In this document: positions 1 to 54,062 of the stretch, piece after piece
Position numbering within the stretch: position 1 is the first letter of the stretch
How the letters are laid out: every line of letters starts with the position of its first letter
DNA from: Methylobacter sp.
GTDB taxonomy: Bacteria > Pseudomonadota > Gammaproteobacteria > Methylococcales > Methylomonadaceae
NCBI GenBank assembly: GCA_004299305.1
Contig: SCPZ01000083.1
Location: 1 to 54,062 of the forward strand
Length of the DNA stretch: 54,062 bases
Direction of reading: 5' to 3'
The notes under the pieces: model-generated
Seen by the model: only the letters and a program-made list of their open reading frames with translations
Told to the model about the DNA's origin: nothing
Databases searched by the model: none
Translations under genes and position numbers: made by a program

Positions 1-555
1 GCCCCAACCGGCTGAGGTATGCAGTCCATTCAAATCCTTGGCGTTTTGAGTGATGATGTTAATAACGGCAAGAAAGGAATTAGCGCCATATAAGGCCGAA
101 CCGGGGCCGCGCACCACTTCAACACGCTTGATCGTATCCACCGGCAAATCATCGTACACCCAGGTGCTGCCGGCATTTTGCAGGTTATGATCCAGCGGGT
201 GACCGTTCAACAGCATCTGCACTTTTTCAGACAACTGTGTGCTGACGCCGCGAACTTCAATTCTACGTATCCCAAGATTGGTTTGCGTAATGCCGATACC
301 CGGAACCAATCGCAGCACATCCAACAAATTGCGCGCGCCGATATGGGCAATATCATCTTGAGTAATAACAGTGGTGCTGGCAATCGTCTTGTCTACATGT
401 TCCGGTATTTTCGAGGCAGTCGTCACGACTTGTCTTTCTGCGGCAAGATAGGCCAATTCCTGTTCCAGGGTATTGTGCTCCGCTGATGTTTCTGCAAAAG
501 CGCTCGAATTTAAGACCAAGGCACCGACCAGTAGGCTATATAGATATTTAATCAT
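1..555 (-). CDS. TonB-dependent receptor, N-terminal part (cut by window edge)
   Basis: Reading leftward from the ATG at 553-555 gives 185 codons running off the left edge. The product starts with a signal peptide (hydrophobic stretch ending SSAFA-ETS). A plug domain follows: VVTTASKIPEHVDK, then TTVITQDDI, then a VLRLVPGIGI stretch, then IKRVEVVRGPGSALYGANS. The RVEVVRGPGSALYG block is the hallmark of TonB-dependent outer-membrane receptors, which take up siderophores, metals, cobalamin or other large ligands. The beta-barrel is outside the window, so the ligand cannot be read. The start overlaps the stop of the upstream periplasmic binding-protein gene (ATGA), so the two are probably translationally coupled. 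Family is certain; substrate unknown. Confidence 0.9.
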   Translation of the reverse strand, partial: MIKYLYSLLVGALVLNSSAFAETSAEHNTLEQELAYLAAERQVVTTASKIPEHVDKTIASTTVITQDDIAHIGARNLLDVLRLVPGIGITQTNLGIRRIEVRGVSTQLSEKVQMLLNGHPLDHNLQNAGSTWVYDDLPVDTIKRVEVVRGPGSALYGANSFLAVINIITQNAKDLNGLHTSAGWG

Positions 556-1487
556 TTGTCGCAACCCACAATTGTATTAACCGAATCAAGCGCGTCTTGA
601 TTGAACTTGAATTGCAATGAGTCAAGAGCGCATTTGTTTAAAGTAATCGTTGAACCGGCAGGGCTTTGCACGGTACCACTCGGTATTTTATTGGTATCCA
701 TCGCCATGGCTAAATTCGCTGACTGCCGTCCAATCGTGGCAATATCCGCAGAAATCGCCAAAACAGCGCCTTGGTCTATATAGACATCGCTATAAGCATA
801 AACGGGTTTTTTTTGCTGTTGCGCCGCTTGAAGGATTTTCTGCACCGACTCTTTACCGTTTAAGACAATCGGGTCGGAAATAATCCAGAACATGTCTATT
901 TTCGGCAGCAAGTCATTGAGTGCGTCGCCGATTTCTTGCGGATCATTAATGGGTTGATTAATGATATTTAGCCCTAACGCTAAAGCGTCTTTTTTGATGG
1001 TTTCTACGTATTCATGACTAAAGTTATCATTGTAGAGCAGGCCGATTGTTTTAAGCGTTGGAAAGAAATAGTGTAATAGCGATATTTCTTGCGCTGATGA
1101 CAATTCATTAGCGACACCATAAGTTCCTTGGCCAATATCCAATCTTTGCCAATTAATAGCCGCTGAAAATAATAATTTTTTCGTAGGGGCTGCATTGTGT
1201 GCTAGCGAATAGGCCTTGGTGCCGATGCAATAAATAAGTGCAGGATTTTCTTGTTGGATACGTTTTTTCAGCTCAACTTCGGCTTCAGGATAACGGTCTA
1301 AACTAAACTCAGTCCATTGGTAACCGTTTTGTTGTATGATTTTTTTAAATTCTATAGCGATTTTTTCATATCGATAAACAGCACTGTCGCTGTTAATAAT
1401 CAGTACTTTGCCCGATTGGGCAAATCCAACGTTAGTCAAACAGGCCGTCAACAGAATTAAGACCTTATAAAAATTTATTATTTTCAT
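552..1487 (-). CDS. ABC-type periplasmic substrate-binding protein (ABC_sub_bind family)
   Basis: A 311-residue protein with a Sec signal peptide (LILLTACLTNVGFA, cleavage before QSGK). It is followed by an alpha/beta fold resembling the ABC_sub_bind (COG2984) family: KVLIINSDSAVYRYEKIAIEF, then IYCIGTKAYSLA, then a TIGLLYNDNFSHEY strand-turn and DMFWIISDPIVLN. No permease or ATPase gene lies next to it. Instead it sits between a PhnD-like binding protein and a TonB receptor, so it may act as a periplasmic ligand sensor or chaperone rather than as part of a classical importer (inference). A good Shine-Dalgarno (AGGAAG, 5 nt from ATG) supports the start. The stop overlaps the receptor start. 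Confidence 0.8.
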   Translation of the reverse strand: MKIINFYKVLILLTACLTNVGFAQSGKVLIINSDSAVYRYEKIAIEFKKIIQQNGYQWTEFSLDRYPEAEVELKKRIQQENPALIYCIGTKAYSLAHNAAPTKKLLFSAAINWQRLDIGQGTYGVANELSSAQEISLLHYFFPTLKTIGLLYNDNFSHEYVETIKKDALALGLNIINQPINDPQEIGDALNDLLPKIDMFWIISDPIVLNGKESVQKILQAAQQQKKPVYAYSDVYIDQGAVLAISADIATIGRQSANLAMAMDTNKIPSGTVQSPAGSTITLNKCALDSLQFKFNQDALDSVNTIVGCDK

Positions 1488-1533
1488 AGTGGCTTCCTGT
1501 TTTTATAGAATGTGCGGCGATTATTGAAGTATT

Positions 1534-2346
1534 TCATTTCAACGTACTCCAGCCATCTATGCCCAATAACTTTAAATTTGCTTTTCCCGCTTCTACCTCC
1601 GACATTTCGCGTAACACCTTAAGTAATTGAGTTTCTTGTTGATTCGGTTTTTTTAATGTTGCAGCAATGAGTATGTAGTCTTTTTCGCTGAAACCCAAGG
1701 TATGTAATTCTCGAAAGTGACCGGGATTCATCTGCGCCAGTTTATCTAAACCATTTTCTGCGGAAATGGCAGCGGAGGCCATGCCAAAACCTACGGCGAG
1801 GAGCGCATCAAGATCTTTAGGCACGATAAGTATTTTAATATCTTTAAGTAGCGCTTCTTGCCCTTTTCCGAGGATTTGTTTCAATACACTGTGAACGTAT
1901 TCTTCGCTTCCGGCTGCGGCAATCACGGTATTTTTAAGCATAGAGACATTAGCAATGTCTTTATTTGCGCTTAATACCTTCCTTTGCATGGTGTCGCCCT
2001 TTGCTGTGGCAACGAGAGCAATTTCCAGCGGCACCTTCTTTTGCTGCAATTCTTTTAAATGCCAACTGGATAATAGATAGATATTGCCTTTTTCCTGGAT
2101 TGACTTTTCGAAGTTTTCTTTAAGATCAAAAGGTTGTAAGTAATAGCCGCCATGGTTTTCCAAATAAACATCAAAGCCCATTTTTAACGTGGCAAAATTA
2201 TTGATGTTCGTTTCTGTATTGTAAAAATAAAAAGTCGGCTCTGCATCTACAGCATCTACAGTCGGCTCTACATTGGACTGGGCCGACCAATAGCCGCCGC
2301 TAATAAATACAAAAAAGATAAAAAAAATAGGCAAGGTACGCTTCAT
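1534..2346 (-). CDS. PhnD-like periplasmic binding protein
   Basis: A 270-residue protein with an N-terminal signal or membrane anchor (FFIFFVFISGGYW). Its body resembles the phosphate/phosphonate-binding PhnD-like family: a MGFDVYLENHGG helix, an IYLLSSWHLKEL segment, then a VALVAT-like ligand strand (LEIALVATAKGD) and the typical second-lobe pattern LKNTVIAAAGSEEYVHSVL. Such proteins often occur alone or fused to signalling domains and need not import phosphonate. It is the first gene of a leftward operon with the ABC_sub_bind protein and the TonB receptor. There is no clear Shine-Dalgarno before the ATG. Family call is moderate; ligand unknown. Confidence 0.65.
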   Translation of the reverse strand: MKRTLPIFFIFFVFISGGYWSAQSNVEPTVDAVDAEPTFYFYNTETNINNFATLKMGFDVYLENHGGYYLQPFDLKENFEKSIQEKGNIYLLSSWHLKELQQKKVPLEIALVATAKGDTMQRKVLSANKDIANVSMLKNTVIAAAGSEEYVHSVLKQILGKGQEALLKDIKILIVPKDLDALLAVGFGMASAAISAENGLDKLAQMNPGHFRELHTLGFSEKDYILIAATLKKPNQQETQLLKVLREMSEVEAGKANLKLLGIDGWSTLK

Positions 2347-2635
2347 TTTTAATGTTTTTCTTTAAAACCGCATTTTCAATGTCAAGAAGAAAATCTTTAG
2401 ATTGATCATGATGGTATTCTGTCAGAATTATAAGAGGTTGCAATGATAGCCTTTAAAGAAGAATAAAGCACTTTAAAAAACACGACTTAATTCCAGTAAA
2501 TCGGCTTGCAATTACGACAGTCATTTGGTAATTCAAAAAAAATATCGAGCCGAGTTTTATAAGATTGGCGTGCCTTTCTGGGTAGCAAAGAGCTCTTGCC
2601 AGTATCATCATTCGACCTAGTGTAATCGTTCACTT

Positions 2636-2655
2636 CCCCTTTTGGAAAAAGGGGG
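2636..2655. repeat. C-rich/G-rich inverted repeat
   Basis: CCCCTTTT and AAAAGGGG face each other across a very short loop, flanked by further CAC/GTG pairing. Short palindromes of this kind are commonly dispersed intergenic repeats. Only one copy was noticed in this window. Confidence 0.5.
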
Positions 2656-2861
2656 GTGAGTGTTTACCAATAGGTTATTTGAGTTCAGCACAGGCCCGCT
2701 CGTTTCATTCGCTAAATACTCCCATCTGATTGACAAATCGTATACGTTTGTAAGCCTTGGTAGGCCTTGATCTTCAAGGTATTCCGTTGTTTCAAAGTTG
2801 TACGTTTTCAAGGTAAGATGGGAGTAGTAAGTATTCAGCCCCCTTGGCTCCATACGGTTGG

Positions 2862-2901
2862 TTTAGCCATTAAACGGTTCGTTTAAAGTTTTATGGCTAA
2901 A
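2862..2901. repeat. Inverted repeat TTTAGCCAT / ATGGCTAAA
   Basis: A 9-bp perfect inverted repeat whose interior contains a second pairing (TAAAC / GTTTA), giving a two-stage hairpin. No poly-T follows on either strand, so it is not an obvious terminator. Function unknown. Confidence 0.5.
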
Positions 2902-2932
2902 TCATCCTATTGAAAAATATATTGTTACGCCA

Positions 2933-2965
2933 AGACCTTCCAGGTTTTAAAAACCTGGAAGGTCT
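2933..2965. repeat. 33-bp perfect palindrome (AGACCTTCCAGG family)
   Basis: A perfect 16-bp stem (AGACCTTCCAGGTTTT against its complement) surrounds a single central A. It lies 28 bp downstream of the leftward sulfotransferase stop. Palindromes with the core GACCTTCCAGG are familiar dispersed elements in several bacterial genomes. It could serve as a transcription or mRNA-stability end structure for the sulfotransferase transcript (inference). Confidence 0.75.
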
Positions 2966-2993
2966 AAATACGGTCGGGGTCTGAATAGTTACG

Positions 2994-3827
2994 CTAAATG
3001 TAGGTTCGCCAGAACTGGGCAATTTCTTCTACATCTTTCCACGCTGGGGTATTTTGCACGGTCTGGTCAAATACCTTCGGCCATTGTGGGGGCTGTGGTC
3101 TGACCTGTTGACGGATAATATGCAAGTCTTTATATCCATAAATAAAGTCATCTTCAAAAGTCACTTGCTCGACGTTTTCAAAATCATGGGCAAAGCCGGT
3201 CTCTCCTAAAAAAGCATAAATATCTTCCATAGCGCCCTTAGGATTTTGCGTAAGCTGATCGTATTCGACAAAATGCATACAGTCTAGCCAGCCACGAGTA
3301 GCTGCGTCACGGATGGCATTGTAGGCATATCCGACATTTTGACTGTTGTCTAAAAAATACGCCATTCGCCCTAAAGCGGTTTTTGATTTGATGGGGTCAT
3401 CTTTCTCAAAGGGTGTCTGGCTTAATGCTGAAGTGCGGCGAAATGCCTGCTCAAAAGAAGCCAGTACATCGCGTAAATCACGTACGGCGACTATTACTTT
3501 TATCTTCTCCCTACCCCCCAGTATTGTGGCGGCCATTTCCAGATATTCGGGCCATCTACGGCTTTTATCAAAGCATACGGGTCTGTCTGTGTGCCGGAAA
3601 TAGGATCGCAGTATGCCTTCAAGCACATTTCGCTTTATAGTTTCGCTCTGCCGACGACCCATAGCGCAAAATGCTAGGTTTTTATCCCAAATATTACGTA
3701 CCTGTTCCAAAATATGTACAACTTCAGATGTGGGGGTCACATAAAAGCGCGGATTTTGTCCAAGAATGTTCATCAGTAAAGTCGAGCCGCTACGGGGTAA
3801 GCCCGCAACCATGTAAATTGTTTTCAT
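2994..3827 (-). CDS. Sulfotransferase family protein
   Basis: A 277-residue cytosolic protein opening with GLPRSGSTLLMNILG, the 5'-phosphosulfate loop that binds the PAPS donor in sulfotransferases. Further family marks are CFDKSRRWPEYL and VRDLRDVLASFEQAF, the latter holding the 3'-phosphate-binding Arg and Ser pattern. Such enzymes move sulfate from PAPS to hydroxyl or amino groups on lipids, sugars, proteins or metabolites; the acceptor cannot be predicted. It stands alone, with a palindrome just past its stop and a weak ribosome site at its start. Length and motifs look intact. Confidence 0.85.
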   Translation of the reverse strand: MKTIYMVAGLPRSGSTLLMNILGQNPRFYVTPTSEVVHILEQVRNIWDKNLAFCAMGRRQSETIKRNVLEGILRSYFRHTDRPVCFDKSRRWPEYLEMAATILGGREKIKVIVAVRDLRDVLASFEQAFRRTSALSQTPFEKDDPIKSKTALGRMAYFLDNSQNVGYAYNAIRDAATRGWLDCMHFVEYDQLTQNPKGAMEDIYAFLGETGFAHDFENVEQVTFEDDFIYGYKDLHIIRQQVRPQPPQWPKVFDQTVQNTPAWKDVEEIAQFWRTYI

Positions 3828-3963
3828 GCGGATGTTCCAAGAAGGTTAAATAAGGGGGCAGTTTTTTTTGCTCGCTACTATAATTAAATGTATAAACTCA
3901 ATACCTCAATCCAGGTAGCGCAGGCCAGCATGGATCAGTTTGTTGGAAGCGGATGAGGCTATC

Positions 3964-4119
3964 ATGCCCAGTCGCCCTGATCAACGATGGCTATCTCAGG
4001 CCTTGCAAGGCCGTATCATTCGCGGTTCAGGCACGCGAGCTAAACGGTTTTTACACGACATATCAATATTGACTGAGTACTTTGTGCAAAGTCCCGTTTT
4101 ACGAATCACGCAGCTGTAA
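3964..4119 (+). other. Unrecognised 51-codon reading frame, possible gene fragment
   Basis: Between the divergently placed sulfotransferase and phosphodiesterase genes, a rightward frame reads MPSRPDQRWLSQALQGRI, then a GSGTRAKRFLHDI stretch, ending at a TAA at 4117-4119. The open frame extends upstream (ISLLEADEAI) to a TAG near 3919 without a good start. The composition is protein-like, but no family is recognised and there is no Shine-Dalgarno. It may be the C-terminal remnant of a lost gene. Its 3' end overlaps the end of the leftward phosphodiesterase gene. Confidence 0.25.
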
Positions 4120-4860
4120 TGCCAGTTGCGGGTAATCGGTAATTAGGATATTGACTTTCAGGTCCAGCGCTTTTTGAATATCATCCACGTTGTTACAGGT
4201 ATAAACCCCGGCGCCTTTGCCGTGGTCGCGGAGAAGCTTTGCAATGGAATCGTTATGGATGTCGATGGGCAGGCAAAAACCGGCAAGAAAACCATATTCT
4301 TCCATAAATTGCTCAATGTCGGCTTGGGTGTGATGGCCGGACAGCAGATAGTAAAGCGGCAAATCCGGCGCGTGTTGATGGGTAAATATCAGGCCGGGAA
4401 GGCTATATGAGGAAATAAACACCCCGTCGTCAGCCAATGAGCCGATGATAGCCAGCATTTGCAGTATCTTGCTTTCCAGTCGTTGCTGCGGCTCCCCGTC
4501 ACGGCTTTTAAGCTCAATATCCAGGCCGCAACGCCCTCGGTAGGTATCAATAAATTCCTTCAGACTCAAAGCGCCTTCCGCTACTGCATCGGGTGAGCAA
4601 TATCCGGCAAAATCCATTTGTTCAAGTTGCGCGAGATTAAAATCGTCTATGCATTTTCCCGAATAACCCAGCTTATCCAGATACCCGTCATGCCAAAGCA
4701 CCGGCACCTCATCCAAGCTCAACTGCACATCCGTTTCAATACCGTCTATTGGGTATTGAAGCGCATGATTAAAGGCGGCGCGGGTGTTTTCGGCAATCGC
4801 TACGGCCTCCTTGTTAGCGCCGCGATGGGCAAATATCAAACATGTATTTCGCTTGCTCAT
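4099..4860 (-). CDS. Glycerophosphodiester phosphodiesterase
   Basis: A GDPD-family enzyme of 253 residues that hydrolyses glycerophosphodiesters to glycerol-3-phosphate and an alcohol. Visible marks: the catalytic FAHRGAN near the start, ENTRAAF, the metal-binding GIETDVQLSLDEVPVLWHD (Glu/Asp pair and catalytic His), LDIELKS, and the final GVYTCNN ... LITDYPQLA. There is no signal peptide, so a cytosolic UgpQ-like role is likely. An ATG 15 bases further upstream is in frame, but GAGGA lies 8 nt before the ATG at 4858-4860, which I take as the true start. It stands alone. Confidence 0.88.
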   Translation of the reverse strand: MSKRNTCLIFAHRGANKEAVAIAENTRAAFNHALQYPIDGIETDVQLSLDEVPVLWHDGYLDKLGYSGKCIDDFNLAQLEQMDFAGYCSPDAVAEGALSLKEFIDTYRGRCGLDIELKSRDGEPQQRLESKILQMLAIIGSLADDGVFISSYSLPGLIFTHQHAPDLPLYYLLSGHHTQADIEQFMEEYGFLAGFCLPIDIHNDSIAKLLRDHGKGAGVYTCNNVDDIQKALDLKVNILITDYPQLALQLRDS

Positions 4861-5184
4861 GGTGTTATTCCTCATTGACGCAAATTAGCATTGGTTGCAG
4901 GTAACTATTCTAATAAGGTATGAGACCGCATACCTACGGATAAAAAACTCTGTTTTCAATTATATTGCTTTGTTCAACCGATTTTTTGGTTTATTCATCA
5001 ATTTACTTAACTTGGAAGCGGATCGATAGCAGTTGATTGAAAATAAAATTGGAAGGAACTGGAGCGCAAAGATGTAGGCGCTTCGCCTAAAGCGCCTACT
5101 GTTGGTAGGCGATGCATGTGGCAGCGTAGCGCTGTGTCGAAGCTGGTATAATGAAACAACGATTCCAATTTTTTTTAAGTGAAT
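4861..5184. other. Intergenic region between divergent genes
   Basis: About 320 bases between the leftward phosphodiesterase and the rightward PP-loop operon. Apart from the hairpin at 5074-5099 and another GTAGGCG shortly after it (5106-5112), I see no gene. A leftward 78-codon frame here has no domain or ribosome site. Promoters for both directions must lie here. Confidence 0.5.
5074..5099. repeat. Perfect 10-bp hairpin GTAGGCGCTT / AAGCGCCTAC
   Basis: GTAGGCGCTT at 5074-5083 pairs with AAGCGCCTAC at 5090-5099 across a 6-nt loop that itself repeats CGCCTA. There is no T-tract on either side, so it is more likely a dispersed repeat or mRNA leader structure than a terminator. Confidence 0.6.
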
Positions 5185-6231
5185 ATGAGTAAACAAAGAA
5201 AAGCAGTGGCATTAATTTCCGGCGGACTGGATTCAATGCTGGCAGCGAAAACCATCATGGAACAGGGCGTTCATGTCGAAGGCATCAACTTTTTTACCGG
5301 TTTTTGCGTGGAAGGCCACACCCATGCTATCAGGGCCAATGATAAGGCCAAACCTAAACGTAACAACTCCTTATGGGTGGCAGAGCAGTTAGGCATGAAG
5401 CTGCACATCGTCGATGTGATCGAGGAATATAAAGATGTCTTGATTAACCCGAAACACGGCTACGGCGCACACATGAATCCTTGCCTGGATTGCAAGATTT
5501 TCATGGTCAACAAGGCCAAGCAATGGCTGGTCGAAAACGATTTCGACTTCATCATCACCGGTGAAGTGATCGGCCAACGGCCGATGTCGCAGCGCAAAGC
5601 GACGATGCCGATCGTGTCCAGGGAATCAGGCGCCGATGATCTGTTATTGCGGCCTTTGTGCGCCAAAAATCTGCCTGCAACCCTGCCGGAACGGGAAGGC
5701 TGGGTTGATAGGGAAAAGCTGCATGATTTTAGCGGACGCTCGCGCAAGCCTCAGATGGCGATGGCCGAACAATTCGGCTTTGACGATTATGCCCAGCCTG
5801 CGGGCGGCTGCTGTTTTCTGACCGATGCCAGCTATTCATCCAAACTGGTCGATCTATGGAAAGCGCGCGACGGCGATAAGCAATATGACCTGGACGATGT
5901 GATGCTGCTGAAAGTCGGCAGACATATCAGGCCGGAGAAACACTTTAAAATCATCGTGGCCAGGGAAGAAGGCGAAGGCCGCTTTATGCAGGGCTACAAA
6001 AAAGAATTCATTACCATGAATTGCGCCAGCCATGCAGGCCCGCTGGTATTGGTGGACGGCTCGCCTTCGGCTGAGGATTTGTTTTTGGCTGCGCGAATTA
6101 CCGCCCGCTACGGCCAAGGACGCAACGCCGAACAAGTCGATGTCAGTATTACCGATAAAGCGGGTTCTGAACGGATTATTCAGGTCAAGCCGTTCGGTGC
6201 AGAAGAAATTCCTCAGCAGTGGTATATATGA
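5185..6231 (+). CDS. PP-loop ATP pyrophosphatase, MnmA/ThiI-like putative tRNA thiolation enzyme
   Basis: A 348-residue protein with an N-terminal PP-loop (ALISGGLDSMLAAKTI, about residues 9-24). This motif adenylates a base or carbonyl with ATP before sulfur transfer. A Cys pair in HMNPCLDCKIFM (about 100-110) and QPAGGCCFLTD (about 205-215) are likely catalytic or metal-binding cysteines. The C-terminal third (after about residue 230: VGRHIRPEKHFKIIVARE) resembles the NFACT-R-type RNA-associated domain (moderate certainty). It overlaps by ATGA with a TusA-like sulfur carrier, fitting a relay that thiolates tRNA or another RNA (inference). The ATG at 5185 is preferred over an in-frame GTG six bases upstream. 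Databases often label this family loosely as a 5-methylaminomethyl-2-thiouridylate methyltransferase. Confidence 0.75.
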   Translation: MSKQRKAVALISGGLDSMLAAKTIMEQGVHVEGINFFTGFCVEGHTHAIRANDKAKPKRNNSLWVAEQLGMKLHIVDVIEEYKDVLINPKHGYGAHMNPCLDCKIFMVNKAKQWLVENDFDFIITGEVIGQRPMSQRKATMPIVSRESGADDLLLRPLCAKNLPATLPEREGWVDREKLHDFSGRSRKPQMAMAEQFGFDDYAQPAGGCCFLTDASYSSKLVDLWKARDGDKQYDLDDVMLLKVGRHIRPEKHFKIIVAREEGEGRFMQGYKKEFITMNCASHAGPLVLVDGSPSAEDLFLAARITARYGQGRNAEQVDVSITDKAGSERIIQVKPFGAEEIPQQWYI

Positions 6232-6455
6232 ATAGAGAAACATTAAATGCACGCCGCTTGCTGTGCCCGTTGCCGGTCATTCGCACCCAGGATAAAGTCA
6301 AACAGCTTAAAGCGGGCGATCAGCTGGAAGTTATTTGCACCGATCCCGGCGTAATGCAGGACATCCCGGCTTGGTGTCGAATCAATGGGCATAAAGTACT
6401 GGAAACCATTTCCGGCGATCATGAATACATTATTATTTTGGAAGTAGGTGAGTAA
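6228..6455 (+). CDS. TusA-like sulfur carrier protein
   Basis: A 75-residue protein with the SirA/TusA fold. LLCPLPVIRTQDKVKQL carries the CPxP motif whose Cys accepts persulfide sulfur, followed by LKAGDQLEVICTDPG and IPAWCRINGH. TusA-type proteins hand sulfur to thiolation enzymes or molybdenum-cofactor pathways. Here the ATG overlaps the stop of the PP-loop gene (ATGA) and its own stop overlaps the next start (TAATG), so the three genes form one transcript. This makes it the probable sulfur donor for the PP-loop enzyme (inference). An upstream GTG in frame at 6219 was rejected because the overlap ATG gives the normal length. Confidence 0.85.
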   Translation: MNRETLNARRLLCPLPVIRTQDKVKQLKAGDQLEVICTDPGVMQDIPAWCRINGHKVLETISGDHEYIIILEVGE

Positions 6456-7600
6456 TGGCTGATGCTTTAGATGCCGTAAAAATGGATAAACTAAAAGCCA
6501 GGGCTAGCTATGTCGGCGCGGCGATTAACGTTCTCCAGACACTGATTAAAATCGGTTTCGGCATCCTTGGGCAGTCGGCGGCGTTAATTGCCGACGGTAT
6601 TCATTCGCTATCGGATTTGCTCAGCGATCTTTTGGTGATTATTGCGGTTAAATTAGGCAGTCGCGAGGCTGATCTTGACCATCCCTATGGTCATCGCCGT
6701 TTTGAAACCATTGCAACCGTTATTCTGGGAGCCAGCTTAATCGCGATCGGCGGCGCTATCGCCTGGTCGGTCATGGAGCGCATGGCGAATCCCGAGCATC
6801 TGCCGGTGCCCAACGTGTTGTCACTGGGTGTCGCGACGCTTTCAATCCTGATTAACGAATGGCTATACCAATATACTAAGCGTATTGCCAAAACCACCCG
6901 ATCCAAGTTGCTGCTGGCTAATGCCTGGCATCAGCGTAGCGATGCAATCTCGTCTCTGGTTGTTTTATTCGGCATAGGCGCGGTGATGCTGGGCTATCCG
7001 CTGGCCGATGCGGTTGCCGCTATTGTGGTTGCATTGATGGTGGCTAAAATCGGCTTGAATCTGGTGCTGGAGAGTATCAAGGAATTGGTCGATACCTCAT
7101 TGCCGCCCGAACTGGTCGCCGAGATCAGGGCAGCCATTCATGCTATTGACGGCGTTGAAGGCATCCATTTATTGCGCACCCGGCAAATGGGCGAGGATGC
7201 GCTGATTGATGCGCATATCGTTGTCGATCCCCGGATTACCGTTTCGGAAGGGCACATGATTGGCGATATAGTCAGGGATGATTTGATCAGGCGCTTTGAT
7301 GACGTGATGGATGTGCTGGTGCATGTCGATCCTGAAGATGACGAAGGTTTTTCGGGGCATTCCAGGCCGCTGTCTCGTGGTGATGTGCAGCATTTATTGG
7401 ATCGCTATCTGGTGGACTTTAAAGTGGCTATAGAAGATTTTAGAATCCATTACCTGGACGGCCAGATTGAAGTGGAAGTGATTTTGCCGTTTTCTATCAG
7501 CGAGTCGCCGCAACAGCTGGAGGCAATAAAAAAACAATGCAAACTGATGCGCGTGGAAGTTAAAAAAATCGATAATGTGTTTGTGTTTTTTAAAGTTTGA
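6455..7600 (+). CDS. Cation diffusion facilitator family metal transporter
   Basis: A 381-residue inner-membrane protein. After a short N-terminus come about six membrane helices with the CDF signature ALIADGIHSLSDLLSD (Asp47 and Asp54 region, transport site in TM2), HPYGHRRFETI, and HQRSDAISSL in TM5 (His159/Asp163). The cytosolic C-terminal domain follows (about residue 210 on), with HAIDGVEGIHLLRTRQMG and an extra extension of about 80 residues beyond the usual FieF-like length. It exports divalent metals such as Zn, Fe, Mn or Co in exchange for protons. It is translationally coupled (TAATG) to the sulfur-carrier gene; the link between metal export and sulfur transfer is unclear. Confidence 0.88.
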   Translation: MADALDAVKMDKLKARASYVGAAINVLQTLIKIGFGILGQSAALIADGIHSLSDLLSDLLVIIAVKLGSREADLDHPYGHRRFETIATVILGASLIAIGGAIAWSVMERMANPEHLPVPNVLSLGVATLSILINEWLYQYTKRIAKTTRSKLLLANAWHQRSDAISSLVVLFGIGAVMLGYPLADAVAAIVVALMVAKIGLNLVLESIKELVDTSLPPELVAEIRAAIHAIDGVEGIHLLRTRQMGEDALIDAHIVVDPRITVSEGHMIGDIVRDDLIRRFDDVMDVLVHVDPEDDEGFSGHSRPLSRGDVQHLLDRYLVDFKVAIEDFRIHYLDGQIEVEVILPFSISESPQQLEAIKKQCKLMRVEVKKIDNVFVFFKV

Positions 7601-7607
7601 AAAAATA

Positions 7608-7712
7608 GAACACAGATGATACTGATTAGACGAATTTACACGGATTGTTAAGAATCCAAAATAACTATTCTTTTATCAGTGACTATCCGTCAAATCCGTG
7701 TCATCCGTGTTC
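7608..7712. repeat. Imperfect inverted repeat (AACACRGATGA / TCATCCGTGTT)
   Basis: The left arm GAACACAGATGATACTGATT and the right arm ending GTCATCCGTGTTC are imperfect inverted copies of roughly 30-45 bases, with internal repeats of ACGGAT/ATCCGT. This kind of ACACGGATGA palindrome is a dispersed intergenic repeat in many bacteria. It fills most of the gap between the CDF gene and argJ. No T-tract. Confidence 0.6.
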
Positions 7713-7739
7713 GATTATGTAACTAATGAGGCTTAACTT

Positions 7740-8954
7740 ATGGCAGTAGGGCAGTGCAGTTTTCCGATCATGCATCCGGTACCGGGAATAACTTTGGGTA
7801 CAGCGAACGCAGGCATCAAGCAAACCGTCAGGGATGATATTTTGGTCGTGCAAATGGCCGAGCATTCAAGCTGCGCGGCGGTTTTCACCCAAAACGCCTT
7901 TTGTGCGGCGCCCGTGCATGTGGCTAAAGCCAACCTGGCGCATAATCCGCGCTGGTTGCTGATTAACTCAGGCAATGCCAATGCGGGTACCGGCGAACAG
8001 GGTATGCAGGATGCTTTAGCGACTTGCGCCGATCTTGCCGAAGTTGTTGATGGGCTTGCGACGCAGGTTCTGCCTTTTTCGACCGGTGTTATCGGTCAAC
8101 CGCTGCCGGTGGGCAAAATCAAAGCGGTCTTACGGGAAGCTGTAAGCAATCTGGATACAGACAACTGGGCCAAAGCGGCTCAGGCTATCATGACTACCGA
8201 TACCTTTGCCAAAGGCGTGTCCAAAGTCATCGAAATTGACGGTCAAACCATCACCATCAACGGCATATCCAAAGGCGCAGGCATGATCCAGCCCAATATG
8301 GCGACCATGCTCGGCTTTATGGCCACCGATGCGAAAATCGACCAAGCCCTGTTGCAGAACTGTTTGGCGCTGGCCGTTGAGCAATCGTTCAACCGCATCA
8401 CCGTGGACGGCGATACCTCGACTAATGACGCCTGCGTATTAATGGCGAGCGGTTGCTCAGCTGTTCCTGAAATCAAACAAGACAGCGAAAATTATAAGAT
8501 TTTTGCCGATGCGCTGATGACCGTTTGTAAACAACTGGCGGAAGCCATAATCAGGGACGGGGAGGGCGCAACCAAGTTGATGCGCATCGTGGTCGAGCAG
8601 GCCTTGACCGATGAGGAAGCGGTGCGAGTCGGCAAGACCATCGCCCATTCGCCGCTGGTGAAAACCGCTTTTTTCGCCAGTGATCCAAATTGGGGACGGA
8701 TACTGGCCGCAGTGGGGCGCGCCGGTGTCGAAGACATGGTGTTGGAAAACGTGCAGCTGTATCTGGATGATGTTTGCATCGTCAGGGACGGCGGCAGAGC
8801 CGACGACTACACCGAGGAAGCCGGGCAAAAGGTGATGAATCAGGAAGAAATCACGGTGACCGTCAAGCTGGGTCGAGGCTTGGCGGTACAGGAAGTATTA
8901 ACCTGCGATTTGTCTTATGAGTATGTGAAAATCAATGCGGAATATAGGACTTAG
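7740..8954 (+). CDS. argJ: Bifunctional ornithine acetyltransferase / N-acetylglutamate synthase
   Basis: 404 residues, the usual ArgJ length. It moves acetyl from N-acetylornithine to glutamate in the cyclic arginine pathway and can also use acetyl-CoA. The precursor self-cleaves at the conserved KGAGMIQPNMATMLGF: Thr189 of ATML becomes the nucleophile of the beta chain. Other marks are LLINSGNANAGTGEQG and DGDTSTNDACVLMASG, and SDPNWGRILAAVGRAG near the C-terminus. It is followed by a heptamer-repeat spacer and a Nudix gene on the same strand. Confidence 0.96.
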   Translation: MAVGQCSFPIMHPVPGITLGTANAGIKQTVRDDILVVQMAEHSSCAAVFTQNAFCAAPVHVAKANLAHNPRWLLINSGNANAGTGEQGMQDALATCADLAEVVDGLATQVLPFSTGVIGQPLPVGKIKAVLREAVSNLDTDNWAKAAQAIMTTDTFAKGVSKVIEIDGQTITINGISKGAGMIQPNMATMLGFMATDAKIDQALLQNCLALAVEQSFNRITVDGDTSTNDACVLMASGCSAVPEIKQDSENYKIFADALMTVCKQLAEAIIRDGEGATKLMRIVVEQALTDEEAVRVGKTIAHSPLVKTAFFASDPNWGRILAAVGRAGVEDMVLENVQLYLDDVCIVRDGGRADDYTEEAGQKVMNQEEITVTVKLGRGLAVQEVLTCDLSYEYVKINAEYRT

Positions 8955-8965
8955 GTACAAGGTGA

Positions 8966-9087
8966 AAGGTCCAAGGTCCAAGGTCCAAGGTCCAAGGTCC
9001 AAGGTTCAAGGTTCAAGGTCCAAGGTCCAAGGTCCAGGCAAGTATCCGCCTTTCACTTTGAACCTTGAACCTTGAACCTTGAACCTT
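8966..9087. repeat. Heptamer repeat array: ten AAGGTYC then four inverted GAACCTT
   Basis: From 8966 to 9035 there are ten unbroken 7-nt units: five AAGGTCC, two AAGGTTC, three AAGGTCC. After a 24-nt spacer, four GAACCTT units run from 9060 to 9087, the exact complement of AAGGTTC. The array can fold into a long hairpin filling the argJ/Nudix junction and ends 2 nt before the Nudix ATG. Related 7-nt-period arrays lie at 22069-22096 and 40055-40082. Likely a short-tandem-repeat element; effect on expression of the Nudix gene is possible but unproven. Confidence 0.9.
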
Positions 9088-9089
9088 AA

Positions 9090-10013
9090 ATGAACACACT
9101 CCAAGTCGCCGTAGGCGTAGTTAAAAACCCGGAAGGAAAAATCCTGATTTCCCTGCGCCATGCCGCTTTGCACCAGGGCGGCTTGTGGGAGTTCCCCGGC
9201 GGCAAGATTGAAGCATCGGAAACCGCAGAATTTGCGCTGGCCCGCGAACTCAAGGAAGAACTCAATGTAACCGTCACAGCGGCAACTCCGCTGATTACCG
9301 TCAAACACAAGTATCCAGACCGGCTCGTACAGCTAAATGTTTTTTTGGTCGAGCAGTTTTCGGGCGAAGTTAAAAGCTTGGAAGGCCAGCCGTTTAAATG
9401 GGTGGATTCGGACGAATTGGAGCGCTACACATTCCCCGCCGCCAACCAACCCATCATCACCGCCGCCCGACTGCCGCATTATTACGCGATTTTGGATGAC
9501 GCCGATGAAGCCTTGTTGCTGACCAATCTGCAAAAAATATTGAACCGGGGCGTCAAGCTGATTCAGGCCAGATTAAAAAAACTGCCGCCCGCTGCTGCGG
9601 CTGGATTTATCGAACAGGCTTACTCGCTATGCAAACAGCAACAGGCATTGCTGTTAATGAATTCCGCCGTTGATTGTCCAGTCGAAGCGGACGGCATCCA
9701 TTTGACCAGCCGTCACTTGATGGACTTGGTTGCGCGCCCTGAAAACATCAAGTGGCTGGCCGCATCATGTCATAACCTTGAGCAACTGCAACATGCGCAA
9801 AACATAGGCGTGGATTTTGTCGTGCTGGCCCCGGTGTTGGCAACGCAAACCCATCCGGGTGCCGAATCGCTGGGCTGGGAGCAATTCGCCGAACTGGTTG
9901 CCAATGTCAACCTGCCTGTTTATGCCCTAGGCGGTATGACCGAATCCAGTTTGACTGTTGCGCAGCAAAGCGGCGGCAGAGGAATAGCCGCGATCAGGGC
10001 GTTTTTGGATTAA
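9090..10013 (+). CDS. Nudix (MutT) hydrolase fused to a ThiE-like domain
   Basis: 307 residues. Residues 1-130 form a Nudix domain: GGLWEFPGGKIEASETAEFA followed by LARELKEELNV matches the GX5EX7REUXEEXGU box except for the terminal G, as in MutT, which removes 8-oxo-dGTP from the nucleotide pool. Residues about 140-307 resemble thiamine-phosphate synthase (NRGVKLIQARLK, then DGIHLTSRHLM, ASCHNLEQL, VLAPVLATQTHPG and YALGGM). This two-domain architecture is common in gammaproteobacteria, so the join is natural rather than a frameshift artefact. Whether the C-terminal domain is catalytic is not known. The start sits directly after the inverted heptamers, with no normal Shine-Dalgarno. Confidence 0.9.
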   Translation: MNTLQVAVGVVKNPEGKILISLRHAALHQGGLWEFPGGKIEASETAEFALARELKEELNVTVTAATPLITVKHKYPDRLVQLNVFLVEQFSGEVKSLEGQPFKWVDSDELERYTFPAANQPIITAARLPHYYAILDDADEALLLTNLQKILNRGVKLIQARLKKLPPAAAAGFIEQAYSLCKQQQALLLMNSAVDCPVEADGIHLTSRHLMDLVARPENIKWLAASCHNLEQLQHAQNIGVDFVVLAPVLATQTHPGAESLGWEQFAELVANVNLPVYALGGMTESSLTVAQQSGGRGIAAIRAFLD

Positions 10014-10021
10014 TTCGGGCT

Positions 10022-10819
10022 ATGCAGGTTTTTAAGTATCTCGAAAATATTAAAAATGGGAAGCCAATCAACTTTGATTGTTTTCGTGAGAAATTATCTT
10101 CGGAAGGATATGACGACCAAGCTATTTTGAAGATTTTTTCGACGCAAAAGATTTCCAAGTCGAGCCGTTATCAGGTCAGTATTATTGACCCAGAACGGTT
10201 TGCCCGGCTCCAGGCCGATTTTCCTGAGTATACGATAAGCAATAGAGTATCGGCGGCACAGGCCGGAGACAGTCATAAGCATCCGGTTAGCCAAGCGATG
10301 ATTATTCTCTGGCCGAGCCGACAAAGTCATCCGGTTGTTATCCTGAATGATGCGGGCGGGATAAAAGCGCCGGTCAAGTTGGGGGAGCGTTTGCTGATTA
10401 TTGAGAATCAGGAAAATTTTGTACAAAAAGACCGGACTTTAGCTTTTTTGCAATGCCAGTTTCCCGGTTTTAATGATCAAGCCTTGGATATTGCCTGGGG
10501 CTCCGGCAATGCGATTAGTAATCGCCTGAATAAAGCATTTTTCAATCACTATCAGCATGTCGATTGCCTGCTTGACCTGGATATGGGCGGGCTTACAACG
10601 TTTGCAAATATATGCGAACTAACCGTTCATCCCAGAATCAATTTTTTATTGCCGCCCTGTGCCGATGAGCAGTTAAAAAACTCAAAAATTAATTTACAAA
10701 ACGAACATTTGCCGGACTTGCGCAAATTTCATGAAAATCACCCGCTATTAAGGCCAGCTATTGAATTGATGGTCCGTCATAAAAAAATGCTGGAACAGGA
10801 AATATATTTACCGGATTAA
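10022..10819 (+). CDS. jetD: JetD/MksG-like TOPRIM nuclease of a Wadjet-type system
   Basis: 265 residues. In Wadjet/Mks systems JetD is the DNA-cleaving TOPRIM subunit that cuts small circular DNA extruded by the SMC partner. Here the TOPRIM-like core is visible: strand LLIIENQENF (Glu128, matching the VENxENF pattern of JetD) and later CLLDLDMGGLTT (Asp185-x-Asp187, metal ligands). The N-terminal about 110 residues would be the winged-helix/arm region. It is shorter than many type I JetD proteins. It lies 8 bases after the Nudix gene and 2 bases before the SMC gene. Identification rests on the TOPRIM residues plus context; system subtype not assigned. Confidence 0.75.
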   Translation: MQVFKYLENIKNGKPINFDCFREKLSSEGYDDQAILKIFSTQKISKSSRYQVSIIDPERFARLQADFPEYTISNRVSAAQAGDSHKHPVSQAMIILWPSRQSHPVVILNDAGGIKAPVKLGERLLIIENQENFVQKDRTLAFLQCQFPGFNDQALDIAWGSGNAISNRLNKAFFNHYQHVDCLLDLDMGGLTTFANICELTVHPRINFLLPPCADEQLKNSKINLQNEHLPDLRKFHENHPLLRPAIELMVRHKKMLEQEIYLPD

Positions 10820-10821
10820 TT

Positions 10822-13737
10822 ATGGAAAATTTAGAATTATTGAATCCCAAAATCGCCTATTCGGTGAAAAAGCTGATTGCGATTAACTCTATCAGCTATT
10901 GCTATACCGAGTTGCCGATCGATCGACATTGCGCCTTGTTCGGCCGCAACAATCTGGGCAAAACCTCGCTGTTGAATGCGTTGAAGCTGCATTTGTTTCC
11001 TGAAATCAGTTTTAATGACAGTAAGACTAAATTTGCGTTTAAATCGTCCAAGGGCGAGTTGTACTCCAGTGAAGACAGTTACAGTTATTATTTTCCCAGC
11101 GACAGCAGTTTCCTGGTTCTGGAAGCGGAAAATATCCACGGCCCTTTTTGCCTGATCCTGTTCAAATCGAACAGCAGTTTCGGTTATCAGCGGCTGGCAT
11201 TGCCTTGTGCTTACGACGAGATTCGCGCGCAGTTTTGGGATATTCATAATACGGAAGTCAACAACGGTCTGGGCAGTCCGGTGTCGGACTTGGGCATTCC
11301 GAAGATACATGCCTTGTATCAGCGCTATAAGGATGCCGGGGCGGTGATGCTGAAAACCAAAAAAGAAATCAAGGAAAAGCTGTTCAGCCACAACCCGATG
11401 CAGAAAGTAAAAGGCCGTTATTGTTTGGTGCCGTTAAAAGAAGGTGGGATGGAGCGTGAACTGAGCGCTTTTCGCCAGCTGATGAATTTTACTTTTGAAA
11501 TTGCCAAAACCGATACCAAAGGCCTGAGCGAGACCTTCGCCACTATTATTGAAAGCGGTAAGATCAATACCCAGGATAAGCTGCATCAGGATTTGCAGAC
11601 GATCCTCGACGAGTACAACGAGTTGCGCCGGACTCAGGATAAACTAAAAGCCATAGCGAATTATCGTGACGACTTTCAGCAGTTGAGCGCCCTGTATCAG
11701 GGCCGGAACGAACAGCAACAGCGTTTTTCCGCTACCTTTCAGGCTTATTTCAAATGCTTGGATAAGACCGAAAAGCAGATGCGTCGGCAAGTCGGACAAG
11801 TTGAGCCTGAAGTTAAACGCTTATTTGAAGCCCAGCAGCAGCTCGAGAAAAAATCGATAGAACAGCAAAATAAGGGCAGCGAGTACACGGGGCAACTGAA
11901 GGCTTTGCATAAAGACCTGGCTAAATTCAGGCTGCAAATCGAGCATTTCCAAAAGATTCAGCACCAATATTCCGAGGCTGCGATTGCTGAGCTCAGGAAT
12001 ATCTTGCAGGACAAGCGGGATGAACTGGATGAAAGAATTAGTCATCTTGAAGATAGTCGGAAAGCCAATGAAACCTTGGCTGCCAAAGTCGCGTTGAAAA
12101 ACAGTAATATCGCCGATCGGGATAAGAAAAAGCAGGCGCTGGAACACTACGATAAATTACTGACCAGCCGGATTGACGACCATAGCGCTACGGTGCTGAG
12201 AAATCTCAACCAGCATTTTGCCGAGGTTATCGTTGATGTCGATGATAGCCAAACAGCAACTATTCAGCGTTTTGCACACCTGTTCAGTATTGGGCCGACA
12301 GGTTTAAGCTTTCTCGGCGAGCCATTTAGCAAGGAGCCGATAAAATCATCGCAACAACTTAAGGAGCAGTTGCAACAGGAACTGGACAAGTTAGATAAAG
12401 CTATCCAACAGCTGGATCATGAGGTTATTGAGCTGAAAAAAATCGCTTCAGCCTCCGGCGAATACCAAAAGCAACAGTGCCAGGAAGCTAACAAGGAAAG
12501 GGAAAAAGTTCAGAACGAGTTGAAGGTAGTCAATGCTGTCGAAACCACCGAACAACAAAGACAGGTTAAAGAGGCCGAGATCGAAGACATAGAGAACGCA
12601 CAACGGCAACTTGTTAAACAGCTGGACGAAACTCAAGGTTTTCTGGAGCAAAACCGTAACGATCATGCGGCGGCTAAAGAGAACCTGGCGTTTTTGAGCC
12701 AGCAACTAAAGGATGCGGCTTATCTTTTGCAACGCCTGCAAAGCCTGAAACCCGACGACCTGAATGCAACGCTTGAAATCCAAGAGCTTGATGGCGTTTC
12801 ATTCAGCGATTTGAAAGAGCTGGAAGGCGACCAGGCCAAACTGAATCATCTAAAACAAAGCCTGGATGAAAAAATTAATGAATTTGTCCGCTGCGGCCAT
12901 TTTTCCGTACCCGTTGAAATAGCCTACAGCAGCTACAGTAACGAGCAGCAAAGCGTTATTTTGGATGCGCTAAACAATACGTTTGTCGCATTGCCCGATC
13001 AATTGGACACCTTGCAAAGCCGCATCATCGAACATAATAAAATGACCGGTGCCAAGATTAGCGAACTGACCGGCAATCGCAGTCATATCCGCGCTTTCAT
13101 CAACAAGGTTAATAAACAATTTGAGAACTACAGTATTTCCAACCTGAAGGACATACGGGTCGAAATTGAGCTGGACCATCGTTTCGAAGAGCTGGTTAAT
13201 GAGCTGGATCGGACTAACCTGAACACGACCGACATTCACGACGACGGCTTATATCAGCGGCTGAATCAATTCTGCGAGGATTTTTTTATCGGTGGGCGCG
13301 GTAACCGCATCCTGGAAATGAGCAAAATCATTACCAACGTCAAATACAGTTATAAAAAAGAACATCAGGACAAGCGCGAACAAAAAGACCAAAGCACCGG
13401 AACCAATGCGCTGATCAATTGCACGTTGTTGACTATTTTGCTCAGCGATTTGTTGGCGCAGGACAGCGAGCTGACCTTGCCGGTTATTTTTGACGAGTTT
13501 ACCGCGCTTGATGAATACAATCAGCGCACCGCGATTCAGGCGGCAACCAAACATGGCTTTGCGTTGTTTTGCGCTTCGCCAACGGTAACCGCTGAAGTGG
13601 TTGCCGTTGTCGATTACTATATTACGCTTGATGATTTCCATGCCAACACCATTTACGACGCCGGCGGCGAACGTGATGTGGTGTTCCATCATTTTTGGGA
13701 GCGGCTTTATGAAGTGACGGAGCCGCAAGCCTTATGA
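10822..13737 (+). CDS. jetC: JetC/MksB-like SMC ATPase (MukB-type) of a Wadjet system
   Basis: 971 residues. An SMC-like ATPase: Walker A FGRNNLGKTSLLNALKL at about 40-56, long coiled-coil arms from about 240 to 800 rich in Gln/Glu/Lys, a hinge-like non-coil part near 440-510, and Walker B VIFDEFTALDEYN at 888-900 (Asp891, Glu892). In Wadjet the dimer of such subunits extrudes DNA loops and senses small circles. At under 1,000 residues it is clearly smaller than MukB (about 1,480), as expected for JetC/MksB. Its stop overlaps the next start (ATGA). Confidence 0.88.
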   Translation: MENLELLNPKIAYSVKKLIAINSISYCYTELPIDRHCALFGRNNLGKTSLLNALKLHLFPEISFNDSKTKFAFKSSKGELYSSEDSYSYYFPSDSSFLVLEAENIHGPFCLILFKSNSSFGYQRLALPCAYDEIRAQFWDIHNTEVNNGLGSPVSDLGIPKIHALYQRYKDAGAVMLKTKKEIKEKLFSHNPMQKVKGRYCLVPLKEGGMERELSAFRQLMNFTFEIAKTDTKGLSETFATIIESGKINTQDKLHQDLQTILDEYNELRRTQDKLKAIANYRDDFQQLSALYQGRNEQQQRFSATFQAYFKCLDKTEKQMRRQVGQVEPEVKRLFEAQQQLEKKSIEQQNKGSEYTGQLKALHKDLAKFRLQIEHFQKIQHQYSEAAIAELRNILQDKRDELDERISHLEDSRKANETLAAKVALKNSNIADRDKKKQALEHYDKLLTSRIDDHSATVLRNLNQHFAEVIVDVDDSQTATIQRFAHLFSIGPTGLSFLGEPFSKEPIKSSQQLKEQLQQELDKLDKAIQQLDHEVIELKKIASASGEYQKQQCQEANKEREKVQNELKVVNAVETTEQQRQVKEAEIEDIENAQRQLVKQLDETQGFLEQNRNDHAAAKENLAFLSQQLKDAAYLLQRLQSLKPDDLNATLEIQELDGVSFSDLKELEGDQAKLNHLKQSLDEKINEFVRCGHFSVPVEIAYSSYSNEQQSVILDALNNTFVALPDQLDTLQSRIIEHNKMTGAKISELTGNRSHIRAFINKVNKQFENYSISNLKDIRVEIELDHRFEELVNELDRTNLNTTDIHDDGLYQRLNQFCEDFFIGGRGNRILEMSKIITNVKYSYKKEHQDKREQKDQSTGTNALINCTLLTILLSDLLAQDSELTLPVIFDEFTALDEYNQRTAIQAATKHGFALFCASPTVTAEVVAVVDYYITLDDFHANTIYDAGGERDVVFHHFWERLYEVTEPQAL

Positions 13738-15116
13738 ATGTCGCTTTAGACCGGACACTGATTCTGCTGATCGAACATAAGGATATGATGTTCCAGCTGA
13801 TTGATTACATGGACCAAAATCAACGCAAAGATTTACCCACCGAGGTGTTTTTCAATAGTATCCGCGCCAAGCTGGAAAATATAAACAGCAAGAAAGAAAC
13901 CGATCGGCTTAACGATGCTTTTGATTTGGGTAACCTGGTCAAGACGGGGATTGTCTCCGAGTTTAATAAATCGCGCGGTACGATTGCTTTTCAACCGGCG
14001 GTGCTGGATATTTTTCGTTTGTTTGACAAGGAGCGGGTGCGCGGCTTGCGCAGTGCGGACTTGGAAAATATCCGCGTACAGCTGGAAAATGTCTATAGGC
14101 AGCTTGAGGCTTTAAGTTTTGCCGATGACAATATCGCCTTTCTTGAGCAGCACGATCATCTGTTTGATTTATTGCGTAGGATTAACAGCCAGATCCAAAA
14201 CAATACCGATCATTTGCAGCATGAGGCCGACCGCTTGTCCCAGCGATTGGATCATGACCAGGCGCTATTGTCTTTGCATGAATCCCGGCAGCACCGGGAA
14301 ATTCTGGCGCAGGTGAAAAATATTTACGATCGGGAGATTATTCCTACTTTAGAGTTTCTTAACGCCAGGGAATACAGCAAAACCAAGGCGCCGCTGGCTG
14401 TGATTGATGATATTAGTCGGCTTTACGATATGCGCGGTTATGAAGACGACAGCTATTATATTGACCAATATAAACTGTCGATACTCAGTCATTACAAAGC
14501 GCTGGAAAAGGTTAAACAAGCCCTGCAGCGCTATCTGCATCAGGAGCGGCATCATAGGCTGACCTATAATGCGATTGAGCAGGCTTATTTGGATTTACAG
14601 GCCTTGGCGCAAAGCACTTTTACCGAAAGCCTGAAAGAAAAATACATATTTAAATCACTGGATGCAAAAACGCTTTATTTTTATGGGCTTAAAACGCATT
14701 CTGCCGGACAGGAAGCGCGCATCGAATGGCATGACCGTAATCATCTGATTTACTTTAACGAATACCTGATAAACCAGAACGCGCGTAAACGCAGCGACAG
14801 CTCGGCCCAGATCAAGACCTTTGATAATAAGCAGCAGAGCGATCGGCACAATGCCGTCAAGCGGCGCATCGAACAGTTGGTCGAGGGCTTCGATATTAAA
14901 CCGCCGGTCGATGATTTATATGTGGTTATGCATAATTTGCTGGCGGAACAATTGCAACAGGATTATCAGCTGAATTATTTACTGTACGGCGTAAGCTGTT
15001 TTAAACAACGGTACGGCAAAAAATTTAAGGTGCAGGTGAGCTTTACCCGGCCTCAGCAGCGTATTCGTCATCAAAATCAAGTGCTGGAATATAACAAACG
15101 CGAATTTATTTTATGA
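13734..15116 (+). CDS. jetA: JetA/MksF-like kleisin of a Wadjet system
   Basis: 460 residues. Mostly helical, starting with a winged-helix-like domain (LILLIEHKDMMFQLIDYM, then VKTGIVSEFNKSRGTIAFQP). A coiled middle part follows (YRQLEALSFADDNIAF, LQHEADRLSQRLDHDQALL) and then a C-terminal globular domain. This is the MukF-like kleisin arrangement that bridges SMC heads. Assignment is mainly from its position between the SMC and MukE-like genes, both joined by ATGA overlaps. I see no catalytic motif and would not expect one. Confidence 0.75.
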   Translation: MNVALDRTLILLIEHKDMMFQLIDYMDQNQRKDLPTEVFFNSIRAKLENINSKKETDRLNDAFDLGNLVKTGIVSEFNKSRGTIAFQPAVLDIFRLFDKERVRGLRSADLENIRVQLENVYRQLEALSFADDNIAFLEQHDHLFDLLRRINSQIQNNTDHLQHEADRLSQRLDHDQALLSLHESRQHREILAQVKNIYDREIIPTLEFLNAREYSKTKAPLAVIDDISRLYDMRGYEDDSYYIDQYKLSILSHYKALEKVKQALQRYLHQERHHRLTYNAIEQAYLDLQALAQSTFTESLKEKYIFKSLDAKTLYFYGLKTHSAGQEARIEWHDRNHLIYFNEYLINQNARKRSDSSAQIKTFDNKQQSDRHNAVKRRIEQLVEGFDIKPPVDDLYVVMHNLLAEQLQQDYQLNYLLYGVSCFKQRYGKKFKVQVSFTRPQQRIRHQNQVLEYNKREFIL

Positions 15117-15652
15117 TTAGTAACGAACTCAGCCAAACCATTTACAACGATCTGGTTAAAGGCAAAACTATTAACAAACACAGCTATAGCCTTAAAACCA
15201 ACGAGTTGGAAGAGAACCCGCTGTATAACGAAATATTTATCAACTTCGATGAATATAAGCAGCTGTATCAGCGCATCAATTTTGACTTGGCGCATAAAAA
15301 CAGCAGCTTTTTTTTCATCCGCGAAATGAGCGGCGGGGATGCGAACGAGGTGACCATTAAGATTCAAGCCTTACTGATTATTATCGGACGTATCGTTACT
15401 GAAAAAGGCTATCTGTTTGACGTGCTGACCGATCATCGTGTCGGTATCGGCTTGGAAGACCTTTCGGCGGCTATGTCGGAAGAACGCTATATCGATATTC
15501 TGCATACTTGTAAATTATGTGTGTCGCGCGGCATTGAAGAAGAAATCAATAATCATCTCATTGCCCGAAGCATTATGTTTAAAAACAGCCGTGGGCATTA
15601 TGTGTTGAGCGATGCCGGGATTGCTTTTTTTAACGAACTAACTGAGTTTTAA
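15113..15652 (+). CDS. jetB: JetB/MksE-like KITE subunit of a Wadjet system
   Basis: 179 residues. A small winged-helix (KITE-type) protein: the segment NSSFFFIREMSGGDANEVTIKIQALLI, here given only as a region at about 63-88, followed by IGRIVTEKGYLFDVLTD is typical of MukE/JetB proteins that bind the kleisin. The late stretch NSRGHYVLSDAGIAFFNEL reads like the last beta-wing. ATG overlaps the kleisin stop (ATGA). It is the last gene of the four-gene unit; a hairpin covers its stop codon. Confidence 0.75.
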   Translation: MISNELSQTIYNDLVKGKTINKHSYSLKTNELEENPLYNEIFINFDEYKQLYQRINFDLAHKNSSFFFIREMSGGDANEVTIKIQALLIIIGRIVTEKGYLFDVLTDHRVGIGLEDLSAAMSEERYIDILHTCKLCVSRGIEEEINNHLIARSIMFKNSRGHYVLSDAGIAFFNELTEF

Positions 15653-15677
15653 CCTGTTTTTTTAAGTTACAGGTTAA
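15649..15677 (+). terminator. Possible terminator hairpin after the Wadjet operon
   Basis: TTAACCTGT at 15649-15657 pairs with ACAGGTTAA at 15669-15677. The stem overlaps the jetB stop. The loop is T-rich, but only a short AT stretch follows, so intrinsic termination would be weak. Confidence 0.4.
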
Positions 15678-15813
15678 ATTTAGAAGAACCGGTTATCAGT
15701 GGAATCGCGAAGGCTTTCGGCTGTTATGTCAAATTTTTCAAATAAAGATAACCGATTTGGCGCAGCAAGGTGCGCCGAGTATCACTATTTCCAAATAATA
15801 AGGAGACATTTCT

Positions 15814-16803
15814 TTGACAGATACTATCGATAACAATATGGTCATGAAGTGCGTGGCCTATCAAAACGGCGTCAGTATCGGCGACGTGACCATTGAAGAT
15901 ATTAGCGAGGTCTTAAAGCAGGAGCACACTTTTGTCTGGCTGGGTTTACGCGAAGCGAACAGTGAGTTGCTCGCCAAAATCCAGCAGGAATTCGGGTTGC
16001 ATGACTTGGCTGTCGAGGATGCCTGTGCGGCGCATCAGCGTCCGAAAATCGAGGAATACGGAGAATCGCTGTTCATGGTGTTGCATACTGCCCATCTTGC
16101 GGAAGATCGGGTCGAGTTTGGCGAGACCCATGTTTTTCTCGGGCCGCGTTTCTTGGTGACGGTCAGGCACGGCGCTTCACGCAGTCACAACAAGGTCAGG
16201 GAGCGTTGCGAAGCTATGCCGCAACAATTGGCCAAAGGGCCGGGGTTTGCGTTGTATTCGATCATGGATTTTATCGTCGATAACTATGTGCCGGTTATCG
16301 ACGGATTGCAGGAACGGTTCGATGTGTTGGAGTTGGCAATTTTTCAATACCGGCCTAGTCGGCAGACCATAGAAGGCCTTTATGAGCTGAAGCGGGAGTT
16401 GTTGCAGCTGGAAGGCGCCATTAACCCGGTCATTGATATTTGCAACGAACTGATGCGCTTCCATAGTGGAATGATTCCCAAAGAGGTGCAGGTGTATTTT
16501 CGCGATATTGCCGATCATATCAAGCGTATTGATCAGGCGATACACGGTATGCGCGAGATGCTGGTTGCGGCGATGCAGGTGCATCTGACCTTTGAAACGG
16601 TGCGGCAGAATGAAGTCGTCAAACGCTTGGCCGGATGGGGAGCGATTCTGGCGATACCTACTATGGTATTTAGCTGGTATGGAATGAATTTCAGGCACAT
16701 GCCTGAGCTGGATTGGGAGTACAGCTATCCGGTGGTGGTCGGAGGCGTGATGTTGGGCAGTCTGCTGTTGTATTTGCGCTTGAAAAAGTCCGGGTGGCTG
16801 TGA
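15814..16803 (+). CDS. corA: CorA-family magnesium/cobalt transporter
   Basis: 329 residues. A cytosolic N-terminal funnel domain with KVRERC and long helices, then two C-terminal membrane helices. The pore signature YGMNFRHMPE (Gly290-Met291-Asn292) lies between them, and the chain ends in a short basic tail after SLLLYLRLKKSGWL. It moves Mg2+ (or Co2+/Ni2+) inward. The start is a TTG at 15814, chosen because AAGGAG sits 8 nt before it and it supplies the normal N-terminus; the first ATG is 24 bases downstream. It is monocistronic. Confidence 0.93.
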   Translation: MTDTIDNNMVMKCVAYQNGVSIGDVTIEDISEVLKQEHTFVWLGLREANSELLAKIQQEFGLHDLAVEDACAAHQRPKIEEYGESLFMVLHTAHLAEDRVEFGETHVFLGPRFLVTVRHGASRSHNKVRERCEAMPQQLAKGPGFALYSIMDFIVDNYVPVIDGLQERFDVLELAIFQYRPSRQTIEGLYELKRELLQLEGAINPVIDICNELMRFHSGMIPKEVQVYFRDIADHIKRIDQAIHGMREMLVAAMQVHLTFETVRQNEVVKRLAGWGAILAIPTMVFSWYGMNFRHMPELDWEYSYPVVVGGVMLGSLLLYLRLKKSGWL

Positions 16804-16833
16804 TAAATCCTGCGAGGCGGTTGTTTCCGGTAG

Positions 16834-17394
16834 CTAATTTTGGGCTTTCAGTGCTGACCGCCATGCTTGTAGCTTTTGTTCATAGGAAAGAGATGCATGT
16901 GCCGGGCTGGTGGACGGTAGGCGTATGTAGCAAATAGGAACGGCGCTGACGGTAGGCAAGACATGTTGGCGGTACGCCGATTCTGCTTTTGCCCCATTGA
17001 AGAAAACCGTATGGATATTTGTATGCGTAAGAAAGAAGCTCTGAAAGTCATTTACAGTGATGGAGTTAGCATCAATTTTGGCATCCAGACTACCGACTCG
17101 CGTGCATGACTGCAATACATCCCAGAGTGCGATGTGGGCTGCTTTCAGTTCGTGTAGCCGGGTCTCATAAGAGCAGTCAGGATCAAAGCCGAGTAATTCA
17201 CCCATAATTTTCCAGAAGACATTATGGCGATTTGCATAGTATTGACTCGCCGTCAAAGATTTCTGTCCCGGCATGCTGCCTAAAATCAATATTTTTGCAT
17301 TCCAATCGGCGATAGGTTCGAAGCAGAAAAGTGTTTTTGTCATGAGGCTCGGCGTGGTGGGTGGGGCGGCTTGAGCGACTTTGTTAGATTGCAT
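16834..17394 (-). CDS. Uracil/hypoxanthine-DNA glycosylase family protein
   Basis: 186 residues as read from the first ATG. The core ILILGSMPGQKSLTASQYYA with HNVFWKIMGELLGF is the motif of the hypoxanthine (deoxyinosine)-DNA glycosylase branch of the uracil-DNA glycosylase superfamily. LWDVLQSCTRVGSLDAKI and IRLPSTSPAHA complete the active site. Such enzymes excise deaminated bases. An internal ATG at 17343 would give a more typical start just before the domain (TKTLFCFEPIADW); neither start has a clear ribosome site. It is convergent with corA, with only 30 bases between stops. Confidence 0.85.
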   Translation of the reverse strand: MQSNKVAQAAPPTTPSLMTKTLFCFEPIADWNAKILILGSMPGQKSLTASQYYANRHNVFWKIMGELLGFDPDCSYETRLHELKAAHIALWDVLQSCTRVGSLDAKIDANSITVNDFQSFFLTHTNIHTVFFNGAKAESAYRQHVLPTVSAVPICYIRLPSTSPAHASLSYEQKLQAWRSALKAQN

Positions 17395-17449
17395 TGTTTG
17401 TTTGGCATTGTATTGTCGTGGAATTATCTTTGAGGCTAGTCAAAATATT

Positions 17450-17479
17450 TTGCTCTTATTATATTTTTAGTGCTATTAT
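17450..17479 (+). promoter_or_regulatory. Probable promoter of the cold-shock gene (extended -10)
   Basis: TGCTATTAT at 17471-17479 is an extended -10 element (TGn plus TATTAT), with TTGCTC 18 nt upstream as a weak -35. It leaves an about 90-nt leader containing a small CGCCGA/TTGGCG hairpin (about 17530-17550) followed by a T-run. Cold-shock leaders often regulate translation through structure. Confidence 0.45.
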
Positions 17480-17574
17480 CTGTCCAAGTTAACAGTTTGA
17501 GCCAGCTTTAATTGTAGAGTTGGGATTTGTAACGCCGATATAAAGTTGGCGAATTTTTTAAGTAAGAGTGTGAT

Positions 17575-17784
17575 ATGTCAGAGCAAGTTGTAGGTACCGT
17601 TAAGTGGTTCAATGATGAAAAAGGTTTTGGATTTATTGAGCAAGAAGGTGGAAAAGACGTTTTTGTTCACCATAGCGCAATTAACGGCGCTGGCCGCAAG
17701 ACCTTGAGGGAAGGTCAAAAAGTTACTATGGAAGTAACTCAAGGCCAAAAGGGTCCGCAAGCTGAGAATGTAACACCTGCATAA
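17575..17784 (+). CDS. Cold-shock protein (CspA family)
   Basis: 69 residues, the usual size. A single cold-shock domain binding single-stranded nucleic acid: [18 protein letters not shown] holds RNP1 (KGFGFI) and VFVHHSAI is RNP2. It acts as an RNA chaperone. Several paralogues usually occur per genome, so no specific csp letter is given. Monocistronic: its own promoter with long leader upstream and a hairpin 12 bases after the stop. Confidence 0.95.
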
Positions 17785-17795
17785 CAACCTCATGA

Positions 17796-17832
17796 ACTTG
17801 GCCCCGGAATTTGATTGATTTTTGGGCCAAGT
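17796..17832 (+). terminator. Hairpin downstream of the cold-shock gene
   Basis: ACTTGGCCC at 17796-17804 and GGGCCAAGT at 17824-17832 form a perfect 9-bp stem with a 19-nt loop containing a T-run. No strong T-tract follows, so it may terminate weakly or protect the 3' end of the csp mRNA. Confidence 0.5.
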
Positions 17833-18434
17833 CCTTACTTAGCTGTTTATTATAAGCTTTGAAAGATAAGAGTATGTGTAGCCAGGCTAAAAGTTTGTTT
17901 TTATGATGGATGGCAAATGCGCTTGATCTTTAAGGCAAAACAATCGTAACGCTTCTGGGCTTATGTATGAATAAGCTAGTCAAGTAATTGGCGGTTTTTT
18001 TCAAACTTTTGGAGAGATGACTTGCGGCTGGCTAATTGCGTTAGCGTCAGGTCTTGCGTTCGTATATTATCGTTTATTTATGTTGTCCCGCTTGTCATAA
18101 TCATGTCAAGCTTCAGCTAATCTATTCTTCTTAGTTATATCCTGTATAAAATCCTTCCTCTTGGAGCTATTGATGAGTGGGTTGGGTTTGAAGTGGTATT
18201 TTTATAAGTTCCTTTGTTTTTAATTGTTCCCTCATAGCGATGGTTGGAATTTCTGTCGCGGCGACTGTATGAGTTCTGGTGTATGTCTGTGTTTCTGCTT
18301 GGCTTTTGTTGGCTTAATTTGTTGGAAAAATAATCTGGTTAATGATGCGCTTTATTTGCTTGGTACGAGCGACTCTTAAGTCAGTGGTATTGGGAGTTAG
18401 ATAGGTTTGTATGGGAAATAATGAGGTGGGCGAT
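17833..18434. other. 600-base stretch without a clear gene
   Basis: Nothing convincing is encoded. The only coding hint is a 16-codon frame at 18173-18223 (MSGLGLKWYFYKFLCF) with GGAG 6 nt upstream and a TATAAA-like box before it, too short to call. The stretch is T-rich on the + strand. The promoter of the L,D-transpeptidase is presumably near its right end. Confidence 0.45.
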
Positions 18435-18917
18435 ATGCAGGATTATCTGGATATTTGTATCGCCAGTCAGCAGCTGACTATTTATGAGGGTGGGAGTGGA
18501 GTGCAGAGTTATCCTGTTTCTACTGCCAAAAAAGGTGCCGGCGAATTGATGGGTAGTGAATGCACTCCTACCGGCTGGCATAAGATCAGGGCCAAAATTG
18601 GTGCAGATCAACCATTAAACTCGGTTTTTGTCGGCAGACGCGCCACTGGTGAAATATACAGTGCCGAGCTGGGTAGGCAATATTTCCAGCGTGACTGGAT
18701 ATTAACCCGAATCCTTTGGTTGGGCGGCCTGGAGCCGGGCAAAAATCGTTACGGCAAAGTCGATACTGCTTGGCGATATATTTATATTCATGGTTGCCCT
18801 GAGCAATTAATGGATGGTAGCCCTCAATCGCACGGCTGTATACGCATGAAAAATGCTGATGTACTGGATTTGTTTGATAGGGTCAAAGCAGGGGTTAAAG
18901 TTTATATCCATGAGTAA
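18435..18917 (+). CDS. L,D-transpeptidase (YkuD domain)
   Basis: 160 residues. The catalytic block YIYIHGCPEQLMDG followed by GSPQSHGCIRMKNADVLDLF contains the conserved His and the Cys nucleophile of SHGCxR. The enzyme family cross-links peptidoglycan stems or attaches lipoproteins. No signal peptide is visible, which is unusual for an enzyme acting in the periplasm; cytosolic-looking members of this family are nevertheless common in gammaproteobacteria. The ATG at 18435 has GAGG 8 nt before it and is preferred over an in-frame ATG at 18411. truA follows 49 bases later. Confidence 0.88.
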   Translation: MQDYLDICIASQQLTIYEGGSGVQSYPVSTAKKGAGELMGSECTPTGWHKIRAKIGADQPLNSVFVGRRATGEIYSAELGRQYFQRDWILTRILWLGGLEPGKNRYGKVDTAWRYIYIHGCPEQLMDGSPQSHGCIRMKNADVLDLFDRVKAGVKVYIHE

Positions 18918-18966
18918 TTGTTTTTTTGCAAGCGTAAAGTTTTTGTATGATTCAAAGAAGGCTTGA

Positions 18967-19770
18967 ATGGCGCGTATCGTTTTAGGTATCGAATACGACG
19001 GTAGTGGTTTTTCGGGGTGGCAGTGGCAAACCCATCAGCGTAGTGTTCAGCAGGTGCTTGAGCAGGCGTTGTCAAGAGTCGCCAATCATCCGGTTGTCGT
19101 GCAGTGTGCGGGAAGAACCGATACCGGCGTTCATGCGCTTGAGCAGGTCGTGCATTTTGACGCAAAAATAGAGCGCGAGCTTCACGCTTGGATGCTGGGG
19201 GGTAACAGTAATTTGCCGGATGATGTCAGGATTACCTGGGTAAAGCGGGCGGTAGGTGATTTTCATGCCAGATATAGTGCTATTGCCCGCTTTTATCGCT
19301 ACATTATTCTTAATCGACCTATCAAATCGGCGTTATTACGTAAGCAAGTGACTTGGTATCACAACCCCTTGGATGCCGATAAAATGCATTTGGCTGCACA
19401 ACATCTGATCGGCAAGCATGACTTTTCTACGTTTCGGGCGCAAGGTTGTCAATCTAAAAGTCCTTGTCGGGCGATGTATTTTATTGATGTTTATCGGGAG
19501 GGCGATAAGGTCATTATGGATATCTCTGCGAACGCTTTTTTGCATCACATGGTTAGGAATATTGCTGGAGTGTTGATGGATATAGGCGCCGGAAAGCAGT
19601 CGGTAAGTTGGACAAAAGAACTGCTCGAGGTCAAAAGCCGCAAGCTGGGTGGAATCACGGCGCCTCCTGACGGCTTATATTTGGGGGCGGTTTATTATCC
19701 TGAACATTATGGCATTGCCAAGCATTCAGTGTTTGATAAATTGCCGCTTGATGCCAAACGACATGATTAA
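18967..19770 (+). CDS. truA: tRNA pseudouridine(38-40) synthase TruA
   Basis: 267 residues. It isomerises uridines 38-40 of the tRNA anticodon arm. The signature CAGRTDTGVHALEQVVHFD holds catalytic Asp52. Other marks: EYDGSGFSGWQWQ at the start, DDVRITWVKRA, ARFYRYIILNRP and FLHHMVRNIAGVLMDIGAG near the C-terminus. Full length. Starts shortly after the L,D-transpeptidase on the same strand. Confidence 0.97.
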   Translation: MARIVLGIEYDGSGFSGWQWQTHQRSVQQVLEQALSRVANHPVVVQCAGRTDTGVHALEQVVHFDAKIERELHAWMLGGNSNLPDDVRITWVKRAVGDFHARYSAIARFYRYIILNRPIKSALLRKQVTWYHNPLDADKMHLAAQHLIGKHDFSTFRAQGCQSKSPCRAMYFIDVYREGDKVIMDISANAFLHHMVRNIAGVLMDIGAGKQSVSWTKELLEVKSRKLGGITAPPDGLYLGAVYYPEHYGIAKHSVFDKLPLDAKRHD

Positions 19771-19881
19771 GAACATGTTTTAAGTGTTTGCTTGGAGACT
19801 GATAGAGCCTGCATTTTCTAAATGCGCTTTTCAATGACTGAAAAAACATCTACAATGGGCGGTTCTTAGGGGCTGTCTGCT

Positions 19882-19920
19882 CCTCCTTGCTTTACCATCT
19901 TTGAAGACAGAGATGGGAGG
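19882..19920 (+). promoter_or_regulatory. Structured 5' leader of the rpsF operon
   Basis: CCATCT (19895-19900) pairs with AGATGG (19911-19916), extended below by CCTC/GAGG (19882-19885 with 19917-19920) across a one-sided bulge. CTGTCT/AGACAG is an alternative pairing. An ACCCGAAAGG element follows just before the ribosome site. S6:S18 autoregulatory leaders are known upstream of rpsF in many bacteria; whether this matches that motif needs a covariance search. Confidence 0.35.
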
Positions 19921-19941
19921 CTTAACCCGAAAGGAAAAATC

Positions 19942-20400
19942 ATGCGACATTATGAAATTGTCTTTTTAGTTCATCCTGACCAGAGCTCTCAGGTTCCGGC
20001 GATGGTTGAACGTTATAAATCAACCATCGAAGCTACATCCGGTAAAATCCATCGTTTGGAAGACTGGGGTCGTAGACACTTGGCTTACCCCATCAATAAG
20101 ATTCATAAAGCACATTATGTGCTGATGAATGTCGAGTGCGATCAAGCGACTTTGGCAGAATTGGAAAGTGGCTTCCGTTTTAACGATGCCATTTTGCGTA
20201 GTATGACTCTATTGCAAAAAGCAGCTATCACCGAACCGTCTATCATTGCCACATCAACCGCCGAAGAAAATAAAGTGGCTGAATCAAGGGCTAAAGATGC
20301 AGCAGCCAGAGAAGCGGTAGCCGCGACAGACACCGATGATGAAGTTGATCTGGATGATATCGGCGAAGATTTTGATGCTGACGCACTCGCTTCTGAATAA
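19942..20400 (+). CDS. rpsF: 30S ribosomal protein S6
   Basis: 152 residues. The N-terminal about 100 residues are standard S6 ([39 protein letters not shown], then a MNVECD strand). S6 pairs with S18 on the 30S platform. The C-terminal about 45 residues form a low-complexity Ala/Glu/Asp tail ending [15 protein letters not shown], longer than the typical 95-135-residue S6. Good AAAGGA ribosome site. First gene of rpsF-rpsR-DUF2232-rplI. Confidence 0.97.
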
Positions 20401-20432
20401 AACTTTCAATACTTGAATTTACGAGAATTATT

Positions 20433-20660
20433 ATGGCACGTAACATTAGACGCAAAAAATTCTGCCGATTCAGTGCAGAAGGTGGAACAGAGATCGACTA
20501 TAAAGATCTGGATTTGTTGAGCGATTACATTACTGAAACCGGTAAAATAGTCCCTAGTCGTATTACAGGAACCAGCGCCAAATATCAAAGACAGTTAGGC
20601 GTTGCAATTAAACGTGCTCGTTTTATTGCGTTATTGCCTTTCTGCGACGCTCACAAATAA
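20433..20660 (+). CDS. rpsR: 30S ribosomal protein S18
   Basis: 75 residues, standard length. [12 protein letters not shown] at the start, [20 protein letters not shown] and [20 protein letters not shown] are diagnostic for S18, which binds S6 on the 30S platform. The Cys in KKFCRF suggests the zinc-independent common form with one Cys. Follows rpsF by 32 bases. Confidence 0.98.
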
Positions 20661-20675
20661 TACACTGGACGATCA

Positions 20676-21569
20676 GTGGGCTTTTTAGCTGAGTACATTA
20701 TGCGGGGGAGGATGCAAGCCATGATCGTGGCTTCGACTCTTGCAATGGTGTCACTGATCATGCCTCCGGTGAGTATAGTAAGTTCAGCCTCTGTTGCGCT
20801 CGTTACGTTAAGACGGGGAGCTATCGAGGGCTTAATTGTTTTGGCGTGTTCAACTGCGGTAGCAGGGATATTAGGTTTTCTCCTATTAGGTAATTATCAG
20901 TTTGTATTGCTTTATGGGATGGTGCTGTGGGTCCCGGTTTGGTTGATTTCAATCATATTAAGAGAAGGACGGTATTTATCTCTGGCGATTGAAGTTGCAG
21001 TGTTGCTCGGGGTTCTGGGGGTTATTGGTTTCTACCTCTATAATGCCGAGTTGGCAACGATGTGGAAAAATATACTTTCACAAATGGTGCCTCCGAATGC
21101 CCCTGTTGTAGATATTCAGCATACCTTGGACGTGCTTTCCCATTACATGACGGGCATAGTTGCTGCCGCATCAGTATTTGGTTTGCTGTTCGGCTTGTTT
21201 CTGGGGCGGTGGTGGCAAGCGTTGCTGTATAACCCCGGCGGGTTTAGGCAGGAGTTTTTGTCACTGACTACACATCCAAGGTTGGCAATAGGCAGTATTG
21301 TAGTGGTAGTTATTGCATCGTTAAGTTCCGGTGTGATTTCTGAGGTTTCATGGAATATCGCTATTTTGCTGTTTGTGTTGTACACATTTATTGGAACGTC
21401 AGTATTGCATACTGTATTTGCCTCGATGAAAATGGGACGGTATATAGTGCCGATGTTCTATATAACCTTGTTTTTGATACCCCATGCCATGCTGCCTGTT
21501 GCTTTAGTTGGACTAAGCGATACGTGGATGAACTTACGAAATAAAATTTCGAACCAACACACGTCTTGA
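20676..21569 (+). CDS. DUF2232 multi-spanning membrane protein
   Basis: 297 residues with about eight hydrophobic helices and no catalytic motif. Genes of this uncharacterised DUF2232 (YybS-like) family often sit between rpsR and rplI, exactly as here. The reading frame opens at a GTG (20676) giving GFLAEYIMRGRMQAMIVA, whose IMRGRMQA segment looks like the family N-terminus. A later ATG at 20721 has a better ribosome site (GGGGGAGGA), so the start is uncertain. Function unknown. Confidence 0.8.
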   Translation: MGFLAEYIMRGRMQAMIVASTLAMVSLIMPPVSIVSSASVALVTLRRGAIEGLIVLACSTAVAGILGFLLLGNYQFVLLYGMVLWVPVWLISIILREGRYLSLAIEVAVLLGVLGVIGFYLYNAELATMWKNILSQMVPPNAPVVDIQHTLDVLSHYMTGIVAAASVFGLLFGLFLGRWWQALLYNPGGFRQEFLSLTTHPRLAIGSIVVVVIASLSSGVISEVSWNIAILLFVLYTFIGTSVLHTVFASMKMGRYIVPMFYITLFLIPHAMLPVALVGLSDTWMNLRNKISNQHTS

Positions 21570-21615
21570 TGGCGTAAAAAATAGCCGGATAAAATCCGAA
21601 ATGAGGTAATAAAAG

Positions 21616-22065
21616 ATGGAAGTTATTCTTCTTGAAAAGATAGCAAACTTGGGTAACCTGGGCGATAAAGTCGTCATTAAATCAGGTTACGGTAGAAACT
21701 ATCTTGTTCCGTACGGTAAAGCCGTTGCTGCAACAGCTACTAAAATTGCCGAGTTTGAAGCGCGTCGCGCAGAACTTGAGAAAGCGGCAGCTGAAAAGCT
21801 GAGTGCGGCTCAAGCGCGTGCAACTGCATTAGGTAAGCTTGAAGTTGTCATTGCTCACAAAGCTGGTGATGAAGGAAAATTGTTCGGTTCAATAGGTACG
21901 CAAAATATCGCTGACGCTATTACTGAAGCAGGCGTTTTGGTTGAAAAGCATGAAATTCGTTTGCCTCAGGGTGTTATTCGTCAAATTGGCGAATACCAAA
22001 TCGACATTCATTGTCATACTGATGTTGTCGTAAAAATGCCTATTAAAATTGCTGCTGAAGCATAA
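21616..22065 (+). CDS. rplI: 50S ribosomal protein L9
   Basis: 149 residues, standard. N-terminal domain [19 protein letters not shown] with [13 protein letters not shown], then the long connecting helix ([17 protein letters not shown]) and C-terminal domain ([29 protein letters not shown]). L9 sits at the base of the L1 stalk. AGGTAAT precedes the ATG. A 7-nt-period repeat begins right after the stop. Confidence 0.98.
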
Positions 22066-22068
22066 TTA

Positions 22069-22096
22069 AAGGTTCAAGGTAAAAAGGTAAAAGGTT
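22069..22096. repeat. Heptamer repeat, four AAGGTNN units
   Basis: AAGGTTC, AAGGTAA, AAGGTAA and AAGGTTG follow one another in perfect 7-nt phase between rplI and waaA. Same family as the larger array at 8966-9087. Confidence 0.8.
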
Positions 22097-22129
22097 GTAA
22101 GGATGCTTACAGCCTTGAGCCTGTCCGCT

Positions 22130-23389
22130 ATGCGAACTTTTTACTCCTGCCTTTTTTATCTGTTAATCCCCTTCATATTAATTCGCCTGGTCTGGCGAAG
22201 TCTTAAAGCTCCTGACTATCGATACCGATGGAACGAGCGGTTCGGTTTTTATAATAGAAAATTTGTTCAAGATGTTATTTGGTTTCACGCAGTTTCAGTG
22301 GGTGAGGCCGAGGCTTTATTTGCACTAGCTAAGCAAATACAGCGGCACTACCCTGATGCGGCCTTATTAATTACGACCACAACACCTACCGGATCCGCAC
22401 GGGTTAAAGCGGTGATGAAAGAAAGTGTGGTGCATGTTTATTTGCCATACGACATACCCGGCGCAGTCAATCGGTTTATGCAATGTTTCAAGCCGAGAAT
22501 AGCGGTCATCATGGAAACTGAAATATGGCCGAATCTGTTTGCCTGTTGCGGTAAAAATGAAATCCCTTTATATATTATCAATGCCCGCTTATCGGAAAAG
22601 TCAGCAAGAGGTTATCAAAAAATTTCAGCCCTTATTGCTCCGGCTTTAGCTCAGGTTAAGGTGATTGCGGCGCAAACACAGGATGATGCCAGCCGGTTTA
22701 TTGCTATTGGCGCCAAATCGGAAACAGTTAGAGTGTTAGGTAATATAAAGTTTGATATTGAAGTTTCAAATGAAATTATTGAGCAGGGCTTGCAGTTAAA
22801 AGTCGGTTTGTTTGGTGGCCGGTTCGTTTGGCTGATTGCCAGTACCCATAAAGATGAAGAAGCGATCTTTCTTGAAATCTATAAAAACATAAAGCAGGAA
22901 ATTCCTGAGTTATTACTGGTTATTGTGCCGCGACATCCCGAGCGTTTTGGTGAAGTAAGCAAACTGTGTGAGCTGTATCGGCTGGCTGTAGTGAGGCGTA
23001 CTTCCGGAGAAGCATGTCCTCGGCATATCGATGTTTATCTGGCCGATACGATGGGTGAGTTAAAGATGCTTTATGCAGCGGCTGATGCGGCATTTGTCGG
23101 CGGCAGCATGGTGCCTGTCGGAGGGCATAATATCCTTGAGGCTGCAACAGTGGGAACCCCGGTTTTGTTTGGTCCGTACATGGCGAATTTTAAAGACATA
23201 GCACAAGGAGTATTGCGCCAGAATGCGGCAGTACAGTGCCGGGATAGCAACGAAATAATCAGGGCGATCATTGCTTTGCACGCGAATTCTGCATACAGGC
23301 AGTCGTTAGCTGAAAAGGGCCGGGCATTTGTCCGGCAGAATCAGGGGGCGATTGCTAGGGTTTTTGGTCTTCTTGAGCAAGATATTTAA
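22130..23389 (+). CDS. waaA: 3-deoxy-D-manno-octulosonic acid transferase
   Basis: 419 residues. A GT-B glycosyltransferase adding Kdo to lipid A precursors at the inner membrane. It starts with a membrane anchor (TFYSCLFYLLIPFILIRLVW) followed by LKAPDYRYRWNERFGFY. Then come VIWFHAVSVGEAEAL (catalytic Glu), METEIWPNLF, and the nucleotide-binding GGSMVPVGGHNILEAATVG followed by FGPYMANF. The ATG at 22130 aligns with known WaaA N-termini; an in-frame ATG at 22103 would add nine residues over the repeat. Full length. Confidence 0.95.
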   Translation: MRTFYSCLFYLLIPFILIRLVWRSLKAPDYRYRWNERFGFYNRKFVQDVIWFHAVSVGEAEALFALAKQIQRHYPDAALLITTTTPTGSARVKAVMKESVVHVYLPYDIPGAVNRFMQCFKPRIAVIMETEIWPNLFACCGKNEIPLYIINARLSEKSARGYQKISALIAPALAQVKVIAAQTQDDASRFIAIGAKSETVRVLGNIKFDIEVSNEIIEQGLQLKVGLFGGRFVWLIASTHKDEEAIFLEIYKNIKQEIPELLLVIVPRHPERFGEVSKLCELYRLAVVRRTSGEACPRHIDVYLADTMGELKMLYAAADAAFVGGSMVPVGGHNILEAATVGTPVLFGPYMANFKDIAQGVLRQNAAVQCRDSNEIIRAIIALHANSAYRQSLAEKGRAFVRQNQGAIARVFGLLEQDI

Positions 23390-23575
23390 GTCTGCACATA
23401 TTATTCCTGCCCTGTACAACAGATTGCTGTTCGTTGTAAGCAAAGCGTTGTAACCAAGTAGTCGCTTTAGCGGCGTAGGCTTATTTAAATTTATTGTAAA
23501 TACGATATAAACTTTTGATAGCAAGAATGGCTAAATTTGTATTTCAATTCATCTGTGGTTGAATAGTTGCAGCGC

Positions 23576-24340
23576 TTATTGGTAATAGAAGTCGATTTGA
23601 TTAATAAGGCGTTGCAATGCAGTGTCAAGTTGATATGAGGGCCGCTTTATTTCACAGCCAACGCGGTTTATTTGTTTGGTGTGCTGGTAAGGAATGGTGA
23701 TGTTGTTGACTATTTCGAAACAGGCAATGTATATGCTTTCATCGGGTAGGATGATATTGCAATCAGTATGCAGTTCGCCAATAGTTGCAAAACAATGATC
23801 TTCAGTTTGATCGATATAGGATAGACCGGCGACACTAATATCAGCTACGTTAAAGTATTCGGCTTGATTTTTATATTGTATTTTAACGGGGGTGTTGATG
23901 GGTACTTTTACCCTGCGGGCATTTCTTCGTTGCACCCATTCTATGCTTTGGGGGATAGGCACTCTCAAGTTAAATATTGCGTCAATATCATGACCGCTTA
24001 GGTCATTTAGCATAAAGCTAATCGCTATGCCTTCAAAATTAGCGGTGGCTGTTAAGGTATTTTGCGCCAGCAAATCCTGATTGAATCGCTCGTTTTGGAA
24101 TCCGCCTAGAAAAATATGGCTGCCTTCGATGTAGGTAATCGTCGTTAGAAGTGTGCTTATCGCAAATTTCCCAGGAACTTTAATGGATAGTAAAACATTT
24201 TTTCTGAACAGGAGGTTTAGTTTGTTTCTGATGTCTTCTTGATTGACAATGGTGTAGTCGCTACAAGCATTGTCAATAATTGCTGATTCAGAGGAGGATT
24301 TATGATGCAGTGTGGTGTGACTTGATTGTGGTGTTAGCAT
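23576..24340 (-). CDS. PilZ-domain c-di-GMP-binding protein, YcgR-like
   Basis: 254 residues from the ATG at 24338-24340, chosen because GGAG lies 6 nt upstream; an ATG 15 bases earlier is in frame. The N-terminal about 110 residues resemble the YcgR flagellar-brake domain (RNKLNLLFRKNVLLSIKVP). The PilZ domain follows with the c-di-GMP motifs RRNARRVKVP (RxxxR) and VADISVAGLSYID (D-x-S-x-x-G). Such proteins slow motility or alter surface traits when c-di-GMP rises. It is convergent with waaA. No flagellar genes are in the window. Confidence 0.85.
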   Translation of the reverse strand: MLTPQSSHTTLHHKSSSESAIIDNACSDYTIVNQEDIRNKLNLLFRKNVLLSIKVPGKFAISTLLTTITYIEGSHIFLGGFQNERFNQDLLAQNTLTATANFEGIAISFMLNDLSGHDIDAIFNLRVPIPQSIEWVQRRNARRVKVPINTPVKIQYKNQAEYFNVADISVAGLSYIDQTEDHCFATIGELHTDCNIILPDESIYIACFEIVNNITIPYQHTKQINRVGCEIKRPSYQLDTALQRLINQIDFYYQ

Positions 24341-24826
24341 TGTGTGCTCCATCATATGCCTGATAAAGTGTATTAATGCCGTTATCTAAGCAATTATGTT
24401 GCCATAATTTGATTTAATATTTATTTCAAGCGCTTAATTTTTTCTTAAATTAAGTCCATATTGCAAAAGGCTTGTTTCGTCGATATGTAATTTTGGGATG
24501 CATTAAGCATGTGAAGTGGTGTTGAAATTTTGACAGCTAGCAATATGCTTGAAATCACCTTGCCAGAAAACAAATTATTTTCGTAACTACTCAGCAGGTA
24601 GAAAAATGGAACACAGATGGCTGAGTGGTTATAAGCATTCTATGCTTGCACACAGCAACAATCAGTGACTTAGTGTTTCTTTTCGTGGATGTGCCCAAGG
24701 TTCGATGGGTATTTATAACTCATTGATAATTATTGGAATTGTTATTTTGTTGTATTTTTATACAATTCAACAAAACACTAATAAAAACGGCAGGTAAGCG
24801 ATGAATAAAACAATCAATCCACAGAC

Positions 24827-24849
24827 TTATCCACAGGTTTTGTGAATAA
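24827..24849. promoter_or_regulatory. Inverted pair of DnaA-box 9-mers
   Basis: TTATCCACA at 24827-24835 is the strong E. coli DnaA box. TGTGAATAA at 24841-24849 is TTATTCACA on the other strand, also matching TTATNCACA. They face each other with a 5-nt gap. A third box lies at 25694. dnaA is not here, so this is more likely a titration or regulatory site than oriC. Confidence 0.4.
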
Positions 24850-24893
24850 CTAGTGGGAAGATGTTAATGGTTGCGATTGTGGTTGAATAGCAT

Positions 24894-24927
24894 TTCTCGT
24901 TCCCGCGTTGGCGGGCAGGAACGAGAA
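24894..24927 (-). terminator. Hairpin just past the host-attachment gene
   Basis: TTCTCGTTCC (24894-24903) and GGAACGAGAA (24918-24927) form a perfect 10-bp stem with extra CCGC/GCGG pairing inside. It starts 7 bases after the leftward stop codon at 24934. No clear T-tract. The TTCTCGTTCCC core recurs at 53721, so it may be a repeat-family member used as a 3' end. Confidence 0.45.
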
Positions 24928-24933
24928 GAGTTA

Positions 24934-25377
24934 TCAAAGATTCGGTAAAAATTCGGGGAGATGTTGGCGAATATCGGCAGCGCTCATTAAAGTGATGTCT
25001 TTATCGAGTTCGAAGCGAACCAGTTTTTTAACTTGGTCCGGCAGATTATTGCGTAGCAAGCCAAGAAAAGAGGGGGCGGCAATAATGAGTAGTTGTTCAA
25101 ACCGGTTTGCATTGTGCGCTTCTTCCAAATATTGGCTAATGTGATGCGCAAAAGTGTCGGCTTCGTGTTTTTTCGGATCGGTGGGTTGTTCAAAAGCGTG
25201 TCCGCCTGCGCCGGTGCTTTTGATCTTTCCCGGTAGGTCGGACGTCATTTCTCGGTCATGTAAACGGCCTTCCGTATGAGAAAAGTCTTCGATTTCCTCT
25301 AAAGGGGAAGACGGGGTGTCGGCAGTAAAAATGCGAGCACGCGTGCTGTCAGCCACGACTATCCAAGTTGATTTCAT
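24934..25377 (-). CDS. Host attachment family protein (PF10116-type)
   Basis: 147 residues. STWIVVADSTRARIFTAD at the N-terminus, then LHDREMTSDLPGKIKS, PKKHEADTFAHHISQYL and LLIIAAPSFLGLLR match the family named after an Agrobacterium protein required for attachment to host cells. The fold is related to eRF1/baeRF-like archaeo-eukaryotic release-factor domains, and true function in free-living bacteria is unknown. Good AGGAAAT ribosome site near the ATG. It is a single gene with a hairpin at its 3' end. Confidence 0.8.
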   Translation of the reverse strand: MKSTWIVVADSTRARIFTADTPSSPLEEIEDFSHTEGRLHDREMTSDLPGKIKSTGAGGHAFEQPTDPKKHEADTFAHHISQYLEEAHNANRFEQLLIIAAPSFLGLLRNNLPDQVKKLVRFELDKDITLMSAADIRQHLPEFLPNL

Positions 25378-25758
25378 AATTATTTCCTCTGCGGAGAATT
25401 TGTTTAAATAACAAGAGACTTACAAATCCATTAAACCTAAAAAATATCTGGTTTTGTATTATCAGTTGTAGGATAGAGAAATTAAGCTTTTCAATCAATA
25501 AGTAGTAATACTTAAGCGAAGCCTGCAAATCCCAATTGGGTGTGAAAGCTATTCATACTTAATGTTGTCGAAGGGGAGGGGCTCTGCGCGAACGGTAATC
25601 GTTATCTCGATCACACGAAGTCTCGCGGACGGAGTAAAATAATCTGCTTGTGACATTTGAGTAAGTTCTTTCTCTTGCCGAAACATTAAACGTTGTGGAT
25701 AACTCGTCCGATATAATGTCAACGTGAATCCACTTTCTAATTCCAGTCCATAATCCCC
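25378..25758. other. Divergent intergenic region upstream of dnaE
   Basis: About 380 bases between the leftward host-attachment gene and dnaE. A leftward 76-codon frame at 25549-25779 overlaps the dnaE start and looks like a shadow. The only feature seen is the DnaA-box/-10 element at 25694-25717. Confidence 0.45.
25694..25717 (+). promoter_or_regulatory. dnaE promoter region with DnaA box
   Basis: TGTGGATAA at 25694-25702 (reverse strand TTATCCACA, a perfect DnaA box) lies 9 nt before TATAAT at 25712-25717, a consensus -10 about 40 nt upstream of the dnaE ATG. No good -35 at 16-18 nt spacing is present; the DnaA box occupies that zone. This suggests DnaA could activate or block dnaE transcription (inference). 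Confidence 0.4.
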
Positions 25759-28700
25759 ATGCAACCGGCATTTGTCCATTTAAGACTCCACACTGAATTC
25801 TCCCTGGTCGACGGTATCGTCAAGATCAAGCCTTTGGTCAAACGCTTGGCTGAATTAAATATGCCGGCGATTGCTATCACCGAACACGCTAATTTATTTT
25901 CTCTGGTCAAGTTTTATAAGGCATCATTAGGACAGGGCGTCAAGGCAATAGCTGGCGCCGATGTGTTGATTTTTAATCCTGAAGACCTTGCCACGCCGTA
26001 TCGCTTGACTTTGCTGGTCAATAACCACACCGGTTACATCACCTTGACCGAATTGATCTCAAAAGCTTACCAGGAAGGCCAGCACCAAGGCGTGCCGATG
26101 CTCCGGCAGGAGTGGATAGAGGCCAATCATAACGGTTTGATTGCCTTGTCCGGCGCGATGAGCGGGGAGATAGGCAAGGCGTTGTTGGCCGAAAATCCTG
26201 ATGCGGCCAAGCGCTTGGCCGAGTTTTGGGGCGGGCTATTCGAAGATAGCTTTTACCTGGAATTGCAGCGGGTCGGGAAACCCGATGAGGAGCGCTATAT
26301 CGCCGCCGCCGTCGAGCTGGCGTTGGCGACCGGGTTGCCGGTAGTGGCTACCAATGATGTGCGCTTTATCGATCAACAGGATTTTGCGGCTCATGAAGTG
26401 CGGGTCTGCATCAATCAGGGCCGGGTATTGGACGATACCCGGCGGCCCAAGGATTACACCGATCAGCAATATTTGCGTAGCGTTGAGGAGATGCAGGCGC
26501 TGTTTGCCGACATACCCGAGGCCTTGGAAAATACCGTCGAAATTGCCAAGCGCTGCAATTTGACACTGACGCTGGGGAAAAACTTCCTGCCCGATTTTCC
26601 GGTGCCCGAAGGCATGAACCTGGGCGAGTTTATGGCTGCGGAGTCGATGAAAGGCCTGGAAGAACGTTTGCAGCATCATCCTGCGGTGGGCAAGGGTACG
26701 GATGAGGAAAACCGGCGCGTTTATTATGAGCGCCTGGATTTCGAGTTGAAAATGATTACCCAGATGGGGTTCCCCGGCTATTTTATGATCGTTGCCGACT
26801 TTATCCAGTGGGCGAAAAATAACTTTATCCCGGTCGGGCCGGGTCGGGGTTCCGGTGCGGGATCGTTGGTGGCTTATGCGCTGAAAATTACCGATCTTGA
26901 TCCTATCGAATTCGACCTGCTGTTCGAGCGGTTTTTGAATCCAGAGCGGATTTCGATGCCCGACTTCGACGTGGATTTCTGCATGGATCGCCGGGATGAG
27001 GTGATCGATTATGTCGCCCGCAATTACGGCCGCGATCATGTGGCGCAGATCATCACCTATGGTTCGATGGCGGCAAAAGCGGTAATTCGCGATGTCGGGC
27101 GGGTGCTGGGGTTCGGCTACGGTTTCGTCGACCGCTTGTCCAAACTGGTGCCGTTCGAAATCGGCATGACGCTGACTAAAGCGCTAAAAGACAGTCCCGA
27201 GCTGAAACAGCTTTACGATACCGAGGAGGAAGTCAAGGCGCTGATCGATATGGCGTTGTCGCTGGAAGGCACGTCCAGAAACGCCGGTAAACATGCCGGG
27301 GGCGTGGTGATTTCGCCGACCAAGTTGACCGATTTTACCCCGCTGTATTGCGACCAGGACGGCAACAATCTGGTCACCCAGTTCGACAAGGACGACGTCG
27401 AAGCGGTCGGCCTAGTCAAGTTCGACTTCTTGGGCCTGCGCACGTTGACTATTATCGATTGGGCTTTGCAGGACATTAACGCCAAACAAAAGAAACTGGG
27501 CCTGCCGTCAGTCGATATAACCACTATTCCCAGAGATGACCCTGATTCTTACAAGCTGCTGACCAACGCCCAGACTACCGCCGTATTTCAGCTCGAATCG
27601 CGCGGTATGAAGGAGCTGATCAAAAAACTGAAACCCGACTGCTTCGACGACATCATCGCGCTGGTGGCGCTGTTCCGTCCGGGGCCGCTGGAATCGGGCA
27701 TGGTCGACGATTACATCAACGTCAAGCATGGCGCCAAGGCCGAGTACGCGCACCCGTTACTGGAGCCTATCTTAAAGCCCACCAACGGCGTTATTTTGTA
27801 CCAGGAGCAGGTGATGCAGATCGCCCGTGAAATGGCGTTGTACACATTGGGTGGCGCGGATATGTTGCGCCGGGCGATGGGTAAGAAAAAACCGGAGGAA
27901 ATGGCCAAGGAGCGGGATAAGTTCATGTCCGGCTCGGTGCAAAACCAGGTCGATGAAAAAATCGCTACTTATGTGTTCGATTTGATGGAGAAATTCGCCG
28001 GTTACGGTTTTAATAAATCGCATTCCGCCGCTTATGCGCTGGTCGCTTATCAAACTGCTTGGCTGAAAGCCCATTATCAGCCTGAATTTATGGCTGCGGT
28101 AATGTCCGCCGATATGGACAACACCGACAAGGTGGTAATCTTGATCGAAGAATGCAGGCAGATGAAGCTGGAAATTATGCCGCCGACCATCAATGTTTCG
28201 AAATACAAATTTACCGTAAACGACGAGGGACAGATTGTTTACGGCCTGGGTGCGCTAAAAGGCGTGGGCGAGGCGGCGATTGAGGAAATGCTGGTCGAGC
28301 GGGAAGCTTACGGGCCGTTTTCCGGCCTGTATGATTTATGCAAGCGGGTCGATTTACGTAAATTCAACCGCCGGGTGTTGGAGGCGTTGATACGCGCCGG
28401 GGCTTTCGATGAGTTCGACGATAACCGGGCCGGGCATTTGGCGGAGTTGCCAACGGTATTAAAAGTCGCGGAACAGCATGGAAAGATGGCGCAAACGGGT
28501 CAGAACGATTTGTTCGGTTTGGCTGTTAATGTTGATAATGCGGATGATGAAGAGGCTTATGCTACTGTGGTTGAGCCTTGGTCGGAAAACGAGCGGCTGG
28601 CGGCGGAAAAACTGGTGCTGGGCTTGTTTTTGACCGGTCATCCGATAAACCAATACGAGCCTGAATTAAGACAGTTTACTCACGGAACCATTGCATCGCT

Positions 28701-29250
28701 GCTGGGCGATGTGGAGCGATCCAGGGGTAAGATGGAAGCTAGAGCCGCCGGTTTGGTCGTCGAAGTGCGCACTAGGCAGACCAAGAGCGGTAAAACGATG
28801 GGCTTTGCGACGATTGATGACCGAACCGGCAGGCTGGAAATTGCGGCTTTTGGCGAGATTTATGAAAAATACCGGGGCATTTTTTCCCGCGACAGTTTGT
28901 TGATTGCCGAAGGGGCGTTGGGTATAGACGATTATTTGGGCACACTACGCTTATCGGTAGAAAAGCTGTATAGCATGGAGCAGGCCAGAGAGGTTTTTGC
29001 AAGAAGCATACAACTGGTATGGAATGCGGCAGACTATGACTGTGAAGCCGGTGGTTTTGTTGCGAAATTGAGTGCCGTGTTGGAGCCTTTTAAAGGCGGC
29101 GGCTGTCCTGTGGGGATTAGTTATACATCAAAGGTTGCCAAAGCAAATCTACAGCTAGGTGACGAGTGGCGCGTCCATCCTACCGATGAGTTGGTTGCGC
29201 GATTGAGATCGTTGTTGGGGAGCGGGGCTGTTGAGGTTAAGTACAGGTAA
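25759..29250 (+). CDS. dnaE: DNA polymerase III subunit alpha
   Basis: 1163 residues, full-length DnaE1. The PHP domain comes first (FVHLRLHTEFSLVDGIV, ITEHANLFSLV). The polymerase core contains GPGRGSGAGSLVAYAL and the catalytic PDFDVDFCMDRR at about 401-412. Also present are RNAGKHAGGVVISP, FRPGPLESGMVDDYI, GYGFNKSHSAAYALVAYQTA, a helix-hairpin-helix region (GLGALKGVGEAAIEEML) and a C-terminal OB fold (AAGLVVEVRTRQTKSGKTM). It replicates the chromosome as part of the holoenzyme. Monocistronic, with a DnaA-box promoter region upstream. Confidence 0.98.
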   Translation: MQPAFVHLRLHTEFSLVDGIVKIKPLVKRLAELNMPAIAITEHANLFSLVKFYKASLGQGVKAIAGADVLIFNPEDLATPYRLTLLVNNHTGYITLTELISKAYQEGQHQGVPMLRQEWIEANHNGLIALSGAMSGEIGKALLAENPDAAKRLAEFWGGLFEDSFYLELQRVGKPDEERYIAAAVELALATGLPVVATNDVRFIDQQDFAAHEVRVCINQGRVLDDTRRPKDYTDQQYLRSVEEMQALFADIPEALENTVEIAKRCNLTLTLGKNFLPDFPVPEGMNLGEFMAAESMKGLEERLQHHPAVGKGTDEENRRVYYERLDFELKMITQMGFPGYFMIVADFIQWAKNNFIPVGPGRGSGAGSLVAYALKITDLDPIEFDLLFERFLNPERISMPDFDVDFCMDRRDEVIDYVARNYGRDHVAQIITYGSMAAKAVIRDVGRVLGFGYGFVDRLSKLVPFEIGMTLTKALKDSPELKQLYDTEEEVKALIDMALSLEGTSRNAGKHAGGVVISPTKLTDFTPLYCDQDGNNLVTQFDKDDVEAVGLVKFDFLGLRTLTIIDWALQDINAKQKKLGLPSVDITTIPRDDPDSYKLLTNAQTTAVFQLESRGMKELIKKLKPDCFDDIIALVALFRPGPLESGMVDDYINVKHGAKAEYAHPLLEPILKPTNGVILYQEQVMQIAREMALYTLGGADMLRRAMGKKKPEEMAKERDKFMSGSVQNQVDEKIATYVFDLMEKFAGYGFNKSHSAAYALVAYQTAWLKAHYQPEFMAAVMSADMDNTDKVVILIEECRQMKLEIMPPTINVSKYKFTVNDEGQIVYGLGALKGVGEAAIEEMLVEREAYGPFSGLYDLCKRVDLRKFNRRVLEALIRAGAFDEFDDNRAGHLAELPTVLKVAEQHGKMAQTGQNDLFGLAVNVDNADDEEAYATVVEPWSENERLAAEKLVLGLFLTGHPINQYEPELRQFTHGTIASLLGDVERSRGKMEARAAGLVVEVRTRQTKSGKTMGFATIDDRTGRLEIAAFGEIYEKYRGIFSRDSLLIAEGALGIDDYLGTLRLSVEKLYSMEQAREVFARSIQLVWNAADYDCEAGGFVAKLSAVLEPFKGGGCPVGISYTSKVAKANLQLGDEWRVHPTDELVARLRSLLGSGAVEVKYR

Positions 29251-29259
29251 GGCGGTTTT

Positions 29260-29357
29260 TTGCCGCGAAGCCATTTTACGATACTAAGTAATTATACGAA
29301 TTTATCATAGTGAATGAGTAATGGATAATTCCCGATAGCGATTGTGCTTCGCGGCAA
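29260..29357. repeat. 12-bp perfect inverted repeat TTGCCGCGAAGC, 74-bp spacing
   Basis: TTGCCGCGAAGC (29260-29271) and GCTTCGCGGCAA (29346-29357) bracket an AT-rich 74-bp interior after the dnaE stop. It could be a small non-autonomous repeat element or a long-loop hairpin. Not preceded or followed by a T-tract in a typical terminator layout, although six Ts come just before the left arm. Confidence 0.5.
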
Positions 29358-29391
29358 GCGGTATACGAACGAAGCAGCGGTATAAAATGTT

Positions 29392-29409
29392 AGCTGTTAA
29401 CGAACAGCT
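29392..29409. promoter_or_regulatory. 18-bp palindrome upstream of RTX pseudogene
   Basis: AGCTGTT-AACG-AACAGCT is a perfect 7-bp dyad 32 bases before the pseudogene ATG. It could be a transcription-factor operator; no copy was noticed before the intact paralogue. Confidence 0.35.
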
Positions 29410-29441
29410 TGCATATCCATTTAATTAATCAGGATATTATC

Positions 29442-30538
29442 ATGGCTAATCAACCTACAGAACAAAGCGATATCCTTAGCGCAGGGCTGGGCATTAAAAC
29501 CATTGATGGCTTGGCCGGTGTCGATACATTAATTATTGATTACCATACATTGACCCGTAATCTCAGCGGGGATTATTACTATCTTTCTGACAACCGCTTC
29601 AACAGCATTACTTACTAGAACATCGAAAAATGGAGTATTAGCGGTGGTTCCGGTGACGATACTGTTTCCGGCGGCAGTTTAAAATGATACGCTGTCGGGC
29701 GGCGATGGATGGGATGTTTTAACGGGTAATGGCGGAGCTGACATGATTGATGGCGGTGTCGGCATTGATACCTGGAAAGATGATTTTTCTGCGCTGACCA
29801 GCACTGTTTCGGTTACGTTGACAGCAACTACCGGAGCCAATACCGGTGCTGCTATTTCTTTGGGTAGCCTGCCTGTTCCGACGGTAAAAAATGTCGAAAA
29901 GCTTAATTTAAGTACCGGCAGTGGCAACGATAGCATTTCTGTCGGCACATTGGCCTATAACGATAATGTAAGCACCGGTAGCGGAACCGACACTATTAAC
30001 GTCGGTACAGGAGGATCGGACTACGTTAACGGCGGTGACGGTGTGGATCTGGGTTATTTGACTGGTCTGTCTCGACCGGAGCTATTACCGTCGACCCTTA
30101 TTATGATGATTACTCGGATAAGCAGGGGCGTTCTGTCAATTTTGATAATGTAGATAGTTTCAATATCACTGGCGGCAGTGGTGATGATCATCTGGCTGGT
30201 GGGGTTTATAACGATACACTGATCGGCGGCGTCGGTGACGATAAGTTGGATGCTTTTGGTGGCAATGATGCGTTAACGGGCGGAATTGGTGCTGTATGTT
30301 TAGTGTTAGATCGGGCGGCGGCAATGATGTCATTAGCGATTTTGAGGCGGGTCAAGGCTTGGGGGATTTGGTTAGCTTTGTTAACAATCCTTTTGGCACA
30401 ATGAGTTTTGATGTTATTAAACAAAACATGAGTCAAGATGGTGTCGATACGGTATTAACGCTGTCCGATGCGGATTCTATCCGTTTTGTCGGCGTTAGCG
30501 TCAATGCTTTTGTTGCTGATGATTTTTTGTGGGGATAG
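29442..30538 (+). pseudogene. Broken RTX-like calcium-binding repeat protein (paralogue of the next gene)
   Basis: Compared with the intact gene that follows, the DNA is clearly homologous from the first codon (MANQPTEQSDILSAGLG against MAKQPTQQNDILTAGLG) to the last (VADDFLWG). It carries four lesions: TCG changed to TAG at 29616-29618; one inserted base near 29681-29685 (TTTAAAATGATAC against TTTAAACGATAC); one lost base near 30054; and one lost base near 30296. It retains a single copy of the long internal repeat that is fourfold in the neighbour. The ribosome site AGGA remains. A tandem duplicate that has decayed. Confidence 0.85.
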
Positions 30539-30690
30539 GTCCAATACTGCTGGGGATTGGCTAATCTCTTTTTAAGCCGCGTTGGTAATACGCGTCTATA
30601 TTTCTCTTCCCGTCCTCTGTGCTTTATTTGAAATACGGCTGGGCGGGAGCCATTGCGTGATGCGCAACTAAATCAATCAGGAGACTTTTC

Positions 30691-33369
30691 ATGGCTAAAC
30701 AACCTACACAACAAAACGATATTCTCACCGCAGGACTTGGTATTAACAGCATTGATGGCTTGGGTGGTGTCGATACGTTGATCATTGATTACTCTTCATT
30801 GACCCGTAATATCAGTGAAGATGGAAATAGTTTTACTGACTATCGCTTTAATAGAATCTCTTATTCGAACATCGAGAAGTGGAGCATTAGCGGTGGTTCT
30901 GGTGACGATGCTTTCTCCGGTGGAGGTTTAAACGATACTCTGTTGGGTGGCGTCGGCATGGATTTTTTAACAGGCTATGGTGGTGCTGACAGTATTGATG
31001 GTGGTGTCGGCATTGATACGTGGATAGATAACTTTTCTGCCCTGACCAGTGCTGTTACGGTTACGTTGGCAACTCTCACTGGAGCTAATACCAGTGCCAA
31101 GGTTACTCTGGGCAAGCTGTCTGTTCCTACGGTAAAAAATGTCGAGGCGCTTAATTTGCGTACCGGGAGCGGCAACGATAGTATTTCTGTCGGCACGCTG
31201 GCTTATGACGATGATATACGCACCGGTAAAGGTACAGATACTATTAATGTCGGTACGGGTGGCTCTGATTATGTTGATGGTGGCGACGGCGTGGATCTGG
31301 GGATATTTGACTGGTCTGCCTCGACCACAAATATTACCGTCAACCCTACGTATGACGACTACTCGGATGAGCAAGGTCGTTATGTTGATTTTTATCACGT
31401 TGAGCGCTTCAATTTAACAGGAGGTTTTGGCAACGACTATTTGGCGGGTGATGTTTATAACGATACGTTGATTGGCGGTGCCGGTCGGGATCTTTTATAT
31501 GGTTACCGCGGGGCGGATAATATCGATGGCGGTGATGGCATTGATGTGTGGCAGGCTGATTACAGTTCTTCGACTGGGGCTATTAAAATTACGCTTACGG
31601 CAACACCGGATGTCAATGAAGTTGTGGGTGGAATAACAGGTGCATCGCTTAGAAATATTGAACGTTTGGATCTTTCTACTGGCTCAGGAAGTGATGTTAT
31701 TTCGGCAGGAACGCTGCCCTATGATGACAGTATTTACACCAACAGCGGCAACGATACCATCGATGTAGGTACCGGTGGCTCAGATTACGTTAACGGCGGT
31801 GATGGAACCGATACCGGCATCTTCAACTGGTCGGCTTCGACTACCGATATTGGCGTTGATCCGACTTACGATGATTATTCTGATAGTGAAGGTCGTTACG
31901 TCGATTTTTATAAAGTAGAGCGTTTCAATATTACCGGCGGCAGCGGTGATGATCATCTGGCCGGTGATGTTTACAGCGATACGCTGCTTGGCGGTGCCGG
32001 ACGCGATACCCTGGACGGCGCGACCGGCAGCGATTCCATTAACGGCGGTGAAGGTGTAGATTTATGGGTAGCGGATTATAGCGCCAGCACTACCGATATT
32101 AACGTCGAGTTGAGCGCGACAGCGACGACTAATGAAATACTCGGAGGCATTAAAGATGCCAAGGTTTATAGTATCGAGCGCTTGGATTTTTCTTCCGGTT
32201 CCGGTGATGATGCGCTATCTGCAGGTGTGTTGGCTAATGATGACAGCATTTGGAGTAATGGCGGCAATGATACGATAAATTCGGGGGCTGGCGGTTCGGA
32301 TTATGTTAATGGCGGCGATGGCTTGGATGTGGGAGTGTTCGATTGGTCGGCTTCGACTACCGATATTGGTGTTGATCCAACTTACGACGATTATTCCGAT
32401 AGCGAAGGCCGTTACGTCGATTTTGATAACGTAGAGCGTTTCAATATTACCGGTGGCAGCGGCAGCGATTATTTGGCTGGTGATGCGTGGAACGATACGC
32501 TGACGGGTGGTGCCAGTAACGATACTCTGGAGAGTGGTAGTTTCCGTGCTGATGTCGAGTCGTTTAATACGGACGTTATTGATGGTGGCGCGGGTGTTGA
32601 TTATTGGATTGCAGATTTTTCTGAAAGCACAGAGCCGGTCAATATCCTGCTTTCCGATCAGCCGAATGTTAATGGCATTTTGGGCGGTATTAGTGATGGT
32701 GTTACCAATGGTGCGGTCAAAAATGTTGAGCATATGGAATTTATCGCAGGCTCTGGCGATGATGTTATTTCCAGTGGCACATTCGCCTATGATGATTATA
32801 TTGAAGGCGGCGACGGCGATGATGCGATTAATGTTGGTACTGGCGGCAGTGATTATGCCGATGGTGGCGTCGGTATTGATATTGGTAGCTTCGACTGGTC
32901 AGTCTCTACCTCTAGCATTACAGTCGATCCCAGTTATGACGATTATGCTGACTTGCAGGGGCGTTACGTTGATTTCGACAACATCGAGCGTTTCGATTTG
33001 ACGGGGGGGATGGGCAATGATTATCTGACTGGCGATGATTATTTAGATACTTTAGTCGGTGGTGCCGGTGACGATGAGTTGGATGCTTTTGGCGATAATG
33101 ATGTATTAACAGGCGGTGTCGGTGCTGATATGTTCGATGTTAGGGCAAGCAGTGGTAATGATGTCATTACTGATTTTACAGCAGGTCAAGGCTTGGGGGA
33201 TTTGGTTTACTTTGTTGATAATCCTTTTGATACAATGAGCTTTGCGGTTATTCGTCAGCAGATGAGGCAAGATGGCGCGGACACGGTGTTGTCGTTATCC
33301 GATGCCGATTCTATTCGTTTTGTTGGTGTTAACGTTAATGTTTTCGCGGCTGATGATTTTTTATGGTGA
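30691..33369 (+). CDS. RTX-like calcium-binding protein with four long internal repeats
   Basis: 892 residues, acidic and Gly/Asp/Asn-rich. Short RTX nonapeptides (GGSGDDAFSGGG, GGAGRDTLDG, GGAGDDELDAFGDNDVLTGG) bind calcium. A longer module containing GGSDYVNGGDG, WSASTTDIGVDPTYDDYSD and GRYVDF starts near residues 190, 362, 534 and 718, a period of about 172 to 184. The C-terminus (VGADMFDVRASSGNDVITDF, then SIRFVGVNVNVFAADDFLW) has the hydrophobic-aspartate ending typical of uncleaved type I secretion signals. No signal peptide and no enzyme domain. Probably a secreted surface or matrix protein; no ABC/HlyD exporter genes are nearby. AGGAG 7 nt from ATG. Confidence 0.85.
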   Translation: MAKQPTQQNDILTAGLGINSIDGLGGVDTLIIDYSSLTRNISEDGNSFTDYRFNRISYSNIEKWSISGGSGDDAFSGGGLNDTLLGGVGMDFLTGYGGADSIDGGVGIDTWIDNFSALTSAVTVTLATLTGANTSAKVTLGKLSVPTVKNVEALNLRTGSGNDSISVGTLAYDDDIRTGKGTDTINVGTGGSDYVDGGDGVDLGIFDWSASTTNITVNPTYDDYSDEQGRYVDFYHVERFNLTGGFGNDYLAGDVYNDTLIGGAGRDLLYGYRGADNIDGGDGIDVWQADYSSSTGAIKITLTATPDVNEVVGGITGASLRNIERLDLSTGSGSDVISAGTLPYDDSIYTNSGNDTIDVGTGGSDYVNGGDGTDTGIFNWSASTTDIGVDPTYDDYSDSEGRYVDFYKVERFNITGGSGDDHLAGDVYSDTLLGGAGRDTLDGATGSDSINGGEGVDLWVADYSASTTDINVELSATATTNEILGGIKDAKVYSIERLDFSSGSGDDALSAGVLANDDSIWSNGGNDTINSGAGGSDYVNGGDGLDVGVFDWSASTTDIGVDPTYDDYSDSEGRYVDFDNVERFNITGGSGSDYLAGDAWNDTLTGGASNDTLESGSFRADVESFNTDVIDGGAGVDYWIADFSESTEPVNILLSDQPNVNGILGGISDGVTNGAVKNVEHMEFIAGSGDDVISSGTFAYDDYIEGGDGDDAINVGTGGSDYADGGVGIDIGSFDWSVSTSSITVDPSYDDYADLQGRYVDFDNIERFDLTGGMGNDYLTGDDYLDTLVGGAGDDELDAFGDNDVLTGGVGADMFDVRASSGNDVITDFTAGQGLGDLVYFVDNPFDTMSFAVIRQQMRQDGADTVLSLSDADSIRFVGVNVNVFAADDFLW

Positions 33370-33630
33370 TCATTATGACTGCTTATTTTTAGTAAATTAG
33401 CATGGTTGTATGATGGTTGTGGTAAGTGATTGGATAATTAAGGTTTTTAGGTGTGGTTTTGTTCCTAATACTGATTTAAATGAATGCGATAAGATGCGTT
33501 TTGGTGGTGTGAACGCCTCTTGTCGGGCTTATGTTGCGTGGTGGTTTAATGGTGAGCAGTTAAAAAATCACCGAGTTGATCGATAAATTTAAACCTGAAT
33601 TATAATTGACGCATTTTTTGGTGGACTGGA

Positions 33631-34044
33631 ATGGCTATGCGGCAAACAATAAAGGCAAAACACGAGCTTCGCTTGTATGAGCTTAAAAAAGCGGTGAACG
33701 ACTTTCTTGAGTTCTCAGAAAATTTAACGCTACTTCAAGTGGTTAATGGGAAGGCTCAGGAAATGGCTCAAGCGATTGACGCGTTGCAACAGTTGTTGCA
33801 GCAGGGCTTGGCTGCAAATAAGTTGGTTAAGGCGCTTAATGCTACCGAAGCTGCGGCTCTGCTTGATGAGATTGTCGATGCCGATGTGGTGAGTGAGTTA
33901 GAAGCTTATATGCTGTCGGCGGCCGAAGGTATTGAAGATGCCGAGGTGACGCAGTTTTTAACTGAGGTTATGGACAAGGTTGAGCGTAAATATAACCTGT
34001 TGCTTGAAAAAGCACATGCTTATAATGCGTTGCTTAAGGGCTAG
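33631..34044 (+). CDS. Small helical protein of unknown function
   Basis: 137 residues, not recognised. Almost entirely predicted helix, Leu/Ala/Glu-rich, with coiled-coil-like stretches (KAKHELRLYELKKAVNDFLE, DALQQLLQQGLAANKLVKAL) and no Cys, membrane segment or signal peptide. GGTGGACTGG precedes the ATG. Convergent with ispB, 12 bases between stops. It is a stand-alone gene of bacterial codon usage like its neighbours, so likely real. Confidence 0.6.
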   Translation: MAMRQTIKAKHELRLYELKKAVNDFLEFSENLTLLQVVNGKAQEMAQAIDALQQLLQQGLAANKLVKALNATEAAALLDEIVDADVVSELEAYMLSAAEGIEDAEVTQFLTEVMDKVERKYNLLLEKAHAYNALLKG

Positions 34045-34056
34045 GTAAATGTTGTT

Positions 34057-35067
34057 TCAGTAGTTACGTTGCACGGAAAACTTCGCCAATAAAGTTAATG
34101 CGTGTTTGTATTCGGAATTAGGTAGAACGCTTAATGCGTTTATTGCTTTTTGAGCCTCTTCATCGGCGCGTTGTTCTGTATAATCAATGGCTTTGGTGCG
34201 TTGCACTATGGCGTAAACTTCGTTGAAGGCGTCGCGGTTACCATTCTTGATCGCGTCAATGATAGTTTTTGCCTCGCTTTCATTGCTGTTTTGTATTGCG
34301 TAAATCAGCGGCAAGGTCGGTTTGCCTTCGGCAAGATCGTCGCCGAGATTCTTGCCTAGTTCGTCTTGGCTGGCTTTGTAGTCGAGTGCGTCATCAATCA
34401 GCTGAAAAGCGATGCCCAGATGTTGGCCGTATAGCGCCAGACCTTGTTCGATTTCGGTTGATGCTTCGGCGAGAACTGCGGCCAGTTTGGTTGCGGCGCT
34501 GAATAAAATGGCTGTTTTCCTTGCAATCACTTCGAGATATTTTTCTTCTGTTGTCTCTGGGTTATTGCAGTTTAAAAGTTGTAATACTTCGCCTTCGGCA
34601 ATGGCTGTGGTGGTTTTTGACAGGATTTCCATCACCCGCATATTGCCGGTACGCACCATCATTTCAAACGCGCTGGAGTAAAGGTAATCGCCTACTAATA
34701 TGCTGGCCGCGTTGCCCCATACGGCATTGGCGGATTCTTTGCCGCGCCTGAGGTCGGAGTCGTCAACAACGTCGTCATGCAGTAGCGTGGCAGTATGGAT
34801 GAATTCAATGACTGCGGCCATCAGTAGATGGTTGTCGCTTGCTCCTCCCAATGCCTTGGCTGCCAATAGCAGCAACATGGGGCGTAATCTTTTGCCGCCG
34901 CTGCCGACGATATATCGGCCCATCTGGTTAATGAGAACAACATCGGAGCTTAACTCGTTAATAATAAGCTGGTCGACGGCTTTCGCCTCGGTAGTGGTTA
35001 ATTGCTTAATTGAATCAAAATCAATGGGTGCAGGAGCGTTAGCGGGGGATTGTAAATGCGATGCCAT
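34057..35067 (-). CDS. ispB: Polyprenyl diphosphate synthase (octaprenyl type)
   Basis: 336 residues. A trans-prenyltransferase making the isoprenoid side chain of ubiquinone from FPP and IPP. Both aspartate-rich motifs are present: LLHDDVVDDSDLRRG (Asp98-Asp102) and FQLIDDALDYKASQDELGK; GSGGKRLRPMLLLLAAKALG marks the IPP site. The divergent neighbour is rplU, the usual gammaproteobacterial ispB/rplU arrangement, which supports ispB over other paralogues. Chain length (C40 or other) is inferred. Confidence 0.93.
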   Translation of the reverse strand: MASHLQSPANAPAPIDFDSIKQLTTTEAKAVDQLIINELSSDVVLINQMGRYIVGSGGKRLRPMLLLLAAKALGGASDNHLLMAAVIEFIHTATLLHDDVVDDSDLRRGKESANAVWGNAASILVGDYLYSSAFEMMVRTGNMRVMEILSKTTTAIAEGEVLQLLNCNNPETTEEKYLEVIARKTAILFSAATKLAAVLAEASTEIEQGLALYGQHLGIAFQLIDDALDYKASQDELGKNLGDDLAEGKPTLPLIYAIQNSNESEAKTIIDAIKNGNRDAFNEVYAIVQRTKAIDYTEQRADEEAQKAINALSVLPNSEYKHALTLLAKFSVQRNY

Positions 35068-35248
35068 TATGTTGTGCTGCGTGTGTGTTTGGGTTACTTT
35101 TCATGGCGATAGCTATGAAAATAAAAGTCTGTTAAGCTATTATAACTTAATAAAGCGTTAATCGCCCATGCTATTGAGCGGGTGGATTGATGATAAGGGA
35201 TTTTTTACGTTATTTTGATAAGATATTTAGGGGCTTAGTTAATTTAGG

Positions 35249-35277
35249 TTGACTTGTCCTTAGTTTGAAAATATAAT
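35249..35277 (+). promoter_or_regulatory. Sigma-70 promoter of rplU-rpmA
   Basis: TTGACT at 35249-35254 and TATAAT at 35272-35277 are separated by exactly 17 bases. Start of transcription is expected near 35284, giving a 40-nt leader to the rplU ATG. This is the cleanest consensus promoter I see in the window. Confidence 0.8.
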
Positions 35278-35323
35278 TTTTTGTTCACTTTAAACAGATT
35301 AATGCTTGATGGAGCTTGCGCCG

Positions 35324-35635
35324 ATGTATGCGGTAATTCAAACAGGTGGTAAACAGTACCGTGTAGAAGAAGGTACTTACTTAAAAATAGAAAAACTGGA
35401 GCTAGGCGAAGGCGACAGCATTGAGTTCGATAAAGTACTGATGATTCAGTCAGACGATGCTGTTAAGGTCGGTATGCCTTTTATCGAAGGCGGCAAAGTT
35501 ACAGCGACTGTCCTGTCTCAAGGTAGACACAAGAAAGTCAAAATTATTAAATTCAGAAGACGTAAGCACCATATGAAACAAATGGGGCATCGTCAGTACT
35601 ATACGGAAATCCAGATTACTGGTATTTCTGCTTAA
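35324..35635 (+). CDS. rplU: 50S ribosomal protein L21
   Basis: 103 residues, standard. [20 protein letters not shown] at the start, [17 protein letters not shown] and [20 protein letters not shown] are diagnostic. L21 binds 23S rRNA. GGAG lies 9 nt before the ATG at 35324, which fixes the start; an in-frame TTG 18 bases earlier is not needed. Followed by rpmA after 17 bases. Confidence 0.98.
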
Positions 35636-35652
35636 GATATTAGGAGTTACAG

Positions 35653-35910
35653 ATGGCTCATAAGAAGGCTGGTGGTAGTACCCGCAACGGACGCGACTCT
35701 AATGCGAAAAGATTAGGTGTTAAGCGTTACGGCGGAGAGAGTGTGACGGCGGGGAATATTATCGTTCGTCAGCGAGGAACTCAGTTTCACGCGGGTGATA
35801 ATGTAGGCTGCGGAAAAGATCATACTTTGTTTGCAACGGCTGATGGCAAAGTGGTTTTTCAGGTTAAAGGTCCTCATAGCCGCAAATTTATCAGTATTGT
35901 TGCTGCATAA
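35653..35910 (+). CDS. rpmA: 50S ribosomal protein L27
   Basis: 85 residues, standard. [20 protein letters not shown] is the N-terminus that reaches the peptidyl-transferase centre; [21 protein letters not shown] follows as the conserved core region. There is no N-terminal extension of the kind cleaved in Firmicutes. AGGAG before ATG. A strong terminator follows 70 bases after the stop. Confidence 0.98.
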
Positions 35911-35980
35911 GACATACGGCTGTATCGCGCTATAGCATGGCGAGACAGTTAGGTCGGGTTTTCGTAATCCGGCAACTTTA

Positions 35981-36013
35981 AAAAAGCTCCGCCGTTATGG
36001 CGGGGCTTTTTTT
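35981..36013 (+). terminator. Rho-independent terminator after rpmA
   Basis: AAAAGCTCCGCC and GGCGGGGCTTTT form a GC-rich stem (one G-T wobble) around the loop GTTAT, followed by a run of seven or more T. It ends the rplU-rpmA transcript before obgE. Confidence 0.9.
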
Positions 36014-36051
36014 GTTTTTATCGGTTGAGTTTGAAGTTTGGCGGCATGTGA

Positions 36052-38197
<2,146 letters not shown>

Positions 38198-38210
38198 GTG
38201 GCTTGATAAG

Positions 38211-38254
38211 CAATAAAAAAGGCCGTAACTCAATGAGTCCGGCCTTTTTTATTG
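38211..38254. terminator. Bidirectional terminator between proB and rpsT
   Basis: CAATAAAAAAGGCCG (38211-38225) and CGGCCTTTTTTATTG (38240-38254) form a 15-bp perfect stem with a 14-nt loop. T-runs exist on both strands, so it can end both the rightward proB and the leftward rpsT transcripts. Confidence 0.92.
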
Positions 38255-38270
38255 AGTAAGATTAAAGCAA

Positions 38271-38534
38271 TTAAGCGATAGCCTTTACTTTTGCATTTAG
38301 TCTGCTTTTACCGCGTGCAGCTTTATTCTTGTGAATAATGCCTTTAGTAACTGCAGAATCGATAATCGGAACAGCAGTATTGTAGGCGGCTTGCGCTTTT
38401 TCTTTGTCGCCAAGCTTGACTGCGGCAATGATTTTTTTGATGAAGGTGCGTAAGTTGCTACGTTGTCCAGCGTTGCGAATACGGCTTTTTTCCGCTTGTC
38501 GCGCACGCTTTTTAGCTTGTGCTGTATTAGCCAT
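38271..38534 (-). CDS. rpsT: 30S ribosomal protein S20
   Basis: 87 residues, standard. [39 protein letters not shown] and [20 protein letters not shown] are diagnostic. S20 binds 16S rRNA early in 30S assembly. The ATG at 38532-38534 starts the conserved protein; the open frame extends further upstream but without S20 similarity. It is divergent from the murJ remnant, a frequent gammaproteobacterial neighbourhood (rpsT next to murJ). Confidence 0.97.
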
Positions 38535-38632
38535 AGTGTCTCGATTCTTGGTAGTAAATGAATTAAACCATGTATTATCTTGATAAATGATATTTTTGTC
38601 AAACCTTTTAACACGGTGCAACAGGAGTGGCG

Positions 38633-38962
38633 TTGAGTCGATGGCTTTTTAACTCGATCGTAGTTGTTGGTAGCATGACCTTGATTTCAGGTGTTCTCAG
38701 GTTTATCCGGGATATGCTGATTGCTTATATCTTAGGCGTAGATTCGCTAAACGATGCGTTTTTTGCGTCGTTTATTTGCGAAGGGCGCTTTTGTTCCGGT
38801 GTTGTCCGATTATAAAGGGCGTCGCAGCAAGGTTGCGTTAAAACGGTTTATCAATAAAATAACTCTGTCCGTGTTTTTATGGTCGCTCATGTTGATCGGC
38901 CTAGTGGCGGTACCTGCGCCCAGGGATGGGGTAATGCGGTTAAAAAATAGTGAGAATTTGTG
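38633..38962 (+). pseudogene. murJ: Decayed murJ (lipid II flippase) remnant
   Basis: TTG start at 38633 with CAGGAG 5 nt upstream. The first 40 or so codons are MurJ-like (SIVVVGSMTLISGVLRFIRD, VDSLNDAFFAS). The frame then breaks. The following MurJ segment FLRRLFAKGAFVPVLSDYKG continues in another frame from about 38766, consistent with loss of roughly 20-25 bases (the VAF-K-IPN part) and an in-frame loss of SQAF. Similarity ends near VAVPAP, so more than 80 percent of a normal roughly 510-residue MurJ is missing. MurJ is essential in most bacteria, so a full copy or another flippase should be elsewhere. Confidence 0.85.
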
Positions 38963-39460
38963 ATTATTGGCCAACGGTTTTGCGAAACTTGTTAGCTGGG
39001 TGTTGTTATGGGTTATACAAATTAAAAAAAGTCCCAGAACATGGGCTGTTCTGGGGCTAAAAGCCGCCTATTTGGTTGGCATGGATTCCATTTTTTGTAG
39101 CGTCCTGTGGTGGCGACGGGGCTATTGTCGCAGAAAACAACCATAAAAAAAGTCGGTTAAAGCTTAAAATAATGTAAGCTTAAGACTACGTAAAAGCGGC
39201 GGCGTGAATTGCTTTGTACTGGGCGAATAAATTGCATTGTCTATTAATAGCTTATCGCACATTGTGCGCGCATGTAGGGTATCAAAAGTAGGTGTTTTAA
39301 GTAATGTAGTAGAAAATCCGAGAAGTAATATTTGTCTATGCAGGCACTGTCTATAATCCTATAGAAAGCACATTTCTATGATCTACACTGAATACAAACA
39401 CTGCAAAATCTTGCTTGTCATAGTAGAATGCCGAAAATCTCTAATATAAATCATGTCACC
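38963..39460. other. 500-base non-coding stretch between murJ remnant and hisB
   Basis: No gene is seen. It probably holds the deleted end of murJ, a strong leftward terminator (39024-39056) and further pairing potential: AAGCTTA/TAAGCTT near 39160-39181 and GCGAC/GTCGC near 39113-39130. A TATAAT at 39352-39357 may be the hisB -10, with TTGTCT only 14 nt upstream. A leftward small RNA ending at 39024 is possible. Confidence 0.5.
39024..39056 (-). terminator. Strong leftward terminator with no leftward gene
   Basis: Read on the minus strand, CCCAGAAC and GTTCTGGG (39055-39048 and 39040-39033) form an 8-bp stem, extendable to 11 with one wobble, followed by AC and seven T. No leftward gene lies within the 4 kb to the right, so the transcript it ends is unknown. 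Confidence 0.75.
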
Positions 39461-40054
39461 ATGGATCAACGTACTGCGGAAGTAGAGCGAAATACGCTTG
39501 AAACTCAAATTAGAATCAAAATTAACCTGGATGGGTCGGGTAAATCCTCGTTTTCAACCGGCGTACCTTTTCTTGAGCACATGCTCGATCAGATTGCCAG
39601 GCATGGCTTAATTGACATGGATGTTGTAGCCAAAGGCGATTTGGATATCGATGATCACCACACCGTGGAAGATATCGGTATTACTCTAGGCCAAGCATTT
39701 GCCAAGGCCATGGCGGATAAAAAAGGCATTTACCGTTACGGCCATGCCTATGTGCCTTTGGATGAAGCATTATCGCGTGTCGTGATTGATTTTTCAGGAC
39801 GCCCCGGTTTGTTTTATGAGGTTAAATATCCAAAAGCCATGATTGGCAGTTTTGATGTTGATTTGTTCCGCGAGTTTTTTCAGGGCTTTGTCAATCATGC
39901 CGGTGTGACCTTGCATATCGATAGCTTGAAAGGCGTAAATGCCCATCACGTCGCCGAAACCATTTTTAAAGCCATGGGCCGAGCCATTCGTATGGCGATT
40001 ACCGCCGACCCGCGTATGGCTGGTATGATGCCATCAACCAAGGGTAGCCTTTAG
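39461..40054 (+). CDS. hisB: Imidazoleglycerol-phosphate dehydratase
   Basis: 197 residues from the ATG at 39461. This is the usual length for monofunctional HisB, and the start fits the family opening [16 protein letters not shown]. The reading frame extends 11 codons further to an ATG at 39428; neither has a clear ribosome site. The two metal-binding repeats [13 protein letters not shown] and [18 protein letters not shown] are intact. Step six of histidine synthesis. First of six his genes in order B-H-A-F-I-E. Confidence 0.96.
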
Positions 40055-40082
40055 CCTTGTACCTTTAACCTTGCACCTTTAG
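40055..40082. repeat. Heptamer repeat, four CCTTNNA-type units
   Basis: CCTTGTA, CCTTTAA, CCTTGCA and CCTTTAG follow in exact 7-nt phase directly after the hisB stop. They are the reverse-strand form of the AAGG heptamers at 8966 and 22069, more degenerate here. Confidence 0.65.
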
Positions 40083-40094
40083 TCTGTATTTCTT

Positions 40095-40739
40095 ATGTCT
40101 TCTGTCGCTGTAATTGATTACGGAATGGGCAATCTACATTCAATCGTAAAGGCCCTGCAACATGCAGCGCCTGAAGTGGATGTCGTTTGTGTTTCCGATG
40201 CCGATACAATCCTTGGTGCTGACCGGGTGGTTTTTCCCGGCGTCGGTGCGATACGGGATTGTATGTGGGCGCTCAACCAATCAGGTTTATCTGGGGTGAT
40301 CCAACAGGTTGCCAAAAGCAAGCCTTTGCTGGGAATTTGCCTAGGTATGCAGGCCTTATTGACCAACAGTGAAGAAAACAACGGCATCCAGTGCCTGGAC
40401 GTTTTTGCCGGACATGTCGTGCATTTTCCCGAAGCGTTAACAGGCAGCGACGGAAACTCACTCAAAATTCCGCACATGGGCTGGAATCAGGTTCATCAGC
40501 TGCAACAACATCCGCTATGGAACAATATTCCCCAAGACAGTCGCTTTTATTTTGTCCACAGTTATTATGCGCAGCCGGATGATGCGGCGGTAATAGCGGC
40601 GACTGCGCAATACCCGGACGCATTTACCTGTGCATTAGCTCAAGATAATATTTTTGCCGTACAATTTCACCCTGAAAAAAGCCAGGCAGTCGGTTTACAG
40701 TTGCTGAAGAATTTTTTGTATTGGGATGGACAAGTTTAG
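40095..40739 (+). CDS. hisH: Imidazole glycerol phosphate synthase, glutaminase subunit
   Basis: 214 residues. Class I glutamine amidotransferase: the nucleophile lies in PLLGICLGMQALL (Cys82), with the catalytic His/Glu in FAVQFHPEKSQ. IDYGMGNLHSIVKAL opens the protein. It supplies ammonia to HisF. The next gene is hisA, as is common. Confidence 0.97.
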   Translation: MSSVAVIDYGMGNLHSIVKALQHAAPEVDVVCVSDADTILGADRVVFPGVGAIRDCMWALNQSGLSGVIQQVAKSKPLLGICLGMQALLTNSEENNGIQCLDVFAGHVVHFPEALTGSDGNSLKIPHMGWNQVHQLQQHPLWNNIPQDSRFYFVHSYYAQPDDAAVIAATAQYPDAFTCALAQDNIFAVQFHPEKSQAVGLQLLKNFLYWDGQV

Positions 40740-40780
40740 TTACTATTGACTGATTACAAGCCGCTGAGGATTTTAGTGTT

Positions 40781-41515
40781 ATGTTATTGATACCTGCAAT
40801 CGATTTAAAAGAAGGAAAATGTGTCCGTTTGCGTCAGGGACGAATGGATGACAATACGATTTTTTCCGATGACCCGGTAGCTGTAGCGGGCAAGTGGATT
40901 GCCGCCGGCGCTAGGAGAATTCATTTGGTTGACCTGGATGGCGCGTTTGCCGGAAAGCCAAGAAATGCCGACGTGATTCATGCCATTGTGGAAGCCTATC
41001 CCGATATACCGGTACAAATAGGGGGCGGTATTCGCGATGAAGATACCATTCAGGCTTATCTGAATGCCGGTGTAGAGTACGTTATTATCGGTACCAAGGC
41101 AGTTAATGAACCGCATTTTGTCAGGGATATGGCGCTGGAATATCCTCGTCACATCATCGTTGGCTTGGATGCAAAAGACGGCAAAGTGGCTATTGACGGC
41201 TGGTCCAAGCTGTCCAAACATGATGTGATCGATATGGCCCAGCATTTTGAGGAATACGGCGTCGAGGCCATTATTTACACCGATATTTCCAGGGATGGCA
41301 TGATGGCCGGCGTCAATGTTGAAGCCACTGCGAAACTAGCGCGCGCGATTCGGATTCCGGTTATTGCCTCCGGTGGCATTACCAATATGGATGACATCAG
41401 GGCTTTGGGCGCAGTCACAGGTGATGGCATTATGGGCGCCATCACCGGACGGGCGATTTATGAAGGCACGCTGGATTTTGAAGCAGCCGAAAAATTAGCG
41501 GAATCATTTCAATAA
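40781..41515 (+). CDS. hisA: ProFAR isomerase
   Basis: 244 residues, a complete TIM barrel. [19 protein letters not shown] with the catalytic Asp in [40 protein letters not shown] and [14 protein letters not shown] are the phosphate-binding and catalytic segments. Fourth step of histidine synthesis. Two bases separate its stop from hisF. Confidence 0.97.
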
Positions 41516-41517
41516 CC

Positions 41518-42291
41518 ATGAGCTTAGCCAAACGCATTATCCCATGCCTGGATGTCGATAATGGCCGCGTCGTTAAAGGCGTAAAATTTGTCGATATTCG
41601 TGATGCCGGCGACCCTGTAGAAATTGCCAGGCGTTATGACCGTGAAGGCGCAGATGAAATCACTTTCCTGGATATTACCGCCACGCATGATAATCGGGAC
41701 ACTATTGTCCATGTTGTCGAACAGGTGGCCAGCGAAGTTTTTATTCCGTTGACGGTCGGCGGCGGTATCAGGACATTGGAAGATATTCGCCGTATGTTGA
41801 ATGCGGGCGCCGACAAGGTGGGCATTAACAGTGCTGCAGTCTTTAACCCGGATTTTGTTCGTGAGGCGGCGGAGCGTTTCGGTTCGCAATGCATAGTCGT
41901 CGCGATAGACGCAAAAAAAGTCAGTCAGCCCGGAGAAGAAAACCGCTGGGAGATTTTCACCCACGGTGGACGCAAGCCGACAGGCATTGATGCAATCGCA
42001 TGGGCAAAAAAAATGGTCGACTACGGCGCCGGGGAAATCCTGTTAACCAGCATGGACAGAGACGGCACCCGCGAAGGTTTCGATTTGCCGTTAACCCGAG
42101 CTGTTAGCGAGGCGGTAACAGTGCCGGTGATTGCATCCGGCGGCGTCGGCAATCTCGATCATCTGGCTGACGGCATTATCGAAGGCAAGGCGGATGCGGT
42201 ATTGGCCGCCAGTATCTTTCATTTTGCCGAATATACTATTGAACAGGCCAAACAACGCATGGCCTCGCGCGGCGTAGAGGTGCGCCTGTGA
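41518..42291 (+). CDS. hisF: Imidazole glycerol phosphate synthase, cyclase subunit
   Basis: 257 residues, TIM barrel related to His[21 protein letters not shown] (Asp11), [40 protein letters not shown] and [18 protein letters not shown] are the family segments. It partners HisH to make IGP and AICAR. Its stop overlaps the GTG start of hisI (GTGA). Confidence 0.98.
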
Positions 42292-42680
42292 GCGCATCCT
42301 GGCTGAACGAGATACGCTGGACCGAAGACGGCTTGGTGCCGGTTATCGCCCAGCAGGCGGAAACAGGAACGGTGTTGATGTTCGCCTGGATGAATCGCGA
42401 GTCATTGGCTTTAACCGTCGCCGAAGGTTATGCGGTTTACTGGTCGAGATCGCGCGGAAGATTATGGCGCAAAGGCGAGGAATCAGGACACAGACAAAAA
42501 GTGATCGGCCTGTTTCTCGATTGCGATGACGATGTTATTTTGCTTAAAATCGAACAGGAAGGCGGAATTGCCTGTCATACCGGTCGTGAAAGCTGTTTTT
42601 ACCGCAGCCTGGTCGACGGACAATGGCAAACTGTCGAGCCGGTTTTGAAAGATCCTGCAACTATCTATAAAAAATCATGA
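42288..42680 (+). CDS. hisI: Phosphoribosyl-AMP cyclohydrolase
   Basis: 130 residues, a stand-alone His[21 protein letters not shown] and [20 protein letters not shown] hold substrate residues. The metal-binding cysteines lie in [21 protein letters not shown], read up to position about 90, and in [15 protein letters not shown] start overlapping hisF. In enteric bacteria hisI and hisE are fused; here they are separate adjacent genes joined by ATGA. Confidence 0.96.
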
Positions 42681-42994
42681 GCGACGTATTACAACAGCTG
42701 GCGCAAATTCTCGAACAGCGTAAACTGGAAACTGCCGATAAATCTTATGTAGCCAGTCTGTATGCCAAAGGTTTGGATAGCATACTGAAAAAAATCGGCG
42801 AAGAAGCGACCGAAACAGTCATCGCCGCCAAAGACGGCGATAAAAAACAGATTATTTATGAAACTGCCGATTTGTGGTTTCATTGCATGGTGTTGCTGGC
42901 CGATCAGGGTCTGGGCCCGGATGATGTATTGCAGGAACTGCAACGTCGTTTTGGCTTGTCCGGCCTGGAAGAAAAGGCGCAACGTAACAAGTAG
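42677..42994 (+). CDS. hisE: Phosphoribosyl-ATP pyrophosphatase
   Basis: 105 residues. An all-helical MazG-like pyrophosphatase: [38 protein letters not shown] and [19 protein letters not shown] give the metal-binding Glu/Asp pattern. Second step of the pathway. Its ATG overlaps the hisI stop. tatA follows 38 bases later, the common his-tat arrangement in this group. Confidence 0.96.
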
Positions 42995-43032
42995 AAAAGC
43001 CTTGCACGGCAAGGTTTTTATTGGAGTTAGAA

Positions 43033-43245
43033 ATGGGTCTTAGCGTTACTCACTTATTAGTTGTATTAGCCATCGTCGTTGTCGTGTTCGGCACCAAGCG
43101 CCTGCGCAATATAGGCGCTGATCTGGGCGGGGCCATCAAAGGCTTTCGCACAGCCATGCAAGAAGGTGAAGACAAAGGCAAGCCTGCCGCAGATAAGAAC
43201 GAGGCCATTGAAGGTGAAGTCAGTTCTAAAGCCGATAAAGATTAA
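43033..43245 (+). CDS. tatA: Twin-arginine translocase subunit TatA
   Basis: 70 residues. One N-terminal membrane helix ([20 protein letters not shown]) followed by the amphipathic helix [18 protein letters not shown] and an acidic/Lys-rich tail. The FGTKRLRN hinge is typical of TatA. It oligomerises to form the export passage for folded proteins. The ATG at 43033 has GGAG 7 nt upstream; a TTG 12 bases earlier is not used. Confidence 0.95.
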
Positions 43246-43251
43246 CACGTC

Positions 43252-43602
43252 ATGTTTGATGTAGGGTTTTCTGAGCTTTGCCTGATCGGCCTAGTCAGCT
43301 TATTGGTGATCGGTCCCGAAAGATTGCCCAAAGTAGCCAGGATTGCCGGATACTGGCTGGGCAAGACGCGCAGCATGGTGGCTTCGGTCAAGGAAGAAAT
43401 CAAACTGGAGCTGCAAGCCGAAGAAATGCGTCAGATATTTAAAGAGCAGTCAGCCTTGCACGACGATGTTCAGCAAATGCTCGATGAAACGTCCAGCACA
43501 ATTAAATCCACATTTGACCCGATGCCGATAGCCGCAAAGACGCAAAACGACGATATGGAGCCATTGTCGAGAGATACTACCGACCGGCATGAACCAAAAT
43601 AA
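43252..43602 (+). CDS. tatB: Twin-arginine translocase subunit TatB
   Basis: 116 residues. [20 protein letters not shown] with [20 protein letters not shown] shows the TatB pattern (Glu in the helix and GPERLP hinge), followed by a longer amphipathic and charged tail. TatB binds TatC to recognise twin-arginine signals. Six bases after tatA; overlaps tatC by 14 bases. Confidence 0.95.
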
Positions 43603-44401
43603 TTATAACGATGGGGGAGAGCAACCCTTTATCAGTCATCTGGTTGAATTGCGCAACCGTCTGTTGCGAGCGGTTTTATGCGTATTAATCGTATTTTTGG
43701 GGCTGGCTTCATTCGCCAATGAAATCTACAGCCTGTTAGCAGGTCCGCTGCTACAGCACATGCCGAAAAATAGCACCATGATCGCTATTGATGTGGCTTC
43801 CCCGTTTTTCACGCCATTTAAATTGGCCCTGGTAGTTTCGGTCTTTATTTCAGTCCCCTTTATTCTTTACCAGTTCTGGGCATTTGTAGCACCCGGTTTA
43901 TACAAGCGGGAGCGGCGCATGATTTTGCCGTTGCTGATTGCCAGCACCCTGCTGTTTTATATGGGCGTAGCTTTTGCCTACTTCGTGGTTTTTCCACTGG
44001 TTTTTGGTTTCTTGACTGCCGCCGCACCTGAGGGCGTAGCGGTAATGACCGATATTGCCAAATATCTGGATTTTGTTTTAGCCCTGTTTTTTGCGTTCGG
44101 CGTTTGTTTTGAGGTGCCGATATTTACCATTCTCTTGGTCTGGACCGGCTTGGTATCCACAGAAAATCTCGCAGATAAACGTCCTTATGTGATCGTTGGC
44201 GCGTTTATCGTAGGGGCCGTTTTAACCCCCCCCGATGCTATTTCGCAAACCTTGTTGGCTGTGCCGATGTGGATGCTGTTTGAGTTGGGCTTGTTATGCT
44301 CCCGGCTTTTCGCGCCCAAGCCTGACAGCGATTATCAAATGCCCGATGACGCCGAAATGGAAGCCCGGCTGGATAAGATTGAACGGCAAGAAGATGAGTA
44401 G
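43589..44401 (+). CDS. tatC: Twin-arginine translocase subunit TatC
   Basis: 270 residues with six membrane helices. [20 protein letters not shown] at the N-terminus (signal-binding region), [19 protein letters not shown] and a late [17 protein letters not shown] segment are diagnostic. TatC is the receptor for twin-arginine signal peptides. Last gene of the his-tat run. Confidence 0.97.
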
Positions 44402-44511
44402 TTCTGATAATGATTTCATAGCCCCATCTTAAGGTAAGCCGCAAAAAAATAAACTATTTCATCATACATCTTTGGTTTTTCAGGTTTTATTGCGAGCTAC
44501 CCAAACATCAC

Positions 44512-44772
44512 TTATGCAGGTGAATAATGCTCCAGCTTCAGGCCGCTAATAGGCGTAAAATGCTTAACATTAGTGCGGAGCAATTCATGATTCTTCAGCG
44601 CCGTTGCAGTAATGAGCGCCTCACCCATTTCGATGCTATGACTTAATGCGTATTGTCTGACCATTTGCCGCGCATGATAAGAAATAGAGTGGTCGATTTC
44701 ATGAATAGTAAATTGCAACGCCATGAGCATTTTTTCAAAAATGAAATAATTATAAGGGTTATTTAAAATCAA
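44512..44772 (-). pseudogene. Truncated PIN-domain (VapC-type) toxin
   Basis: The C-terminal half of a VapC ribonuclease is recognisable: HEIDHSISYHARQMVRQYAL, then EALITATALKNHELLRTNVK and HFTPISGLKLE, matching the usual DALIAATAL ... LLTRNVKHFxPIxGL pattern. The N-terminal half, with the first catalytic Asp (LLDTNVLI-type), is missing; the frame opens with an unrelated AT-rich stretch. The internal catalytic Asp (DALIAAT) reads Glu here. No VapB antitoxin gene is adjacent. Almost certainly dead. Confidence 0.75.
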
Positions 44773-44811
44773 GCGCTTGCAGAGCTTGCCAAGTTTTAAC
44801 CTACTACAATT

Positions 44812-45432
44812 TTACTGCACCCTATATGAATTGTTAAAGGCGACTTGTCGCCAAAATACCGCCACATCCTCAAACATCGGAATCGATTTTGTGATTAGCC
44901 CAGTGCCAACGCTTGGATCGTATCTTTCAACATAAGATCGAGTCGCGTGATACGCTAACTTTTGTGCAGAGTCGTCAGTGCTAAGCAGACAGTCGATAAA
45001 ATATTCAATAATTAACAAGTCAGTGCTTTTAATCAAGCGAACCGTTGTCCATTTGATTTTTTTATAATCAGACTGGTAATGGGCGAGTTGATTTCTATGC
45101 TTATGTAACGCATTACTAACGTCTTTTCCTTCCTGCATATCCACCATGACTTGCGCAATTTCATGCACTAGATTAAAAATGAACTGTTCTTTGGGCGTTT
45201 GCTGATGAACCTCAGTTACCTTAGTCTCTAATTGTCTTTTCACGCAGTCAAACAAGTACCAACAATAATGCCGCCTGAGAGTTTCATTCTTGCAAAGGCT
45301 TTTAATACTGCTCAATTTGGTAATCACGTAATAACGTTCTTCACCCGACTTAAGCTTATCTAAAGCCTCTTCCAATTTTTTGATTTTAGCGATGTCGGCT
45401 TTTTTTATTTCAAAGATCTGCATAAGCTTCAT
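44812..45432 (-). CDS. Hypothetical protein, 206 residues
   Basis: Not recognised. Soluble and largely helical, Lys-rich at the N-terminus (EIKKADIAKIKKLEEALDKL), with RRHYCWYLFDCVKRQLE and VHEIAQVMVDMQEGKDVSNA in the middle and no signal peptide or membrane helix. More AT-rich than the his-tat genes, which suggests acquired DNA. No Shine-Dalgarno is evident before either Met near the start. It lies 39 bases upstream of the vapC fragment on the same strand. Possibly a leftover of the same island. Confidence 0.5.
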   Translation of the reverse strand: MKLMQIFEIKKADIAKIKKLEEALDKLKSGEERYYVITKLSSIKSLCKNETLRRHYCWYLFDCVKRQLETKVTEVHQQTPKEQFIFNLVHEIAQVMVDMQEGKDVSNALHKHRNQLAHYQSDYKKIKWTTVRLIKSTDLLIIEYFIDCLLSTDDSAQKLAYHATRSYVERYDPSVGTGLITKSIPMFEDVAVFWRQVAFNNSYRVQ

Positions 45433-45890
45433 TATCGGCAGTGGAGTCCCATTCTCTCGCTACGGAGACTGTTTGAAAAGCGATTTGAAAAATGGCGTTC
45501 AATATTTATCGTCAATCAGTATTGAATTTTTCAGTCAAAATATCTTCATGCCTATAATATCAATATGACAGCAGCTATATAAATGCGGTAACTGGTATCA
45601 GGACAGGGTAAACGCATTTGACTTTTAAAATTATATTATAATCAATCGGTTATAGTAAAAAGCGAATTTATATTGGCTTTTTTATTGGTGTATCTATCTG
45701 ATTTTAAAAGCTTAAAATTTATATGCGCTCACCCTGTATGGGGGGATGGTTTTTGAATCCAAGGAGAAGGTAGTGTTATCATTCAAATAATTATTTTGAG
45801 AAGTTTTTTTTAGGGTGGGAATAAGCATATTTTTTACAAGGAGTTTTTTCTTTTATCGGACGCCGTTTACAGGCCAACCGGATTTATACG
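45433..45890. other. AT-rich 460-base region without a gene
   Basis: Nothing coding is supported. It separates a leftward orphan from the rightward ketosynthase-like operon, so it should contain divergent promoters. AAGGAG near 45838 is not followed by a start codon in the ketosynthase frame. Confidence 0.4.
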
Positions 45891-46625
45891 ATGGCAGTGG
45901 TAGTTGATTTTGTAGTGCGGGAATGGAATGTTTGGGGGCAGGGAATGGACTGTCATGAAAATGAGCGGGAGTGGTCTGAACACCAAACCTGCATCCAAGC
46001 AAAAAAAGCATTGATACCGGTTAGGGTATCCAAGGCAGTTCAGCGTAGATTAAGCTCATTAGCCAGAGCGGTTTTTAATGCTGCAGGAGCTTGTATTGAC
46101 AGCAATAATACAGTGCCTATTGTTTTCAGTTCCGCCCATGGCGAAGTGAATAAATCATTAGAGATGCTTAAAAACATGCAGAAAGGTGAGGAAGTTTCGC
46201 CGACAGTCTTTAGTTTGTCCGTTCATAACGCCATCTCGGGATTATTTTCCATCGCCTATGACTACCATCAGGAGATTACTGTGATTGCTCCAGGCCAGGA
46301 GGGTATTGCGCCGGCATTTATTGAAGCAGTGGGGCTTTTGCAGGAACACCATACTGAAGTGTTGATAGTTTTTTATGATGAACCGTTATCTGATTTTTAT
46401 CCGTCGCTACCGTTTTCTGTTAATGCGCCTGCTATTTGTGCGCTGGCGTTAAGAATTTCCTTAAGCGGTAGTGGTTTATCATTGCGATTTTGCAGATCGC
46501 CTGAGCATCGTGATGATGGTGAACATGCCTTGCAGATATTCTCTTTTTTGAAGTTTCTTGTTGCCGAAGATAAATCGTTGGTGCTGGGTAATCATAGGCA
46601 TAGTTGGGAATGGCACAAAAAATAG
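45891..46625 (+). CDS. Beta-ketoacyl synthase-like protein (chain-length-factor type)
   Basis: 244 residues. Matches the short ketoacyl-synthase-like family (Ketoacyl-synt_2) seen in aryl-polyene and related fatty-acid-like clusters: REWNVWGQGMDCHENEREW, VSKAVQRRLSSLARAVFNAA, VPIVFSSAHGEVNKSLEML, VFSLSVHNAISGLFSIAYD. The Cys nucleophile of true ketosynthases is replaced by Ser in the SVHNAISG segment, consistent with a non-catalytic partner. GGA 9 nt before ATG. Its 3' end overlaps the acyltransferase gene. Confidence 0.8.
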   Translation: MAVVVDFVVREWNVWGQGMDCHENEREWSEHQTCIQAKKALIPVRVSKAVQRRLSSLARAVFNAAGACIDSNNTVPIVFSSAHGEVNKSLEMLKNMQKGEEVSPTVFSLSVHNAISGLFSIAYDYHQEITVIAPGQEGIAPAFIEAVGLLQEHHTEVLIVFYDEPLSDFYPSLPFSVNAPAICALALRISLSGSGLSLRFCRSPEHRDDGEHALQIFSFLKFLVAEDKSLVLGNHRHSWEWHKK

Positions 46626-47404
46626 TAGGAAAACTCAGCTATGGCTGGCGTTTTTTTGCAACAGCACTGAGTTTTTTTTGTTTTGGTGCGGGTGGATTGT
46701 TACTTTGGGCATTAGTTTTTCCAGTATTGTCTCTTTTGCCCTGCAATCCACGACAAAGGGTTAATTGGTGCCAAAAAGTGGTATGTTGCAGCTTTTATGT
46801 TTTTATTGGCTTGATGCACAGACTTGGGGTTATGACCTATGAAATCGTAGGTTTGGACAAGCTTAATCGGCCTGGTCAGTTGATAATTGCCAATCATCCA
46901 ACGCTGGTCGATATTGTTTTTTTGATCAGCCGAGTTAAGCAGGCCAGCTGTATTGTTAAAGCCAAACTGTGGCATAATCCGTTCATGCGCGGCCCGATAA
47001 TCAATGCGGGATATATCAGTAACGGCGATCCAGAGCAAATGATAGATGATTGCGTCGCTTGGTTACGCTCAGGCGGATCGATGATTATTTTTCCTGAGGG
47101 GACGCGATCAATTCCGGGTAAGTCGTACCGCTTTCAACGGGGTGCGGCGGCCATTGCTTTGCAGGCCAATGCTTTAGTGACGCCAGTAACGCTAACCTGT
47201 CATCCCAGCACCTTAACCAAAGCCGAACGGTGGTATCAAATTCCTGAAAGCCGTTTTCATTTGACCATGCATGTCGGCGATGATATTGCACTGGATAAGT
47301 TTGCCGACATTAGCCCAAAATCGATAGGCGTACGCCGCTTTACACAGTATCAGCAAGATTATTTTACACAACAGAGAGAGCTTTATAAGCGCGATGGAAA
47401 ATGA
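46610..47404 (+). CDS. PlsC-like 1-acyl-glycerol-3-phosphate acyltransferase family protein
   Basis: 264 residues. One or two N-terminal membrane helices (FFCFGAGGLLLWALVFPVLS), then the acyltransferase motifs IIANHPTLVDIVF (NHxxxxD catalytic pair) and IIFPEGTRSIPGK. Such enzymes in polyene or lipid clusters transfer the finished acyl chain from ACP to an acceptor. An in-frame TTG six bases upstream is ignored. It overlaps the genes on both sides, so the three genes form one operon. Confidence 0.85.
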   Translation: MAQKIVGKLSYGWRFFATALSFFCFGAGGLLLWALVFPVLSLLPCNPRQRVNWCQKVVCCSFYVFIGLMHRLGVMTYEIVGLDKLNRPGQLIIANHPTLVDIVFLISRVKQASCIVKAKLWHNPFMRGPIINAGYISNGDPEQMIDDCVAWLRSGGSMIIFPEGTRSIPGKSYRFQRGAAAIALQANALVTPVTLTCHPSTLTKAERWYQIPESRFHLTMHVGDDIALDKFADISPKSIGVRRFTQYQQDYFTQQRELYKRDGK

Positions 47405-47642
47405 ATTAAAACAACTTATTATTGATACGCTGGATTTGGAAGATATTAGTGTGTCGGATATAGATAGTCACGCAGCATTATTTAATGATGGTTTGGGGCT
47501 TGATTCTATTGATGCACTGGAATTAGGGTTGGCAATTCGCAAAAAATATAACGTAAAGATTGATGTTGAAAAAGAAGATGTAGTAAAGATTTTCTTCTCG
47601 GTTTCAACGTTGGCAGAATACATGCAAGCGGCGCGCAGTTGA
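47394..47642 (+). CDS. Acyl carrier protein
   Basis: 82 residues. The phosphopantetheine attachment site is GLGLDSIDALELGLAIRKKY (Ser of DSID). Acidic, helical, standard length. It follows the acyltransferase with an 11-base overlap and would carry the growing chain for the neighbouring enzymes. Not the housekeeping ACP, which normally sits beside fabG/fabF. Confidence 0.9.
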   Translation: MENELKQLIIDTLDLEDISVSDIDSHAALFNDGLGLDSIDALELGLAIRKKYNVKIDVEKEDVVKIFFSVSTLAEYMQAARS

Positions 47643-47764
47643 GGGTATGTTGACAAAATACCGCGAAGAAATTTTAACGACTATCCCATATTCTTGATGT
47701 TAGACTCTATTTCTTCTAAATTACTGACAAGTTGAACTAACAAGCTATCCCAAAAAATAAAAAT

Positions 47765-48697
47765 ATGAAAATTTTAATTGTAGCGCCATTTTTTTTATCA
47801 TTTGTAGCTCTCTCTGGTTGCTCTATTTACTCAGCAATAAACGCCCCAGACCCAATAAATTATAAGGCTATTCAACTAGGCAATGATCGAATCGATGTGA
47901 TTTCGATTTTAGGTCAGCCTAAAATGTCAGAAACAAAAAATTTATATGCTACTGATTATTTTGAATTTATCGATGGTAATCACGGTGGTTACAAAGCAAG
48001 GGTCCTCCCTTATTTGGCGGGTGATATTTTTACATTGGGACTTGCTGAAATTATTTTTTGGCCATTAGAAAAATTAGCACTCGAAGGCTCATTAAATAGG
48101 GCGTTTGTTACCTACGATTTAGATAACAAAGTTAATGAAATCAAAGTAAATAAAAAAAGCGATGGTGAGCCGCTTTATTTTAGTGAGGCCCCAAAAACTA
48201 TAAGAAATTTGTCAAAAGTCAATACATCAGTCGCAATAGCACTATTTAACTGTAACTGCGACGATATAATCAAAGAATCGGTACAAGACAGTATCATGGA
48301 TGTATTTTTTAAGTCTAACTATGGGAAACCAATAAAGGGTAATTTTGGCGATGTGCTTGTTAAAGGTACTGTTACTATGGCAGAAGGAGTCTCTAATCAT
48401 TCGGAAGGCCACAGCTCAGGTAGTTCATCTATGTCAATATCTCCTTCTTTGTATTATTACGGCTCATACGGATCAGGATATTCTTCATCAGAAGGGCATA
48501 AAGCAGATTCTTCAGCATCAGGTTCTTATCTTTCAGTAATTACTATCCAAGCATATAGAAATGGTGAAATGGTAGCATCAGAAAGTATTGGTCAGAATCT
48601 GGGCACAGGTGAACTTTCGTCGCCTCAGCTTATGGCTAATCAGGCTGCAAATTCTATCCTTAAAATATTAGTTGGGAAAAATATTATCGAACGATAA
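47765..48697 (+). CDS. Predicted lipoprotein of unknown function
   Basis: 310 residues. Signal peptide with lipobox LSGC (LIVAPFFLSFVALSGCSIY), so it is probably lipid-anchored. The part after the anchor (GNDRIDVISILGQPKMSET) resembles the short SmpA/BamE-like repeat that many lipoproteins carry. A middle linker is Ser/Gly/Tyr/His-rich (residues about 210-260, GHSSGSSSMSISPSLYYYGS). The C-terminal part is soluble. Function not recognised. It stands alone between the ACP operon and a repeat cluster. Confidence 0.7.
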   Translation: MKILIVAPFFLSFVALSGCSIYSAINAPDPINYKAIQLGNDRIDVISILGQPKMSETKNLYATDYFEFIDGNHGGYKARVLPYLAGDIFTLGLAEIIFWPLEKLALEGSLNRAFVTYDLDNKVNEIKVNKKSDGEPLYFSEAPKTIRNLSKVNTSVAIALFNCNCDDIIKESVQDSIMDVFFKSNYGKPIKGNFGDVLVKGTVTMAEGVSNHSEGHSSGSSSMSISPSLYYYGSYGSGYSSSEGHKADSSASGSYLSVITIQAYRNGEMVASESIGQNLGTGELSSPQLMANQAANSILKILVGKNIIER

Positions 48698-48710
48698 CTT
48701 CCCTTGTTCC

Positions 48711-48940
48711 CACGCGCTGCGCTCGTCGTTATACACAAGTATTTCAAAGCACGTCATCCCGGCAAGGATTGCCGGGATCCAGAAGCCATGGATGGCATAC
48801 TGAAGTAGGCAACAAGTTTCGCCACAGGAATTACTCAATTAAATCAATCACTCACATCCCTGTGCTCTGGATCCCGGCAATCCCTGCGGGGATGACGGTG
48901 TCTCCCAGGCACTTGTGTATAAAGACGAGCGCGCTGCGCT
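48711..48940. repeat. Nested inverted repeats (REP-like) upstream of a RAYT gene
   Basis: The inner pair CGTCATCCCGGCAAGGATTG (from 48752) and CAATCCCTGCGGGGATGACG (to 48897) are imperfect inverted copies of about 32 bases; each arm is itself a hairpin (CCCGGCAA/TTGCCGGG). An outer pair places GCTCGTCGTTATACACAAGT (48721-48740) against ACTTGTGTATAAAGACGAGC (48911-48930). This nested layout is typical of REP/BIME sequences mobilised by the neighbouring RAYT transposase family. Confidence 0.85.
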
Positions 48941-48954
48941 AGGAGGACTAAAAC

Positions 48955-49492
48955 ATGGGCCGTAGCCGCTATCGAATTTGTTATGAAAAAGCCCCCTATT
49001 TTTTAACCTGCACCGTGTTGAACTGGATACCGTTGTTCACTCGTCCGCAAACGGCAGGTATCATTCTGGATGCGTTACGCTACAGACAAGAAAAAATAGG
49101 CTGGAAAATATACGGTTATGTCATCCTGGAAAATCATATTCATCTGATTGTACAAGCAGAGAATCTGGCTATGGAATTGCCGCGCTTCAAATCTTATACG
49201 GCTCGTAAACTGATCGATCACTTGAAGGAATGCCGCTCCGAGCGATTGTTGCAGCAACTGGCTTTTTTCCGTAAGGATCACAAACGTGATCGAGATTATC
49301 AATGCTGGGAAGAGGGATCCCATCCGCAGCTTATCGAAAACGAGCAGGTGCTTCGGCAAAAGCTGGACTATATTCATCAAAATCCGGTGCAACGGGGGGT
49401 ATGTGGATGAACCTACACATTGGCGGTATTCCAGCGCTAGAGATTACGCCGGGCTTACTGGGTTGATTTCCATTTTTAAGGATTGGCTGTGA
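48955..49492 (+). pseudogene. REP-associated tyrosine transposase (RAYT), frameshifted
   Basis: An IS200-like Y1 transposase: YGYVILENHIHLIVQAENLA holds the HxH metal site, and RFKSYTARKLIDHL holds the catalytic Tyr helix. The first frame stops after NPVQRGVCG at 49410, but the conserved end YVDEPTHWRYSSARDYAGL continues in the next frame to 49492. Six Gs at 49394-49399 in place of five explain the shift (QRG-YVDEP). AGGAGG 8 nt before ATG. Either a real inactivating or slippage-prone indel or a sequencing error. Confidence 0.85.
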
Positions 49493-49519
49493 TTCGTGGC
49501 GTAGCGCGCCTTGACTGCA

Positions 49520-49553
49520 TTCCCACGCGGCGTGCTCATTGTTATACACAAGT
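49520..49553. repeat. Dispersed repeat copy (TTCCCACG ... GTTATACACAAGT)
   Basis: TTCCCACGCGGCGTGCTCAT plus TGTTATACACAAGT matches the outer repeat at 48709-48740 and the copy at 53721-53760. Together with the RAYT gene, it suggests the repeat marks both sides of the element. Confidence 0.75.
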
Positions 49554-49639
49554 CGTTGAAGACGAACAAAAATCCTGCGCCATTTGGGTATATTTATTCT
49601 TGGCAATCGCCTAAGTTCGTGCTGTTGATATGGCGCGTT

Positions 49640-52600
49640 TTACAATTTATCTTCTCCACCCGCCAGCTTCAACAAATCAAACACCACCTTAGCAAACCCA
49701 GCCGCTTTGGCTGGGTCCGATAATAACTGCATCATTTGGTTCTGGTGGGCCTCACTACTATCGATAATCGCATCATCAACGGCTTTGGTAAAATCGCCCA
49801 ACATCGCCTGTTCCGTGGTGTTATTAGCGATTTGATTCATCACTAAGGCATTTTCACTGATTTTATCTCTGATGGTGTAGGCGTAATTTACCAAGTCATT
49901 TTCTGTTAAATGATCGGTAATAAACAGTTCATTTAAACGGCTGATGATTTGCGAAATAAATTCCTCATGTTTATCTTTTGGCTTTGCCGTACCCAAGCCT
50001 TCACCGGGTTCAAGTTTATAGTCGGCTGAGTCTTCTTTTAGCTTCAAATCCTGCTGACGAATAACTGACAAGCGATAATGACTTAGAACCACGGCGCTCA
50101 AGTCTATTCCCTCTTCTTCCATAAATGTTTCACGTAACATGGGTCTTAGATTACGGGCATAGAGACTGAGCTTTTCCAGTGCTTTATCATCATAATCAAC
50201 AATCTGTGACATAAATTCATAAAAGCGCACGAACGTACCCAAATCTTTTTTAAAGATTTCCAAGGCGTCCTTTTCTTTTTTGCACTCCTTAAAACTATTT
50301 TCTGCATTGGTTATCAACACGGCATCGGCCGTTTTCTTGGTACGCTCAAACATGTCCCTGGCTTGTTTATAAGCATCTATGGCTGACTTATACCGTTTTT
50401 GCCAACGCTCCACGCCAGGTTTGCAAATATTAGCGATGGCCGCATTGCTTTTACTTTTTACAAAAAACGCCTCACAAAATTGTTCTACTTCTTGCCAGGT
50501 AAATATACCGGCGGCACGGAGCTTATTGAATAGATCAAAGATTAAATCAGGGTCCGACACATCGGCTAATTCGGCCGTTTGATAATAGGGTTGGAAGGCT
50601 TTTAGTATCTCTTCCGGCTCATTAAAAAAATCCAACACAAACGTACCCATTTCCGCTTTACCGGGATAAGTACGATTCAGCCGAGATAGGGTTTGCACAC
50701 ACTCCACACCACCGAGTTTTTTATCCACATACATGGCGCAGAGCTTGGGCTGGTCAAATCCGGTCTGGAACTTGTTGGCAACAATCATCACTTGGTAATC
50801 GTCCGAATCAAAGGCTTTGCGTAGTTCTCGGCCTTTGAGGTTCGGATTCAGGGTGCTTTCGGTAAACTTCTCGCCCACTAATCCCTCAGCGTTGGGGTCT
50901 TTATCGCTAAACTCAACCTCGCCCGAAAAGGCCACCATAGCATGAATATTTTGGTAGCCCTTGGCCTTAATGTATTGATCAAATCCCTGCTTGTAGCGCA
51001 CCGCTTCTTTTCGGGAACTGGTAACCACCATCGCCTTGGCTTGGCCGCCTAACAAGCCCATCACATTGGCTTTAAAATGCTCAACAATGACCTGCACCTT
51101 TTGCGAAATGTTGTAATCGTGCAGACGTACCCATTGGTTAAGCTTTACCTTGGCTTTTTTGCTTTCAACTTCCTGGTCAGCGCCTTGGATTTTTAATGCC
51201 AAGTTATAAGCGACTTTGTAATTGGTGTAGTTTTTTAATACATCCAGGATAAAGCCTTCTTCAATGGCTTGGCGCATACTGTACACATGGTAGGCTTCTG
51301 GGAGATTAGTTTTTGACGGCGCTTCATTCGGGTTGGGCAGGCGACCGGATAGTTCAAGGGTTTTTGTTTTTGGTGTAGCGGTAAAGGCCAAATAACTGAC
51401 ATTTGTTGAAGCCCGACGCGAGGCGATGGCAGCATCCAGAATATCTTCGGCAGTCACCTCGTCGGTATCATTGCCTTGAGCGTCAATCATCAACACTTCT
51501 TTTAATTGACGTGCCGTGGAGCCGGTCTGTGACGAATGGGCCTCATCAGCAATGATGGCGTAGCGCCGTTCTTTTAAGCTGACACTGTTCTCAATGGCTC
51601 TTAAAACATAGGGGAAGGTTTGAATAGTGACAATGATAATCGGCTGGGCGTTATTCAGGGCGGCGGCCAGCTTTTCGGATTTGGACCCGTCACCTTCTTT
51701 ATTATTGATGCGACCGACTACGCCATCCACATGCTCAAACTGGTAGATGGTATCTTGCAGTTGGTCGTCCAATACCGTCCGGTCGGTCACAATAATCACC
51801 GAATCAAATTGTTTGCGGCCATTTTGATCGTAAATTGACGATAACTGATGCGCAACCCAGGCAATAGAGTTGGATTTACCCGACCCCGCACTGTGTTGAA
51901 TTAGGTATTTATGACCGGGGCCTTCAGTACGCGCAGACTCTACCAGTTTTGTCACCACATCCCATTGATGATAACGCGGAAAGATCAGGGCTTCTTTTTT
52001 GTACTTGCGGCCCTCCCAATCCTCTTTTTCTTCAATCTGTAAATGGACAAAGCGGGCAAGAATATTGAGCAGGTTATCCGGCAGCAACACCTCGTTCCAT
52101 AAATAATCAGTCGCATAGCGGTTAATATCTTCCGGCACATCGTTACCGGCAGCGCCGTCTTTGGTGCCTTTATTAAACGGCAAAAAGAAGGTGTCATTAC
52201 CTTCCAAGCGGGTAGCCATATAAACTTCATACTGGCTCACGGCAAAATGCACCAGCGCGCCGCGTTTAAACGTTAACAGCGGTTCCGGCTTTTTGGTAAC
52301 AGGATCTATGGAATGACGGGTGGTTTTATATTGTTTAATCGCATTGTGTACGGCCTGCTTGAATTCCGATTTTAACTCTAACGTTGCCACCGGCAAGCCA
52401 TTCACAAACAACACCAAATCAATGCGCCACGCTTTAGCTTTTGCACCTGTTTCAGCCAAGTGCGCTTCGCTTGCCCAGGGGCTATACACCAATTCCGGTA
52501 CCACCCGGCAACGGTTTTTTTGGTAACGCGTCAATGTCTCCGGGTTTAAATCATGCTCCGGTTTAAACTGGCATAAACTAAAGCGGGTGCCACGGTCACG

Positions 52601-52912
52601 CAGCTCATGCCGTAACACGCCCAAGGTGCCAAAGGTGCGCATTTCTTTATTGGCGGCATTGGGATCGGCTTTATTGAGCTGAGTGGCGACACGTTCCAAA
52701 AACTTTTCTTCTGGATTGCTCGGGTAAAGCCCGCAGAATTTTTGCCACTGGGCATCTTGAGTTTCTTGGACAAAACCCAATAAGTCCTCGGGATATAAAG
52801 CAAGTTCTCGGTTGTAATGTTCCGGTTTACCTAACAACCAACCATGGCTCAGCAAATGAGCAATCATGTCGTTTTGAAAGGGTAACTCGTTGGCTTTGTA
52901 GTTTAGGCTCAT
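49640..52912 (-). CDS. hsdR: Type I restriction enzyme, endonuclease/translocase subunit
   Basis: 1090 residues from the ATG at 52910-52912, which overlaps the hepT stop (ATGA). The N-terminal PD-(D/E)xK-type nuclease core is DLVLFVNGLPVATLELKSE (about 160-180). The SF2 helicase motor has Walker A QHSAGSGKSNSIAWV (near 340) and ADEAHSSQTG (near 450), LAFTATPKT and later VANKFQTGFDQPKL. It cuts unmethylated DNA after translocation and needs HsdM and HsdS, which are not in this window; they may lie beyond the right edge. Confidence 0.93.
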   Translation of the reverse strand: MSLNYKANELPFQNDMIAHLLSHGWLLGKPEHYNRELALYPEDLLGFVQETQDAQWQKFCGLYPSNPEEKFLERVATQLNKADPNAANKEMRTFGTLGVLRHELRDRGTRFSLCQFKPEHDLNPETLTRYQKNRCRVVPELVYSPWASEAHLAETGAKAKAWRIDLVLFVNGLPVATLELKSEFKQAVHNAIKQYKTTRHSIDPVTKKPEPLLTFKRGALVHFAVSQYEVYMATRLEGNDTFFLPFNKGTKDGAAGNDVPEDINRYATDYLWNEVLLPDNLLNILARFVHLQIEEKEDWEGRKYKKEALIFPRYHQWDVVTKLVESARTEGPGHKYLIQHSAGSGKSNSIAWVAHQLSSIYDQNGRKQFDSVIIVTDRTVLDDQLQDTIYQFEHVDGVVGRINNKEGDGSKSEKLAAALNNAQPIIIVTIQTFPYVLRAIENSVSLKERRYAIIADEAHSSQTGSTARQLKEVLMIDAQGNDTDEVTAEDILDAAIASRRASTNVSYLAFTATPKTKTLELSGRLPNPNEAPSKTNLPEAYHVYSMRQAIEEGFILDVLKNYTNYKVAYNLALKIQGADQEVESKKAKVKLNQWVRLHDYNISQKVQVIVEHFKANVMGLLGGQAKAMVVTSSRKEAVRYKQGFDQYIKAKGYQNIHAMVAFSGEVEFSDKDPNAEGLVGEKFTESTLNPNLKGRELRKAFDSDDYQVMIVANKFQTGFDQPKLCAMYVDKKLGGVECVQTLSRLNRTYPGKAEMGTFVLDFFNEPEEILKAFQPYYQTAELADVSDPDLIFDLFNKLRAAGIFTWQEVEQFCEAFFVKSKSNAAIANICKPGVERWQKRYKSAIDAYKQARDMFERTKKTADAVLITNAENSFKECKKEKDALEIFKKDLGTFVRFYEFMSQIVDYDDKALEKLSLYARNLRPMLRETFMEEEGIDLSAVVLSHYRLSVIRQQDLKLKEDSADYKLEPGEGLGTAKPKDKHEEFISQIISRLNELFITDHLTENDLVNYAYTIRDKISENALVMNQIANNTTEQAMLGDFTKAVDDAIIDSSEAHQNQMMQLLSDPAKAAGFAKVVFDLLKLAGGEDKL

Positions 52913-53328
52913 AACAAATCCAATGCCTGCCGCCATTCTGAAAATAACGTATCCATAATCGCATAATGTTTTTTGATGACTACCGCTTGCATGATGCTGT
53001 CGTTAATCTCCAAATAATCATGCGCCAGCACGTTACGTAAACCGACAATCTTTAACAGCTCTTCATGCTGCTGAACGGTCAAATCGCCGCGACTTTTTAA
53101 TTCGTCTAAGGCTTCACGCGATTGACTGACGGATAAGCTATATTTTTGCTGCACAAAATAACGCGCCATGCCAATAAACGATTCAATATAAACCTGCAAG
53201 GCCCGCTGTATCGCCAGGAAATCCCGCTCTGTCCAGGTGTCGGTATTTTCGCGGCTGTATTCGTCCAAGATGCGTAACATTCTGCGTTGATGCCGAAGCA
53301 ATGCCTGTTCATAGGCAATATCTCTCAT
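52909..53328 (-). CDS. hepT: HepT-like ribonuclease toxin
   Basis: 139 residues from the ATG at 53326-53328 (AAAAGGA close upstream). An all-helical HEPN protein: the catalytic RX4-6H motif GLRNVLAHDYLEIND gives Arg98, His103 and the Tyr105 that its partner MntA modifies with AMP. In known MntA/HepT pairs the unmodified toxin cleaves RNA. HepT-MntA pairs often sit inside type I restriction operons, as here just upstream of hsdR. Motif intact. The longer open frame upstream lacks similarity. Confidence 0.88.
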   Translation of the reverse strand: MRDIAYEQALLRHQRRMLRILDEYSRENTDTWTERDFLAIQRALQVYIESFIGMARYFVQQKYSLSVSQSREALDELKSRGDLTVQQHEELLKIVGLRNVLAHDYLEINDSIMQAVVIKKHYAIMDTLFSEWRQALDLL

Positions 53329-53699
53329 AATCCTTTTCCCATTTTGACAAAATACTTTGTTCAACCCGTTTAACGTGCGGCACGTTGCGATCAAACCATT
53401 TAACCGCCGACATTAAAATACTGTATTGCAAATACACTGGAGCCGTTTCCAAATCAATGACGCTGATTTGATTATAAAGTTTTAATTCACGCTCGATAGC
53501 GGCTTCTAACAATTGCGGACGCAACAGGCGGGCACTTAAATCCGTTTCGTATTCGCTAAATATAACCGCAATATCCCAGTCGCTCTGTTCATGCGCGGTT
53601 TGCTTGGCGCGGTGAACCGTAAAGATAAATGGCATCAACTTGGGCATGATGTTGAATAACACGCGTCATGTTTTCAGCCATTAACTTGTCATCACTCAT
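53309..53699 (-). pseudogene. mntA: MntA-like minimal nucleotidyltransferase antitoxin, frameshifted
   Basis: The ATG at 53697-53699 opens MSDDKLMAENMTRVIQHHA and reaches VDAIYLYGS, the start of the nucleotidyltransferase GS motif. The frame then goes out (PRQANRA, stop). In the next frame RAKQTAHEQSDWDIAVIF continues, giving GS-x10-DWD, the intact active-site pattern. One extra C near 53610 accounts for the shift. The rest (LEAAIERELKLYNQISVIDL, WEKDYERYCL) runs to 53309 and overlaps hepT. If real, the antitoxin is lost while the toxin is intact. Confidence 0.8.
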
Positions 53700-53720
53700 T
53701 TTTGTTGCCCAGTTGCAGTT

Positions 53721-53760
53721 TTCTCGTTCCCACGGGCTCCGCTCATCGTTATACACAAGT
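53721..53760. repeat. Dispersed repeat copy upstream of mntA
   Basis: TTCTCGTTCCCACGGGCTCC plus GCTCATCGTTATACACAAGT; same family as 48709-48740, 48911-48940 (inverted) and 49520-49553. Confidence 0.8.
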
Positions 53761-53804
53761 GTCAAAATACCTTTTCTGCAACCTGGAGGGTTGCCAGCCA
53801 TTAG

Positions 53805-54027
53805 CCGGGGGGTGAGCGTAGCGACACCCCCGGTTAATGCGAAAAAAAACCACGACCCTGGAAGGGTCGCAGTCACCGTTTTGTACGGATGAGAGTTTTA
53901 TTCGCACAATGCAGAATTTGAATAATTATAAATAAATTCAAGGCATTAAAGATAAAACTGCGACCCCTCCAGGGTCGAAAAATCATTGTTGCCGCTATCC
54001 GGGGGTGTCGCTACGCTCAACCCCCGG
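53805..54027. repeat. Paired inverted REP hairpins at the right edge
   Basis: A hairpin CCGGGGGGTG ... CACCCCCGG (53805-53832) recurs inverted as CCGGGGGTG ... ACCCCCGG (53999-54027). Inside that pair, CGACCCT-gga-AGGGTCG (53853-53869) recurs as CGACCC-ctcc-AGGGTCG (53961-53977). The nested order A-B-B'-A' around an AT-rich core of about 90 bases is a BIME-like composite. No gene is visible from 53703 to the window end. Confidence 0.8.
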
Positions 54028-54062
54028 CTAACAGCTTGAACCCCGCTGGGGTTCCATAAACT

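Follow-up and report, generated by a model that had tools for sequence, protein, structure and literature searches.

What do four consecutive genes lying directly downstream of a Nudix-ThiE gene in the genome of a Methylobacter, a probable methanotroph, encode, and how are they related to the known SMC systems that act on DNA? The window, that is, the whole stretch of DNA analysed, comprises 54,062 nucleotides, in which the locus and its immediate neighbours are arranged as follows.

9090..10013, + strand: Nudix-ThiE fusion gene, a neighbour outside the system (NCBIfam PRK08999, 380.5 bits, cut-off 245)
10012..15686, + strand: stretch flanked on both sides by DNA homologous to genomes of the genus (homology comparison)
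10022..10819, + strand: gene G, putative compact TOPRIM nuclease (MksG/JetD-like), 265 aa (E128, D185, D187, E258, E260; partial match to PADLOC JetD1)
10822..13737, + strand: gene B, SMC-type ATPase (MksB/JetC-like), 971 aa (Walker A, signature, Walker B; profiles, trees)
13734..15116, + strand: gene F, kleisin-like subunit (MksF-like), 460 aa (profile match to Mks kleisins)
15113..15652, + strand: gene E, KITE subunit (MksE), 179 aa (Pfam MksE PF21980; MksE profile)
15814..16803, + strand: CorA-type transporter gene (Pfam), a neighbour outside the system, located elsewhere in relatives

As judged from the sequences, the operon probably encodes an MksBEFG/Wadjet-like DNA-restriction complex belonging to a separate, nuclease-first lineage. 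The four open reading frames between 10022 and 15652 are intact and follow the order G-B-F-E, a rotation of the usual kleisin-KITE-SMC-nuclease order. The three downstream genes are joined by ATGA overlaps, as originally predicted, with 4 bases shared at both the B/F and the F/E junctions, and G is separated from B by 2 bases. The dN/dS ratios of 0.06–0.16 in 26 of 28 gene pairs (the other two being saturated), which are rough because dS is above 1 for 23 pairs, indicate that the sequences of the operon genes are under constraint. The original prediction of a four-gene SMC operon of the Mks/Wadjet type is borne out by these intact reading frames, the MksE match, the profile comparisons, and the SMC trees.

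B carries the Walker A motif GRNNLGKT from residue 41, the signature Q857-S858, and the Walker B acids D891-E892, as expected for the SMC ATPase that had been proposed. Its profile matched MksB at 100% over 859 columns, JetC at 97%, MukB at 84%, SbcC at 26%, and RecN at 4.7%. In the trees, the 19 SMC proteins of the lineage formed one group (97/97), sister to Pseudomonas-type MksB and apart from RecN, SbcC, and SMC; support for joining them to the Pseudomonas-type proteins was 100/97 and 100/100, with long branches flagged by the tree program. The trees thus place B closer to MksB than to JetC, MukB, SMC, or Rad50, in line with the predicted JetC/MksB type, and a RecN/Rad50-type repair ATPase was rejected on the trees and the low RecN and SbcC values. 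Lamassu/LmuB and other SMC-like defence ATPases were also set aside, as their matches were weak (LmuB E ≥ 0.27) and the operon has no further gene. A sequence search of solved structures with B gave no match. MksB is described as having a shorter arm than typical SMC proteins (PMC4255302). By length alone, B agrees with this description, having 971 aa compared with 1131–1226 aa for JetC1 and 1213 aa for the host SMC-like gene. The latter, L097, is a separate gene in the same genome, recognised by eye.

For the two smaller subunits, E matched the Pfam MksE model (PF21980) with 56.1 bits, above the cut-off of 27 (60.2 bits for the KITE protein of the related locus L035), and the MksE profile at 97%. 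F had no match in Pfam or NCBIfam, and PADLOC gave only Csm2 with an E-value of 0.17. The F profile matched six Mks kleisins at 88% over 399 columns and two of these at 62%, compared with 0.3% for JetA and 0.5% for MukF; Pseudomonas-type kleisins likewise reached 0.2% and 0.1%. F can therefore be described as kleisin-like by its position, length, and moderate profile match.

In G, the catalytic positions pointed out previously were confirmed: E128 and D185 are identical in all 19 aligned nucleases (Methylobacter G included) and D187 is found in at least 90% of them. The C-terminal E258-Q-E260, unmentioned in the original prediction, is also kept in 19 of 19. In the alignment with JetD, E128, D185, E258, and E260 fall on its EN, DxD, and EQE motifs, and by motif order we equated these residues with E236, D279, E349, and E351 of Corynebacterium glutamicum MksG (PMC10123090). 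The G profile matched JetD at 82% (65% with another hhalign setting) and the compact MksG set at 97%, with unrelated controls at or below 1.5%, which supports a JetD/TOPRIM-type nuclease at the profile level. PADLOC JetD1 matched G only partially (4.6e-5, residues 182–263), and a Pfam search of G gave no match. As controls, JetD of L079 matched Pfam JetD_C above the cut-off and DUF3322 below its own cut-off, and the nucleases of L079 and L087 matched PADLOC JetD models at 3e-70 and 2e-135. Among solved structures, the sequence matches of G were weak and unrelated-looking (best E 0.089). The TOPRIM half, from E128 to EQE, spans 130 residues in G and 117–151 in five type I JetD proteins. With start codons unrefined, the catalytic Glu lies at residue 123–138 in the 19 nucleases (128 in G), compared with 221–288 in the five JetD proteins. 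The N-terminal part of JetD thus appears to be reduced in G, in which case docking or self-inhibition would have to work otherwise.

Which known system, then, does the operon resemble? Pseudomonas-type loci combine MksFEB with a compact TOPRIM protein (L088, L089, L117, L118, L120) or are nuclease-free (L119). Their SMC proteins (917–943 aa) form the sister group in the trees; their kleisins have 412–426 aa, their KITE proteins are of the MksE type, and five of the six loci have a nuclease of 277–296 aa with EN and EQE motifs. However, those five follow the order kleisin-KITE-SMC-nuclease. L119 scores above the NCBIfam cut-off for each of the three Mks models, whereas the proteins of this operon do not: the SMC equivalog scored 34.9 bits against 1900 and MksE 16.6 against 400, the kleisin had no match, and the best NCBIfam match of B was an archaeal SMC-related model (39.6 against 300). 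The subunits tested from L088, L089, L117, and L120 also fell below the NCBIfam Mks cut-offs. The operon nevertheless has the MksE-type KITE, an SMC nearest to MksB, and the shorter SMC length of MksBEF(G) systems.

Wadjet type I (JetABCD) and the MksBEFG system of C. glutamicum share with the operon the joint presence of an SMC, a kleisin, a KITE, and a TOPRIM nuclease, with aligned catalytic residues (E, DxD, ExE of JetD/MksG). They differ in the A-B-C-D order, found in six of eight type I loci (by profiles built from these same loci, with JetD of L079 confirmed by PADLOC), L083 and L085 showing no JetD in the stretch. They also differ in the longer JetC (1131–1226 aa), in a full-length JetD of 375–439 aa with a long N-terminal part (five with plausible ends), and in the absence of JetA profile similarity. 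Wadjet type II (L086 and L087) likewise has an SMC and a JetD-type nuclease, confirmed by PADLOC for L087, but its JetC has 1377–1380 aa and matches the B profile at only 3.9%. Towards type III, PADLOC gave weak matches of B to a JetC3 model (9.1e-4) and of the L035 nuclease to a JetD3 model (1.5e-4). One JetC3 model, of 1473 positions, had no match in 100 genomes or 14 controls and is uninformative on the absence of type III; no locus of this type was recovered whose order or size could be set beside the operon. Since a different JetC3 model is 1068 positions long, size is no argument against this type. JetC1 matched B partially (1.1e-4), and the PADLOC models of JetA and JetB, whatever their type, gave no match to this operon at E up to 1. 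MukBEF of E. coli resembles the operon in its SMC profile (84%) and KITE (58%), but has no nuclease in the operon, a MukB of 1486 aa, and an unmatched kleisin. The suggestion of a divergent Wadjet/Mks subtype therefore holds for the divergence and the kinship to Mks, and more weakly to JetC and JetD, whereas the formal Wadjet model tests failed.

The nuclease-first order and the 265-aa nuclease had been regarded as unusual for this locus; both are present but recur elsewhere. G-B-F-E was found in 23 of 25 distinct loci, this operon and 22 others, which suggests more than a chance arrangement. All four genes are full length in 20; E of L038 and G of L090 are shortened at a contig edge, and the SMC of L009 is in two pieces. 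In the remaining two loci, L012 and L091, G-B is followed by the end of the sequence at or near the contig end. Relatives of the operon are scattered through other gamma-proteobacteria, and their distribution is patchy. Carriers number 10 among 201 genomes in the order and 7 among 41 in a second set, two of the seven carrying the Pseudomonas type (own genome included in both).

This distribution bears on whether the complex could instead be a chromosome-organising condensin like MksBEF of P. aeruginosa, with the TOPRIM protein resolving or trimming DNA and no plasmid destruction. The SMC sister group does include true Pseudomonas-type MksBEF. However, every one of the 16 loci that the kleisin profile recovered, contig fragments aside, carries G (one fragment, G114, lacks it), the nuclease is under constraint, and the patchiness together with the separate SMC-like gene L097 suggests that the operon is no housekeeping part. 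We consider the condensin reading improbable.

Could the operon be coupled to its upstream neighbour, functionally and in transcription? The Nudix-ThiE gene lies on the same strand, with 8 bases between its end and the ATG start codon of G, as originally noted, and no promoter-like site was found on the + strand at 8900–10022, where the 14 matches of the scan, with 10.6 expected, are within chance. Read-through from Nudix-ThiE into G may occur in the Methylobacter genome. However, Nudix-ThiE was absent from the flanks of the 24 other loci (62–9000 bases upstream of G; only 62 at L090). Their upstream genes vary; the smallest gap, about 12 bases, follows a cNMP-binding/rhodanese gene at L092, and the largest, more than 1800 bases, is at L043, so that tight spacing occurs also with unrelated genes. 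In five same-genus genomes read among 18 others with a ThiE match, a moaA-like gene follows on the 3' side of ThiE, either directly or after an FRG, SIR2, or HepT gene; the content of this site varies within the genus and can include other defence-type genes. The proposed link to nucleotide-pool sanitation was accordingly not upheld, and we regard such coupling as highly improbable. DNA homology to genus genomes stops at 10007–10011 on the left; on the right it resumes at 15687–15690 for four of the five corA loci and at 15775 for the remaining one. An empty site could not be demonstrated in relatives because corA lies elsewhere in those genomes. No inverted repeats of at least 14 bases were found within 9800–17500. 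Consistent with the original prediction, no mobility gene was recognised beside the operon (ThiE, CorA, and a uracil-DNA-glycosylase-type gene by Pfam, further neighbours by eye).

Among neighbours tested with Pfam at the other loci, an integrase adjoins the system only in L038. Neighbouring genes chosen at 11 of the 25 loci, examined without a background rate, included Gabija GajB (L036), a GmrSD-type gene (L039), type I R (L044), and Cas3f (L034). Three further chosen genes, beside L035, L049, and L092, had no defence match. WYL regulators, which are common with defence systems, occurred among the genes tested at L035, L040, and L091 (3 of 25 loci) and at two of the six Pseudomonas-type loci. 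We counted this proximity to defence genes and WYL regulators in favour of a DNA-restriction complex. The anti-phage type genes and the WYL regulators might also suit an anti-phage system, with an unchanged motor and nuclease that would recognise and cut a different form of DNA, for example phage genomes or replication forks. Against this, the characterised relatives are described as targeting circular plasmids (PMC10123090, PMC10586767, PMC12287153). An anti-phage role seems unlikely, if slightly less so than the condensin. The SMC was found in none of 50,697 phage records at E 1e-10 and in only 2 of 72,556 plasmid records, too few for a size rule. These two plasmids, of 320 and 599 kb, exceed the Wadjet cut-off reported as about 50–100 kb (PMC12287153), and we counted this for plasmid restriction.

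From characterised systems of the same composition, which act on circular plasmids (PMC10123090, PMC10586767, PMC12287153), we infer that the DNA-restriction complex encoded here may restrict plasmids by extrusion and cutting; assembly, extrusion, stalling, cutting, and the plasmid target all derive from those systems. By family resemblance, B, the kleisin F, and the KITE E would form an ATP-driven SMC motor that loads onto DNA and extrudes it. Once a small circle is wholly reeled in, the motor would stall, and the bent DNA would be cut by a G dimer via the metal-binding E128, D185/D187, and the C-terminal E258/E260. On a large chromosome, the stalled state would seldom be reached.

We tentatively propose, as a conceivable scenario rather than a favoured one, a separate plasmid-cutting SMC lineage with a rotated operon and a minimal nuclease that has shed most of the JetD N-terminal part, in which Pseudomonas MksBEF would have arisen from a compact-nuclease defence system by loss of the cutter, and the long N-terminal part of JetD would be dispensable for SMC-triggered cutting. 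Nuclease loss as the origin of MksBEF has already been published as a likely scenario (PMC10586767), and this proposal becomes directly testable now that the nuclease-free MksBEF of the Pseudomonas type falls inside the compact-nuclease group. The short G provides a natural way to test which part of JetD docking and self-inhibition require. Defence annotation probably overlooks the lineage because PADLOC models barely match and the operon copies on the two plasmid records are labelled only 'hypothetical protein'. More speculatively, such operons may partly explain the poor plasmid uptake of some methanotrophs.

The operon at 10022..15652 (+) consists of four intact open reading frames encoding, in this order, a compact TOPRIM nuclease (G, 265 aa), an SMC ATPase (B, 971 aa), a kleisin-like protein (F, 460 aa) and a KITE protein (E, 179 aa). 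G and B are spaced by 2 bases, and B/F and F/E overlap by 4 bases each, in agreement with the nuclease-first SMC operon of the original prediction. The window belongs, as a single contig, to a genome of 4.49 Mb. We infer a methanotrophic host because the named records holding close relatives of G are metagenome-assembled Methylococcales (Methylobacter, Methylovulum and others), with one uncultured proteobacterium besides. The dN/dS ratio was 0.06–0.16 in 26 of 28 comparisons, with the other 2 saturated, and dS exceeded 1 in 23.

Single family models were less clear for the four proteins than profile-profile comparison. E matched Pfam MksE and B matched AAA_15 above the cut-offs, B matched JetC1 and the 926-position NCBIfam Mks model weakly, G matched PADLOC JetD1 weakly at residues 182–263 only, and neither G nor F had a match in Pfam or NCBIfam. 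The B profile matched six MksB from Pseudomonas-type Mks loci at 100% over 859 columns, JetC at 97% and MukB at 84%, compared with 26% for SbcC, 4.7% for RecN and 3.9% for type II JetC. The predicted JetD-like nature of the nuclease was likewise supported: the G profile matched five compact MksG at 97% and JetD at 82% (95.5% for two compact MksG and 65% for JetD under other settings), with unrelated proteins at 1.5% or below. The E profile matched MksE at 97%, MukE at 58% and JetB at 19%. The F profile matched six MksF at 88% over 399 columns and two MksF at 62%. Since Pfam and NCBIfam gave no match for F and the JetA and MukF profiles only 0.3–0.5%, F is called a probable kleisin from its position, length and moderate match to the Mks kleisin. 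The NCBIfam models NF040857 and NF040859, seen on five Pseudomonas-type loci (L088, L089, L117, L119 and L120), look as if their names were swapped: proteins of kleisin size are hit by the 412-position model that is called MksB, and the SMC by the 926-position model that is called MksF.

In trees of the SMC heads, covering 19 of 25 nuclease-first loci (L009, L011, L012, L090, L091 and L092 left out), a single branch set all 19 apart, at 97/97 when every row was kept and at 97/96 once five distant rows and two of type II had been dropped; their sister was the set of six Pseudomonas-type rows. RecN, SbcC and SMC lay together on one side of another branch (97/89), on which the root was placed, so that the trees and the profile matches both separate B from the RecN/Rad50-type ATPases. 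Because the program flags long branches, the nuclease-first clade itself is more secure than the deeper joins. On the second of these trees, with two JetC rows that lack JetD omitted, two changes of the gene-position label are required.

Profiles of all four proteins were used to examine 25 distinct loci. The order G-B-F-E occurred in 23, with all four genes at full length in 20; of the other three, L038 (E, 101 aa) and L090 (G, 237 aa) have one gene shortened at the contig edge and L009 has a split SMC gene. L012 and L091 show G-B before the sequence stops at or near a contig end. Wadjet type I differs, with JetA-B-C-D in six of the eight loci fetched, the same eight from which its profiles were built, and no JetD in the stretch examined of the other two. 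Pseudomonas-type Mks loci differ as well, reading kleisin-KITE-SMC-nuclease in five of six, with nucleases of 277–296 aa. The order is thus unusual against Wadjet, as had been proposed, but not unique to this operon: it is a clade trait. Among individual loci, the SMC gene of L009 is in two pieces (1846–4758, in-frame stop), either a pseudogene or an assembly error; L034, on a Photobacterium damselae plasmid, carries two small extra genes (one DUF5406) between B and F at 7195–7969; and one genome (G350) holds two different nuclease-first operons (L036 and L037), one adjoining a Gabija GajB gene.

The system is sparsely distributed. The kleisin profile had hits in 10 of 201 genomes from the order and in 7 of 398 from a phylum sample (own genome included), all of the same class, and the nuclease profile in 6 of 369 from a class sample (own genome included), two of them weakly (G679, and G750 with a Pseudomonas-type locus). 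The SMC occurred in 2 of 72,556 plasmid records, both larger than 300 kb and annotating each of the four proteins as hypothetical, and in none of 50,697 phage records. In the open Mks/Wadjet literature, as far as the texts were accessible (including PMC10123090, PMC10586767, PMC12287153, PMC10512200, PMC13040014, PMC4255302, PMC7083940 and PMC7485682), we found neither a nuclease-first Mks operon nor a compact MksG. The order or lineage may already be described in Petrushenko 2011, Deep 2022 or Doron 2018, or for Wadjet type III, of which no locus was seen.

On the left, DNA homology to five same-genus genomes covers an argJ-like gene (named by eye) and the Nudix-ThiE gene and stops at 10007–10011; the conserved flank therefore ends at the ThiE stop codon. 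The next conserved gene in these five relatives is MoaA-like (named by eye), and nothing of note lies between the two in L103 and L105. The remaining three of the five carry different genes directly after Nudix-ThiE:

L104, 3209–4537, strand opposite ThiE: FRG-domain gene
L112, 4037–6118, strand opposite ThiE: SIR2-TPR gene
L106, 3526–3897, strand opposite ThiE: HepT gene

On the right, homology to five corA loci begins at 15687–15690 in four and at 15775 in one, and in G019 a distance of 2.2 Mb separates corA from thiE, the two lying on different contigs in the other genomes compared. Because the flank ends at ThiE, relatives hold different genes there and corA lies elsewhere, the 3' side of thiE up to the moaA-like gene looks like a site of exchange for defence-type genes, a candidate defence hotspot, and the 8-base Nudix-ThiE/G gap like a local accident. 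The possible coupling read into this gap is not supported: no Nudix-ThiE was found in the searched stretches of the 24 other loci, and no CorA either. In G019 corA is present twice, the copies being separated by about 6.7 kb (L107, 8954–9943 and 15646–16665); the window has one next to the operon. Elsewhere, nuclease-first operons lie near GajB, GmrSD-type, type I R and Cas3f genes, WYL regulators and once an integrase; this survey covered selected genes at 11 of the 25 loci, some of the genes giving no defence match, and has no background rate for comparison. In the window itself, an R-like protein of type I restriction systems (HSDR_N, SWI2_SNF2) at 49640–53662 (-), beside HepT-like and nucleotidyltransferase genes, marks a possible second defence or toxin-antitoxin cluster, and an 892-aa protein with RTX calcium-binding repeats is encoded at 30691–33369 (+).

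The TOPRIM residues proposed earlier (E128, D185 and D187) held up: E128, N129, F133, D185, E258, Q259 and E260 are invariant in 19/19 aligned nucleases, with D187 kept in at least 90%, and they align with the JetD motifs EN, DxD and EQE. In C. glutamicum MksG, E236 and D279 are the metal ligands and E349/E351 a second conserved pair (PMC10123090); G residues were equated with these by motif order. By first start codon, the nuclease measures 260–283 aa in 23 of 25 loci (L038, 329; L090, 237), and hence its shortness stands against JetD but not as a trait peculiar to this operon. The EN glutamate and EQE are spaced by 130–136 residues in the 19 nucleases and 117–151 in the five type I JetD where a pattern search found both motifs (both type II JetD were missed), while the catalytic glutamate is residue 123–138 compared with 221–288; start codons were left unrefined, so the values for JetD may be slight overestimates. 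Judged from these spacings, the reduction lies in the N-terminal part.

L119 (4457–9564) is a Pseudomonas-type MksBEF locus nested among nuclease-bearing compact Mks systems. It scores above the NCBIfam cut-off for each of the three Mks models, shows no nuclease within the 13 kb examined, and groups with the nuclease-bearing L120 (95/91 and 96/91) inside the Pseudomonas-type set, the sister of the nuclease-first set. Loss of the nuclease en route to MksBEF has been offered as likely in the review PMC10586767, and the placement of this single nuclease-free locus fits, on thin evidence, a chromosome condensin that arose by losing its cutter.

According to PMC12287153 and PMC13040014, JetABCD reels in a circle and stalls, and a TOPRIM dimer cuts the bent segment. 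By analogy, from composition and residues, the predicted complex should act like Wadjet: the motor would reel in a circle and stall on it, and the bent segment would be cut by the TOPRIM dimer. C. glutamicum MksG contacts its complex via MksF (PMC7083940). JetD combines an N-terminal CAP domain with TOPRIM, and the CAP domains presumably block the cleft in one structure (PMC10586767); a nuclease with about half of this N-terminal part would presumably be regulated differently from JetD.
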